A stretch of 64,000 bases of DNA from positions 35,949,361 through 36,013,360 of the forward strand of contig OX031064.1 in the NCBI GenBank assembly GCA_943736015.1, written 5' to 3'. The DNA is from Tridacna crocea. Its lineage: Eukaryota; Mollusca; Bivalvia; Cardiida; Cardiidae. Position 1 is the first letter of the stretch. Every line of letters starts with the position of its first letter. A program made the translations under genes and the position numbers. The notes below the pieces were generated by a model. It was not told the origin of the DNA. It saw only the letters and a program-made list of their open reading frames with translations, and made no database searches. Positions 1 through 64,000 of this stretch are shown here, piece by piece.

Positions 1-454
1 AACCTACAATATCGCGCAGTCTAATCGTTTTCAGATCAATCGTTGATTGACTCTCCACATGATTCTCTACCAGTCTTAACGATATTGAGAATTGAGCCCT
101 TTGAAAATATTGAGGAAAAGGGAGGAAAATTTTGAAACCAGCATTTTATTACATACTTTGTGGTAGGTTATCGAGAAATATCAGTGAAATATTTTTCCAT
201 ATTTCATGGTTATGACCAGTAAAAATACCGATTCTTATATTTTAACTCTGCAATCGAAGGCGGAATCAGTTCTTCCGGTGCACTACTTACATGGGTAAAA
301 ATGAGCGTGCCTCACAATCAGTTGGAAATATAAAGAAATCTACCTTATATTTCTTGTGTTTGACAATATAATTATACTACTCACATTTTAATAGGGATCA
401 GTAACATATTTCAGTATGGGTATCATTATGTTACAACAGTTTTGCATAAAACTC
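1..454. other. No feature recognised
   Basis: AT-rich unique-looking sequence; no coding signal or repeat was identified. Confidence 0.5.
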
Positions 455-667
455 TTTACCACACTATAAAATTCTAGAATTGTCCAAGTTGAACGCATTT
501 GCAAATTAAAAACCAAATGCAGCGTACAATATGCTGTCTGTCATAAGGTAGAAAACATCGTTGGAAAAGGTGAAAATGCTGGTATCCAGCATTTTCTCCT
601 TTTCCAACAATGTTTTCCAAAGGCTTTTTTCTCTGTGTCTTTAACAGTCGGCATTGTAAGGTAAATG
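455..667 (+). mobile_element. TTAA MITE family A, diverged copy
   Basis: The palindrome core and both inner arms are recognisable; both outer ends are decayed. Confidence 0.7.
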
Positions 668-1195
668 ATTAAAGATCCATTTCCACAGGTGATTTTATTA
701 ATCAGTGCGGAAATGCAGCATATTATAAAACTATATACAGGATACACGCCACATATAGATCTAGGCTGATCTAATATGGTAATCCTTAGCAAATTTTGAG
801 TATTATAGTAATGCTTTGCTATGCGGAGGGGTATACCACGGGGAACAATCGAAACAGAAATGTATTAGATTTTATTTAAATTCCCCCAGAAAGGGTTAAA
901 AGCGCGAAATAAATAGAATGTTTGTTTTTATTCGATGAAAGATCGACATTGATTTTGTCGACTGAACATCGTCGGTAATATTATCAAAAATGGCTGCTCC
1001 ACTCGTGAAAATATTAACCGATAATGTTCACTTAATGAAATAAATTTCAATCTTACACCGTAAAAAGCAAATGTCCTCTGTTTCTCTATCTTCCACTATA
1101 TTTTCTACCGTTTCATCTGTAAATGTTTTTGGATTGATTTGAAGAGTCTATGACCGAAGTGATTCAGTAAGAGCTTTGCTTTGGCGAAAGGAGGC

Positions 1196-1424
1196 TTAAC
1201 TCATTACCAAACGACAAAATTTTGGACTGGTCCAAATTGAAAGCATTTGCAGACAACAAAATAAAAGTAACTGAAAATTTGAAATTTGTTTTGTGAAGGG
1301 TAGAAAACATCGTGGGAAAAGGAGAAAATGCTGGTTACCAGCATTTTCTCCTTTTCCCACAATGTTTTCTAAAGGTGTCTTTCTCACGGTCGTCAAAAGT
1401 AGGGATTGTGTTGTACTGGGTTAA
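1196..1424 (+). mobile_element. TTAA MITE family A, full copy (reference description)
   Basis: Full copies are typically exactly 229 bp including TTAA at both ends, with inverted termini CYCTTTACCA(A/C)AC. One half carries GACAAAATTTTAGACTGG and AAAGCATTTGCAGACGAC, the other CAGGGTCGTTAAAAGTCGGG. The centre is a palindrome (CATTGTGGGAAAAGGAGAAA, ATGCTGG and its complement) able to form a ~28-bp stem. TTAA targets and CCCTTT ends are piggyBac-like (known); an autonomous partner is not in the window. In this list '+' means the GACAAAATTTTAGAC end is on the left. Confidence 0.9.
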
Positions 1425-1640
1425 TTCATCTCTATGCAGCATGATACTACGAAAGAGATCACATTCTGACGGACCCATAATATAGCCATAGTTTTTAACA
1501 GCCGACATAATCATGAGATAGTCTGGATCCTGAACATACAGAAAACTGGTCAATGGCGTTGAGTTTCGGTCTAGGTCCGTGGACTGCGCAGGCTGACCTA
1601 AATCGATACTTTTCGCAGATGAATTAAGCACTCTTTTCAT
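1425..1640 (-). CDS. Weak coding candidate, possibly part repeat-derived
   Basis: A minus-strand open stretch reads DPDYLMIMSAVKNYGYIMGP then SECDLF after a possible acceptor (TATGTTCAG) near 1530. It ends near a possible donor and runs on into a TTAA MITE. Its upstream part contains a GCCTGCGCAGTC-type palindrome typical of repeats here. I recognise no domain. It may be an exon or chance. Confidence 0.12.
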
Positions 1641-2112
1641 AGAGTATGGATCATATATTTTTTCGTTCAGTCATCCTTCGATTTATCTGTTTGCCAAGTT
1701 CGCTTGTTCCTTAATGTTTTATAAACAAAGTGATAACCAATCGAATTGTAGAGAACTTTGTCATCAAATAGAGGATTGCTATTGAAGGAAGGAGACCAAA
1801 GTGCTCCGCTCTAACCACAACGTCCGTACTGTTGCGATTGTACTTTGAACGATATTTTTTGGACTCATCTTTTTTTAAAAACTTGACATGGAAAGAGTCC
1901 CAGAGAAATGGAGGGAGTTATCAAGCGCATAAGTCGGGCAAAAGTCAGAGAATATTGAAACCGAAGCCAGAGAAAATGATTCGATCGAGATTTAGACCAA
2001 TTGCAACATACGGGAAGGGTTTCATTTCCATCCTAAGCATTTCTATACAAGTATGGTTTGCCTTGCCCTAAACGCCCAACTTTTCAACAGACTAGCTCAT
2101 ATTTTTTCGATT

Positions 2113-2190
2113 TTTAACTAATACCAAAAACGACAAAGTTTTTTAATCAATCAGATTGAAAGCAATCGCAGACGACAATGTAGCTCCAAG
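2113..2190 (+). mobile_element. TTAA MITE family A, left-half fragment
   Basis: Only the ACCAAAAACGACAAAG to GCAGACGACAA part is left. Confidence 0.5.
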
Positions 2191-2519
2191 TGATTATTAA
2201 TATCTCTGATATGGGAGAAAGCAAGTACAGAAAAGGAAAAGAAATGTTGTGATGCGGTTGAAAAAAAAAAACGGAGTCCCACAGAGTTTATTATATTACT
2301 ATTTTACCCTTTTTACTTTGATTAATTATCATGATTGGTAAAATATAAGCAATACAAGAAAAATGCAGTTCCGGTGTAATGCAGAAAAATGACCCTCCCC
2401 TACAAAATGACCCATGGGTCATTATTCTATGTAGAGAAATGGCCCGAGAAGTCATTTCTCTACGTAGAGGAATGACCCGGGCCAATATTCTATGTAGTTT
2501 CAGGGAAGATACAACTTGT

Positions 2520-2791
2520 TATATGGTTTGCAACACGCGAAAAGGGACATTCGTACATTTGCGTAAAGTGTCGTCTCGGATCAGCCTGCGCAATCCACGC
2601 AGGCTAATCCGAGACGGCACCTTACGTCTTCATTAGATTTTGTCCTTCAGTAGACTTCTGCAGAACAGAAAAAAATCATATAAACGGAAAGTGCCGTCTC
2701 GGATTAGCCTGCGCGGACTGCGCAGGCTGATCCGAGACGACACTTTACGCAGATGTCCGAATGTCCCTTTTAGCGTGTTGCGAGCCTTATA
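2520..2791. mobile_element. Double-hairpin MITE, family F copy 1
   Basis: Inverted ends (TTGCAACACGCGAAAAGGGA / CCCTTTTAGCGTGTTGC) enclose two internal hairpins, each with GTCTCGGAT(C/T)AGCCTGCGC facing its complement, about 105 bp apart. Confidence 0.8.
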
Positions 2792-3849
2792 TGAATCGTG
2801 CTCTGTGAAAGGGGTATTTAAATCAATTAAAAAAGGAAAGGGATACCGACTTATTTCAGTCCGCGAAATCTGCGACGAACACAGAAAACCAACCTAAAAT
2901 ACCCGATGACGTAATGGTATTGGTCTTGAATTGATAAAGATCTAGCCCCTTCTAAGTGAAATCAAAAAGACAAAAGATAAAGATAAGACAAGTATGCTCA
3001 GTATACTCTAACCTTTGTTTGCACATCGCACCCGTTGTTTCCCCCGGGTTAGCACAAGTTACCATTTTAAGATTAAGTGTAATTCTCTTCTAGGTTAAAC
3101 ATTTTATTATTTCTGTGTGTGTGTGTGTTTTTGCGTATATGATTGAATAAAAACGGTACATATATTATTAGATCTTTATTAAGAGTTAGACTTTTACTGT
3201 ACAAACTTTTTTAGAACCTGCCAAAAATTATAAATGACTCAAAGCACAAATATTTTCAAGAAATGGAAGGTATCGTTTATTACGGTTGTGAAATAATACT
3301 AGAAAAGGTGCTATATAACATCTTTCTACCACTCTACCTAATTTCAAAAGTCGTTTAGGGCAAGACGAAAGGACTGTCAATTGTATGGGGGCTGCAAAGG
3401 AAAAAGAATATATAAAGGTGCCGCCCGCAGGGTTTCTTAACTGACTGGTCCGTTCCGTGATGTATGGTCGGTCTTTTAGACTAAACCCCGCAGCGATTAC
3501 AAAAGTTGGTGCTGTGCGACCATTGACAAGCTAATTCTTTGAACAAACGCTGATCTGCCCCCGAGGTAATTGGGCCGAACTATCTATTCGGAAGAAGAGT
3601 CGGGTCTATATAGCTTTAATCCTCCTATTTAGGTGTCAACGAAGTAAGTAAAAGATGAAATCTGGCGGAACGGCCTCGAAATATTTAGAATGACAAAAGC
3701 GTTAAATCGTTTTAAACACCATCTTCGTGCACTCGCCGCTTTGGTACCAATGAAATTCCGCCCTATTTCAACAACTCTTAACCATTATTCTGCTAAATAA
3801 AGAAAAAAGAAACTTTTGAACCGATAGTAAAACCCCAAGATTTGCAATA
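2792..3849. other. No gene recognised
   Basis: Contains a (GT)n run near 3115 and a more GC-rich block (3400-3620) with a TATATAAAGG box; nothing firmly assignable. Confidence 0.5.
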
Positions 3850-3998
3850 TTAGTTGTACGGTCAGATGGCAGGGGACTTAGAAACTTGTTCACGTCTGTG
3901 GTTCATCATGTTGCCCCGAGCCTACGCCTCGGGGCGACATGATGAACCACAGCCGTGAACAAGTTTCCAAATCCCCTGCCACCTGACCGTACAACTAA
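3850..3998. repeat. 149-bp near-perfect hairpin
   Basis: TTAGTTGTACGGTCA at 3850 faces TGACCGTACAACTAA ending at 3998. The arms are about 70 bp with few mismatches and a ~5-bp loop inside CCTCGGGGC-type sequence. No coding capacity. Confidence 0.85.
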
Positions 3999-4131
3999 TA
4001 ATACTTCTTTTTTTTCCTTTAATTAACTAAATTTTTAAAAATAGTCTTAAGTAGGACGCTGAAAATCATAAAAAGATGCTAACCAGTAATCCTTACCAAA
4101 CAATGCCATGTTTATACCAGTACTGAGTGTA

Positions 4132-5421
4132 GGACAATTGCCCCTGCGGACAATTGCCCCTGGGACAATTGCCCCTGCGGACAATTGCCCCTGCGGACGA
4201 TTCCCCCTGCGGACAGTTGCCCCTGCGGACAATTCCCCCTGATTCATTATTTTTTTACTTTAATTGATGTTTTTTTTTTTTTCAAATTGTAACTTACATT
4301 TAATTTTGAGTGATATCATTTGTAATCTCAGAAATTTACAGTTAATAAGTTACCCTTAAGGAAATTTCAGATGAATTTTTTTCGCCGTTTCAGTTTTTCA
4401 AAATGAATATCTATTAACAATCATTTTCTTGTAGGTGGCCTTCTTTGTATACATATACCCTTGGTAACACACTTTAGCCCCGCCAGGTGTATTCCGTATC
4501 ACCTCCATATTACCAAAGTAAAGTTTACCATTTTTCCAAACCTTATATACATATATCATTTTCAGTTTGTACCTTAATTTTTCACAGACACCTTAATTAT
4601 TTACTTTTGTGCCTATTTGATGTTTTGTTTCATTTCTTGATAGTTTTCAAAATATAGGCTTCTTTAATCAATTAATTTGATTGTTAAACAAAGAAAGGAT
4701 CAAAGATAAAACAATTTAGTATAATTAAAAAAATTAAGTTGTTGCACTTATTTGTAGAGAAGGCTGTAATTAGCAGTTTTGTTAAGGAATACTGTAACTA
4801 ATCACTACCATATTCATGATCAAAGGATATCAATGCAAATTCTAGTTCAAAGGATTATCATAACTATAATTAATTTATTCAATTAAAAATTTAAGTCAGT
4901 AGATCTATTAAAGTAAAGTTTTTAATATCAATTGAAATTAATTTGTTTTATTTCTTAAGAAACAAAGATACGCTTGTTATTTCTATGTTAGAGCTAACAT
5001 TTTGCACATCTTATATAAAAAATCATGAAGAAAGTGCTATGAAATGCTATGAAAAAAAGTCAAATAAAAAAAGAGTCAACTTTTTAGTCTAAATAACATC
5101 AATTTTGAAGCTATTTAAAAATCGAACGGAAAATCTATATAAAAAATGCCATAAAACAGACTTGTTTCAAAGAAAAAAAAAACACATGTTATATTGTTAA
5201 AATAAGACTAAATTTTTCAAAATAATAATGAAATTGCTATAAATTTAAAGATTAAAGCAAACAGAAATATTTCCGATTAAAATAAAAACCATTTTTAAGC
5301 TTTTTAAAAATTCAGGGGGAAATGTCCAGGTGAACAAATTTTGCAGGGGGAAATGTCTGCTGGGGCAATTGTCCGCAGGGGCAATTGTCCCAGGGGCAAT
5401 TGTCCGCAGGGGCAATTGTCC
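4132..5421. mobile_element. Element bounded by inverted arrays of a 16-bp GC-rich unit
   Basis: The left end (4132-4241) is about seven copies of GGACAATTGCCCCTGC. The right end (5313-5421) is the same unit inverted, in about six copies. Between them lies ~1.07 kb of AT-rich, apparently non-coding DNA. The trinucleotide GTA flanks both sides and may be a target duplication. No transposase seen; class unknown. Confidence 0.65.
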
Positions 5422-5667
5422 GTACCCCACCAGTACTACCATTGAGAAGAAAGCTGCATTGAATAATTTCTCCATATTCCACAACTTTTGCAACCCTTTC
5501 CTGCGAAAATACCAGCATTCAATTGATTTGTCGTCTACATTTATGCCTTTAAATTTTGGGGTGTCTAAAATTTGGTTAAGGACAACAAATAAAAATGATC
5601 AACAAATCTTACAAAGGTCAGTTATTGAAAACACGTATAGAAGACGATTTTGAACGTTTGTGTCCCT

Positions 5668-5906
5668 CCCTTTACCCTTTACCACATAATCCCGACTTTT
5701 CATTAACGACACTGAGGAAAGAGGTATTTAAAACTATTGTGAGAAAAGGAGAAAATGCTGGTAACCAGCATTTTCTCCTTTTATCACAATGATTTCTATT
5801 TCTTTTTTCTATTTTGTCAAAAAAACAAGTCATGTTTACTTTCTCCTTTACAAATTCTTTCTATATGGATGAGTCTAAAATTTTGTGGTGTTGTAAAGGA
5901 TTATAC
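5668..5906 (-). mobile_element. TTAA MITE family A, diverged copy
   Basis: CCCTTTACCACATAATCCCG end, intact GAAAATGCTGGTAACCAGC core, decayed right end. Confidence 0.75.
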
Positions 5907-6012
5907 ATAAATGAAAAAGAAAGCTCGGCAAACAATGTGACAAAAGTTCCCGCCCAAGATATTCAACCATAAATGCCTTTGAAATGCACTTAGCAGCGTA
6001 TTATTATATTAA

Positions 6013-6241
6013 TTAACCTTTTACCAAACACTCCCTGGGTTTTACGACCCAGATGAAGAAGCCTTCTAAAAACATTGTGGGAAAAGGAGAAAATGCTGGT
6101 AACCAGCATTTTCTCCTTTTCCCACAATGTTTTCTACCCTGTTGAAAACAAATTTCAATTTTTGAGTTACATTTATTCTGTCGTCTGTAAGTGCTTTCAA
6201 TTTGGACAGGTCTACAGTTTTGTCGTTTGGTAAAGAGTTAA
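6013..6241 (-). mobile_element. TTAA MITE family A, full copy
   Basis: 229 bp, TTAA at both ends, perfect central palindrome. Confidence 0.9.
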
Positions 6242-6302
6242 GTAAATAAAGTGTTACTGGCGTTGTATGACACAATCAGATCTGCACCAAACGACAAAGC
6301 TT

Positions 6303-6515
6303 TTAACTGTTTACCAAACGACAAATTTTTGGACTGGACCAAATTCAAATCATCTGTAGATAAAAAATTAAAACTTGGTAATATGATGATGATTTCTGGC
6401 TATGATGGGGTAGAGAATATTGTGGGAAAAGGGAAAAAATGCTGGTTACCACAAAGTTTTCTAAAGGCTTCTTTCTCAGGGCCGTTAAAAGTCGGGATTG
6501 TGCGGTAAAGATATA
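6303..6515 (+). mobile_element. TTAA MITE family A, copy with half the palindrome lost
   Basis: TTAACTGTTTACCAAACGAC start; the core goes from GAAAAAATGCTGGTTACC straight to ACAAAGTTTTC. Confidence 0.8.
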
Positions 6516-6604
6516 AACTTGTATTTATAGATGAAAATCAGGCATGGTTGGAAGTGAGATTTGTCAACAGAAGGATAAAAAAATAGGAAAATGTTTGATT
6601 GGTG

Positions 6605-6842
6605 GATTAACATAATCGCTTTCAACATAATTTCAGTCATATCACGGAGACAGCTCACAAATCCATGAATGTCCTGGAACAGAAACTAGCAATCTCTCCT
6701 TTTCCCATAATGATTTCTTGGGTTGATTGACATAATCGCTTTCAACATAATTTCAGTCATATCACGGCAACAGCTCATAAATCCATGAAATGTCCTGGAA
6801 GAGAAACTAGCACTCTCTCCTTTTCCCACAATGATTTCTTTC
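6605..6842. repeat. ~118-bp tandem duplication containing a MITE edge
   Basis: ACATAATCGCTTTCAACATA through CTCTCCTTTTCCCA(T/C)AATGA occurs at 6609 and 6729. Confidence 0.8.
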
Positions 6843-6905
6843 TATTTTTTCAAAACATTTTCGGCAGTCGACATACATTTCCTCCGTTGTCTGAAAATGC
6901 TTTAA
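6805..6905 (-). mobile_element. TTAA MITE family A, right-half fragment
   Basis: Starts at the second palindrome arm (CTCTCCTTTTCCCACAATG) and ends TTTAACA next to the following copy. Confidence 0.6.
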
Positions 6906-7130
6906 CACTTTACCACACGAGAAAATTTTAGACCGGTCCAAATTGAAAGCATTTGCAGACGACAAAATAAAGGTAACTGAAAAATTGAAATTTGTTCTGG
7001 GAAGGGTAGAAAACACTGTGGGAAAAGGAGAAAATGCTGGTAACCAGCATTTTCTCCTTTTCCCACAGTGTTTTCAGAAGGCTTTTTTCTCAGGGGCGTC
7101 AAAAATAGGGATTGTGTGTTAATGGGTTAA
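6902..7130 (+). mobile_element. TTAA MITE family A, full copy (first of a chain)
   Basis: 229 bp; its right TTAA (7127-7130) is also the left TTAA of the next copy. Confidence 0.9.
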
Positions 7131-7355
7131 ACCCATTACCAAACAATTCTTTGTTTTTACGACCCTGTGATAGAAGCTTTTAAAAACATTGTGGAAATAG
7201 GAGAAAGTGCTGATAACCAGCATTTCCTCCATTTCCCACAATGTTTTCCACCCTGCTTGAAACCAATTTCAATTTTTGAGTTACGTTTATTTTGTCGGCT
7301 GCAATTGCTTTCAATTTGGACCAGTCTAAAATTTTGTCGTTTGGTAAAGAGTTAA
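7127..7355 (-). mobile_element. TTAA MITE family A, full copy (second of a chain)
   Basis: 229 bp, opposite orientation to its left neighbour, sharing TTAA with both neighbours. Confidence 0.9.
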
Positions 7356-7582
7356 CCCTTTACCATACAATGGCGACTTTTAACGACCCTCGGGAAGAAG
7401 TCTTTTGAAAACCTTGTGAGAAAAGGAGAAAATGCTGGTAACCAGCATTTTCTCCTTTTCCCACAAGATTTTCTACTCTGTCAAAGAAATGATGTGTGAT
7501 TTGTGCCACTACGAAATTATTATCTGCAATTATTCAATCTGGATAGGTCTAAAATTCTGCTATGTCGTAATGGGCTAATTAA
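7352..7582 (-). mobile_element. TTAA MITE family A, full copy (third of a chain)
   Basis: Left TTAA shared at 7352-7355; the right end reads GTCGTAATGGGCTAATTAA. Confidence 0.85.
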
Positions 7583-7761
7583 TAAACAGCTAAAAAAATG
7601 TCCTCAGGGAGAAAACTACCACATTTCCAGGCTGCAGAGAAATATTGAAAAATACTGAGTGTAGAGTTTGTTTGACAGGCATATCTCACAACCCATCGTA
7701 AAGTGTAGACTTAAGATCAGACTGTATTTATCGTTAAACCTGATCTCGATCTGCACAAATA

Positions 7762-8020
7762 CCTCTTTACCAAGCGACAAAATTTTACACTAGTCCAACG
7801 TTTTTTGAAGCACTCGCAACTGACACATTACTGGTATTGTATATAGATCTACAACAATACCAAAGATATCTGAACTGGCGGTATTCGTCCATGATAGTGT
7901 ACTAAACGTTATGGGAAAAAAGTGCAGCTTATCATCATTTTCTCCTTTTCCCACAATGTTTTCTCCTTTTCCCACAATGTTTTCATCAGTTAAAACGCGG
8001 GATTGTGTGATAAAGGTTTA
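7762..8020 (+). mobile_element. TTAA MITE family A, diverged copy
   Basis: CTCTTTACCAAGCGACAAAA start; the palindrome is degraded and TTTTCCCACAATGTTTTC is duplicated. Confidence 0.7.
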
Positions 8021-8053
8021 GAGACATGAAGGTACCCAATAGATCCTGGTATT

Positions 8054-8275
8054 TAACTCTTTATCAAACTCGCTAAATAATGAATGCGTTTGCAAACCAC
8101 ACATAAAATGGAGCTCAAAAGGTGATTTTTGCTGATTAAGTGGTAAGGAACAATGTCGGAAAAAGGGAAAAAAAAGCTGGGCACTAGAATTTCTTCCTTT
8201 CTTTCAATGTTTTTAAAATCATTCTTTCTTGGGATGGTTAAAATAATGGACTGTCTTTATTAGGATGGTTACAAC
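8054..8275 (+). mobile_element. TTAA MITE family A-like, strongly diverged
   Basis: TTTAACTCTTTATCAAAC start and a weak AAAAAGCTGG core. Confidence 0.45.
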
Positions 8276-8296
8276 AAGGGACTGCTTGCCAAACGG

Positions 8297-8525
8297 CTAA
8301 CTCTTTGCCAAACGACAAAATTTTATACCTGTCCAAAATGAAAGCACTTGCAGACGACAAAATAAATGTAACTCAAAAATTGAAAATTGTTTTGAGCAGG
8401 GTAGAAAACATTGTGGCAATAGGAGAAAATGCTGGTTACCAGCATTTTCTCCTATTGCCAGAATGTTTTCAAAATGCTTTTATCTCAGGGTCGTAAAAAC
8501 CTGGGATTGCTAGGCAATCGGTTAA
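8297..8525 (+). mobile_element. TTAA MITE family A, full copy
   Basis: 229 bp. The left end is CTAA rather than TTAA. The core arms read TTGTGGCAATAGGAGAAAAT and its near complement. Confidence 0.85.
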
Positions 8526-8839
8526 AATAGCGAATGATCAAGCTGTGAAAATTGTTTTACATAGTCAAAGTTTCCCAAAATAAGTCAACAAGGTCGTGAA
8601 GTAGGCAGTTCAAGTTGAGTTATGTGGCAGATAAAGAGAGAAATATGTTTGGAATTGCAAAAGGGGGCCAAACCACACAGATGAATGTTCACCAAGTATA
8701 CCTACTCAGTTGGAAAATGTCAGGTCAAAGAATGTAAGTTCTTCTTTGATTTTGCGAGCTTCAAATAAATCGTAATAAAGTAAATGTCATAGATTTTCAC
8801 CCAGATCAGAGGTCAAAAGATAAAAAAAAAAAATAAAAT

Positions 8840-8871
8840 GGGGGGGGGGGGTCGGGAGGGGGGATTTAGGC
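8840..8871 (+). repeat. Poly-G / G-rich tract
   Basis: A run of 12 G followed by GTCGGGAGGGGGGA, preceded by poly-A; low-complexity sequence. Confidence 0.9.
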
Positions 8872-10035
8872 TTGAAATCGTGGATCTAACTCAGCCCCCA
8901 ATACACGTGCAGTTTGGTCAAGCTGGATCTGCACTCTGTTTTATTTATGTTAATAGCTTCTATTATTTTAATTATATAACCCTCGTCCAATGAAATAGAT
9001 TTCAAGCGCACACTTTAGTCGAATTCTTCTTATGGATCGAATTCGACAACGTATAGGTTAATTTCAGGTGATTGCCACGTCGTTTCAACTGTAGGCCTGA
9101 AACACGTAATGGAAATGATTTTCGACAAGATTTACTAAATGGAAATCGTTTGACGAAATGGAAATCCTGGGCTATAAACGATTGAAACAGTAACTATTTG
9201 TCAACAAAAACGTGAAAGGTTGTTTTTATAATGATTTCTAAGGATTTTTATTTCAACTTATAAACAAAACGGTTAGATAAGTCACCATACTGTGGAAACT
9301 AGCACGAACTACTTTCTTTCATGTGCGCGAAAGGGAATTGGGATGTACTTACTTAGTGATCTAACATAATGAAATGAAAATGCAAAGTAACAATAAACAA
9401 AAGTTATATGAGTCAGCCATAAAAGCAAAATTTCCCTCATTTTTACACTGTTATGATTTCCATTTGGCCTTTCCATTCAAAATTTCCAGTTCGCACAGAT
9501 TAAATGATAATGTAGATGGGTTAAAAATTAAACGGCTAAAATTGTACAAAGCATTTCTTTAATATTGTTATATTCTGATCAAATTATTGAAATGGCTCTA
9601 AAATTGATTATCAATATGATTTTTGCGCTTTTTTCCATTCTCCACAAAATTTGTACTTTGACAATTTCCATTTCACCCTCCATTTCGATTTCGTACACGT
9701 CTGTAGGTTTAAGAGATGAAGTTTTCAGTTAATAACAACGAAGTTTGAATTTACATGCGTAAAATGTATTTCAAAATAATCAGTATAATATCTTTACTTT
9801 ATCCAAATTCATTTCACAATCAATTTTGACGTTAAAAAATTCCGTTATACATTTTAGGCCTATCTTTCAACGAGTACGTGATATAAGCTCGTGTATAATC
9901 ATGCATGTGTATAATTAATAAAACCAACGTCCTTAGGACCTTTATTAACATTTCCGAATCAGGTTTTAGCTTAACCATGGAATTATCATTTCTATAATAA
10001 TACTAATTGTTCTCCTCCTCCTCCTTGTCCACCTC

Positions 10036-10036
10036 C

Positions 10037-10070
<34 letters not shown>
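10036..10070 (+). repeat. (AAC)n microsatellite
   Basis: About 11 uninterrupted AAC units after a CTCCTC-rich stretch. Confidence 0.95.
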
Positions 10071-11070
10071 TTATTTCGTAAAAAGAAATACATGGACATT
10101 TCAATACTAGATGTTTCTTAATTTTGCTGTTGGTGTTAAATGACAATATCAATGTTGTTTAATCGCTCGCATATCAAACTTTTGCATAGAAAACATTAAA
10201 GTGATTAACTTTTCCTTGTAAAAAAGGTAAAAAATATTTCTCGTATTGCTACTAATAACGTTACCATTCCTTATAGAATAGAAAACACGGTATAGACAAG
10301 TTATCAACGCACATGGGCTCACGCAGCCGCAATATACACAATGCTTGAATTTTTGCCACCGAAGCCGCAGTATTAACTGTTTTTTGTTAGATGACCCGGC
10401 TTTGTCTATTGCGTAAAATCAAGCCGACAACCTATGGTACTCTCTACAAAGGAGAATCTCGTAAAAACCCAAACCAGAACTTTCTTCGAATTTCGACGTG
10501 AATAACGTACTTGCTCTCTCTTTCTTGTCGATTATTCCGTCTAGTTTTTGTAGATAACATTAATAGTTTATTCGCCCAAATTTAAGAATAAAAAGAAATT
10601 CAGAGTAAGTACGATAAACTTTACAAAATAGCCCAAGATCGGAAACCATTTCTTGCAAAAAACAAGGGGGCGAAAACCTTGACGAAATGCACGTTCCTTT
10701 CGATCCCATGAGTACAGTGAAATTTCTTGAAAAATCGTGTACGGGGTTAAAAATATTTCATCAAAGTGCTTAAGCCTTTTAAAGATACTTTTTACAGTTC
10801 TCAGAGAGAAAAGTATGAGTTTGCTTGTACCTTTATTTACCGAAAATATTACAATTACCGAAAAGACCTAGAAATAAGGGCAAGTCCAAATATTATGCTC
10901 GTAAAGCAGACTTTTAATTTACATAAATTATATACATTTTTGGTTCCGATTTTAATAAATGTACATGTAGTTCATTTTTTTTTTCATAATGGCCTGTCAA
11001 CAGTGACCAACTCCTACATATCAAGCCTAAGGCCGCTACAAGAGCTACCACGAAAGTCTTAGATGGTATC

Positions 11071-11299
11071 TTAACTCTATACCAAACGACATCATTTTAG
11101 ACTGGTCCCAATTGAAAGCACTTGCAGACAAAAAATAAACATAAGTCAAAAATTAAGGTTTGTTTCCAGCAGGGTAGGAAACATTTAGGGAAAAGGAGAA
11201 AATACTGGTTACCAGCATTTTCTCTTTTTTTCCACAATGTTTTCAAAAGGCTTCTATCTCCGGGTCGTTAAAACTAGGGATTGTTTGGTAAAGGGTTAA
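11071..11299 (+). mobile_element. TTAA MITE family A, full copy
   Basis: 229 bp with TTAA at both ends. Confidence 0.9.
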
Positions 11300-11370
11300 G
11301 TAACAGTTACACTGATGTGGATTTAGCAAACTGACGGTGTTTGTTTGGTAGTTACCAGTGAAAAAAATAT

Positions 11371-11507
11371 TAATCCTTTGGCTATTAAGCGCAACTCAAG
11401 GACTTTCAGTGGACAGTGAAGATCAAGATCAGACTACAGAACTTAAAGTTTTATAACTTTGAAATATCAACATTAGGGTTTTACTATTGACTTTAAAACA
11501 GTACATG
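11371..11507 (+). mobile_element. TTAA MITE family C fragment
   Basis: TTAATCCTTTGGCTATTAAG start and GATCAAGATCAGACT; the right end is missing. Confidence 0.55.
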
Positions 11508-11944
11508 TGTTCAATTTGTCTAGATTAAACACTGTCAATTTTAGGAATTTAACCCAAATAATTGTCACAAAGTCAGCTTGATGTTGTAATTCCGTTAATT
11601 TTTAAAGTTGCAATATTGCCTTTTATTGAAAACACAGGGCCGTTGGAAGTTTATGTAACAACACCAACTTTGAATTCCACATCATCACAAAGTGTTGTCA
11701 CACATTTAGCTACAGTTTGAGAAAAATGTTATCAGTGTCTGTAATCTAAAAAAATCAACGGTTCCAAATTGCTGCTATTCAAATGGCAGGAAAGCTTTAA
11801 GAATGGTCAAGAATCAATTGAAGATCATGAAAATAGTAACAGGCCCATCAGAATACACAATGATACTAATGATACTAATGTTTTTCATGAGACTCTTTGG
11901 TGAATACTGGCCAAGCCTGCATGTTGATCTTCATCTACACTGTC

Positions 11945-12090
11945 TGCATTTTGTGGATGGGTATGTGGGAAAGCTGGGAGTTGCCTGGAAACAGTACTGT
12001 GCAGAGTAATGGTAAAGAAAACTCCAGGAAAGCATGGATAGGTGCAATGGTTGCTGCTTTTTAACTGAAATAACTTTGAAAACGACATTA
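11945..12090 (+). mobile_element. SINE 3' fragment
   Basis: GTATGTGGGAAAGC to GAAAGCATGGATAGGTGCAA to AACTGAAATAACTTTGAAA, matching the 3' half of the SINE at 46002-46300 (inverted). Confidence 0.6.
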
Positions 12091-12118
12091 AACATCATAG
12101 AATCATCAATCAATACAC

Positions 12119-12286
12119 TTAACTCTTTACCACACAATCCTGACTTTTAATGACCCTGAGAAAGAAGCCTATAGAAACCATTGTGGGAAAAGGAGAAAAT
12201 GCTGGTAACCATGCTGTTTTACCATGTCGGTGAAAAATCTAATTATTCAGGCAATATTTGAATTTAGTGGTCTTGTAAAGAGTTAA
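12119..12286 (-). mobile_element. TTAA MITE family A, internally deleted copy
   Basis: 168 bp between two TTAAs; the second palindrome arm and part of the right arm are gone. Confidence 0.85.
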
Positions 12287-12358
12287 AGATTAATCAAATT
12301 CGTGATGAAATTATCATCTGCAGTCTGTTCTGCTAGCACAACACATTAAGTTTTATAT

Positions 12359-12545
12359 CTTTAATCCTTTTTCAAACAACAGAATTGTAGACTATCCAAG
12401 GGAGCATTTACAAATGACAAAGAAGCCAAAAGGATGACTTGGAGTACTTACTGTCTTCATTTTAAGAAATGAAACTTTGTTGGAAAAGGTTCTTTTTCCA
12501 ACATCATTTTCAAAAGCTTTCTTCCTCAGGGTCTTTAAGTATTTA
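12359..12545 (+). mobile_element. TTAA MITE family A, diverged fragment
   Basis: TTAATCCTTTTTCAAACAAC start; the core is shortened to GGAAAAGGTTCTTTTTCC. Confidence 0.6.
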
Positions 12546-12559
12546 TTATCTGGAACCCT

Positions 12560-12788
12560 TTAACTCTTTACCAAACGACAAAATTGTAGACTGGTCCAAA
12601 TTTAAAGCATGTGCAGACAACAAAATAAAATTGACTGAAAATTTGAAATTTGTTTTGAGAAGGGTAGAAAACATTGTGGGAAAAGGAGAAAATGCTGGTT
12701 ACCAGCATTTTCTTCTTTTCCTACTATGTTTTCAAAAGGCTTCTTTCTCAGGGTCGTTAAAAGTCAGGATTGTGTGGTAAAGAGTTAA
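12560..12788 (+). mobile_element. TTAA MITE family A, full copy
   Basis: 229 bp with TTAA at both ends. Confidence 0.9.
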
Positions 12789-13842
12789 CACAAGATTACA
12801 AGTTTTGACAATCCTGGGGAAGAATAATTTTGAAAACATTGTGGAAAAAGCAGAATATGCTGTTTACTAGCATTTTCATCTCGATTCTTAATTCCCCCTT
12901 CCAAAGTCAGGTTCCACCTAAGGAGCTGCATTTAATTTGTTGCCTGCAGCTGATTTGAATTTCGACAACTATATCATCTTGTCTTTTGTTCCCTCTTTTG
13001 GATATTCCTGTGTAGATCCCGGCCAAACATACGAGATGATCGTTTTACCAATTTGTTGTTCAAAGAGAGACAACTCTTGATTTGCCTTCATAAATGAGTG
13101 GTCACCATGTACCCTTGATATGAACACTTAAGATTCCCTGCCAAAAAATAAATTGGTTTCGCAGACATTAAAGGTCAATATAAGATTGTACAAAACTAGT
13201 AGAGTGATTTTGAATTAGAACTGTTTTGTGGAGAATCTGGCAACAAAATTTCAGGTCTCTTCTATTGAGTCTTAAATGTTAATTTTATGCATTTTGCAGA
13301 CCATGGGCTCCTACTTCGTTTGACCTAATAAAATGGTGTTGCAAGCCCCTTTCATTTTCAAATTAAAGCACCCAGTGCATACACATGTATGTAATCCATT
13401 ACCCCTGGGCTACCGATCTCTACCATTCTGAGCCTCAGAAAACCCCAGTTAATATTTACAGATGGATGGTTGATTAAGTGGTTTTTAATTCCTCTTTCAA
13501 CTGAATTTCAATCTTATCACATCAACAGTTCACTTATTTAGGTGTTGTGTAACTTTTCTCAGTACAAAGACAGGGCTCTGCAATGTCTTGCCCCAAGAAC
13601 TATCCACAATAAACTCAGCCAATGATTATGTTTACTTATTGTTGCCATCAGATGTCCAGATGGTCGACACCGCATAAGACTGTGCAGGAACTTGAATTTC
13701 TAATGTTTTGGCATATAAAAAAGTAAACAACTGAAGACCACTTCAAACTTCAAAAACAAATTTAATAGAATAACTCTACTAGAAACATTGAATGATAACA
13801 ACAGGCTAAGTCCTTCACGACATCAATCACAACCATTACAAA
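12789..13842. other. No gene recognised
   Basis: A weak MITE-like piece near 12830-12880 and a SINE-like fragment at 13440; the rest is unassigned. Confidence 0.5.
13440..13625 (-). mobile_element. Degraded SINE-like fragment
   Basis: ATCAACAGTTCACTTATTTA and GTCTTGCCCCAAG parallel the SINE at 23258-23445. Confidence 0.4.
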
Positions 13843-14071
13843 TTAACCCATTACCACACAATCCCTACTTTTGACGACCCTGAGAAAGAGGCCTTAAGAA
13901 AACATTGTGGGAAAAAGAGAAAATGCTGGTAACCAGCACTTTCTCCTTTTCCCACAATGTTTTCTACCCTTCCCTAAATGAATTTCAAATTTTCAGTTAC
14001 TTTTATTTTGTCATCTGCAAATGCTTTCGTTTTGGACAAGCCTAAAATACTGTCGTTTGGTAATGAGTTAA
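13843..14071 (-). mobile_element. TTAA MITE family A, full copy
   Basis: 229 bp with TTAA at both ends; the CCACACAATCCCTACTTTTG end is on the left. Confidence 0.9.
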
Positions 14072-14340
14072 ACAGAGCCGAAGTGAAGTTGGTGCAAACA
14101 TTGTTTGAGTTTTATATTGACACTACAAACACCTTTAAAAGGCCTTTGGATTGAATCATCGGACAGTGAATGAGTCAGGCTATGTCTGTTGTATAAGGGA
14201 AATAATAATTAGTTACTTTGCAAAAATTATCAAATGGTGTTATATCCCTTGGTGTGATGAATAACGTCATTATAGTCTCTATACTGCCTGCAAGTGATCA
14301 GAGTCGGGCTTTTAAACCTAAGGCTTAAATATGTATTCAG

Positions 14341-14565
14341 TTTTAAACCCTTTACCAGACAATTCCAAGTTATAATGACCCTAGGGACCAAGGCTTTTGA
14401 CAACATTGTGGAAAATGGAGAAAATGCATTTATTGTTTTACCAACAATATTTCCATCCTCTCAAGTGTAAACTTGTAACATCATTTGAGACCCATTTAAT
14501 CGGTTGTCTGTATTTGCTTTTCATTCGAGCAAACATAATACTTCCTTGTTTGGACATAATGAATA
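14341..14565 (-). mobile_element. TTAA MITE family A, diverged copy
   Basis: AAACCCTTTACCAGACAATT start; the core palindrome is destroyed. Confidence 0.55.
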
Positions 14566-14679
14566 TATGTACAAGAGAAAATACCAAGGCAGCTTCTCCT
14601 TCAGCCACAATATTTCCAAAAAAAGAAAAGAAATAAATTAGGTAATTACATTAACACAAAATACGTTGAAATATGCAAT

Positions 14680-14908
14680 TTAACCCTTTTCCCAAACAAT
14701 CCCCGGTTTTTACGACCCTGAGATAGAAGCCTTTTGAAAACATTATGGGAAAAGGAGAAAATGCTGGTAACCAGCATTTTCTCCTTTTCCCACAATGTTT
14801 TCTACCCAGCTGGCAACAAATTTCAATTTTTGAGTTACATTTATTTTGTCATCTGCAAGTGCTTCAATTTGGACCAGTCTAAAATTTTGTAGTTGGGTAA
14901 AGGATCAA
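14680..14908 (-). mobile_element. TTAA MITE family A, full copy
   Basis: 229 bp; the right terminal tetranucleotide is TCAA. Confidence 0.88.
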
Positions 14909-15050
14909 ATAACCAATTCTCCATCAAGAATTCAATATAGACTCCACATACATCAAGCTTGTAAACAAAGAAAAGCAATGCATGCTCTCCCATGCTGATA
15001 AGCCACATATTAATTTCTTGAATACTGAAGATCCAGACCAGAGTGATGCA

Positions 15051-15279
15051 TTAACTCTTTAACACATGAGAAAATGTTAGACTGGTCCAAATTGAAAGCA
15101 TTTGCAGACGACAAAATAAAGGCGACTCAAAAATAGGAATTTGTTCTGGGAAGGGTAGAAAACACTGTGGTAAAAGGAGAAAATGCTGGTTACCAGTATT
15201 TTCTCCTTTTTCCACAATGTTTTCAAAAGGCTTCTTTCTCGGGGGCGTCAAAACTAGGGATTGTGTGGTAATGGGTAAA
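15051..15279 (+). mobile_element. TTAA MITE family A, full copy
   Basis: About 229 bp; the right end is GGTAATGGGTAAATTA. Confidence 0.87.
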
Positions 15280-15464
15280 TTAAGACATGCAGGTCATCAT
15301 ATAATTATGGCTCCAAAAAATCCATTTTTCTTACAAACAAGTGAATCCAAATGTAGAGTGGTCCTTTGACATGCAGAAAATTTGCAAATAGCAAAAAGTT
15401 TTGACCAGCATCAGCCTGCACAGACCGTACAGGATCTTACAGGTCAATACTTCTTTCGGGTGCA

Positions 15465-15693
15465 TTAAGTCTTTACCACACAATCCCGACTTTTAATGGC
15501 CCTAAGAAAGAAAGCATTTGAAAACATTGTGGGAAAAGGAGAAAATGCTGGTTACCAGTATTTTCTCCTTTTCCCACAATGTTTTCTACCCTTTCTAAAT
15601 CAAATTTCAATTTTTGAGTCAAGTTTATTTTGTTGTCTGCAAATGCTTTGACTTTGGACTAGTCCAAAATTTTGTAGTCTGATAAAGAGATAA
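15465..15693 (-). mobile_element. TTAA MITE family A, full copy just downstream of FBXW4
   Basis: 229 bp, ending ATAA on the right. It lies 79 bp beyond the FBXW4 stop codon and contains a minus-strand AATAAA. Confidence 0.87.
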
Positions 15694-15724
15694 GCCCTCT
15701 TTTCACAGAGCATTGCTCTTTAAT
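15624..15724 (-). terminator. FBXW4: Candidate FBXW4 polyadenylation signals
   Basis: On the minus strand ATTAAA occurs at 15724-15719 (48 nt after the stop) and AATAAA at 15629-15624 (143 nt after). The canonical one lies inside the MITE at 15465-15693. Which is used cannot be told without transcripts. Confidence 0.4.
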
Positions 15725-15771
15725 ATACTTTGGAATGAAACGATCTGTATGATATTCTTTCGGATTTCAGG

Positions 15772-15891
15772 TCATGGTGGTAAAATAGAGAAATCTGCCA
15801 TAACAATACAGAGATCTAGTGCTGTGTATAATCTGGATGCATCAAAGGCTATGGAGTATACAGGACTGTTCTTTGGACCCAAATAATATAC
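15772..15891 (-). CDS. FBXW4: FBXW4 exon 9 (C-terminus and stop)
   Basis: Acceptor TTGTTTCAG. It encodes VYYLGPKNSPVYSIAFDA then LYTALDLCIVMADFSILPP and a TGA at 15774-15772. The human end is SSPVYCLRLTTKHLYAAL...NLHVLDFQNP, so the C-terminal ends coincide. Confidence 0.93.
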   Translation of the reverse strand, partial: VYYLGPKNSPVYSIAFDASRLYTALDLCIVMADFSILPP

Positions 15892-18800
15892 CTGAAACAA
15901 ACAGAAATATCTTTACTTAGTGTAACATGGAATATAGACAACCACTGTACCTCACACTGTTAAACACAAGTCTACTTTTACATGTTCTCTTCATCAAAAT
16001 ATCCCATGCTTTAACCCTTTCCGAAACAATCACTGGTTTTCACAACCCTGAAAAAGAAGTCTTTTGAAAACATTGTTGGAAAAGGAAAAAATGCTGGCAA
16101 CCAGATGTGTCAAAGTAGTGGACCCGTAATACTTATAGCGCAGTATAGCATAAAATTTCTTGACAGTTTGTTAAGACAGATTTATAGAGAAATAACATTT
16201 TCAAACATGTCTAACCTACCAAAAATTCATTTGATGTCTATCTTGAAGTTATTTTTTGATACTTTTGATACTTTAGCTGGTTTCCAGAAAAGGGAGGTAA
16301 TTATCATATCCTTCTGTAATGAGAATATAGTGGATTTAGATTTATAAATGATAACTCTATGATGGGCAAAAAGGAAAACGTGGCTCGGTGAACATTGTAC
16401 AATACATGTAATACTCATTTTCATTCTAAGCAAACTTTGTAGGATAGTATTACAGTGGAAATAGCTGTTTTCTATTAACACTTTACCAAACGACGAAATA
16501 GTAGACTTGTCCAAATCGAAAGCATTTGCAGATGACAAAATAAATGTGGATGAAAAATTAAAATTTGTTTTTGGAAGGGTTGAAAACATTGTGGGAAAAG
16601 GAGAAAATGCTGGTTACCAGCATTTTCTCTTTTTCCCACAATGTTTTCAAAAGGCTTCTTTCTCAGGGTCGTTAAAAGTCGGGATTGTGTGGTAAAGAGT
16701 TAAGGGTCCACTATGTTAAGGCCTCATTTGCAAAAGCATGGCTAAAATATATTCTTCAACCTTTCCCAATGAAATTTTGGTAATTTTGCTCAAAGGAAGA
16801 GATCCAGAAGTACAATTTCATTTGAAATCAATTAATAATATAATAAGGATGTACTTGTATGGGTGATGAACTTCGCTTATCCCATAATCTCACCATGCCA
16901 TATCTGGCCGTACCAGTAACCATAGAGACATCTCTGTCAGACTGGATACAGTACAAGGTTGTATCAAATGGCTCCTCCCACTCAACAACACTGAAAAATA
17001 TAATATTTAACGCTTATCTACACAATTCCAAGCATTAATGACCCTGAAGAAAAATAAACTTTGTGGAAATTGGGGAAAATGCTGGTATCCTTCATTTTCT
17101 CCTTTTCCTGCAATACCAATATTTTCGGCCTTTTCTACAATTTTTCCTTCACATGGATGTTAAAATTTGATAATTTTTGGGAAAGAGTTAATCCCATAGA
17201 GATCTGCAACGGATTTAAGGTGTATTTGCAAATAGTATATATCAAGATCAGACTGCACAGAACATGCAGTCTGATCTTGGATCTACTACTTTGAAATGGC
17301 ACCATTTTGCCCATAACTATTGGCTGGAAAATTTTAATCTCTGGGGGTTAAATCAATGCCAAACATAAGTGATTGAGAAAATTAAAAAAGAACAAGCAAT
17401 TTCGTTGAAATGATATCCCCCGCCGAAAAAGACCTTTTTTGATACAAACGTATAGGAGGTATTCTGTTTTGCATGTACATGTGGCCTTTTTGTTATTGGT
17501 CCATGATGAAATTATACATTAAGCTCCCTTGTTCCATGGCACAGGATTTCATTACATAAAAAAGGTCCATTACAGAATTATACATTAAGTATCCTTTTGA
17601 CAGAGCTTGGTATTTCATAAAAGTTGGAGATACACTGACAAAAAATTAAATTTGACATAAAGTCCCCTTTTTCCATGATACAGTGATAAATTGCAAAACC
17701 CAGAGATGTGCTAGGTCGCATGATCAGTGAAAATCTCGTCCAAATTTGTTGAGGTATGTCCAGTAATTAAAGAGATACAGGTGAAAAATGAAATTATTCC
17801 ATGATGCAGCTACAAATCCCAAAACCTTGACAATATGGCGTAGGTCACATGATCATGTAAAAATTCCATCCAAATCTGCCAAGAAATGTGGGAGGTGTTG
17901 TGTTAGGTCACACGATAATGTAAAAATTCCATTCAAATCTACCAAGAAATGTGGGAGAAGTTGCCTTCACAAGAAAAAGAATAAAATAAAACATGAAGCC
18001 CCTTTTTTCATGACGAAGCCACAAATTGCAAAACCTTGAGAATATGCAATAGCTCAGATGATAAGAAACATTCTGTGAAAATTCCATTGAATTCTGTCAA
18101 GAAATATGGGACGAGTTGCATTCACATTAAAGAAAATGAAATAAAACATGAAGCCCCCCTTTTTTCATGACGCAGCTACAAATCGTAAATCCTTGAGAAT
18201 ATGCGATAGGTCAAATGATGAGAAACATTCTGTGAAATTCATTTAAAGTCTGTCAAGAAATATGGAACTAGTAGCATTCACAAGAAATAAAATGAAATAA
18301 AACATGAAGCCCCCTTTTTTCATGACGCAGGTACAAATCGCAAAATGTTGACAATATGCAACAGGTGACATGACAAGAAATATTCTGTCAAAATTCTATT
18401 CAATTCCGTCAAGAAATGTGGAATGAGTTGCCTTCAAAAGAAATGGAATGAAATATAACATGAAACCCCCTTTTTCCATGACACCTTATTACAAAAACTA
18501 GAAGGCCCTGAAGGGCCTGAATATGCTCTACTGGCGGAAAGTTTGCTTTTAAATAAAGCATACATAGGAATTCATTACGCAAAAAGACAAAAAAGTTGAC
18601 ATTTTCAACTCAAAATGGCTACTTTTCCATTACTGTTTGTTGAATTTTTTCAAACTCAAAAGGGTTAAAAAGCTATTGATGGGATAAACAAGCTGAAAAA
18701 TTCATAAAAATCTGATCACAAATAAATACTTTATCATGTAAACAGGTAATAAAATTGTTCAATTTGAAATGGCTACTTTTCCCATACAGTATACTGTTTG

Positions 18801-21800
18801 TCAGATTTTTTTCAAAATCGATAGGCTTAAAGCTATTGATGAGATAAACAAACTGTGTAAGTTTCACAGAAATCTGACCAAAAATGAAGACTTTATCTTG
18901 TAAACAAGAAATGAAAATTTTCAACTTGAAATGGCTACTTTTCCCATACTGTTTGTTGGATTTTTTTCAAATCAATAGGGTTGAAGCTATCGATAAGATA
19001 AACAAACTCTGCAAGTTTCATGGAAATCTGACCAAAAATACAGACTTATTCGCGTAAACAAGAAATAGAAATTTTAAACTTGAAATGGCTACTTTTCCCA
19101 TACTGTTTGTCGGATTTTTTTCAAAATCAATAGGGTTAAAGCTATCGATGAGATAAACAAACTGTGTAAGTTTCACGAAAATCTGACCAGAAATGAAGAC
19201 TTTATTGCGTAAACAAGAAATGAAAGTTTTCAATTTGAAATGGCTACTTTTCCCATACTGTTTGTTGGATTTTTTTCAAAATCAATAGGGTTGAAGCTAT
19301 TGATAAGATAAACAAACTCTGCAAGTTTCATGGAAATCTGACCAAAAATACAGACTTAATCGCGTAAACAAGAAATGGAAATTTTAAACTTGAAATGGCT
19401 ACTTTTCCCATACTGTTTGTCGGATTTTTTTTCAAAATCAATAGGGTTAAAGCTATCGATGAGATAAACAAACTGTGTAAGTTTCACGAAAATCTGACCA
19501 GAAATGAAGACTTTATCGCGTAAACAAGAAAAAGACTAACGGACGGACGGACGGACGGACAGACGGACGACGGAAACCACGCCATGACATAAGCTCTGCT
19601 GGCTGAAAGCCAGTAGAGCTAACAAGGTCAAATAACTGTGGTGTTGCATGGTCAATGTAGGTGAAACTTTTTTTCCTGCATTTCCTAATGGAGGTTGGCA
19701 GATGTGACAAGTTCCATGTAAAAACTTTGTATAGTTTTGAAATGAAGGCCCCAAACATTAAAAGTGTACTTAAGTGAAACTTAAAATCGCTCTCCGTCGG
19801 CCATTTTGCATCGAATCAAAAAAACAAAAAAAGTGTCTCGGGAGATTGGGTCATTGTACATGTGTATAAAGTTTCACGAAATTCCGTGCAATGGTATTGG
19901 AGATATTTGCCGGGACGGACACACGGACGGACGGACAGACAGACGGACGGACTGACGGACGGACAACGCTAAAACTATATCCCTCGGCCTACGGCGGGGG
20001 ATAAAAAAAACCCACACACACCATAAGTTCAGGTTGTGTTCAGTGAATAAACCATGCTTATTGCTGCAATGTTCTCAGACAAACAGAGATTCTATCCACA
20101 AATCTGAAAACACATGGATCATTTTCATGCATCACAATTTTCTGTGAAGTTCGATCTTGGATCAGATTTATAATGTCTGTTTGTTTAGTTGGGCATATAA
20201 GATAAATGTATCTGAGTTTCATGGGAAAGAATCAGCAGCAGTCTATAGCAGTCAGTTTTATAATTTTGCTGCAAAAGTGAACCCTTTCCCAAACAATCCC
20301 TGTTTTTTACGGTCCTGAAAAAGAAGCCTTTTGAAAACATTGTGAGAAAAGGAGAAAATGCTGGTAACCAGCATTTTCTCCTTTTCCCACAATGTTTTCT
20401 ACCCTTCCGCAATCAAGTTACGATTTTTTAATCACATTACTTTTATCGTATGCAAATGCTTTCAATTTGGACCTGTCTAAAATTTTTTTGTTTGGTAGTA
20501 AAGAGTTAACACAAGCATGCACATCCAGAAATCATCAACTACTGACCTCAACACCTCAGTTTAGCATGTACTATCCAAACAAATTTCACACAGGTAAATA
20601 ATGCAAAACTGATTTCAGTCCTGTAGTACAACTTCAAAGACATACCATCTTCCAGATCTGACATCCCACATCCGCAAGTAACTGTCATATCCACAAGACA
20701 ACAGGGTGTGCTCATTCTCGTACCTCATATCTAGTATACCAGCCCCATACCTATAGCTGCCAAGATAGGAGATCAACTGACCCCTGAAAATAGAAGCATA
20801 CTATAGAGGTAACAACTCAGTGGGAAATAGAAGACCTTCACAAAGGAGTCCGACGAATCACCGAAATACCACCGAAACACCCCTTTTTTTTCAGTAACTA
20901 ATTAAAATTACTAATTACTAATGCAAATACGAAATATTTGTCTTTTTTGTATTGTTTTACACAAGTTATGTTTATACAAGGTGGTTAGTTTAAAACAAAA
21001 TGACTAAATAACAACATGCCATTGACATCCGCCAATAGACATTCACCGAAATACCCGTTGTCCACCGAAATAGTCATATTACTTAGATCTAGTCAAATAT
21101 GTGAATTCAGAGTGTTTATGTTTTTACTACAGTAGCTTTTTTAAAAGGTTGATGTGGTTGATTAATCGGACTGCTTCACAAAGTAATTGATCTATCATTT
21201 GTGGCATGGATTATCTCATTTCTAATATGAATGGTTGTTTCTGTAACTTATCATCATTTGATTCTAGTGAATCTTTTTATTATTATCTTGTGACAAATAG
21301 CTAAATATTCCTGTGAAGCATTATCCCAAAGGTCTTGTTGACCATCATCCAAAATTCCCTGTCACACACTATCAAAAATATTTATTTTCATGCCTCAATT
21401 CTGGCGAGACTAGAATCTCTTGATATTACTGAAGCATTATAACTTTAATTACTAACTTCTATAGGTAGAAGCAAATTGCTGGCTAGCAGAAACTGCACCT
21501 TTTCACATAATGTTTTGAAATGCAGGCACCTGCAGGCATCTACAGGGTCAAAGAATTGTATGGCTAAGGGTTGTATAATGTAACCCAAATAGAGAATCAA
21601 ACTCACCTGTTTATGTCCCAAACTGACAGAGGCGGTTCTCCATTGCAGCCTGCAGTACCAACAGCAAATGTACTGTAAAACATGAACAGTAAAGATTTAC
21701 TGTGTTTCTTCTAATTAAAGCACCCTTAAAGGTGGCCCTTCAGATTTTGGGATGAAAATTTCACAAAAAGACAAAAAAAATCATCCTTATACTCCCAAAG

Positions 21801-24800
21801 CCTTATAATTTTCATTCATAAAGCCCTAGTAGTCGAAAACCATCCGACAAGAGAAATTAGACATTTACTACTACAGCCCAGGTTGACATCGACGGGATAC
21901 GCAGTCTAATTTTACATGAGCAAGTCACTCATTTACATACTGGAAATACATAGACGAAGCTTCAAACAGAGCAACAGAAGAAGACATTATGCAAGATGAT
22001 TACATCTTTGTTATGTTATGGAATTTAAGCATCATTAGTCACTTGCCAGTCACTTAACATTCCCACAATGCTATTTTTTTTATTTTTGGCGCGAAATCTA
22101 AAAATAGCCTTAGTGGCAACGTAGCCTTTTAAGGGAATACCATCGAAACTTTTTTTTTTAATTCTATGATTCTTAATTATTGATGATTTGTATTATTTTC
22201 CGTATAAATTTCAGTAACATATATATTTATTAATTTGGTGTTATGAGAAAAATCTAAAAATCCACCTTTAATAGTAGCCTCCCATTTTCAATCCATTAAA
22301 ATGACAATATTTGAAGATTTTGATGAATATTTCCTCTAATTTGATCAATATTTCCTCTTAAAAATTCATAAAAACACAAAGAAATATGCCATGGAACGAA
22401 TTTTTTGCTTTGCAAATTGGTTACAAAATAAAGGGTCCCTGTATCTGTTTTGCACACCTCCTGGGAGCTTTTATTAGGTGAACTGCGGTATTCCATTGAA
22501 AGCAGTGTGCCTCAATCAGACTTTATCATAAAATATTTTATCTCAATAACTTTATCTTAACCCTTTCCCAAACAACAAAATTATAGACTGGTCCAAATTG
22601 AAAGCACTTGCAAACGACAAAATAAACGTAACTCAAAAATTGAAATTCGTTTCCACCAGAATAGAAAACATTGAGGGAAAAGGAGAAAATGCTGGATACC
22701 TGCATTTTTTCCTTTTCCCACAATGTTTTCAGAAGGCTTCTTTCTCAGGGACTTAAAAAACAGGAATTGTTTGGGAACGCTCAACCCAAAATTTAACAAT
22801 CTTACATAAACCGCTTGTTACAAACAACTGTTTCTATATGCAAACTGTTTGCCGAAAATTTTAACTGCAAACATTAACAATGCTATCCTCACTTTAAATA
22901 ACCCTGAAAAGAAAGCTTTTGGAAACAATGTGGGAAAAGGAAAAACTGCTAGTAACCAATATTTTCTCCTTTTTTTTGGCAACGTTTTCTGCCCTTTCCA
23001 AAACAAATTTTGGTTTTTCAAATCAAATTTTCTGCAAGTTTTATCTTTTCATTTCATGTAATTAAAATTTATTAGTTATCACAATTGTTTTCTAATATAT
23101 CATGTATCTCGTAGCAGGTCAATGCCCTTATACTATAGTTTGGTAAAACTTTCACATTTATTTTTTTTTCATAACTAAGTAAAATGGGGCCCAGTAAGCT
23201 TATACATGTATTTACACCTAATGTAAAAATTGAAATTCTTTTGCTTGATTGACTGAGCAGTGTATAATGCCACTTCCATCATAGCTACAGCTCACTTATT
23301 TATAGTTTCCTGGGTTTTACCAGTACTAGGCACAGCAGTGTCTTGCCAAAGGACATCCACAAGAAGAGCCCAGTGGATCCAGTGCAGCTCAAACCCTGGA
23401 CCTCCAGGTTAGGTGACCCACACTTCACCATGACAGACCCCTGAAATTCTTTTGCCAACTAAGACTTTGAAAATGGAGACAAAGTGCATTATCTGCGTCG
23501 TACTAGTTCTACCACTCTTTGCTTGGTAACAAAGTCACATACATGTACTAACCTGCCCTGGGGTGCCATCCCAACACTCCAAATTCTGTCGCCTATATCT
23601 ATGGAAGTGTGTACTATATTGCTGGCATTGTTGCAGAAAGCGTTTGACAGAATCTGCAGAAAAACAAAATCATTATGTATTAACTTTTTTGCCAAGCAAT
23701 AAAATTTTTGTCTAGTCCATATTCACAGCATTTGCAGGCACTTAATATGAATGCCTTTGAAATTTTGGAATATGTTTTTGTTAGGGTAGAAAATTTAGTG
23801 GGAAAAGAAGAAAAATGCTGTAACCAGTACTTTCTCCTTTTCTCACTAGGTTTTCAAAAACCTTTTTCAGAGTTGTTGTGTGGTATCCTTTACCACTATT
23901 GATCGTGACTTTCACAGGCCCAACGGAAGGAGATGTTTTATAGACAATGTGGAAAGAGTAGAAAATGCCAGTAACTTTACTATATCAACCTTACTACTAG
24001 GTATGCATATGAATTTAAAGGGAAAATCACGTACAAAAACTCATAAATAACAAAAGTGCAAGATGCAAATTTGAGACACAATTTGTTTTATATACTTGAA
24101 CAATTACAGGAACATAACAAACATGTAGACAAGTGCTAGTGTAAATCAAAAGCCATTGTATCGATAATTCTTACAACGCAGTGTCCCTTAAAAAACCTGG
24201 AAGCCATGGTAATCTCCATTCATTAATTCCATAGATAAGGGTCATCAAGAAACGTTCAAAAAAAATAGAAGTGTTCAAATAAACCAGGGTCTGTATTCAC
24301 CAACCATTCTTAAGAATGTTCTTAGTCTTATTCTTCAAGTTTTTCTGACTGTGAAAGTAACAGAACTTCTGATTGGCTAAACCAAATAGTTTAGTCAATC
24401 AATTTGGTTTAGCCAATCAGAAGTTCTGTTACTTTCACATTGATGAAATTCTGAAAAATAAGACTAAGAATGTTCTGAAGAATGGTTGGTGAATACAGAC
24501 CCTGGATCCACTGTACATATATCCTTGTTCTTGTCTTCCATGTTTCATGCTCTGTTTCTTGTTTGTGTGTGATGGAATTGGTCAAAAAGTGTGTATGCAT
24601 ATTTCTTTTTAACATCAAACTGGGCAAAAACTGTGTATGCATATTTCTTTTTAACATCAAACTGGGCAAAAAGTGTGTATGCATATTTCTTTTTAACATC
24701 AAACTGGGCAAAAAGTGTGTATGCATATTTCTTTTAAACATCAAATTCATCTTCACAAGCCAAGGATACTAAGGTAGTACCCTTGACCGCTCGCCTCTTT

Positions 24801-27800
24801 AAAAATCGAAGCTCCCGCTGCGCCATTTCATTGGATGTGATCAAAACCCATGTGTCCAATCAAACCATCCGTAACAAGGAATCTTTCACAAAACAGAAAA
24901 CAATAATGGCGGCACCCATCAAAAAAACGGAAGTTGTCACGTTTGTGACAAAAATTTGCCAAAAAAGAGTAGACGATTGATATTAAATGAGTTTTTTATA
25001 GTTTACGATCAATTATGTGAAATATTAGGACGGTTTCCACACCCAAAAGATTGCGAATCATCGTATGTCTGTTCATCTTGTTTTTAATGTGATGAATACA
25101 AAAGCAAAGTCATATTTGATGCATAGCCTAACAAATTTTATTACGAGCATTTTGATCAGTCAGAAATAACATCAGCAAAGGTTACGCAACTTGCGATTTT
25201 CGATAGGTGGCACAGCGGGAGTTTCGATTTTTAAAGAGGCCAGAAGCCTAGGGTATGTAACGAACAAAGTGGAGTTAGTATCCTTGGGTTGTGAAGATGC
25301 ATCAAATTGGGCAAAAAGTGTGTATGCATATTTCTTTTTAACATCTTCTCACAATCCATTTCTACCCTCTGGCACACTAATCCCTTTTCATACTGTCTTT
25401 AGCCTGCATTGCAGCTAACTTATTTTTCATAGACTTACATTCATAATATCACTATCATTATTGAATCATTTATGTTTGTCTCTGATCTATGTACAAGACC
25501 ACTGTTTCACCATTAGATATATGTATATCAACTCACTACCAAACAACAATATTTTAGGTTTGTCCAAATCGAAAGAATTTGGAGACGGCAAAATTTGAAA
25601 TTTGTTTTGTGAAGGGTAGAAAACATTGTGGGAAAAGGAGAAAATGCTGGTTACCAGCATTTTCTCAGGGGCGTCAAAAGTAGGGATTGTGTGGTAATGG
25701 GTTATAAGATTGAACTCAGTCCTGAACTAACTTTGTTTCAATTTGTAAACCCCAGTACACCCCAAGCTGACAGATCTATATCCCCTAACTCTAGCAGAGG
25801 TAAACTGGTCCATGGATATTCAGAAAATTTGCATTTTGTCCTTTTCCCACAATGTTTTCTACCCTATCACTAAACAATTGCACTGTTTGAGCCGTATTGA
25901 AACTGTTGTCTGCAAATGCTTTGAATTTGGACAGGGCTAAAATTTTATCGTCTGGTTAAAAGTTAACCCTTTTCCAAACAACAAATTTTGGACCCTTCTA
26001 AACCGAAAGAGTTTGCAGACGACAATTTAAGATTTGGAGAAAAATTGCTGAAAGTTCTCAAAAAGGGTAGAAAACACTGTGGGAAGAAGGAGAAATTGCT
26101 CGTTACGAGCAATTTCTCCTTTTCCCACAGTGTTTTCAGAAGATTTCTACTGCAGACATGTAAAAACCAGGGCTTATTTGGGAAAGGATTAAATTATCTA
26201 GCACATGGGCTTAGTTATTGACAAGCATCAACATCTATAGTATGAACAGGACCTGAGTTTGAAGACATTACATGAATTAATATGAATTGATAGAGGTAAT
26301 GTATATAGAGAGAGATAACATGAATGCTAAAAGGTGAAGTTGATATTTCAAAAATAATTGTTTAGTATGTTAGAGTGACACTTTTCATACAGAAAATATC
26401 ATAAAAGCGAAAAGTATTGCAATCCGCGCAGTCTGACCAGTGTCGACACTTTTCACAGTTCTAACATGGTCCCTTTTCATGTGATGGGTCACAAATGTAA
26501 AAAAATATGCCTGTAAAAAAATAAAATATAGGGCTTGGTGTTAGTATAAAACTTGTAAGAAGTAATACCTTCACAGTTTTGTCAACAGATCCAGATATTA
26601 TGCATGAATCGTGAAAATCTACAGTCAGTGTATCTGTCCTGTGTACATCAGGAAACTTCACAATTTTTCTTCCAGTCTGACAATCAAACACATGTAAACT
26701 GCCATCTCTAAAAGGTAATAATGGTAGAACTTTAAAGGCAACCACATGTATTTAGATTTTCATAAACTCACCAAACTGTAAAAATGAATCAACATTAAAT
26801 TGAGCATGGCAATAACATGATGTTCCCACAATGTATTCTACTGTTCTACAGTCAAGTTTGAATATCGGAGTCACATCTACATTGTAACCTGCATTTTCTC
26901 CTTTTACCACAATTTTCTATACCCTTCCAAAACCTAATTCAAATTTTTCAGTTACATTTAATAATGTCATCTGCAAATGCTTTATATTCCAACCATTCTA
27001 TAATTTTGTTGTTTGGTAAAGAGTTTTAACCTGTGAATTACGTAAAAAAAAACCTTTAACTCTTTACCAAAAAGCAAAATTCTGGACAAGTCTAAATTGA
27101 AAGCATATGCAGACGACAAACTTTAAAGTGACTGAAAAATTAAAATTTGTTTTGGGAAGGGTAGAAAACATTTGAGGAAAAGGAGAAAATGCTGGTTACC
27201 AGCATTTTCTCCTTTTCCCTCAATGTTTTCAGAAGGCTTCTTTCTCAAGGTCATTAAAAGTTGGGTTTGTGTGGTAAAGACTTAAAGACAAAAGTAAAAA
27301 CCCATATTTTGCTATTTCAAAGATACTTTTGGGGAAAAAAAGATCTCCTTACGGAACAGTATAGATCCAATATCAGACTTCAAAGAACATGCAGTCTAAC
27401 TTCGGTCTGAACAGTCTGCAAAAGGTCCTAGAGTAACACTTATCAGGCTAACGGTTAACAGAGGGTTGCTTGCTTAACCCTCCAATAGACAACAAAATTT
27501 TAGCCTTGTCCAAATTGACAGCATTTGCAGACGACAATTTCAGTGTGGCTCAAATGGTGCAATCTTTCTTTGACAGAGTAGAAAACATTGCTGGAAAAGG
27601 AGAAAATGCTGGTTACCAGCATTTTCTCCTTTTCCCACAATGTTTTCAAAAGCCCTCTTTTCCAGAGGGGTTAAAAGTTGGCTTTGTGCAGTAAAGGGTT
27701 AACCCTTTAATGACAAAACAAAATTTCAGAACCCATCCAAACTCTTTTCAAGGCATCTGCTGATACAAATTTAAAGTAGCTCATAACAATAATTCATCTC

Positions 27801-30800
27801 CTTCAAACGGTAGAAAACAATGTGGAAAAGGAGCAAAAGCTGGTATTCAGCCTTTTCTCCTTTTTCACATGTTTTCAAAAGCTTTTCTCTCATGGGTTGT
27901 TAAAACCTTGATACCATGTAATAAGGAGTTAAAGAGAGGGCCTCAAAGACACGAATAATGGTTTTAAAGTTTTGTACCTGCATCCGCTGACTAGTATATC
28001 ATCTTTTACAACAAATCTGCTGACATCTGGCATTGTTGTGTATGTAATCTTGACCCCTGGCTTCTGCTGAAGCATACATAGTCGACCTGGGACTTCCTCA
28101 ATTGAACCGTTTGATCTGACTTTGTAACACTTCACAGTGTTCTGGGTAGAAATCCACAGAGTCTGATCCAAATACTGCATCCATGGTAACTGTCTATAGA
28201 GTTCAATTTGAAAAAAAAAAATCTAGAAATCAAAATAACATACACCATGCTCTGGTTAGAGCAGATTTAACCCTTTACCAAACAATTCCTGGTTTTTATG
28301 ACCCTGATATAGAAGCATTATGAAAACACATGGATTTTGCGGATCAGCAAGTTCTCAAATTTGATTGGTTCACGATATAATTATGATTGATAAAACCTCG
28401 ATATGAAAGTCATCAGGATAAACCATTGACATTGACCACGAAATATATACACTTGTCACCTACCTATCTGCTTCAAATGTTTAACTTTATCACATTAGCT
28501 CAGCAGGTAGAGCGTAGGACTCGTGAACACAATGTTTCGGGTCACTACAGGTTGTGGGTTCAAATCCCCGGCTGGCTAACTAAAATTACTAATAGTCTTT
28601 CGGATGAGACATTAAACCAAGGTCCTGTGTGACGGTACTATATGCCAAGCATGTTAAAGAACCAGGCGAAGCTCTCAGTAGTTTCGAACCCATAACAACT
28701 AACCGTCTTCTGGGGGCTCAGCTCAGATGGGCAACCGGTAGCAGAGATAAATAAACGGAAATAACCAACCAACTTCATCACACCCTTTTCACCCTTATAT
28801 CAAAATGTTAGCAATTCAGGGTTTTAGAACTGTCTGTCGGGGTGATCAAGTTATTTGTCCTAAATTGGGAGACGTTCGATCAATTGGGAGAGTTGGGAAG
28901 TATGTAATATGCACTGTCTTTGAAAGAGATTTAACTCTTTACCACACAATCACGACTTTTAACACCCATGTATAACAAAGCTTTTTGAAAACATTGTTGG
29001 AAAAGGAAAAAATGCTGGTAACCAGCATTTTCTCCTTTCCCAACAATGTTTTCTGCCCTTCCAAATACAAAATTCAGCTTTTCAGTCACATTTATTTTGT
29101 TGTCTGCAAACGCTTTCAATTTGGACAAGTCCAAAATTTTGTCCCTTAGTAAGGGGTTAAACATTGTGGGAACAGAAGAAAATGCCTGTTTTCTGTGTTT
29201 CCTCCTTTTTCACAATTTTTTCAAAGGTCATTTTCCCTGAGAAATGAACTAAACATGGGATTATTTAATAAAGATTATTTTGTGAGACTTTACCGAGGGT
29301 TATGACGTAGAAGGATCCTTTCTCTGTAAAACTTCTTCACCCAATTCAGGGATATTCTACATTGTTCTTTGAGTTTGATTTTTCTAGGTCTGCAATAAAT
29401 CAATAACTTCAGATAAAATCTTTGTTAAAAATTGACCCAAGCATCACAAATGATTTATCCATCAGAAATTGCGTGAATATCATCTACACCTGAAAATCTA
29501 AGTATCTTTTACCAAACAATCCCTGGTTTGTATGACCCTGAGATACAAGCCTTTTGAAAACATTGTGGGAAAAGGAGAAAATGCTGGTGACCAGCATTTT
29601 CTCCTTTTCTCAGAAGGTTGTCTACCCTGTTGGAAACAGATTTCAGTTTTAGAAAATTTAGAGTTATGTTTATTTTGTTGTCTGCAAGTGCTTGGAATCT
29701 GGACCAGTCTTAAATTTTGTCATTTGGTAAAGAGTTAAGATGTATTTAGCTCTTTACCAAACGACAAATTAAAGCACTTGCAGATGACAAAATAAGCAAA
29801 GCTCAAAAATTGATTATTTGTTCCCAGCCAGGTAGAAAACAATGTGGAAAAAGGAGAAAATCCTGGTTACCAGGATTTTCTCCTTTTCCTTCATCGTTTT
29901 CAAAAGGCTTCTTTCTAAGGGTCATTAAAAGTCGGGATTGTGTGGTAATGAGTAATTTTCTTGATTGAATTTATTAAAAAAAAAAAAAAAAAAAAGATAA
30001 ATAAACCAGAAATGGTAACTTTTGCATGCATGCACCTTCTCTTACCTTACAAAAAACAAATTATTGTTTTTCAAGATTTTTTTTTTTCAAGTCAAACAAA
30101 GATTGTTCGGGTCAGAGTCAAGTGTACACGTTCATAATCATAAATGTCCTGGCTACAGTTCCACAAGTCTTTCTTCCGTAAAGTTCAGAAAGAAAAAATA
30201 CCGAAAATTCGTGTAATTCAACCCCCCTAAAAGGACAATAATCTTGCATCATTTTTTTGGCCCAAGAACAGTAACATAATTAGAGTTACCTCCTGTGTTG
30301 GTTCATGCTACATTATTATCTATAAAAAGGTTATCTCTTTACTCCATAGATACTCATTTCAACGCATTGCTTGTAAGAGCCCTTGGAAAACATTGCGACA
30401 AGAGGTGAAATTGCTCGTAACGAGCAATTTCACCTTTTGTCACAATGTTTTCTATTCTATTTAAAGGTGTCATATACACATAAGAAACGACTTCATCCTT
30501 GCTGTTATTTAGGGTCAATTAGAGATACCATAGAAATGTCTTATGGGTTAAAGGGTTATTTAGCATGAAAGAAAAAAGTCTGGGGAACTGTCTCCAAATG
30601 TGTCAGGGAAACTATCCACAAATCTACATTATCAGTGAACTGTCTTCAAATCTATCAGGGAACCGCCTCTTAAAGTTGTGTTGAGGGGTCTTGATACCCG
30701 CTCAGCCCCTATTCAGTATACAAGTAGTTGATTCTCATTACTTCGTGAATACTCATATATTTGTGAATCTCTGTTTGCTATCAGTATATTTTGCTCAATG

Positions 30801-31606
30801 CTTGTTTTTTGCTGCTATAAAACCTTTTACAGTGGTAAACATTCCCAAGAAGCTCTCTTAGCCAAAAAAATGGATCAAATACAGAACTGAAACAACAAAG
30901 GGCTCATTTTATTGAAAACCATCATTTCCCCCAAATAACTCATCAGTTGTTTTAACATCACAATATTTATTTACACTTTGTGCCCATAATTTTCAAAGTA
31001 TGATACAGAAAATTATGTATCTGTGATAAGTTTACAGACTGTGACCTTTAGGAATACCCCCTTAAATGACGTCATTTTTTACTACATTTGGAATGACTCT
31101 GTATTTTTCTAAAATGATTCACGAATGTATGGGAAACTGTCTGGTCAATTTCTGGCAGTGATCATATGTAGCCTTGTAGGGTGATTTCACCATGGCAAAT
31201 GAGTTATTAAGCATATTTTCCCTTCTCCAAAAATGATTTCTGACTCTCTCTATGTCTATTAATATGCCTGAATTAAATCATTGCTTTGTTTGTCTCTTTG
31301 AAAGAATGAAAATATCAGTAAGGCTAGCGAATGTTTCAGAAAAGGGCATATCCTTCGAAACGGAGTTAAGTCTTACAGTTTTGAGGTCTCCGTTGAGTGA
31401 AATAGAGTGAATCTTCTACAATGCCTCAACCAGACAGTATCAGATTGCAGGAGTCTGTTGAATCGTCTACACACTCGGCATAATCTCCCTAACGTCTTCA
31501 CGTCACATTTGGAAAATATGGCGTATAGAACGTCGTCAAGCAGGTGACCTATCGACAGAGCTTGTCCAGGTTGGCTGAACGTTTCGCCCGCTCCTTGATG
31601 CATCAT
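15772..31606 (-). CDS. FBXW4: FBXW4, F-box and WD40 repeat protein 4 (whole spliced gene, 9 coding exons)
   Basis: Nine minus-strand exons join in frame: 31606-31377, 29389-29294, 28193-27978, 26707-26569, 23653-23553, 21672-21607, 20783-20646, 16990-16855 and 15891-15772. Together they are 1242 nt, 413 residues plus stop; human FBXW4 has 412. Every junction has an AG acceptor and GT donor with matching phase (2,2,2,0,2,2,2,0). An F-box lies at about residues 17-62 and WD40 blades follow to the C-terminus. Passages alignable by eye with the human protein as I recall it include IWSVGMAPQG, LLSCGYDSYLRMWDVR, VVEWEEPFDTTLYCIQ and YGMVRLWDKR. Known family role: FBXW4 (dactylin) binds SKP1 through the F-box and recruits substrates to the SCF (SKP1-CUL1-RBX1) ubiquitin ligase; its substrates are poorly defined. 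I see no frameshift or stop, so the gene looks functional. Introns of 0.8-3.7 kb are packed with TTAA MITEs and other repeats. Confidence 0.95.
16011..16103 (-). mobile_element. TTAA MITE family A, left-half fragment (FBXW4 intron 8 side)
   Basis: TTTAACCCTTTCCGAAACAA to GCTGGCAACCAG, broken at the palindrome centre. Confidence 0.7.
16475..16703 (+). mobile_element. TTAA MITE family A, full copy
   Basis: 229 bp with TTAA at both ends; FBXW4 intron 8. Confidence 0.9.
16855..16990 (-). CDS. FBXW4: FBXW4 exon 8 (WD repeat)
   Basis: A 136-nt exon with acceptor TTTTTCAG and donor GTACAT. It encodes VVEWEEPFDTTLYCIQSD, VSMVTGTARYGMVRLWDKR and SSSPIQ, matching human VMEWEEPHDSTLYCLQTD...YYGVVRLWDRR. 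Ends in phase 0. Confidence 0.95.
17008..17191 (-). mobile_element. TTAA MITE family A, diverged copy
   Basis: ATTTAACGCTTATCTACACA start, GGGAAAGAGTTAAT end, mismatched core; FBXW4 intron 7. Confidence 0.6.
17240..17286. repeat. AGATCAGACTGCACAG hairpin (family C core)
   Basis: ATCAAGATCAGACTGCACAG faces CATGCAGTCTGATCTTGGAT. Confidence 0.7.
17412..20010. mobile_element. HINE/helentron-like element with ~156-bp core repeats, interrupted
   Basis: Ends are short inverted (TATCCCCCGCCG at 17414 and CGGCGGGGGATA near 19994). Core repeats marked by ATGAAGCCCCCTTTTTTCAT recur at about 17992, 18148, 18304 and 18462. An ACGG/ACAG tetranucleotide tract lies at 19909-19970. Bases 18497-19621 are a second element inserted into it. 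This is the layout of mollusc 'pearl' elements (known family). Confidence 0.6.
18497..19621 (-). mobile_element. HINE/pearl-type element with six ~155-bp monomers, nested
   Basis: On the minus strand the 3' end has the hairpin AGGCCCTTCAGGGCCT just inside CTAGT and the subterminal CCAGTAGAGC. The opposite end carries AGCTCTACTGGC. Monomers start (AAATGGCTAC) at 18613, 18768, 18929, 19083, 19238 and 19393. An ACGG run sits at 19540-19566. It has no protein-coding frame. Confidence 0.7.
20278..20509 (-). mobile_element. TTAA MITE family A, full copy
   Basis: About 232 bp in FBXW4 intron 7; the left end is TGAA, the right end TTAA. Confidence 0.87.
20646..20783 (-). CDS. FBXW4: FBXW4 exon 7 (WD repeat)
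   Basis: A 138-nt exon with acceptor TATTTTCAG and donor GTATGT. It encodes GQLISYLGSYRYGAGILDMR, YENEHTLLSCGYDSYLRMWD and VRSGR. The human equivalent is GQLMTHLGS...GAGVLDVMYE...LLSCGYDTYVRYWDLR. This is the most conserved segment of the gene. Confidence 0.96.
20784..21606. other. FBXW4 intron 6, no repeat recognised
   Basis: 823 bp of AT-rich sequence with ACCGAAATA(C/G) repeated a few times near 20850-21075 and a weak MITE-like piece near 21480; nothing else identifiable. Confidence 0.6.
21607..21672 (-). CDS. FBXW4: FBXW4 exon 6 (short)
   Basis: A 66-nt exon with acceptor TTTTACAG and donor GTGAGT. It encodes STFAVGTAGCNGEPPLSVWD then INR, matching human SFVTGTACCGHFSPLRIWDLN. It is too short to stand out as an open frame and was found by homology and splice phase (2/2). 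Confidence 0.93.
22557..22784 (+). mobile_element. TTAA MITE family A, full copy
   Basis: 228 bp in FBXW4 intron 5; right end TCAA. Confidence 0.85.
22860..23020 (-). mobile_element. TTAA MITE family A, diverged fragment
   Basis: ACAATGCTATCCTCACTTT left part and GTGGGAAAAGG core; the right end is lost. Confidence 0.6.
23258..23445 (-). mobile_element. tRNA-related SINE
   Basis: Minus strand: a head with TCCAGGGTTTGAGC (B-box-like), then GGCAAGACACTGCTGTGCC and AAATAAGTGAGCTGTAGC. It lies within FBXW4 intron 5. Confidence 0.5.
23553..23653 (-). CDS. FBXW4: FBXW4 exon 5 (WD repeat)
   Basis: A 101-nt exon with acceptor TTTCTGCAG and donor GTTAGT. It encodes ILSNAFCNNASNIVHTSI then DIGDRIWSVGMAPQGR, matching human CLHTIQTEDRVWSIAISP. 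Confidence 0.93.
23678..23890 (+). mobile_element. TTAA MITE family A, diverged copy next to FBXW4 exon 5
   Basis: TTAACTTTTTTGCCAAGCAA start about 22 bp upstream of the exon 5 acceptor; core GTAACCAGTACTTTCTCC. Confidence 0.6.
23885..23975 (-). mobile_element. TTAA MITE family A, left-half fragment
   Basis: CCTTTACCACTATTGATCGT to AGAAAATGCCAGTAAC, abutting the previous copy. Confidence 0.55.
24284..24505. mobile_element. Palindromic MITE, family E copy 1
   Basis: A near-perfect inverted repeat of 222 bp: CCAGGGTCTGTATTCACCAA reads back as TTGGTGAATACAGACCCTGG. The centre contains AACTTCTGATTGGCTAAACC and its complement. A second copy lies at 61217-61417. Confidence 0.8.
24590..24745 (+). 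repeat. 48-bp tandem repeat array, interrupted
   Basis: Four copies of a ~48-bp unit (GTGTGTATGCATATTTCTTT then AACATCAAACTGGGC). One more copy in the same orientation (25303-25345) lies beyond the inserted element. Confidence 0.85.
24748..25299. mobile_element. Mutator-like non-autonomous element with 9-bp target duplication
   Basis: Inverted ends begin CATCTTCACAA(g/c)CCAAGG and include CCTCTTTAAAAATCGAA and CTCCCGCTG; each spans about 75-90 bp. The flanking direct repeat CATCAAATT (24739-24747 and 25300-25308) is perfect. The element interrupts a 48-bp tandem array. Nine-base duplications and long inverted ends are typical of Mutator-like elements (known). The interior resembles a gene start (see 24906-25092). 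Confidence 0.7.
24906..25092 (+). pseudogene. Possible captured gene 5' fragment inside the Mutator-like element
   Basis: ATGGCGGC (a YY1-like context) opens a 24-codon frame starting MAAPIKKTEVVTFVTKIC and ending in TGA at 24980. In an overlapping frame, 24976-25092 reads LILNEFFIVYDQLCEILGRF then PHPKDCESSYVCSSCF before a stop. The spaced C...C..C pattern resembles N-terminal zinc-binding domains. The two frames do not join directly, so this is either a decayed fragment or chance. The parent gene is not recognised. Confidence 0.3.
25303..25345 (+). repeat. Distal copy of the 48-bp unit
   Basis: Reads CAAATTGGGCAAAAAGTGTG onward. It continues the array that starts at 24590, showing that the array pre-dates the insertion. 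Confidence 0.8.
25529..25704 (+). mobile_element. TTAA MITE family A, copy with a shortened right arm
   Basis: The palindrome runs directly from CAGCATTTTCTC into AGGGGCGTCAAAAG, so the second CCTTTTCCCACAATG arm is deleted. Confidence 0.8.
25835..25966 (-). mobile_element. TTAA MITE family A, right-half fragment
   Basis: Starts CCTTTTCCCACAATGTTTTC and ends at TTAA 25963-25966, shared with a family B copy. Confidence 0.75.
25963..26192 (+). mobile_element. TTAA MITE family B, full copy
   Basis: 230 bp, same plan as family A but with CCCTTTTCCAAACAAC ends and core GGAGAAATTGCTCGTTACG facing its complement. Confidence 0.88.
26569..26707 (-). CDS. FBXW4: FBXW4 exon 4 (WD repeat)
   Basis: A 139-nt exon with a TTTTAG acceptor and GTATTA donor. 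It encodes RDGSLHVFDCQTGRKIVKF then TVDFHDSCIISGSVDKTVK, a WD40 blade matching human GGDGKIGIHKIHS...GIIVSGSRDRTAKVW. Ends in phase 0. Confidence 0.95.
26890..27029 (-). mobile_element. TTAA MITE family A, right-half fragment
   Basis: GCATTTTCTCCTTTTACCAC to TTGGTAAAGAGTTTTA; FBXW4 intron 4 side, ~180 bp upstream of exon 4. Confidence 0.7.
27056..27285 (+). mobile_element. TTAA MITE family A, full copy
   Basis: 230 bp; the core arms are GAGGAAAAGGAG and CTCCTTTTCCCTC, a compensatory-looking pair. FBXW4 intron 3. Confidence 0.88.
27474..27702 (+). mobile_element. TTAA MITE family A, full copy (chain)
   Basis: 229 bp; right TTAA 27699-27702 shared with the next copy. FBXW4 intron 3. Confidence 0.88.
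27699..27932 (+). mobile_element. TTAA MITE family A, diverged full copy (chain)
   Basis: 234 bp, TTAA at both ends; ends 45 bp from the FBXW4 exon 3 donor. Confidence 0.8.
27978..28193 (-). CDS. FBXW4: FBXW4 exon 3
   Basis: A 216-nt exon with acceptor CTATAG and donor GTACAA. It encodes QLPWMQYLDQTLWISTQN through FVVKDDILVSGC, the first propeller blades (human QMPWMQLEDDSLYISQ...HIVSAGG). Two back-to-back MITEs end about 45 bp downstream of its donor, at 27932. Confidence 0.95.
28269..28335 (-). mobile_element. TTAA MITE family A, left fragment
   Basis: TTTAACCCTTTACCAAACAA to GAAAACACATGG, stopping before the core. Confidence 0.65.
28493..28765 (+). mobile_element. tRNA-derived SINE with conserved central domain
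   Basis: tRNA-like head: TTAGCTCAGCAGGTAGAGC (A box) and GGTTGTGGGTTCAAATCCCC (B box). The body contains GGATGAGACATTAAACCAAG then GGTCCTGTGTG and GTTAAAGAACC. This central block recurs in SINEs of many invertebrates (recalled; possibly the MetaSINE type). FBXW4 intron 2. Confidence 0.75.
28931..29160 (-). mobile_element. TTAA MITE family A, full copy
   Basis: 230 bp with TTAA at both ends; core TTGGAAAAGGAAAAAATGC. FBXW4 intron 2. Confidence 0.88.
29157..29275 (+). mobile_element. TTAA MITE family A, right-half fragment next to FBXW4 exon 2
   Basis: AACATTGTGGGAACAGAAG to GGGATTATTTAATAAAG, ending about 18 bp from the exon 2 donor. Confidence 0.6.
29294..29389 (-). CDS. FBXW4: FBXW4 exon 2
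   Basis: A 96-nt exon with acceptor TTTATTGCAG and donor GTAAAG. It encodes KLKEQCRISLNWVKKFYRER then ILLRHNPR, matching in position and pattern the human stretch KERVKVSQNWRLGRCREGILL. Phase 2 at both ends. A MITE fragment ends about 18 bp inside the following intron. Confidence 0.92.
29502..29738 (-). mobile_element. TTAA MITE family A, near-full copy
   Basis: CTTTTACCAAACAATCCC start, TTTGGTAAAGAGTTAA end; the left TTAA is lost. FBXW4 intron 1. Confidence 0.83.
29746..29955 (+). mobile_element. TTAA MITE family A, near-full copy
   Basis: TTAGCTCTTTACCAAACGAC start; part of the left arm is deleted; core AATCCTGGTTACCAGGATTT. Confidence 0.83.
30331..30559 (-). mobile_element. TTAA MITE family D, full copy
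   Basis: 229 bp with ends TTATCTCTTTACTCCATAG and GGGTTAAAGGGTTAT. Core GGTGAAATTGCTCGTAACG faces its complement. FBXW4 intron 1. Confidence 0.8.
31377..31606 (-). CDS. FBXW4: FBXW4 exon 1 (start codon, F-box)
   Basis: Encodes residues 1-76 plus two bases. It starts at ATG 31606 (the next codon is also Met) and contains the F-box core LLDDVLYAIFSKCDVKTLGR followed by CRVCRRFN and the Trp of VWLRHC. The donor is GTAAGA at 31376. The reading frame stops just past the donor (TAA), which supports the splice call. Confidence 0.93.
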
Positions 31607-31753
31607 TCGATTCTAAATAATCGCTTCTACAGCTAGTGATTGAAGCTAAAATCTGTAGACTACAGCCTTTTTTACTCATTGTAGGCGATAAAATACGAAA
31701 TTTCGAAATCAATCGTAATTTGATGAAATGTTGTCCGCCATATTGTTTTGGTT
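31607..31753 (-). promoter_or_regulatory. FBXW4: FBXW4 5' UTR and probable core promoter with a YY1-like site
   Basis: Between the start codon and the foldback element there are only about 147 bp. Read on the minus strand, 31747-31734 contains AATATGGCGG, close to the YY1 consensus that often sits at or just after animal transcription starts (known). This suggests a start site near 31.74 kb. No TATA box was seen. The transcription start is inferred. Confidence 0.45.
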
Positions 31754-34050
31754 GGGTATGACTAGATACCGAAAATAGCCTATTTTCGCGAAAATAGCTT
31801 TCCCTGTACGAAAATAGCTTCCAGCAATTGCTGTCTGGATGTATGTTTGAATATATTGCTTTTATTTGTTATTTTTATATACTATCTTTCATAACAGATA
31901 TTGCTGACGTGTTGAAAAAGCGTGAATTGAAATTAATTGATCTTAATAGAGGTTTCAGACAACTGGACTTTATGCATATATGCACAGCCCATTTTTGCAA
32001 ACATAACTTTCCCTCTACGAAAATAGAATACATTAAATGATGCATAAATACATTGTTGAATACATCGTTTTTATTTCTCTTTTTATACATTATCTTTCAT
32101 TACATATCAGAAACCTATTTGAAGCAAAGCATCAAATAGAAGACCGAAAACGATTATCGCAAGTGTGACATTGTTAACACCTCATTAACAGAGGTGTTTT
32201 AATCCAATCAAACTATTTTCGTACGTTCGTCTTAGAGAACTATTTTCGTGGTAACTCCCTTTAAACAGAAGCTATTTTCGTTAGGTTCCTATTTTTGTAT
32301 CGAAAGGGAAGAGTTATTTTCGTACATTAAATGATATATAAATATATGGTTGAATACATTGCTTTTATTTCTCTTTTTCTTATACATTATCGTTCATTTC
32401 ATACCAGAAACGTATAAATTTAAAAAGCGTGAATTGTAGAACAATAGGTCTCAAAAGAGTAACGTTGTTATATAACTGGAATGTACATGAATAGATGTGT
32501 TTTTTTTTTTTGTAATACCTTCAAAAACAATTGATTAACGTGTCTTTCTTCCTAATTTTTATACAATATATTTTCATCCTAACTTCTTTGTATTTATTCA
32601 AAGAGAAGTCCGAAAACGATTATCGCAAGTGTGATATTGATAACACATAATTAACAGAAGTGTTTTAATCCAATCAAACTATTTTCGTACGTTCGTCTTA
32701 CAAAATTATTTTCATTGTAACTCCCTGACGAAGCTATTTTCGTCAGGTTCCTAATTTTGTATCGAAAAGGAAGAGTTATTTTCGTACGTTTTATGATATA
32801 TTTATAAATATATGGTTTAATGCATTGCTTTCATTTCTCTATATTTGTTATACATTATCTTTTATTGCATACTAGAAACGTATTCAAAAACGTGAATTGT
32901 AGAACACTAGGTCTCAAAAGAGTTCTTATGTGACTGGAATTTACATGAATACATGCAGATATGTATCAAATGTTTTCTTTTTTTTAATATCTTCGAAAAC
33001 AATTGATTAACGCTTTTTTCCCCCAATATACAATATATTTTCATCTTACGTTCTTTGTATTTGTTCAAATAGAAGACTTAAAACGATTATCGCAAGTGTA
33101 ACATTGATAACACTTCATTAACAGAGGTGTTAATTTAATCTAATCAAACTATTTTCGTACGTTCGTCTTACAAAACTATTTTCGTTGTAACTCCCTGACG
33201 AAGCTATTTTCGTCAGGTTCCTAATTTTGTATCGAAAGGGAAGAGTTATTTTCGTACGTTTTATGATATACAGTATTTATAAATATGTGGTTGAATACAT
33301 TGCTTGTATTTCTCTTTTTCTTATGCATTATATTTTATTACATACCAGAAACGTATTTAAAACTTGAATTGTAGAACAATAGTTCTCAAAAGAGTTTTTA
33401 TATGACTGGAATGTACATGAATACATGTAGATATATGTATCAAATGTTTTCTTTCTTTTTTTTTTTTTTTTTTTTTTACTATCTTCGAAAACAATTGATT
33501 AACGCCTCTTTTTGCCTAATATATACTATAAGTTATCATCTTGCGTTCTTTATATTTGTTCAAATAGAAGACCGAAAACGACTATCGCAAGTGTGACATT
33601 GATAACACATCATAAATAGAGGTGTTTTAATCAAACCAAACTATTTTCGGACGTTCGTCTTACAAAACTATTTTCGTTGTAACCCCTTTCAAACAGAAGC
33701 TATTTTCGTTAGGTTCCTATTTTTGTATCGAAAGGGAAGTGTTATTTTCGTAAATTAAATGATATATAAATATATGGTTGAATACATTGCTTTTATTTCT
33801 CTTTTTATACATTATCTTTCATTACATATCAGAAACCTATTTGAAGTAAAGCATCAAATAGAAGACCGAAAACGATTATCGCAAGTGTGACATTGATAAC
33901 ACATCAAAAACAGCTGGAGGTGTTTTAATCCAATCTAACTATTTTCGTACGATCGTCTTACAAAACTATATTCGTTGTGAATCCCTTTAAATAAATGCTA
34001 TTTTCGCTAGGTTCCTATTTTTGTATCGAAAGGAGAGAGTTATTTTCAGA
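31754..34050 (+). repeat. Left inverted arm of the foldback element (five tandem units)
   Basis: The landmark GCAAGTGTGA-type motif recurs near 32160, 32625, 33090, 33590 and 33880, giving spacings of about 465, 465, 500 and 290 bp. Each unit also holds CTATTTTCGT repeats, poly-T tracts and a GGTTCCTA...GTATCGAAAG block. Confidence 0.75.
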
Positions 34051-35369
34051 GTCGGAAAAAATCTATGGGGAGGAGAGAATTTCACGCAAATTCCAACGGA
34101 CTTTTTAAGTTAAGATGCGAAATTGTTCGTGCTTTTGGTAAATGTGAAATGTAGATTTTTAAATTGCATGTTTGAAGGAGATTGAAAAGTGCCTCAAAAA
34201 GGTTTCCTCTTTTCGTTAAAATATTCATTCATATCAATACAAGATCGAATTCTAGACCGGTGGCAAGTCAGTCCACAAAAAAAAAACCAAGGCATACGTT
34301 GCTAACTTTTAATATGCATATATAGTTACTTACAGACAAAATAGTGTCCGCGAAAAGTATTGAACGGAGTCGACCCGTACGGACTGTGCAGTGCAACCGA
34401 AGTCTATAATTTGGTGCCAGTATATGGAGTTCCCTTTTCCATTCTCCGATTAAGTTAAAAAAAAAAGAGATCTTTTGACAATTCTAATTATGATCATTGA
34501 ATACAGCATAAACTCTTACTACGCATAATTTATTCATATAGAGAATAAAAACATTGTGGGAGAAGAAGAAAATGCGGGTAATCAACATTTCTCTCTCATC
34601 CTTTAATGATGACCAAATAAACCCCCGTTTTAAGAAAATTGCTTACGTAATTCTGTGGGAAAACTTTTAAATGCGGGTAACCTGAACTTGATACTTATTC
34701 TTCTTTCCACAATGTTTTGCACCCTTGCACAAACCAGCCCTATTATCCAATTTGCAGCTTGAGGATTCTATATGCAAAGAAATGGTTTCATTGCAGGAAA
34801 ATGAGAAAAAGCTTTGTAATAGTAATGCCTAAGTACTGAAGATGGAGGTTTTGCGTGGCTTAGTGGTTAAGTATATGCGACTAGTAACTTGGAGACCCGA
34901 GTTCGAGCCATTACACCTGCCATATTTGCGGGATTTTCATGGAAGTATCTGTGGGCAAGACGCTTCAGAGTTCCAGCATTGGGCTGGTAAAATCCAGACA
35001 ATGTGTATAATTTAGCTGTCTCCGTTATAAGATTGAAATAATGTTGATAGCACATGAACTTTTCATGGTACCCTTTTGACCTGGCTGAGCCTCTGTAAAA
35101 CATTGCTCTGTAATCGAAAATAACGTGCTTGCAGCTACTTTCCACGAGTTTATTTCCCTCTCTTAAAAAATTAACTTATCCCATTCGGAAAAAAGGCCAG
35201 GAACTAGAATTTCCATCCGACGATAATAACTATCCTTTTCTATTTCATTTTTTCTGGTGAGTATATCCTAACCAGACAGTATATATTAAAGGTCATACTG
35301 GAGATTCTGTACAGTCTGATGTTGACCTACACTGTCAAAGAAATCTGCGCTTACCAGCCTAAAGGTTAA
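34051..35369. other. Spacer of the foldback element, non-coding
   Basis: About 1.3 kb between the arms with no long coding frame of recognisable type. It holds degraded MITE-like pieces (34540-34790) and a tRNA-derived SINE (34853-35150). Confidence 0.6.
34853..35150 (+). mobile_element. tRNA-derived SINE in the foldback spacer
   Basis: The head resembles a tRNA: A-box-like TGGCTTAGTGGTTAAG and B-box-like GAGTTCGAGCC about 40 bp later. A body containing GGGCAAGACGCTTC follows. The minus-strand open frame across it is a by-product. Confidence 0.6.
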
Positions 35370-36911
35370 CCTAATCTATTTTCGTTCAAAGATTGCTATT
35401 TCGGTATCGAATAGGTAAGCTCCCTTTCGATACAAAAATAGGAACCTGACGAAAATAGCTTCGTCAGGGAGTTACAACGAAAATAGTTTTAAAAGGCGAA
35501 CGTATGAAAATAGTTTGATTGGATTAAAACACCTCTATTTATGATGTGTTATCAATGTCACACTTGCGATAATCGTTTTCGGTCTTCTATTTGAACAAAT
35601 GTAAAGAACGTAAGATGAAAATTTATAGTGTATAATAGGAAAAAAGAGGCGTTAATCAATTGTTTTCGAAGATATTAAAAAAAGAAAAAACATTTGATAC
35701 ATATATCTACATGTATCAGTCATGTACATTCCAGTCATATAACAACTCTTTTGAGAACAGTTGTTCTACAATTCACGTTTTTAAATACTTTTCTGGTATG
35801 TAATAAAAGATAATGCATAAGAAAAAGAGAAATAAAAGCAATGTATTCAACCATATATCTATAAATATATCATTTAATGTCCGAAAATAACTCTTCCCTT
35901 TCGACAAAATACAAAATTAGGAACCTGACGAAAATAGCTTCGTCAGGGAGTGACAACGAAAATAGTTTTGTAAGACGAACGTACGAAAATAGTTTGATTG
36001 GATTAAAACACTTCTGTTAATTATGGTGTCATCAATATCACACTTGCGATAATCGTTTTCGGGCTTCTATGTGAATAAATACAAAGAACTTAGGATGAAA
36101 ATATATTGTATAAAAATTAGGAAGAAAGACACGTTAATCAATTGTTTTTGAAAAAAAAAAAAAAAAAAAGATATATCTATTCATGTACATTCCGGTCATA
36201 TAACAACTCTTTTGAGACCTATTGTTCTTCAATTCACGGTTTTTAAATTTATACGTTTCTGGTATGTAATGAAAGATAATGTTTAAGACAAAGAGAAATA
36301 AAAGCAATGTATTCAACCATATATTTATATATCATTTAATGTACGAAAATAACTCTTCCCTTTCGATACAAAAATAGGAACCTAACGAAAATAGCTTCTA
36401 TTTAAAGGGAGTTACCACGAAAATAGTTCTGTAAGACGAACGTATGAAAATAGTTTGATTGGATTAAAACACCTCTGTTAATGAGGTGTTAACAATGTCA
36501 CACTTGCGCTAATCGTTTTCGGTCTTCTATTTGATGCTTTGCTTCAAATAGGTTTCTGATATGTAATGAAAGATAATGTATAAAAAGAGAAATAAAAACG
36601 ATGTATTCAACAATATATTTATGCATCATTTAATGTATTCTATTTTCGTAGAGGGAAAGTTATGTTTGCGAAAATGGGCTGTGCATATGCATAAAGTCCA
36701 GTTGTCTAAAACCTCTATTAAGATCAATTAATTTCAATTCACACTTTTTTCAACACGTTAGCAATATCTATTATGAAAGATGGTATATAGAAATAACAAA
36801 TAAAAGCAATATATTCAAACATACATCCAGACAGCAATTGCTGGAAGCTATTTTCGTACAGGGAAAGCTATTTTCGCGAAAATAGGCTATTTTCGGTATC
36901 TAGTCATACCG
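35370..36911 (-). repeat. Right inverted arm of the foldback element (three tandem units)
   Basis: Reverse complement of the left arm. The TCACACTTGCG landmark occurs near 35560, 36042 and 36500, so this arm has two fewer units than the left arm. Confidence 0.75.
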
Positions 36912-37204
36912 GTTTTGGTTCGGTATCCGGTTAAAACGACCCACAGTCAAAACGCCAAACTTTTGGTTATTTTAATATGTCCCTACTCAAGTTCCATTTC
37001 GAAGTGGTTAAGACGTCCCGCGAAAACGTCCCTATATACTTCATTAACATTGTTAGTATTAGTCTGATTTTGTTAGGTTATTTCAGAAGACGATCATAGT
37101 TGATGATTATTTTTTCTGATGTTTGCGTTGGGTGTGTTTTGGGGTGGTGGTGGGGGTGGGGTGGGGCCCGGGGGTTTGAAGAACATTCGGACCCAAGAAG
37201 ATCC

Positions 37205-38005
37205 GTCCCAAAGAAAGATAGAAGGCCCTGAAGGGCCTGAATATTATGCTCTACTGGCAGAGAATTAAATTTTGCTTTTATGCTAGCATACATTTTGAAT
37301 TCATAATGCAAGAAGACAAACATGGCATGCAACCTTTATCGCGTAAACAAGAATTGGTAATTTTCAACTGGAAATGGTTTCTTTTCCCATACAGTTTGTT
37401 GGATTTATTTCAAAATCGATAGGATTGAAGCTATTGGTGAGATAAACAAACTATGCAAGTTTCACAAAAATCTAATCACAAATGCACAATATATCCCGTA
37501 AACAATACTTTGAAATTTCCAACTTGAAATGGCTACTTTTCCCATACTGTTTGGTGGATTTTTCTCAAAATCAATAGGATTGAAGCTACTGATAAGATAA
37601 ACAAACTGTGTGATTTTCATAAAAAAATCTGACAAGAAAGACAAACTATATCTCGTTAACAATAATTTGAAATTTTCAACTTGAAATGGCCACTTTTCCC
37701 ATACTGTTCGTTGGATTTTTCTCAAAATCAATAGGGTTGAAGCTACTGAAAAGATAAAAAAACTGTGTGATTTTCATGAAAATCTGACCAGAAAAACAGA
37801 CTTTATCGTATAAACATGAATTAGAAATTTTCATCTTAAAATGGCTACTTTTCTCACCTTGTTGTTGGATTTTTTTTTTTTTTTTTTTCAAAATCAATAG
37901 GGTTTAAACTTTTGATGAGATAAACTGTGCAAGTTTCACGAAAATCTGGCAACAAATGCAGACTTTATCGTGTAAACAAGAATTTGAAATTTTCAACTTG
38001 AAATA
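37205..38005 (-). mobile_element. HINE/pearl-type element, truncated, four monomers
   Basis: Same AGGCCCTGAAGGGCCT hairpin (37222-37240) and CTCTACTGGC as at 18497. Monomers with GAAATGG(C/T)TNCTTTTC start near 37369, 37526, 37684 and 37840. The array breaks off near 38005 before any ACGG tract. A poly-T run interrupts the last monomer. Confidence 0.7.
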
Positions 38006-38724
38006 AATCCAGGGTTCGAAGTAAACACTAGCAAACTCGCAAAATGCAAGTGGAAAATTGATTTTGCGAGTAGATTTTACGACCACTTTCATTTTTTTGC
38101 GAGTAGAAATGAAAATTCGTTTGCAGGGTCCAAAAACAAAAAAACACTCGTATAAATTTACGAGTAAGAAATGGATGAGGACGAGTGAAATATCTGCCAT
38201 ACTAGTCCGGTAGGACGAGTGGTAAATAGGAGATAGTAAAAGAAGTTAAGTTTTTCAGACGAATATTTAACTTACACAAGACAAAACGGCCATTCAATTA
38301 TTGAATAAGCAAATCAAGGGTATTTAGGAATCAAATTTCGAAACAGAACATAAAACGTGCTTGTCCCCGCCCCCCTCCATCAAGACCGGTTTCAAGTCTG
38401 CCTTATGATATAACCCGGGACCTTTCATGCCAAACAAAAATCTCGGAATATGCTTTGAGTGGACCTTATTCAATATGAGTGACTTTGCTAATTATTGAAA
38501 CGAATGATATTAAGATTAACGCAAATACTTTCCCGACACCACTTCGAAAAACTGCGTTCTTTTGGCTGTATTGATTTCTGTAACATAGCCGGATAACTGA
38601 TGTACCGGTCTTTAAGACCTGATATTTATGGTTCGTTGTAACCACAGGAATTTGACATTCTATAACCAAAATAAATGATAAAACATGAAAAAAAAATCTC
38701 CCCTATATAATATAAACACAATTT
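38006..38724. other. No gene recognised
   Basis: Contains several GCGAGTAGA / ACGAGT(A/G) motifs between 38030 and 38220 that hint at a decayed repeat; no coding support. Confidence 0.45.
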
Positions 38725-38868
38725 GGACCAGGTTGTCTGATAAAGAGTTAAAACTTTGAAGGTTTTTGAAAACATTGTAGGAAAAGAAGAAAATGCAGGT
38801 GACCAGAAGAGAAGCCTTCTGAGAAAGAGACGACTTTAACAACATTGTGGGAAAAGATGAAAATGCCT
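38725..38868 (+). repeat. MITE-end plus ~66-bp repeats fused to a SINE head (copy 1)
   Basis: CTGATAAAGAGTTAA (MITE A end) is followed by two GAAAACATTGTAGGAAAAG units. The last stops in GATGAAAATGC directly joined to CTATAGCTAAGCC. Confidence 0.6.
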
Positions 38869-39125
38869 ATAGCTAAGCCAGTAACAACATTTGAGGGAGC
38901 ATGTTGCTGGTACAAAATTCCAGCTTGCCAATCTCTTCTCAGAGAATATATGATAGTCATTGCAACAGGATACATTTCTATCTTGCTTCTGAATAACCTG
39001 TGTATGATGGCCTAGATGATTATGTGGGAAAGCAGCCAATGACTTAGGAACACCATAGTGAGAGGTCTGGAAAACAAAAACTGGGAGAGCATGTATAGGT
39101 GAAGTGGTTGCAGCTGTGATATCAT
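38869..39125 (+). mobile_element. tRNA-related SINE
   Basis: TATAGCTAAGCCAGTAACAAC head, then GATAGTCATTGCAACAGGAT, ATGTGGGAAAGCAGCCAATG and GAGCATGTATAGGTGAAGTG. Same family as 46002 and 47701. Confidence 0.6.
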
Positions 39126-39143
39126 TGACAGTATTTTATTGTA

Positions 39144-39372
39144 TTAACCCTTTACCCCATAAGGCATTTTTGTGGTATCTCTAATTGACCCTAAATAACA
39201 GCAATGATGAAGCCCTTTCTTATGTGTATATGACACCTTTTGATAGTGTAGAAAACATTGTGGCAAAAGGTGAAATTGCTCGTCACGAGCAATTTCACCT
39301 TTTGCCACAATGTTTTCCAAAGTCTCCTTCAAGCAATGCGTAGAAATGAGTATCTATGGCGTAAAGTGTTAA
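39144..39372 (+). mobile_element. TTAA MITE family D, full copy
   Basis: 229 bp, TTAA at both ends, core GCAAAAGGTGAAATTGCTCG; opposite orientation to 30331. Confidence 0.88.
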
Positions 39373-39383
39373 CTCTTAGGCTG

Positions 39384-39612
39384 TTAACCCTTTACTCCAT
39401 AGATGCTCATTTCTACACATTACTTGTAGGAGCCTTTGGAAAACATTGTGGCAAAAGGTGAAATTGCTCATGACGAGCAATTTCACCTTTTGCCACAATG
39501 TTTTATATGTTATCAAAAGGCGTCATATACACATGAGAAACAGGTTCATCCTTGCTGTTATTTAGGGTTAATTAGAGATACTATAGAAATGCCTTATGGG
39601 GTAAAAGGTTAA
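39384..39612 (-). mobile_element. TTAA MITE family D, full copy
   Basis: 229 bp; its right TTAA (39609-39612) is shared with a family C copy. Confidence 0.88.
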
Positions 39613-39808
39613 GTGCAACTCAAGGACCTTTTACAGACAGTGTTGATCAAGATCAGATTGCATAGAACATATAGTCTGATCTTTGATCTACACTGTCCAA
39701 TAAGGAGATGTCTAATCCTGAAAAAAATACCTTTGAAATAGCCAAATTTTGGGTTTTACTATTAGTTTGAAGGTTTTTATCTCAGTTACATGGTAGGATA
39801 AGGGTTAA
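39609..39808 (+). mobile_element. TTAA MITE family C, full copy
   Basis: 200 bp, centre GATCAAGATCAGATTGCATA and its near complement, AAGGGTTAA right end. Confidence 0.8.
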
Positions 39809-40052
39809 ATTCTTAACCAACAAATCTACCAAACTATAAAAGTTTTGTAGTCTTTGGTTTTATATAGCATCTGCAGATGGGATCTACTGTTTGATCAAAA
39901 GTTTCTCAAAAGAAGGACTTTGCGAAAGATATGAAATCATTGTGGCAGAAGGAAAATTGCTTGTAACCAGCAGTTTTTCTCAATATTCCCAACATGTTTT
40001 CCAAAGCCTAAGTAGTGTCCCTAAATATCCGGACTGTCACGTGTAGGGTTAA
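39805..40052 (+). mobile_element. TTAA MITE, A/B-like diverged copy (chain)
   Basis: TTAAATTC start shared with the C copy; core AATTGCTTGTAACCAGCAG; ends GTGTAGGGTTAA. Confidence 0.6.
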
Positions 40053-40120
40053 ATTGCATGAGAATTATTCGATAAAAAATGTACAAGAAATATAATCATA
40101 TATACAAGCATACTATTGAT

Positions 40121-40349
40121 TTAACCCTTTCCCAAACAATCCCTGGATTTTACGGGTCAGGAATAGAAGCCTTTTGAAAACATAGTGGGAAAAGAAGAAA
40201 ATGCTGGTAACAAACATTTTCTCCTTTTCCCACAATGTTTTCTACCCTATCATATAGAAAAATCATCTTTTTAGCAGCTGTTAATTTGTCTTCTGCAAAA
40301 TGCTTTGAATTAAGTCTAGTCCAAAATTTGCTGTATGGGAAAGGGTTAA
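40121..40349 (-). mobile_element. TTAA MITE family A, full copy
   Basis: 229 bp; TTTCCCAAACAATCCC end; palindrome partly lost on one arm. Confidence 0.88.
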
Positions 40350-41147
40350 AGCTACGGCGTAGTCTACATAATTATGTGTAAATATGATTTTCCTTGATTC
40401 ACATATGACGAAAAAAATTGATAAATAGTAATTTTTCTCAATTAAATACAGTTTATTTACGATATCGAATTATATCCTTTACCAATCGACCCAATAAATT
40501 AAGCCTATAGACCCGTAATGCAAAACTATCGCAGTTGGGATTTTTTTAAAAAAATTGTAGTCTAGGGGAGAAAACTCGTACTGCCTAAGAGTAAGAGAAA
40601 ACCAAGAGTAATCTCCCTTATAATGATCTCCCCCCCCACCCCCACCCCCTCCCTTTCATCATTTCTCCTAGACGCTTGACGGATTGAAGTACTTAACACA
40701 ACACTGGGGAAAAAGTGGCATGCATGAGTCGGTTTTAATCTGTTTTTAATGAAGATTTCAATTAATTTTAACAAGAGAGCTTCATTAACATAGATTTCGA
40801 TACAATAACGCTAGAATCTAATTTTTTAAGAAAGAACATTTCCTGCTTTATTTCTTGAAATTCGAATGGAATCATCGAGAAAGGTTTGAATCCTGGAAAA
40901 TCGCCATTTGCAAAGTTATGAGATTTGCGGACGGCATTCAGTATCATACTCCATAGAATGTACGATCTGATTCTCTGTTTACATAGTCCGCTTGTTTTGT
41001 TGAACCTATGTAGTGTTAAAATCTCTACAAGATAGATTTAATGGACTGTAGAGTCTATATATTTAAACCGTCGAAAGAGGTCCACATGTAGGCGCGAAAA
41101 AACTTCAAAGCGCCATATACAATAATAGTTGTCTGCAACCCGTGTAC
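40350..41147. other. No gene recognised
   Basis: AT-rich; one C-rich run (CCCCCCCACCCCCACCCCC) near 40630. Confidence 0.5.
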
Positions 41148-41203
41148 ATTAAGATCAGATTGCACAGAACGTTCAGTCTAGTCTTGATCTACACTGTCCG
41201 CTT
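41148..41203. repeat. AGATCAGACTGCA hairpin (family C core)
   Basis: AAGATCAGATTGCACAGAAC faces TTCAGTCTAGTCTTGATC. Confidence 0.65.
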
Positions 41204-41394
41204 TGCTTAGACATTCTTCACAAAAGCAATTAACCTTGATAATGTAAGTGTTTGGGAGAAGATTCTAGACTGAACATTTCTGTTGGGTTTATTTGACGCC
41301 CTAGATAGTTGTCAGTATAGGGGACAGCTTTAGGGCTCAATTTTGAATCTGCCTCATATTTCTACAAACCAGAAGTTTTGTTTTGAACTAGTTT

Positions 41395-41860
41395 ATAAGA
41401 TAACGTTTCAATATTAAGCGGTATCTGTCGACATTGTCCGTAAATGAAAACATATTTTTGTTGGTGAGTGTGCGTTTAGTTATCATTGTGATATCATATA
41501 CTCTCTAATTGCATTTATTAATATCTGTTACCTCAGAGATATGTTGCTAAAATGATGCATTGTTATTCTAGTGAAATCTTACCTTAATTCCAAATTCAAA
41601 TATTGGCGTTATAAATTGTCATGAAATAAAAAGGAGCCTACCTACCGCCTGTTTTGACATATAAAATGTCTTACTGAATTATTTTCTGTCGGGTGGCATG
41701 TCGTTTTTTACCGTTTTTAGAATAATTAAAATTAACAATTTTACCATACGAACTGATTCAAAGTCGTTACAGCTACATGAAAAATTATCGCTTGTCAAAC
41801 CGATCGTCTCTACAGACGTTACCGTGTTTATTCGTCCTCGGTTTTACGCTTGCTTTTTGC
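41395..41860 (+). repeat. Dispersed repeat, copy 1
   Basis: Similar along its length to 47816-48220 (ATTCCAAATTCAAATATTGG, CTACAGACGT(T/A)ACCGTGTTTA). Class unknown; the short frame at 41698 is within it. Confidence 0.65.
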
Positions 41861-42654
41861 TGGCATTTTTCGTAAGGTGCACAGGCATATAAGGACCACA
41901 GGCATGAAGAGGAGGTTCCATGTCCCGCCTACTGCTTCTACCATTCAGGTACTGTAGCCGCAGTCATTTAGCACTACCGGAAAAAGCCAAAGCGAGGCTT
42001 TGGGTGGAGCCTGTCTCTTGTAGGCCTATCTTCAAAGGGAACGACGTGAAGCAGTCAGAAATAAGCCCTTTCCTCTTCAATAAGGGAAGCAACTCTGACA
42101 TTACTAATAACAAAATTTTGTACGAGTTGTCTCCCATTGACCATTGGTAGTTCATCATTCTATCGCAATGGCCTTAAATTGTGAAAGAAAATCAGTTTAG
42201 AACAAAATACCAAGCACAAGCGCAGGTAAAATGGAATAAATAAGCGAAGGGAGGGAGCAAGAAAGTAAATAAAACAATGGACAAAAAATACATGATAATG
42301 TTTTAACAAATATCAGTTGAAACGACATGAAGGAACCGGAAATAAACAAACACAAGGAGACGAGATAGTTTTCCTTGATTTCTTGTGATTTGAAGGGAGC
42401 TTCTTGTTGTTTAGTCGTACATTTCATAATCTAACACAAAAAAATCGCGTGTATCTTGACATATAAACTGTAAAACAATCCACAAAATACTGGAATCATT
42501 GACGTGTTTTATTTTCACAGTGTCCGGGTTGTACATATATTCGGATAAAAGTTTGGCTTTGTAGAAGAAGCGTAAAAGTTCTGTTCTTAAAACACTTCAT
42601 TTAAGTTTTGAAAAATAAGTAACACAAAAAATGGAGGAAAAGTTTGGTAAACAT
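41861..42654. other. No firm gene; Arg-rich short frame at 41920-42150
   Basis: The frame begins MSRLLLLPFRYCSRSHL, like a mitochondrial presequence, but has no domain and no matching splice partner. Confidence 0.35.
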
Positions 42655-42850
42655 TTAACTATTTAGAAGATGACAAACTTTAGGCCTGCATCAAATTGGA
42701 AGCAATTTAGCAGACGACAAATCTAAAAGTTGGTCAAAAGATGACTTCTGTCCTTGATAGGATAGGAAAAATGAAATGATAGGAAAAACCAGAAAATGCT
42801 GGATGATAGTATTTCATCCTATTTCTATAGTGGTTTCAAAAGAACATGGA
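42655..42850 (+). mobile_element. TTAA MITE family A, strongly diverged
   Basis: AGCAATTTAGCAGACGACAA and CCAGAAAATGCTGG are still recognisable. Confidence 0.5.
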
Positions 42851-43319
42851 GTTCTCAAGGATATATTTTGAAGCTGGGGACTGTGTACCTAAGCTGGGGA
42901 CTGTGTACCTTCAGTCCAACTCTGAAGGCTTGCTCTGATGCTGTTGTTGTTATTTAGTCTCTGCTGTGGAGACCAAATAACAAAAATAGCATTGGAGCAA
43001 GCATGCAACCACTAGGCTTTGTATATACCTGTAGAATGAAGAATTTCCCAGGTGTCATTTTGTAATTGGGTCTCGGAGAGGAGAAACATTTTTAAAAAAT
43101 GGCATCGAAGCTCCCCTTTGGATCGAATGTAGGCTTTGTACATAGATCCTTTTCTTATTGACCAAAAAATCTAAAGTCAGTTCTATAACATGATATCAAA
43201 CCATACTGTCAGACTGAAGAAAACATTTTGTATGTTTTGTTTTGGCCACAGGGTTCTGAAGCCTTGTCAGCCCATGGATACATGTAGATGATTTCTTTAT
43301 GTGTAAAATACAATGTAGT

Positions 43320-43385
43320 TGGAATGATGAAATTTGCCATAAAAAGGGTAGAAAAACCTTGTTGGAAAAGGAGAAAATGCCATTT
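43320..43385 (+). mobile_element. TTAA MITE family A, small central fragment
   Basis: GGGTAGAAAAACCTTGTTGG then AAAAGGAGAAAATGCCA. Confidence 0.5.
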
Positions 43386-43447
43386 ATTATGGTGGTTTGA
43401 AAACAATGAATGTCTTCAAAAACGATGGCTTGTTGCATACAAGATAC

Positions 43448-43681
43448 TTAACCCATTACCACACAATCCCTACTTTTGACGACCCTGAGAAAGAAGCCTT
43501 TAGAAAACATTGTGGGAAAAGGAGAAAATGCTGATAATCATTATCAGCATATTCTCCTTTTCCCGCAATGTTTTCTACCCCTCACAAATCAATTTCAAAT
43601 TTCAAGTCACTTTTATCTTGTCATCTTCAAATGCTTTCGATTTGGACAAGCCTAATACATTGTCGTATAGTAATAAGTTAA
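43448..43681 (-). mobile_element. TTAA MITE family A, full copy
   Basis: 234 bp; the core is slightly lengthened (GCTGATAATCATTATCAGC) and still palindromic. Confidence 0.9.
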
Positions 43682-44068
43682 TTTTTTATAGAAACATTGA
43701 AATTCTTTTATGGCTCAAAATAAAGTAAGATAATGAAAAGTAACCTAGCAAGCAATTACCATTTTATCATCACCGTTGTTTAGTTTTGTTGAAAAGCAGT
43801 ATATCTATTGGGTTATTGGGTGATGCTCAGTGCTCGTAAATAATGGTTTCATAAATGTTCAAAAAATATGGCGGCAAGGGCCTGCCAATAAGCATGTGAA
43901 TATTTTATACAAATCGCAAATTAAAATCTATTTGTTCTGAGTATGTACAAAGAAGTAGGTCAAATGCCAGTGCATTCAGCTGCCTTCCAAAAAAACCCTT
44001 TACCTCATGGGTGTTTTTTTTTACTGATACAGTGTGTGAAAGGTTTGAAAATTTCTTTTTCATTTCAG

Positions 44069-44244
44069 ATTTTCAGTACAGAATTGCTTGGGGAGTTAAT
44101 GGTTGTCCAGTAATTTTTGCAGCACTTAAACTTCACGAACGTTCAATAAGAAACATGTGGAACACTGAAGAAACAGAATTCAGACGTCTACCATATTATA
44201 GAACCGTTGTGAAGTCATTTATAAAGAAACAGAACCAGCTAGTG
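44069..44244 (+). CDS. Possible isolated coding exon, unrecognised protein
   Basis: A 176-nt interval between a good acceptor (polypyrimidine tract, TTTCAG) and a good donor (GTATGT) stays open in phase. It encodes FQYRIAWGVNGCPVIFAAL, KLHERSIRNMWNTEETEFRR and LPYYRTVVKSFIKKQNQLV. A short hydrophobic stretch (VNGCPVIFAAL) is followed by a charged, Arg/Lys-rich tail, as in small membrane proteins. I do not recognise the family. No partner exon with matching phase was found nearby; an Arg-rich short frame starting at 41920 does not join in phase. It could be an exon of a neighbouring gene, a remnant or chance. Confidence 0.3.
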
Positions 44245-44322
44245 GTATGTCCCTCTCATAAGAAAATAACTACTATGTGTTGAAACTCAGTATTTTGATT
44301 CTGTAACAAAAGAACAAAATGC

Positions 44323-44543
44323 CTAACCCTTTACCAAACAATCCCTGGTTTGTACGACCCTGAGATAGAAGCCTTTTGAACACATTATGGGAAAAGGAGA
44401 AAAGGCTGGTTACCAGCATTTTCTCCTTTTCCCACTATGTTTTCTACCCTGCTGGAAACATATTTCAATTTTTCAATTAGGTTTTTATTTCGTCTGCAAG
44501 TGCTTTCAATTTTCAAAAATTTTGTCGTTTGGAATAGGGTTAA
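44323..44543 (-). mobile_element. TTAA MITE family A, full copy
   Basis: 221 bp; left end CTAA. It starts 79 bp after the candidate exon at 44069-44244. Confidence 0.85.
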
Positions 44544-44576
44544 CTCATGATAACTGAGACAACATAATTGTCCAGG

Positions 44577-44804
44577 TTAACCCTGTAACACAAAATGCCG
44601 ACTTTTGATCCTCCTGGAAAAGAAGCATTTGGAAAACGTGGGAAAAGGAGAAAATGCTGGTAACCACATATTTTCTCCTTTTCCCACAATGTTTTCTACT
44701 CTATCAAAGAAAATTTGCACAATTATAACCACTTTGAAATTGTTATCTGCAAATGCTTTCAATTTGGACAAAGGCTAAAATTTTTTTGTCTGGTAAAGGG
44801 TTAA
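44577..44804 (-). mobile_element. TTAA MITE family A/B-like, full copy
   Basis: 228 bp with TTAA at both ends; core GCTGGTAACCACATATTTTC. Confidence 0.85.
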
Positions 44805-44861
44805 AAGGTTTTGCATTCTGTAAATTACATATAGCTGAAGTTATGAGATTCATGATTTAAA

Positions 44862-44945
44862 ACAGCAGAAAACACTGATGGAAAAGGAGGAAATGCTGGT
44901 ATCTAAGGTTTTTCTCCTTTTCATCGTTCAATATTTTCAGATCTC
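44862..44945 (+). mobile_element. TTAA MITE family A, central fragment
   Basis: AGAAAACACTGATGGAAAAG to TTTTCTCCTTTTCATCG. Confidence 0.55.
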
Positions 44946-44985
44946 AAAACATGAAGCTAAATTCAAACTGTCCTTTTCAGCTGCT

Positions 44986-45216
44986 TTAACAGAATACCAA
45001 GCCATTCCGACTTTTAACAATTCTGATACAGAAGGCTTCTGAAAACGTTGTGGGAAAAGAAGAAAAAGCTGGTAACCAGCATGTTCTCTTTTTCCCACAG
45101 TGTTTCCTACCCTGCTCGGAAAACAAATTTCAATTTTTGGGATTTGTTTATTTTGTTATCTGCAAATGCTTTCAGTTTGGACAAGTCTAGAATTTTATTG
45201 TTTGGTGAAGAATTAA
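44986..45216 (-). mobile_element. TTAA MITE family A, full copy
   Basis: 231 bp; left inner end altered (TTAACAGAATACCAAGCC). Confidence 0.83.
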
Positions 45217-45237
45217 ATTATGGATGACTGACTTGGA

Positions 45238-45489
45238 TTAATTCTTTACCACACGATCCCGAATTTTGACAACCCCGAGAAAGAAAACCTTTAAAAACCT
45301 TGTGGGAAAAGGAGAAAATGCTGGTTACAGGCATTTTCTCCTTTTCCCACAATGTTTTCTACCCTTTCCCCACAATGTTTTCTACCCTTTCCAAATGAAA
45401 TTTCAGTTTTTGAGTCATGCTTATTATGTCGTCTGCAAATGCTTTAAAGTTGAACCAGTCCAAAATTTTGTAATCTGGTAAAGAGTTAA
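45238..45489 (-). mobile_element. TTAA MITE family A, full copy with internal duplication
   Basis: 252 bp; CCACAATGTTTTCTACCCTT is tandemly duplicated. Confidence 0.85.
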
Positions 45490-45625
45490 GATATATTGCA
45501 AATTAACAATTTGTGGCTAAAGGAATATTTGAGTAGGGAAAAGGCAAATAATGACTGAAAGGAAAACAGGAAAAGTATAATGTATTACAGTAGGTATTCA
45601 CTGAGGTAAACACCGGTAGTATCTT

Positions 45626-45970
45626 TTAGCTCTTTACAATGAAAAAAAAATAAAGGATGGTTAAAACTGAAAGCATTTGCAGAAGATGAATCACATGGTG
45701 CACAGAGTAGAAAAGTTTTTTTTGAAAGGATAGAAAACATTGTGGGAAAATGAGAGAATACTGCCTTTTAGACCAGTACATATTGAAATCATTTGCAGAC
45801 AACAAATTAAATGTCAACCAAATGTTGAGATATGTCTAGGAATGGGTAGAAACATTGTAAGAAAAGCAGAAAATGCCAATTACCAGTGTTTCTCTCCCTT
45901 TTCCTCATTATTTTCTAAAGCCTCCATCCTCAGGGTTAATAAAACAGGGGATTATGTGGTAAAAGTTTAA
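45626..45970 (+). mobile_element. TTAA MITE family A, two overlapping decayed copies
   Basis: Two separate AAAGCATTTGCAGA-type left arms (45675, 45787) and a single right end GTGGTAAAAGTTTAA. Confidence 0.6.
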
Positions 45971-46001
45971 TACCTGCTGGTACAATTGATTGTTTTGATT
46001 G

Positions 46002-46300
46002 TATGGTGTCTAGAGCCACTTTCAGTATTATTTCAGTTATGTCACAGTGGCCAGTTCACTTATTCATGCTTTCCTGGAGTCTCTTTTATCAGTACTCCAC
46101 ACAGTTTTCTTTTCCAAACCACTGGCTGCTTTCCCACATAACCATTGTCAAGACAATAGCCAGTGTTGGGAGAATGATGATTCCCGTGGCAATGGCTATC
46201 AGCAATCACCTAAAAGAAATTGGTCGAGCCAGGGATCGAGCCCACGACCTTTTGTTCCCAAGTCCTGCGTGCTACCAAATGAGCTTGGCTTCCCTTAGGT
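46002..46300 (-). mobile_element. tRNA-derived SINE
   Basis: On the minus strand: TCATTTGGTAGCACGCAGGA (A box), GTGGGCTCGATCCCTGGC (B box), TGATTGCTGATAGCCATTGC, TGGGAAAGCAGCC, then GAAAGCATGAATAAGTGAAC. Best preserved member of its family here. Confidence 0.75.
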
Positions 46301-46504
46301 ATAAAGCTTTTGAAAAGATTATGGGAAAAGACGAAAATGTAGATGACCTACATGTTGTTTTTCCCCAAGTATTTTTTTAACAACTCAAAACAGTAACCAT
46401 CCCTTGACCTATATTTGTCAGTTGCAAATGCTTTCAGTATTGTTTGTTAAAGTATTAGCTTCAGGTTCAGGAAATAGTGAGAATGTAAACACTGGTTTAA
46501 ATTT

Positions 46505-46733
46505 TTAAATCTTTACCAAACTACATAATTTTATACTTGTCCAAGTTGAAAGCTTTTGCAGACAACAAAATAAATGTAACTCAAAAATTGAAATTTGTTT
46601 TCAGCAGGGTAGCAAACATTGTGGGAAAAGGAGAAAATACTGGTTATCAGCAGTTTCTCCTTTACCCATAATGTTTTAAAACTGCTTCTTTCACAGGGTT
46701 GTTAAAAGTTGGGATTTTGTAGTAAAGGTTTAA
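46505..46733 (+). mobile_element. TTAA MITE family A, full copy
   Basis: 229 bp with TTAA at both ends. Confidence 0.87.
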
Positions 46734-46779
46734 ACAGGAATATGAATTTACTTACTTCACTTTGTTTTAATGATAATTC

Positions 46780-47008
46780 TTAACCCTTTACTGTTCAATT
46801 CCTGGTTTTTATGACCCTGAGGGAGAAGCCTTTTGAAAACATTGTGGGAAAAGGAGAAAATGCTGGTAACTAGCATTTTCTCCTTTTCCCACAATGTTTT
46901 CTACCCTGCTGGAAACAAATTTCAAATTTCCTGTTAAATTTATATTGTCATCTGCAACTGCTTTCAATTTGGACCGGTCTAAAATTTTGTTGTTGGTAAA
47001 GAGTTTAA
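46780..47008 (-). mobile_element. TTAA MITE family A, full copy
   Basis: 229 bp; strong palindrome. Confidence 0.9.
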
Positions 47009-47138
47009 TAATTACACCAAGAGAACTGAATATTTTTGTAAAATACATGTATTTATACATGTATATGCACAGAACTGCATTGTTAAATAAATAAGGTTCG
47101 TTCAATGAATTTCTATCTTCTTATCTTGTCATTCCTTT

Positions 47139-47280
47139 TACCCCATTCCACACAATCCTGAGTTTTAACACCCCAAGTAGAGAAGGCTTTTGAAAACACT
47201 GTAGGCTTTCTAAAACATTGTAGGAAAAGAAAAAAAATGTTGGTAACCAGACAGGATGCCTTTGAAGAAAAAGAAGGCTT
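47139..47280 (-). mobile_element. TTAA MITE family A, fragment with repeated core edge
   Basis: CACACAATCCTGAGTTTTAA then two AAAACA(C/T)TGTAGG pieces. Confidence 0.5.
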
Positions 47281-47281
47281 T

Positions 47282-47510
47282 TTAACCCTTTACCACTCAA
47301 TAACGACTTTTAACACCCTTGAGGAAGAAGCCTTTTGAAAGCACTGTTGGAAAAGGAGAAAATGGTGGTAACCAGCGTTTTCTCTTTTTCCCACAGTGTT
47401 TTCTACCCTATCAGGATCAAATTTCATTTTTTGAGTCGCATTTAAATTGTTGTCTGCAAATACTTTCAAGTTGGGCAAGGTCAAAACTTTGTCATCTGGT
47501 AAAGAGTTGA
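47282..47510 (-). mobile_element. TTAA MITE family A, full copy
   Basis: 229 bp; right end TTGA. Confidence 0.87.
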
Positions 47511-47700
47511 AATATTGGAGGTTTTTGAAAGCATTGTGGGAAAAGACGAAAATGCTGGTGACCAGAAGAGAAGTCTTTCAGATAAAGAGATGGCTTTTGA
47601 AAACATTGTTGGAAAAAAAGAAAACGCTTTTGACCAGAAAAGGAGAATTCTTCTGAGAAATCGACAGCTTTTGAAAACATTGTGGAAAAAGATGAAAATG
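47511..47700 (+). repeat. MITE-derived ~66-bp repeats fused to a SINE head (copy 2)
   Basis: Three units of TTTTGAAA(G/A)CATTGTGG plus GACCAGAA(G/A)AG; the last stops in GATGAAAATGC joined to TCTGTAGCTCAGC. Same order and junction as 38725-38868. Confidence 0.65.
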
Positions 47701-47815
47701 CTCTGTAGCTCAGCTGGTAACAACATTTGAGCAAGCATGTTGCTGGTACACGTACAAAATTCCAGCTTGCCAATTTCTCTCAGAGAATTTATGATAGTCA
47801 TTGCAACAGTGTATG
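47701..47815 (+). mobile_element. SINE 5' fragment
   Basis: CTGTAGCTCAGCTGGTAACA head through GATAGTCATTGCAACAGTG. Confidence 0.6.
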
Positions 47816-48220
47816 TCGATATCGTCATTGAATGAAAACATAGATTTGTTTGTAAGTTTGCGTTAAGTTATCGTAGTGGTTATCATTAACTCAGAATTAA
47901 TTTCATTTAGATCTACTGAACATCTATTACCTCAATGATATCTTTTACCAAATGTTGCACTTTTATTGTAGCACGATCTTACATTGAATTCCAAATTCAA
48001 ATATTGGCGGTTATAATTAACATGAAATAAACGGGAGACTACCTGCCGCCTGTTAAGGAAAAATAATAAGTTTGACCTTTTTTTTGTGGCATTTCGTTTT
48101 TAGAACGGTTAAAATTAACAATTTGACCTTATGAACTGATTGAAATTCGTTACACCTAGATGAAAAATTATCGTTCGTCAAACGGATCGACTCTACAGAC
48201 GTAACCGTGTTTATTGGAAA
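47816..48220 (+). repeat. Dispersed repeat, copy 2
   Basis: Counterpart of 41395-41860, lying directly after the SINE fragment at 47701. Confidence 0.65.
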
Positions 48221-48423
48221 TTGCTACATCGCCACTGTTTGAGTCTATTCATGTCTGCACACCGTTTAGGTCTCTTGTCAGTTATCTCCAAGCACCGCCC
48301 TATTTTTTTTCTTATTTTTTCTTATTCGGTGTGGATTTAACGACGTCCTTTTTTAAGGGTGTTTAGAGTTACTTACTGAACATTACAACGTCTATCACTA
48401 AAATAGTTGCCTTTACGTGTAAT

Positions 48424-48480
48424 GTAGATCAAGGTCAGACTGCATGTTTTGTGTAGTCTGATCTTTGCTCTACACTGTTC
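48424..48480. repeat. AGATCAGACTGCA hairpin (family C core)
   Basis: TAGATCAAGGTCAGACTGCA faces GTAGTCTGATCTTTGCTCTA. Confidence 0.7.
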
Positions 48481-48591
48481 TCTACCGTTTGAGACAATTA
48501 AGATAGGATCTGCCATTATCCTTGTAACATTGTAGAATATTTCAATATCAATTGGGTTTATTCGGCGCTTTGAATGTTAATTCTGAAATAC

Positions 48592-48863
48592 AATATGGAG
48601 TGCAACACACGAAAAGGTGCATTCGGACATTTGCGTAAAGTGTCGTCCCGGATTAGCCTGCACAGTCCGCGCAGGCTAATCCGAGACGGCACTTTACGAC
48701 TACATTAGATTTTGTGCTACAGTAGACTTGCGTAAAACAGAAAATCACATAAAATCGGAAAGTGTCGTTTCGGATTAGCCTGTGCGGACTGCACAAGCTG
48801 ATCAGAGACGACATTTTACGCAAATGTCCGAATGACCCTTTTCGCATGTTGCACTCCATATAA
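48592..48863. mobile_element. Double-hairpin MITE, family F copy 2
   Basis: Same design and length (272 bp) as 2520-2791: TGCAACACACGAAAAGG start, GCATGTTGCACTCCATAT end, and two GGATTAGCCTG hairpins. Confidence 0.8.
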
Positions 48864-49100
48864 TGTAGGCCTATAGCCTATATGTTAGAGCTGTATATGT
48901 AGATCCAGATCGGCCTTCTGGTGACTCAGGGATGATCCCTGGGTGACTAGAAATAAACGATGTGCACACTCAGTAATTATGAAATGCAATATAAAGCTGC
49001 AAATGTGTACTTACAGGCCCGTCGGAAGGAAATTTTATTTTGTGGCTATACAGATGAAGCCATGCTGGAGGTGAGCAGGGTCCGGGGACATGCGCTTTCT

Positions 49101-49126
49101 CCCCCCCCCCCCCCCCCCCCCCCCCC
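49101..49126 (+). repeat. Poly-C tract
   Basis: An uninterrupted run of about 26 C; its length may be unreliable in an assembly. Confidence 0.9.
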
Positions 49127-49275
49127 GGAAAATAAGACGCTTTCCGGTGCATTCTGACGCATTATTTTAAGGCCTTTTTACGTACTTTCTCTAGCTGCGA
49201 ATTCTCTCTTTTTCTTGGCTGAGAAAATGAGGAAAACCACCACAAAAGGGCATTTTTTCATTTTCGGCCGAAAAT

Positions 49276-49693
49276 TTGGTCTGGCCCCATGGCCATCAGA
49301 ATGCCAATCTGAATATACAGAACTTTACGGCTTTATATTGTGTTTCAGGAGTATCCTCTTCAGCATTTTTATTGTGCACACCATTTAAGTCTGGTCATCA
49401 GAAGGCCGATCTTTGCCAACACTTACAGCTTTATATTGTATTTCAGGATTATTCACTGTGCACACCGTTTAAGTCTAGTCACAAGAGGGCAGAATTCGGT
49501 CAACACTTACACTTTTATGGTATATTTCAGGGTTATTTCGTTTGCACACCGTTTAAGTCAGGTCAAAAGAAAGGCTATCTGGATGTATTAGATCACTACT
49601 TTATATAAAAAATAATTAATATTTACTGTACAAACCGTTTAAGTCTGGCCAGATCATAAAAATGCCGATCTTTGTGAGAAAAATTTAGCTTTT
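49276..49693 (+). repeat. ~85-bp tandem repeat (GCACACCGTTTAAGTC)
   Basis: Units carrying CACACC(A/G)TTTAAGTC then AGAAGGCCGATCTTTG and CTTTATATTGTATTTCAGG recur near 49377, 49457, 49543 and 49631. The frame 49276-49608 is a translation of this array. Confidence 0.7.
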
Positions 49694-50169
49694 TAAGCTC
49701 ACCTGAGCACAACGTGCGCAAGGGGAACTTTTCTGGGTCACCGTGTGTCCGTCGTCCGTCGTGCGTCGTCCGTCGTGAGTCGTCCGACGTGTGTCGTCAA
49801 CAATTCTTCCAAAACCACTGAGTCAATTTCAACCAAATTGAGTCTGGCATCCAGAAGGCAGAGCTTCATCAACACTAAAACTTGATGTTGTATTTTAGGA
49901 TTATTCATTATAACACACCGTCAAAAGATGGCCGATCTGAATGTACACTTAAATCTTTATTTCAAATTTCATGATTCTTCACTGTGCACACCGTTTGAGT
50001 CTGGGTAATAGAAGGCTGATCTCTGTCAAAAGTTATATAGCAATTTTTTTTTTTTTTCAAATAATTTCGTTGTATTTTTAAAACATTAAAAATGTTCCCT
50101 GGGGCCACAAGTTTGATTTTACAGCTTAGTACTCAGGTGAGCGATATAGGACCATCATGGTCCTTTTGT
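49694..50169 (+). mobile_element. Related AGCTCACCTGAGC element, core replaced by minisatellite
   Basis: Left end AGCTCACCTGAGCACAACG with GTCGTCCGTCGT repeats (49743-49800). Right end CTCAGGTGAGCGATATAGG and hairpin GGACCATCATGGTCC. The middle (49840-50040) is the ~85-bp minisatellite that also lies outside it. Confidence 0.55.
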
Positions 50170-51183
50170 TTTAGCTCTACTGGCTGAAAGCAGAGCTTAT
50201 GTCATGGTTAGGTTTCTGTAATCCGCCTTTCTGTCTTAGTCTTTCTTAGCTCACCTGAGCACGAAATGCTCAAGGTGAGCTATTGTGATCGATCAATGTC
50301 TGTCGTCCGTCCGTCCGTCCGTTCAAAATCACAAAAAATCTTCTCCTCCTAAACTAACTATTAGATTTCAATCAAACTTCACAGAAATGATCCCTAGGTA
50401 ATGCACTTTCAAAATTCTCCAAAGATTTGAATTCCATGAAGAACTCTGGTTGCCATGGCAACTGAGTGAAAAAACTTTAAAAATCTTCTCGTCCAAAACT
50501 GTAAGGGCTAGCGCTTTCATATTTGGCATAGAGCATCATCTAGTGGCCTTCTACAAAAAATACTGCAAATTATGGCCCTGGTGTGAAAGTTAGCCCTAGG
50601 GCTATGTTGTCGGTCTCAGATTTCACAGATAAGGAGGGAAATCTTTAAAAATCTTCTTGTGAGCACTCGAGGGACCACATTTCTTGCTAAGCTGAATTGA
50701 AAATTAGTTAGAATGTTTGTCTCGATAAAATCTCACATGAGTCTGCATTTAGTGCTTGTCTGGAATATAACTTGGTTATCTCTTATCAGAACGACTTCAA
50801 AATTGGTATGCATGGTTGCTGCAATACAACCGAGTGCTGTGTGCAAGAACAATTATCCTACCTAGCACGGATTCTTAAAAGTTTTACTTTGATCTTCATT
50901 CTTACGGTAGTTTTTGCTTGTCCAGTGTGGAATTTTGAAGTCTCAAGTCAAAATTTGGTCATTGTAGACCTTTACTGCTTAGTACTCAGGTGAGCGATAT
51001 AAGACCATCATGGTCCTCTTGTTTGTCTTTTTGCATCATGAATACATAATGTATGCTAGCATAAAATTTTTGTTTGTTTCTTGTCTTTTTGCATCATGAA
51101 TTCATAATGTATGCTAGCATTAAAGCAAAATGTAATTCTCTGCCAGTAGAGCATATTCAGGCCCTTCAGGGCCTTCTAGTTTC
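50170..51183 (+). mobile_element. HINE/pearl-type element split by another insertion
   Basis: The 5' end TAGCTCTACTGGCTGAAAG (50174) and the 3' end AGGCCCTTCAGGGCCTTCT (51160-51178) match the 18497 family. Nearly everything between is another element (50246-51022). A ~70-bp piece (GTCTTTTTGCATCATGAAT) is duplicated at 51024 and 51083. Confidence 0.65.
50246..51022 (+). mobile_element. HINE-like element with AGCTCACCTGAGC start, inserted in another HINE
   Basis: Starts AGCTCACCTGAGCACG, has a GTCCGTCCGTCCGTCC run at 50307-50322 and ends CTCAGGTGAGCGATATAAG plus the hairpin GACCATCATGGTC followed by CTCTTGTTT. Subterminal inverted CTCACCTGAG/CTCAGGTGAG and the 3' hairpin are helentron-like. 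Insertion is in a T-rich spot. Confidence 0.65.
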
Positions 51184-51228
51184 TGTCAAAATGCTGACAT
51201 GGGTATTAAGTCACATTCAGTGACAGCT

Positions 51229-51314
51229 TTAGTTTCTACCTTTTCCCACAGCGGTTTCAAAAGCCTTATTCTTCAAGGTCGTTAAAACTCAGGATTGTGT
51301 GGTAAAAGATTAAA
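51229..51314 (+). mobile_element. TTAA MITE family A, right-half fragment
   Basis: CTTTTCCCACAGCGGTTTC to GATTGTGTGGTAAAAGATTAA. Confidence 0.7.
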
Positions 51315-51499
51315 CCATGCCTTGTGAAATGGAGGCTTAATGTATCTGAAAAAGTATTGACTCATGCCAGCCTGCCTTTTGCCAGACCATGGCTCATTTA
51401 GTTTAAAACACAAGTCAGCTTACACTTTTGTGCTTCTTAGTTAGATGTTTGGTTTACTTACATTTAGTTTTCAAATGCAAGTTAGCTTACACTTTTGAG

Positions 51500-51586
51500 T
51501 CTCACATAAAAAACGGCTTCATCCTTGCTGTTATTTAGGGCCAATTAGAGATACCATAGAAATGCCTTATGGGGTAAAGGGTTAAG
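51500..51586 (-). mobile_element. TTAA MITE family D, right-end fragment
   Basis: TCATCCTTGCTGTTATTTAG to TATGGGGTAAAGGGTTAA. Confidence 0.75.
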
Positions 51587-51763
51587 TTAGCACAAAGATA
51601 TCTCAGGCTCAACCGATTGGCTGCTTAGCATGAACATGATGGGTTTTGCAGAGATAAGACTGCATAAGAGTGCAGGCTGATCTTTAATATGCACTCTTTA
51701 ATACTGTGAGATTATCTCTCAGTTGAAAAGAACTTTCATATTGTTAGAATACATTTTTAACTT

Positions 51764-51950
51764 TTACCCTTTATGACATAACCATAATTATTTTTGACTA
51801 GTCCAAATAGAAAGCATTTGCAAAACAAGAAATCAGATGTCGCTTCATAGACGGCATATTTTGTATACTTGACTGAAAGAGTAGAAAACACTGTGTAAAG
51901 GAAGTAAGAGAATCATGATCACCAGAATCTAGAACCTTTGCAATACTTTG
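51764..51950 (+). mobile_element. TTAA MITE family A, strongly diverged
   Basis: TTTGACTAGTCCAAATAGAA and GTAGAAAACACTGTG are still readable. Confidence 0.5.
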
Positions 51951-52199
51951 GGATGTCCTAACATATTTATCATTATCCTGATCTATCCCCTTGGTTATTT
52001 AAGACAATAGTATGTTATAGCTCCCTCGTGCAATTCTAGAATTGTCTGATACAATTCCGGAACAGGCAGATAAAGTAGAAATTCCTAGTTTTCGCAGGAC
52101 AATTCTGGAATGCCATTTCTGTAACATCATGATCAGTTCTGGACTCAAACAATCAACCTTGATGTTCCAGAAACACTGCCTCTTGTAAATTGTTTTCAG

Positions 52200-53420
52200 G
52201 GAATGAAGAATATATGGTAATTTGTGGAACAAAAACACTGTTTACATTGGTACGATATATAGCATCCATGAGTCTAGGTTCTTTTTTTCAAAAAGACAAT
52301 TCAACTCAGCTTTACCATCGTCTGTGTATGTAGCTCTTGCACTATACTTGACGTAAATATAAAACAAAAACATGGGTAGGGCACAAAAACCACATCCATA
52401 AGTAGGCCATAGTAATTATTGGAATCGGTTTATTGCTCTAACAGAATTACAAATTTTGAACATATTGTAAACATATGCAATGATGTAAAATTTATCTAAG
52501 ACTTTTTCTTGTAAGCCGACACAATATTGTGTGTATAATAAACACTCAAAACACAGAACCAGACACAACGGTTCACCTATCACAGTGTGACCAATACTTG
52601 AGGAAATTTATGTTGCTGCAATTAGTCATTTTGGCGATAGCTATGTAATGACTATTTTTTACTGTCACATTTTTGGATCAAGATAAGATGTTTTCAAAAA
52701 TGCCCTGGTGCAACAGTCTTTTATAAACTTATCAACTCACCACCACATACTTATGACTTGTTAACTCTTTCCCAAATGGCAAATTTTAGACTCTTCCAAA
52801 CTGAAAGAGTTTGCAGAAGACAATTTTAACTTTCATAACAATGGCAGAATTCAAAATTATCCAAAGGGGTAGAAAACCTTGTGGGAAAAGGAGAAATTGC
52901 TGGTTACGAGCAATTTCTCATTTTCCCACAGTGTTTTCAGAAGACTTGTACTGCAAACACGTAAAAACAAGGGCTTGTATGGGAAAGGGTTAAAGCTCTA
53001 AACAAAACTGTCTGTGGAAATGTAGCATTAGCACATTACAAATGCCTCCATTCCTGTACATATTTTCACTTTGTTTTCAAAACAGATGACTTTCTACAAA
53101 TACTTTCGCACTGTTCCATTTTTTTCAACCAATACAAAAAATGAGCCAGTATGGTAGTAAGTAGAACTCATTAGAATGCTGACACAATATTTAATATAGT
53201 TTAACAGTCCAGACATGAGACAAGACTGTCCACCTAGCACGGTGTGGCTAATATAGATAGGAGCAGTTTCTCTAGGCATGCAATTGGCCATTTTTTTTTA
53301 CCTGCATGCTCAATACAATATGGGTGTAAACCAAACAGGCTAATATCGGATACATCATTGACCTGCATACCCTTGAGCTGTGCACATGTTTCCCATAGCA
53401 ACTCAAGGGTCACCAATTAA
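52200..53420 (+). repeat. Segmental tandem duplication, unit 1
   Basis: Several blocks recur in the same order in 53640-54480 (GAAGAAT(A/G)TATG, CAGTCTTTTATAAA, ATGCTGACACAATAT, CAAGACTGTCCACCTAGCA). A family B MITE (52761-52993) is present only in this unit. Confidence 0.65.
52761..52993 (+). mobile_element. TTAA MITE family B, full copy
   Basis: 233 bp, TTAACTCTTTCCCAAATGGC start, GGGAAAGGGTTAA end, core GAAATTGCTGGTTACGAGC. Confidence 0.88.
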
Positions 53421-53639
53421 ATTTTAGATGCATTTATTACTTTAGATAGCATTCTATTGACAAAATGTAGCTCAATTATATTGAAAAATGAGGCTCAATC
53501 CTAAAGAACAGAACTTTGGACAAAAAACCTGTTGTCATAAGGTGACCCTATTCAAAACAAAGGTAGAAGTGAATTTGCTAATGCCATTCCTGTAACATCA
53601 AGATCAGTTTGGCTAGACTCATCATAAAGTCAGCACTTA

Positions 53640-54480
53640 CACTGCAGCATGAAAAACACTGCTTTTCCCAAATCGTTCCAGCAATCTGAAGAATGTATGA
53701 TAACTTGTGGACCACTGCCGTTTACATTTGTTCAATACACAACATTCACTAGTCTAGGGTCTGTTTCTCATTAAGATGGTTCATTTCCGCTTTGCCTTAT
53801 TGTATGTGGCTCCAGTACTATTCTGTACCTAAAAATAGAATACAAAGTAAGGGTAAGGAACTACAACCACATCCCCAAGTAGGCCAAAGAAATCATTCGA
53901 TTCAGCTTATTGCTCTCACAATATTGCAAATTTGAAAACAGTGTGATTATATTCACTAATGCTTTCTTTGTAGACTGACACACTATTATATTCTATATCA
54001 TACAAATTCAAACACTGACCCAGACAAGACTGCTCACTTAGTGTGGCCAACATTTTAGGAAAAGTATGTTGTACGTATTACATGGTCATTTTCTTGAATT
54101 GCTTATTTTGGTGTCAGCTTTGCAATGACCATTTTTACCGTCTTTTTGAGTTCACAATTAATGTTTTCAAACACACTCTGGCCACACAGTCTTTTATAAA
54201 AACTAACCACCATTCAGGTATGGCAATGTATGGTAGAAGGTAGAGTTCATTACCTGTATTAAAATGCTGACACAATATCTAATATATTTTATACACACTC
54301 CAGACATCAGACAAGACTGTCCACCTAGCATGGTGTGGCCAATATAGATAGGAGCAGTTTCTCTAAGCATGCCAATGGCCATTTTCTTACCTGCTCAATA
54401 CAATATGGGTGTCAGCATGTAAATGGCCATCTAACTGTAACTTTGGGGGTCACAATTTCAATGTTTTCTGACATGCCTTG
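53640..54480 (+). repeat. Segmental tandem duplication, unit 2
   Basis: Diverged copy of 52200-53420 without the MITE. No credible coding frame in either unit. Confidence 0.65.
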
Positions 54481-54780
54481 GCCTAACAGTCTTATGTAGA
54501 TCAAGAAGACAGGGGTGCATTTTTTTTTTTTAAATAAAGTGTAATTTGTTGGGGGTGAGGTTTTGAAACAGACTGGGCCCCTGAGATCTTATATCTGTAT
54601 AAGATCTCTGGACCTGGGTTGCAAACACACTCCATGACAGTACTATCTTAACCTGCAAATACTTGCATCAGAAAAGGCATAAGGCCCTATATCCTCTCTG
54701 CACATTGGCCATATCGGGTACATTTTTGCAGACCGGTACCTAGGTTATCAATGTGGTGATAGCACTGCACACAAAACCTC

Positions 54781-54880
54781 TGCAAAATTTGAAATAAACA
54801 TGAAAAAACAAACAAACAAAACAAACACACACAGAAACAAACAAAAACATAAAAAACAAATACACAAAGAAACAAAATCA
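54781..54880 (+). repeat. A/C-rich low-complexity tract
   Basis: AACAAACAAACAAAAC-type simple sequence. The minus-strand Phe/Cys-rich frames here are artefacts of it. Confidence 0.8.
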
Positions 54881-55244
54881 ATTTTGAATTTTGAAAATTT
54901 ATGCCAAGATTTGAGGGTATATATATTTCTTATTTCATCCAATCAGACATAATTAAACCTGAAAAGACAACAACAATCCTGTAATACAAGTAGAGAGGCA
55001 AGACATTCATAGTGTAAGCTTGAATTGTACAAAGCTTTAATAGCTTATATGACATTAAATTTTCTTTAAACTACCTAAAATTTTGAGCAATACACATTTA
55101 CTGAAAGAATTTGATATTTTGCATTGCAAGTTTGCAAACAGACTCTTTATATTGAAAATTCATGCAAATATAAACAAACTGGAGAGTCTTTACCTGATAT
55201 GAATCTTTTTTTTTTTCTGCCGAAGACTTTTCAAACAATTTTGT

Positions 55245-55450
55245 GGGTTACCTCAGTAAAAAATTCTAGACTAGTTCAAAATGAAAACCTTACAAATGAT
55301 GAATTAAGTGCAGCTCAAATCATTTAGTTTTGGAAGGCAGAAGGTATGGAAAAAACTGGTGATATGCATTTTTTCTTTCACCCACAATGCTTTCAAAGAG
55401 CTTTTACCTGGGGATCATGAAAACTCTGGATTGTGTAGAAAAGGATTTAA
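55245..55450 (+). mobile_element. TTAA MITE family A, strongly diverged
   Basis: AAAATTCTAGACTAGTTCA start, TGGATTGTGTAGAAAAGGA end. Confidence 0.5.
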
Positions 55451-55764
55451 GACAGTGTTGTTTGAGACATGAATTTAAAGAAAGCTAGCCTTGGAATTTT
55501 ACCCAAATTCAGTAGAAGCTAGTATAAAGAACCTTACGTAACAGAGACTTGAAGATGGTATCGCTTGAAACCTGAATTTAATGTAGACTTTGTTTAAAAG
55601 TTGACCTGAAGAAATTTATGCAGAAATTGTGTACAGGTAGTACTTTGACCTGGATTTAATGTGGCTTATTTTATGAGTTTATATGCAGAAACTAACATAA
55701 ACTTAATTATGGTTTAAAGATGGCACTTCTGTCCTCCTGAATTTAATGAGGATTAGTTTTATAA

Positions 55765-57740
55765 GTTTACCTAAATGAAATTTTGATTTGCATTAAAAAG
55801 TTTTGACCCAAGTGCTCACAAAAAAATTGAAAAATAGGCATTGCCAGCAACCTGATAGTTGAAACTTCCATTTGTACTATAAAACCCCTGTCCCTGGTCA
55901 CAATATATGTGTATACAATGGCAGTTCCTACTATCAGTCTACTGAACCTCACCTGCCTATAGGAATATACTGTTAGAAGAATAACTGACTTGGAAACATA
56001 TAACCTGATCGTTTGATTCAAATCTAACCTAGCAGGTGTAACTTATCTATATTTGAAAGATGAGTTTTCAAAACAAAAAAGAATGCATTGGAGGTAAGTT
56101 TTTAAGTTGACCAGGCCTGTAAAGTTACGCTTTGATATCACAAGTATAAATTATGACCCAAATGCTTACAAATAGTTGAAACATAAATAGTGTGAAAAAA
56201 GTAACCCTTGTCCTAGGCCACCACATAAAACCGAAGTTCCTACTTTCATTTAACTGAACCTCGACTTACCAAAGAGAAATTTTGATTTGCATTTGACCCA
56301 AGTGCTTACAAAAATTTGAAAAAAAGGCATTGCCAGCAACCTGATAATTGAAACTTCCATTTGTACTATAAAACCCCTGTCCCTGCCACAATGTATACAA
56401 TGGCAGTTCCTACTATCAGTCTACTGAACCTCACCTGCCTATAGGAATATACTGTTAGAAGGATAATTGACTAGGAAACATATAGCCTGATCCTTTGATT
56501 CATATCTAACCTAGCAGGTAACTTATTTATATTTGAAAAATGGGTTTTCAAAACAAAAAGAATGCATTGGAGGTAAGTTTTTAAGTTGACCAGGCCTGTA
56601 AAGTTACGCTTTGATATCACAAGTATAAATTATGACCCAAATGCATACAAATAGTTGAAACATAAATAGTGTGAAAAAAGTAACCCCTGTCCTAGGCCAC
56701 CATATAAAACCGAAGTTCCTACTTTCAGTTAACTAAAACCTAAACTTACCAAAGAGAAATTTTGATTTGCATTTGACCCAAGTGCTTACAAAAATTTGAA
56801 AAAAAGGCATTGCCAGCAACATGATAATCGAAACTTCCATTTGTACTATAAAACCCCTGTCCCTGGTCACAATATATGTGTATACAATGGCAGTTCCTAC
56901 TATCAGTCTACTGAACCTCACCTGCCTATAGGAATATACTGTTAGAAGGATAATTGACTAGTAAACATATTACCTGATCCTTTGAATCATATCTAACCTA
57001 GCAGGTGTAACTTATTTTACATTTGAAAGATGGGTTTTCAAAACAAAAAGAATGCATTGGAGATAAGTTTTTAAGTTGATCAGGCCTGTAAAGTTAAGCT
57101 TTGATTTGTGAAGTATAAATTATGACCCAAATGCTTACAAATAGTTGAAACATAAATAGTGTGAAAAAAGTAACCCCTGTCCTAGGCCACCATATAAAAC
57201 CGAAGTTCCTACTTTCATTTAACTGAACCTTGACTTACCAAAGAGAAATTTTGATTTGCATTTGACCCAAGTGCTTACAAAAATTTGAAAAATAGGCATT
57301 GCCAGCAACCTGATAATTGAAACTTCCATTTGTACTATAAGACCCCTGTCCCTGCCACAATGTATACAATATGGCAGTTCCTACTATCAGTCTACTGAAC
57401 CTCACCTGCCTATAGGAATATACTGTTAGAAGGATAATTGACTAGTAAACATATAACCTGATCCTTTGAATCATATCTAACCTAGCAGGTGTAACTTATT
57501 TTATATTTGAAAGATGGGTTTTCAAAACATAAAAGGATGCATTGGAGTTAAGTTTTTAACTTCACCAGGCCTGTAAAATTATGCATAACGTAAGTATAAA
57601 TAATGACCCAGTGCTTACAAACAGTTGAAATATAAATAGTGTGAAAAAAGTAACCCCTGTCCCAGGCCACAGTATATGAAATGGAAGTTCCTACTCTTAG
57701 TCAACTGAACCTCGCCTACCTATAGGAATATTTGGTGTCA
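55765..57740 (+). repeat. ~490-bp tandem array, about four units
   Basis: TTTTGATTTGCATT recurs at 55780, 56280, 56760 and 57249 (spacings 500, 480, 489). Each unit holds two related halves (CTTACAAAAATTTGAAAAA / CTTACAAATAGTTGAAACA), so it is a dimeric repeat. A partial fifth copy ends near 57740. Frames inside are not credible genes. Confidence 0.85.
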
Positions 57741-58799
57741 GTATGATTTCTTTTAAGTAAACTTTTAGCCTAATACTTTGGCTTGTATCTTACTTTGTGG
57801 GTAACATAATTATGTGAAAGATGGGTTTTTATAAGAAACCTGAACCCCTTGTAATTACATGTAAGTTTATGAAACTTGTCAATTCATGCTTTGATTGATC
57901 AGTTTGCCACCATCCTGAATTTAATGTAGGTCATTTTAGAAAGGTGACTGAACTTGTCATAATTCTATGATGTATTTGAGCCAACAGTCTATATGCATGA
58001 ATACATGCAGCTATAATGTTCATCCAAGTTTCACACACTCAAGAAATTTCATTTTAATATTTGGTATATTTGACCTGCTTACAATTATTTCTGAGAGCAG
58101 TTCTGCCAGCAAACTGATAGTTGAAACTTTCATTTGTGCTTTATAACCCCAGGCCACAATGTACAAGTATAATATGAGAAAGCCAAAGCCTCAATACAAC
58201 TGACATGAATGATTTGTGGACTAAATATCTATTATTTCGAATGACGAGCTAGATTCTAGATCTTGATATCATAGGGATTTTGAGTTTGAATTCTGGCTTT
58301 GCCGAAACTAATTTTGAGTTGTCAAAAGTGATAAGCATGCATTTTTCTTTCTTAAATTTAAAAATTCATTATATGACTCTTTCCACGAAAAAACAGCCTG
58401 TGCATGATGTAAGAGTAGTATGATTAATGACATCACCATTTACTCATGTAGATCATAGAGTATGGTTATACACAAATAGACACTTAATAACCTCAAAGTA
58501 AGTAAGAAATTAGATAATCTTTACTCATGAAACTGACAATGATTTTTAAGTAATCATCCGATCAGTAGATAATTACAGTCATTTTTGATCAATCAGGTAC
58601 TTGTGCAAAAGATTGTGATATGTGTGACGCTGTTCGATTAACTGGAAGACAATGAATTTTTAGTCATCCCTATTCACATTTAGACTAAAACCCAGGGTAA
58701 AATCAGAACTTCATTTTTAAAAATCTTGAATGGTGTTACCAAAAAACCAGCTGCACGCAATGTAATGGAAGTCTCAATTTACTGAACCTCATAGATCTC
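57741..58799. other. No gene recognised
   Basis: A decayed half-unit of the 55765-57740 array is visible at about 58075-58190; the rest is AT-rich. Confidence 0.5.
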
Positions 58800-59028
58800 T
58801 TAACTCTTTACCACATGAGAAAATTTTAGACTGGTCCAAATTGAAAGCATTTGCAGACGACAAAATAAAGTTGTGTAAAAAATAGAAATTTGTTCTGGGA
58901 AGGGTAGAAAACACTGTGGGAAAAGGAGAAAATGCTGGTAACCAGCATTTTCTCCTTTTCCCATAGTGTTTTCAAAAGGCTTCTTTCTCAGGGGCGTCAA
59001 AAGTAGGGACTGTGTGGTAATGGGTTAA
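58800..59028 (+). mobile_element. TTAA MITE family A, full copy
   Basis: 229 bp with TTAA at both ends. Confidence 0.9.
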
Positions 59029-60013
59029 ATGGAATGTTTTTTGAATGTTATCACTTGACCTGAAAAAAAAAAATCATAGTACAGGTTGTTTAAAAAAATA
59101 TTTCCAAATTTTGCTGTTTGAGATTTACAAAAAGATCTATAATGCAAAAAAGTTTTGCTTTTTTCCAATTGAGCAATACAGGGCTATAGGGGCCCTCTTG
59201 TTTTTTTTGGTCATTTAACATTATTATGCTTTGTACACTCATGACCAGAATGAATATCTTGTACCTACTGTTCCAACTATTGAACCATCACAGCCAAATT
59301 AAGAGCAGTGCAGACAGGTATTCTATCCATTAAAATGATGAATAAAGAAATACACAACAACCCAACTTAGCTCTATGAATAAAAGTTCAACTTAGCTCTA
59401 TGAATAAAAGTTTGATTGAGCCAAAGCAGTATGAGTTTAGAAAACAAATTAATCAAGAAAACAGCTAAAAACTGAAAACTTTGACCTACCCCCAAATTAT
59501 CTTCAAGCTGAATTTTCCTAAAGCGAGCTCATGCCTTTCCTGAAACATATTTAAAAGGCAAAAACTGTGAATGAATGGCATTTTGTAGTGCAATGACAGG
59601 TATGATATTTTTTTGCCTATGAGTAAAAAGAACAAGTTATTGTGTTGAGATGAAACCCCTCATTTATTTTTTTGGTGGAAACAGTTTAACTCTTTACCAA
59701 ATAATGGTAGTCTGCAGATGATACAGTTCAAGTTCTCTCCAGGATTCTGAGGACCAATGATATTGTACAAAAAGAACAATTGTCATAAGCAACTGTTTCC
59801 CCAATTATGATCTATGAAGTCTGATCTGAATTAATGGAACTGTAGATAACACAGTTCAAGTCCTTAGGACCAACTAGTCAAATATCATACAATCTATCTT
59901 TTAATGACCTTAGAAAAAAGAACCCTTTGAGATATGAATGATTACTAACATTTTTTCCTATTTTTTTCACAGTTTTTCACCCTTTCAGAGAAAAAACTCA
60001 TTATTTGATTCAC
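59029..60013. other. No gene recognised
   Basis: AT-rich with a 21-bp direct repeat (CAACTTAGCTCTATGAATAA) at 59363 and 59389. Confidence 0.5.
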
Positions 60014-60245
60014 TTTTAGCTCTTTACTACTTAATCCCGAGGTTTGACAACCCTGAGGAAGTCAAGAGGCCTTTTGAAAAAATTGTGAGAAAATGCTGGT
60101 AATTAACCTACATTTTTGCTTTTCCTTTAATGTTTTCTTCCCTTTCAAAGAAAAGTTGCTTTATTTGAACAATAGTTAAAACTAGTTTATCATCTGAAAA
60201 TGATTTAAGTTTGTACTCGAGTTAAAGTTTGATGTCTGGTAAAGC
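60014..60245 (-). mobile_element. TTAA MITE family A, diverged copy
   Basis: AGCTCTTTACTACTTAATCC start, GTCTGGTAAAGCC end; core degraded. Confidence 0.65.
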
Positions 60246-60397
60246 CTCTACATGTCAAAAATATGTGTGAAGCTTGCAGGGTCCTGCATTCCTAGATGAC
60301 TAGGTGTAGAATTCCCTCCATGCTAGATCCTGTCTAGGGACAGCGGGTTTTGTGCAGTATCAAAATATACATGTCTGTAAGAAAAATTGAAAAACAA

Positions 60398-60610
60398 TTA
60401 ACCCTTTGGCTGTTAAGCACAACTAAAGAACCTTTTGTGGACAGCATAGATCAAGATCAGACTGCACATTCTGTGCAGTCTGATCTTAGATCTACACTGT
60501 CTGATAAGGAGATGTCATTACCCAAAACATAACTTTGAAATAGCAATATTTGGGGTTTTTACTGTCAAACTGAGCATTTCAATTTAGTTATTTAGCAGAA
60601 TAAGGGTTAA
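60398..60610 (+). mobile_element. TTAA MITE family C, full copy
   Basis: 213 bp: TTAACCCTTTGGCTGTTAAG start, central GATCAGACTGCACATTCTGT hairpin, AATAAGGGTTAA end shared with the next copy. Confidence 0.87.
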
Positions 60611-60836
60611 CTCTTTACCACACGATGAAAATGAAAACTTGTCCAAATTTAAACCATTTGCAGATGACAATTCAAACGTGTCTCCGGTAAAGGTACTTGT
60701 CTTTGATAGATAAGAAAATATTAAGGGAAAAGAAGAAAATGCTGGTTGCCAGCATTTTCTCCTTTTCCCTTAATGTTTTCAAAAGGCCTTTTCCACAGGG
60801 GTCGTTAAAAATCGGGATTGTGTGGTAAAGAGTTAA
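60607..60836 (+). mobile_element. TTAA MITE family A, full copy (chain)
   Basis: 230 bp; shares TTAA 60607-60610 with a family C element. The core arms are TTAAGGGAAAAGAAG and CTTTTCCCTTAA. Confidence 0.88.
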
Positions 60837-61074
60837 GGAGTTGCTGAACAGGGAAAAACTAACACACTATCACCTATAGATGATAGCTTTTTTTCAGTGC
60901 AGTAGTTCTGAAAACACTGTGGCAGATGTGGTAACTATTTATGAGTAATTTCTGTCACTATGTTTCCATGTGTATTCAATCTAAATTCATTTCAATAATC
61001 CCTATTTTACTAAAGTATTTTCAAAACCTTTCCCTCCACATTTGCTTTGACTCAGAGGATTACTAAAAATGGCG

Positions 61075-61205
61075 TTGTCTTAGGGTAGAAAACATTGTGG
61101 GGAAAGGAGGAAATGATGGTTACCAGCACTCTTTCCTTTTCTCACAATGTTTTCTAAGGACATCCATCTCAGGATTATTAAAACTCTGGACTATGTGATA
61201 TTATA
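61075..61205 (+). mobile_element. TTAA MITE family A, right-half copy
   Basis: GGGTAGAAAACATTGTGGGG to CTGGACTATGTGATATTA. Confidence 0.65.
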
Positions 61206-61216
61206 TTATGTGCAGT

Positions 61217-61417
61217 CTGGGCCCGTATTCACCAACCATTTTTGAGAATATTCTTCTAAGTCTTTTTCTCCAAGTTATTGTGAATTTGTATGTAACACAA
61301 CTTCTGATTGGCTTAACCATTTGGTTTAGCCAATCAGAAGTTGTGTTACTTACAAAGAAAATTCTGGAGAATAAAACAAGGAAAATTCTTAAGAATGGTT
61401 GGTGAATATGAGTCCTG
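61217..61417. mobile_element. Palindromic MITE, family E copy 2
   Basis: Same ends (CGTATTCACCAACCATT / AATGGTTGGTGAATA) and same CTTCTGATTGGC centre as 24284-24505, more diverged. Confidence 0.75.
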
Positions 61418-61684
61418 AACTTGCTTGACCTGTGTGTTTGTGAAGTTACTACAATTGATATATATTATAATCTAATAGGTTAAGTATTCAACTTACCATG
61501 TAAATACAGTGTCGTCTTGTAGACTTCTCTTAGTATAAAGTGTTTGTCATGCTGTCTGAGCAGTGCCTCTACAAGGCCAGGGTACCTTTAAGTATAAATA
61601 ATAAAAGACCAGGAAAACCTATGTTTTAATGGGCTTGGGGTTGAGCGACAGTTTCTTGTGTAACAATTTCTATTAGCCACCATG

Positions 61685-61890
61685 GCAAAAGTCAAAACTG
61701 AAGGCATGTGACCATAAAATAAATGTGACCCAAAAGTTGACAATTCTTTTGAAAAGGGAAGACAAATATTGAGGAAAAAGGAGAAAATGCTGGTTTTTAC
61801 CAGCATTTTCTTTTTTCCAGTATTTTTTAAAAGCTTATTTTCTTTGGGTGTTAAAAGTTGGGATGTACAGTAAAGGATAATACCTTTGGT
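61685..61890 (+). mobile_element. TTAA MITE family A, diverged copy
   Basis: ATAAAATAAATGTGACCCAA; core AATGCTGGTTTTTACCAGC; ends ACAGTAAAGGATAAT. Confidence 0.65.
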
Positions 61891-61962
61891 GCATTTACAA
61901 GCTATACGTTTTAGTTGATAATTGAGAACAAAAGTGTAATTTTACACCAACTCCAACAGCAT

Positions 61963-62134
61963 TTCATAACTTCTTTGCCAAGCCTAGCCCCCTGCATTGT
62001 AGTTTGTTGTGCACACAACATGAGACCAGCAGGTCTCTGGTTCAAATCCTCAGCTTGGCCAAATTGTTTTTCTCCAAAGTTTGATGACAGTGATTGCAAC
62101 AAGATTCATTCATCTTTCAATTCTAGTCAATGTT
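61963..62134 (+). mobile_element. SINE, 5' part (split by a MITE)
   Basis: GGTCTCTGGTTCAAATCCTC (B-box-like) then GTGATTGCAACAAGATTCAT. Its continuation resumes at 62315. Confidence 0.6.
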
Positions 62135-62314
62135 TTAACTCTTTACCAAACAACAAAATTTTAGACTTGTCCAAACTGAAAGCATTTGCAGAAGACAAAA
62201 CATGTCTAAAAAATTTAAATTTCTTTCAAGCAGTGTAGAAAACATTGTGGGAAAAAGAGGAAAGGTTTCTATCTCAGGGTTGTAAAAACAAGGGATTGTC
62301 CTGTAAAGGGTTCA
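62135..62314 (+). mobile_element. TTAA MITE family A inserted in a SINE
   Basis: TTAACTCTTTACCAAACAAC start, CTGTAAAGGGTTCA end. The second core arm is deleted (GTGGGAAAAAGAGGAAAGG). Confidence 0.8.
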
Positions 62315-62440
62315 AGATAGTTATGTGGGAAAGCACACTGTGGCTTTGAAAGAATATAGTACAAAGTACGGGAAAAAGTAGCTCAAGGAAAGCATGAATA
62401 GGTACACTAGCCCCACTTTATAACTGAAATATACTTGAAA
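62315..62440 (+). mobile_element. SINE, 3' part
   Basis: TATGTGGGAAAGCACACTG then GGAAAGCATGAATAGGTACA and AACTGAAATATACTTGAAA. Confidence 0.6.
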
Positions 62441-62458
62441 CTGTGTCAAGTGACAAAA

Positions 62459-62700
62459 TCTTAAGCTCTGCAAAATTTACAGCATAATAATTTCTATGCA
62501 GACAAGTCATATTGAATTTGGATCAAATAATGGCATTTGTCTTTGGAAATTTTAAAAAAGTGTTACAAAAAGATAAAACCTGTAACCAATTTTTATTCCT
62601 TTCCCATAATACTTTTCAAAGCCTACCTCCTTTTCCCTCAATACTTTCCAAAACTAAACTCCCTCAAGTGAGTACATGGAATTGTATTGTAAAGGATTAA
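62459..62700 (+). mobile_element. TTAA MITE-like, strongly diverged
   Basis: CTTAAGCTCTGCAAAATTTA start and TATTGTAAAGGATTAAA end. Confidence 0.4.
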
Positions 62701-62705
62701 ATGAC

Positions 62706-62935
62706 TTAACCCATTACCACACAATCCCTACTTTAGACGCCCCTGAGAAAGAAGCCTTTAGAAAAACATTGTGGGAAAAGGAGAAAATGCTGGTAACCAG
62801 CATTTTCTCCTTTTCCTACAATGTTTTCTAACCTTCACAAAACAAATTTCAAATTTTCAGTCACTTTTATATTGTCGTCTGCAAATGCTTTCAATTTGGA
62901 CCAGTCTAAAATATTGTTGTTTGGTAATGACTTAA
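62706..62935 (-). mobile_element. TTAA MITE family A, full copy
   Basis: 230 bp with TTAA at both ends. Confidence 0.9.
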
Positions 62936-63068
62936 TATGTATAGAAAAAGCCTAACTTAATTTTTTTAGTCATCTTTCTCCCTCTCTTCCTCCTTCCAAA
63001 TTCCCACTCTTGCTCCTCCCCACCTCTCTTTCTCTCTCCAAATTCCTACAATTACTCATAAAAATAAA

Positions 63069-63560
63069 GATAAAATGGGTATGCTAGCTTCTGATCCTTT
63101 CTGCAGTACTGTGACCAGGGATAGGGGGTATCAGAAGCACACATAACCATTTGAAATATCCTTAAGGAAAAAAAAGAGAGATTATTTTAATACTACATGG
63201 AATTATCTATGTTATCCAAATTCATTGAAAAAGGAAAAGCTGTACTTTTGCATTACATCTTTGAGATATTTTTCTTTATCATTCTGTCTCTCTCTGCAAA
63301 TGCCTCACTCACTCTCGTCCTCTTCCTCTCCGTATTCTACTCTTAAAAAATCTCTATGTCTCTCTCTTCCTCTCTCCAAATTTCTGCTTTCCCACTCTCT
63401 CTCCAAATTCCTACAGTTACTCATAAAAATAAAGATAAAATGGCTATGCTAGCTTCTGATCCTTTCTGCAGTATTGTGACCAGGGACAGGTGGTATCAGA
63501 AGCACACATAATCATTTGAAATATCCTTAAGGGAAAAAAAAAAGATTATTTTGATACATT
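63069..63560 (+). repeat. ~360-bp tandem duplication
   Basis: GGTATGCTAGCTTCTGATCC through CATTTGAAATATCCTTAAGG occurs at 63078 and 63441. Confidence 0.8.
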
Positions 63561-63639
63561 AAATTAGCCATGTTTTTCAAATAGATTGAAAAAATGAAAG
63601 CCTTACTTTTGAATTACATCTTTGAGACAGCTTTCTTTA

Positions 63640-64000
63640 TTTCAATATCAGTCTCTCTCTCTCTCTCTGTACAAATTTCTGTCACTCTTTCTCATCCTCT
63701 TTCTCTCAGCATTCCACTCTTAAAAATCTCTATCTCTCTCTGTGCAAATTTCTCCCACTCTTTCTCATCCTCTTTCACTCAGTATTCCACTCTTAAAAAT
63801 CTCTATCTCTCTCTGTGAAAATTTATCTCACTCTTTCTCATCCTCTTTCTCTCAGCATTCCACTCTTAAAAATCTCTATCTCTCTCTGTGCAAATTTCTC
63901 CCACTCTTTCTCATCCTCTTTCTCTCAGCATTCCTCTCTTAAAAATCTCTATCTCTCTCTGTGCAAATTTATCTCGCTCTTTCTCATCCTCTTTCTCTCA
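63640..64000 (+). repeat. CT-rich ~71-bp minisatellite, truncated by the window end
   Basis: Units of CACTCTTTCTCATCCTCTTT plus CATTCCACTCTTAAAAATCT recur at least five times. The Ser/Leu-rich frames across it are artefacts. Confidence 0.85.

Follow-up and report, generated by a model that had tools for sequence, protein, structure and literature searches.

A 5158-bp sequence with inverted ends lies beside the 5' end of a predicted F-box gene in Tridacna crocea (OX031064.1). This raises two questions: whether the sequence is a genuine mobile element, and whether its placement at the gene has any meaning of its own. The window analysed here is a 64,000-nt stretch of this contig, and all coordinates are window positions.

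Anatomy of the element

The original prediction placed a 5.2-kb foldback element at 31754-36911, and these coordinates proved exact, with inverted arms present and perfect 9-bp repeats at both edges. The parts are as follows.

31754..36911, + strand: foldback transposon in G...G orientation, 5158 bp, from tip matches and pairs genome-wide
31745..31753, + strand: left 9-bp target site duplication, GTTTTGGTT
36912..36920, + strand: right 9-bp target site duplication, GTTTTGGTT
31754, + strand: unpaired outermost base, G tip
36911: unpaired outermost base, C tip (G on the + strand, C read inward)
31755..31770, + strand: imperfect tip palindrome GGTAT-GACTAG-ATACC at the left end, from sequence
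36895..36910, - strand: tip palindrome at the right end, from sequence
31755..31919, + strand: left outer inverted arm, 165 nt, 98% to the right arm
36746..36910, - strand: right outer inverted arm, 165 nt, 98% to the left arm
31978..32460, + strand: left second inverted segment, 483 nt, 98%
36206..36688, - strand: right second inverted segment, 483 nt, 98%
32132..33841, + strand: tandem array of the left arm, period 466 bp, 3.6 copies, 83% matches
35421..36534, - strand: shorter array of 466-bp units in the right arm, approximate limits from repeat families D7, D8, D14 and D17-D19
34048..35360, + strand: centre, longest stop-to-stop frame 102 aa
31770..36895: short motif CTATTTTCG/CGAAAATAG, 31 copies in the element and 0 elsewhere in the window

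The arms are thus composite, running from the inverted segments through the ~466-bp tandem units to a 1.3-kb centre, and over their first 705 bp the left and right arms share 684 matches, with 19 mismatches and 4 gap positions. The 102-aa frame of the centre gave no Pfam match over a cut-off, and neither Rfam (gathering thresholds) nor ARAGORN found a match in the window. The tip palindromes are predicted to form stems of 5 bp on the G tip and 6 bp on the C tip, and the clustered CTATTTTCG/CGAAAATAG motifs are candidate repeated protein-binding sites. Since about 2.1 copies of GTTTTGGTT are expected by chance in 64 kb, what counts is that its two perfect copies, the only ones in the window, stand exactly at both element edges.

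A dispersed family with its own target duplications

A genome search for other copies with 9-bp flanks bore the element out. The 26-nt tip has 96 matches in the 1.05-Gb genome (49 forward, 47 reverse; control 0), and these form 37 facing pairs, with no neighbouring ends closer than 20 kb in any other orientation. Perfect 9-bp target duplications flank 30 of the 39 copies examined at both ends (18/23 in a first set and 12/16 in a further one), while shifted controls for the 23-copy set, allowing one mismatch, gave 2/2254; among the 39, one copy has a 10-bp and one an 8-bp duplication. The number of 466-bp units in the arms varies between copies, and the centre recurs, complete or partial, in many of them. 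Both hallmarks of a foldback transposon are therefore present: tandem-repeat inverted arms that differ among copies, and dispersed copies with target duplications.

The search for empty sites was successful in one part. Another copy, in L071, has a paralogous empty site (344/380 positions identical, 2 gaps) with a single GTTATTGAT, whereas for the window insertion itself none turned up when its two flanks, joined together, were searched against its own genome: the only matches were the locus, in two halves, and the right-flank repeat, with 38 partial matches. A candidate empty site for L075 was set aside because its alignment is gapped and reaches only 71%, and its target differs at two positions.

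There is a negligible probability that the inverted repeats came about by chance, by segmental inverted duplication or through faulty assembly: chance or artefact is dismissed because most of the 39 copies own a separate target duplication, and the paralogous empty site likewise speaks against it. We regard the window element as confirmed to be a real foldback transposon. It is non-autonomous, and it is young, its outer arms differing from the consensus by 1.2% and 2.4%. In 16 younger copies, arms diverge by a mean of 3.8% within elements and 4.4% between them, and the partner arm is the unique nearest arm for just 1 of 42 arms, so strong gene conversion is spoken against. Partner arms are nevertheless somewhat more alike than random arms, since in random re-pairing across all 21 copies the mean was as low as observed in 1/2000 trials.

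Insertion beside the F-box gene

31379..31606, - strand: F-box reading frame of the neighbouring gene, Pfam F-box-like E 7.7e-10, predicted frame with putative splice site
31735..31744, - strand: YY1-like AATATGGCGG, directly outside the left duplication on the gene's side
36922..37019, + strand: start of another dispersed repeat, adjoining the right duplication and matched to the query end at 37019

The neighbouring gene, presumably FBXW4-like, has its F-box frame supported by Pfam and a candidate minus-strand start ATG at 31606, 147 bp from the element edge, which is the distance first claimed; the YY1-like site said to lie near that edge was also found, adjoining the duplication. AATATGGCGG occurs twice in the window against 0.32 expected, a count that 7/100 shuffles reach. 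The dispersed repeat from 36922 already adjoined the target site, and a 155-bp minisatellite follows from 37330, beyond the right side of the element. With a far flank of this composition, little unique upstream DNA was pushed away from the gene.

Does the element then matter by changing the F-box promoter, moving its start site or silencing it? The short distance to the ATG, the adjoining YY1-like site and the CpG-undepleted arms (o/e 1.4-1.5) would fit such a regulatory insertion, but the YY1-like site has stayed with the gene, the DNA of the far flank belongs to another dispersed repeat, and the family's flanks are CpG-undepleted in general. Across 43 flanks, a set that may include both flanks of one copy, the CpG o/e is 1.04 within 200 bp and 0.66 at 1.0-1.4 kb (Wilcoxon p 1.4e-4; GpC control p 0.18). 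What this shows is a preference or a survival effect, and not that promoters are targeted; promoter-like insertion sites may be a family habit. Because of these flanks, location alone argues little for a regulatory role, which we consider unlikely; an effect on transcription of the F-box gene is possible. The original prediction thus held in part, namely for the foldback, its 9-bp duplications, the other copies and the position at an F-box gene's 5' end, while the placement looks less special than it implied, the near flanks of the family being generally CpG-undepleted. On this view, where a foldback sits next to a gene, the cause may be a general tendency of the family towards CpG-undepleted DNA and nothing gene-specific.

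Tip polarity and core orientation

The most interesting feature of the family is its strict tip polarity. Although the arms otherwise match, a G forms the outermost base of one end and a C that of the other in 36/39 copies (22/23 + 14/16). Across 64 ends, the outer 220 bp showed no further end-specific site above the level of shuffles. This single base predicts the orientation of the core in 23/26 copies (p 8.8e-5), a count that includes a copy at C5:7.99 Mb with only one tip read and leaves out hits <60 bp, hits to the centre where no tip could be read, and two weak copies, L066 (176 bp, 76%, agreeing) and L075 (111 bp, 85%, disagreeing); with these two it becomes 24/28. The tip base thus marks the original orientation, and 3/26 cores are flipped.

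The window contains a second foldback family that behaves alike.

4125-5428: second foldback family, one tip of each kind in 77/77 pairs

We consider two explanations in the following. First, the founder copy may by accident have carried the G/C polarity and passed it on, without its playing any part in transposition, an account that could equally well be right or wrong. The copies do resemble a recent burst, as the 3.8% and 4.4% arm divergences of the 16 younger copies indicate; against this, the strongly diverged copies L066 and L075 retain the polarity, and the one clearly symmetric-tip case (C18) has inverted flanks and no direct duplication, as if made by rearrangement and not by transposition. 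The 77/77 mixed-tip pairs of the second family and the asymmetric 7-bp tips of Tm1 (PMC3169594) also argue against an accident. Second, and more tentatively, polarity may be obligatory in Mutator-type foldbacks, one tip of each kind being needed to transpose, so that symmetric-tip copies arising by recombination would be immobile. In the window element's family the arms are otherwise interchangeable, and the polarity comes down to a single G versus C. If obligatory polarity is true, it would account for the A1/A2 motifs of Tm1 as well as for the mixed-tip pairs of the second family, and it would imply a synaptic complex able to tell the left end from the right one in transposons that look symmetric. 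A young, many-copy family with clear duplications and an empty site is a clean natural data set, and it bears on two open points: how foldback ends are distinguished and how often arms recombine.

Superfamily and source of transposase

We conclude with good confidence that the element is a recently inserted foldback DNA transposon that is non-autonomous and was most likely moved in trans by a MULE transposase encoded elsewhere; its family is, by analogy, most likely Mutator-type. The perfect 9-bp duplications of 30 of the 39 copies, like the single 10-bp and 8-bp ones, fall within the 8-11-bp range given for MULEs, whose insertions tend to lie within or close to genes (PMC6446971), yet a 9-bp duplication alone is no proof of a MULE. 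The link is by analogy only, because it is a copy of the second foldback family that holds a match to PF10551, the MULE transposase, between its own tips; this is that family's largest tip pair, and 0.005 such matches are expected by chance.

For the window element's own family, the Pfam searches score a limited candidate list, so absence is weak evidence. None of the 61 PF10551 matches listed in the genome lies inside a listed pair, the nearest being 344 kb from the 96 listed tips; none of the 5 PF12762 matches listed does so either (nearest 4.8 Mb from listed tips), nor does any of the 105 PF20700 matches listed. A PF20700 cluster 12 kb from a degraded lone tip (C10:24287012) was dropped, as chance gives this in 9% of trials, and the next-nearest cluster is 360 kb from a tip. 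No transposase was found in the read parts (3.0-6.5 kb each) of four long copies, which hold nested elements or no long frame: a retrotransposon-like pol frame in the 12.0-kb C6 copy (6.5 kb read), a frame resembling a LINE fragment by eye in the 7.9-kb C11 copy (3 kb read), and no frame >162 aa in the 8.4-kb C12 copy (4 kb read) or the 12.3-kb C13 copy (3.5 kb read). Two further copies, of 16.3 kb on C8 and 15.6 kb on C9, were read at their ends only.

P elements make 8-bp duplications and Merlin elements 8-9-bp ones. A foldback of another superfamily (P/Galileo-like or Merlin/IS1595-like) with convergent long repetitive arms is improbable. Galileo is built in the same way, its long arms carrying tandem repeats and repeated sites for the transposase (PMC3688188, PMC3573991), and no transposase among the searched candidates identifies the window element's family. 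The duplications of Galileo are, however, 7 bp (PMC3573991) against the predominant 9 bp here, and the 5 IS1595/Merlin matches are partial, the nearest 4.8 Mb from a listed tip.

Returning to a MULE source, we propose that a transposase would bind the CTATTTTCG/CGAAAATAG sites along both arms and pair one G tip with one C tip in synapsis. Cutting at the asymmetric tips would be followed by insertion with a 9-bp stagger, perhaps favouring unmethylated or open promoter-like DNA, and such a preference could account for the window element lying beside the F-box gene. Recombination between inverted arms would occasionally flip the core, as in the 3/26 copies, the tips staying put.

Comparison with known foldback systems

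A literature search of open-licence PMC papers found none describing the window element's foldback family. Its anatomy is that of the Drosophila FB/NOF and sea urchin TU foldbacks, which we liken to it by description, and FB makes 9-bp duplications. Foldbacks in D. melanogaster and sea urchin are also reported in the available part of the paper on Tetris of Drosophila virilis (PMC4079207). As described there, Tetris is likewise a foldback with tandem units in its arms, a variable middle domain, 8-10-bp duplications and no transposase copy found; its units, likened by description, are ~220 bp against 466 bp here, three structurally complete copies compare with 37 tip pairs, and the available part mentions no tip asymmetry, whereas one-base polarity is found here. 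Galileo shares the long repetitive arms, and its repeated transposase-binding sites have a counterpart in our candidate motif sites; its chimeric copies are ascribed to recombination (PMC3688188, PMC3573991). It differs in its known P-type transposase and 7-bp duplications (PMC3573991).

Tm1, a Mutator/Foldback family of root-knot nematodes, resembles the window element's family in several ways: its arms are composite and their tandem repeats vary, its duplications are mostly of 9 bp, it has transposase-less copies, and asymmetric motifs stand at its ends, outside the inverted repeat (PMC3169594). Such an asymmetry is indeed found here, as one base in 36/39 copies. Scale sets the two apart, Tm1 having ~14-bp units and asymmetric ends of 7 bp, against 466 bp and one base here; moreover, a Phantom-type transposase, FLYWCH plus MULE, is known from a copy of Tm1 (PMC3169594), whereas no transposase was found in the copy parts read here.

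Anatomy and genomic copies of the element

The foldback beside the F-box gene is a transposon, and an ordinary kind of one; its identity follows from facing tip pairs dispersed over the genome, from target duplications and, for another copy, from an empty site that is paralogous by sequence. The original prediction had correctly spotted a foldback and delimited it exactly, as the only two copies of GTTTTGGTT in the 64-kb window flank it precisely at both edges.

31754-36911, plus strand: window element (5158 bp), bounded by GTTTTGGTT copies on both sides

The arms are a mosaic, in which an outermost pair of 165 nt is followed by a pair of 483 nt, each 98% complementary, and then, further inward, by tandem units of ~466 bp, with 3.6 copies in the left arm and fewer in the right. 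The centre, inside these units, spans 1.3 kb; no Pfam match over a cut-off was found in it, and its longest stop-to-stop frame is 102 aa. The motif CTATTTTCG/CGAAAATAG, a candidate transposase-binding site, occurs 31 times within the element and is absent from the remaining 58.8 kb of the window. A stretch in the centre (34855-34920, GTGGCTTAGTGG...GAGTTCGAGCC) is tRNA-like and, by eye, similar to a SINE promoter; ARAGORN called no tRNA anywhere in the window, this stretch included.

A search of the genome (1.05 Gb in 31 contigs, the window lying on C9) with the 26-nt tip at up to 2 mismatches gave 49 forward and 47 reverse matches, and 0 for the reversed control. These 96 ends form 37 pairs of 0.45-16.3 kb, every pair facing, with 22 ends unpaired, which bears out that the arms have other genomic copies. 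Both flanks were examined for 39 copies, namely a first set of 23, window copy included, and 16 further ones. The 9-bp flanks that were to be sought at other copies are present: the duplication is perfect in 18/23 and 12/16, four more copies of the first set carry one mismatch, and the second set includes one 10-bp and one 8-bp duplication. The remaining three are L080 with 3 mismatches, a copy at C1:42.11 Mb with a damaged right tip, and one at C18:26.89 Mb with inverted flanks; at shifted control positions, up to one mismatch was seen in 2 of 2254. For the copy at locus L071, an alignment of the joined flanks with a related repeat in L067 covers 380 positions (344 identical, two single gaps), and this repeat carries the target GTTATTGAT once; on this alignment, it is a paralogous empty site. 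The C18 copy with inverted instead of direct flanks (L099 and L100, C18:26892647-26893775) is 1.1 kb long and has two G tips, which gives it the look of a palindromic rearrangement.

Relative to a consensus built from 42 arms, the window copy's outer arms diverge by 1.2% and 2.4%. Among 16 younger copies, mean arm divergence is 3.8% within and 4.4% between elements, as would be seen in a recent, nearly star-like expansion; still, partner arms are closer than randomly re-paired ones (1 of 2000 trials as low as observed). Arm length and unit number differ from copy to copy, and the arms of L064, L066 and L075 are very unequal.

Polarity of the family

One extra base separates the target duplication from the GGTATG that opens the arm. 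It is identical at both ends on the plus strand (G...G or C...C), making the ends non-complementary there; read inward, the sequence starts with G at one end and with C at the other. The rule is kept in 22/23 copies (L067 has A at the right) and in 14/16 further copies. When the outer 220 bp of 34 G-ends and 30 C-ends were aligned, with one T-end dropped, no further column separated the two kinds (maximum difference 0.20, shuffled mean maximum 0.22). The orientation of the centre follows the tip base, G...G copies having the window orientation and C...C copies the reverse. Because tip and core agree in 23/26 copies (binomial p = 8.8e-5), the family possesses polarity. The tally comprises 13 agreeing copies with L072 disagreeing, and 10 more agreeing with those at C8:5.87 Mb and C10:51.1 Mb disagreeing; it is 24/28 if the weak copies L066 and L075 are included. 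The three exceptions have the pattern expected from crossing-over between inverted arms. An imperfect palindrome occupies the first 16 bases of the arm, with a predicted stem of 5 bp at the G tip and 6 bp at the C tip. The polarity of the ends is unusually strict and minimal, and it is testable.

Insertion site and neighbouring sequence

31606, minus strand: ATG of the F-box reading frame
From 36922: dispersed repeat beginning GGTATCCGGTTAAAACG, abutting the right target duplication

The F-box gene placed next to the element edge by the original prediction is there, as is the YY1-like site, which abuts the target duplication; downstream of the F-box frame, beta-propeller matches are weak and below Pfam cut-offs. 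The repeat at 36922 has at least 38 further partial genome matches at 76-90% identity (40 scored of 216 candidates), and in two copies read across the junction similarity ends at or just before 36922. Since the far side of the element is this repeat, the insertion displaced mainly another repeat beside the gene, with a minisatellite behind it.

Across 53 flanks, CpG observed/expected falls from ~1.0 adjoining insertions to 0.61 at 1.0-1.4 kb, the window background being 0.50. After removal of 10 flanks with short centre-like repeats, the remaining 43 give 1.04 within 200 bp versus 0.66 far away (33 up, 9 down, 1 tie; Wilcoxon 1.4e-4, with independence incomplete as both flanks of one copy may enter), and the GpC control on the same flanks shows no near/far difference (p 0.18). 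Such CpG-undepleted flanks suggest unmethylated, promoter-like or young DNA. The window insertion fits the pattern, with 1.83 at 31607-31744 (only 7 CpGs) and 1.57 at 36921-37100 (10 CpGs).

Other repeats are present in the window. A 155-bp minisatellite family occupies 18601-19531 and 37330-37874, the two arrays being ~80-84% alike; a period-156 array at 17919-18482 does not match this family at E 1e-10. A ~105-180-bp repeat is scattered over the window (e.g. 62699-62880, 13843-14016, 27111-27286) and also lies inside the L066 copy. Tandem units of 480 bp (3.9 copies, 92% matches) fill 55802-57712, and a pyrimidine-rich 73-bp array at 63654-64000 reaches the window end.

A second foldback family and the probable superfamily

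4125-5428: second, smaller foldback; arms (4132-4241 versus 5343-5422) made of a 16-bp minisatellite
4116-4124 and 5429-5437: flanking 9-bp repeat ACCAGTACT, by eye

The two tips of this second family differ inside the outer 7 bp, and the two patterns, at up to one mismatch, match the genome at 81 and 110 places, against 0 for the controls. Of the 181 ends listed (all 81 and 100 of the 110), 154 fall into 77 pairs shorter than 10 kb, while 27 are unpaired; one tip of each kind is found in 77/77 pairs among these listed matches. The largest pair listed (4188 bp, C8:17.89 Mb) encloses a match to the MULE profile PF10551 (E 7.2e-8, 376-aa open frame), with 0.005 such coincidences expected by chance. 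From this enclosed match, the genome appears to hold an asymmetric-tip foldback family with a MULE-bearing member; the single copy of this family that was read is flanked by a 9-bp repeat. Matches to the Mutator-like profile PF20700 also occur in tandem arrays at C6:22.66-22.68, C2:28.236-28.249 and C5:42.33-42.37 Mb, those on C6 being spaced regularly at 4207 bp.

For the window element family, transposase profile searches of the genome and the parts of copies read revealed no transposase of its own, and no description of the family was found in the literature searched. The window element is, by analogy, probably a Mutator-type foldback, considering the MULE-bearing member of the second family and the likeness to Tm1. 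Tm1 of nematodes combines asymmetric end motifs of 7 bp, lying beyond the inverted repeat, with duplications that are mostly 9 bp long and a transposase of the Phantom type (PMC3169594); the second family resembles it in asymmetric tips, 9-bp repeats (here from one copy) and a MULE transposase match. The arms of Galileo contain repeated transposase-binding sites identified via footprinting and sequence search (PMC3688188). Galileo and the window element both have repeated short sites in their arms; those of the window element are putative binding sites.
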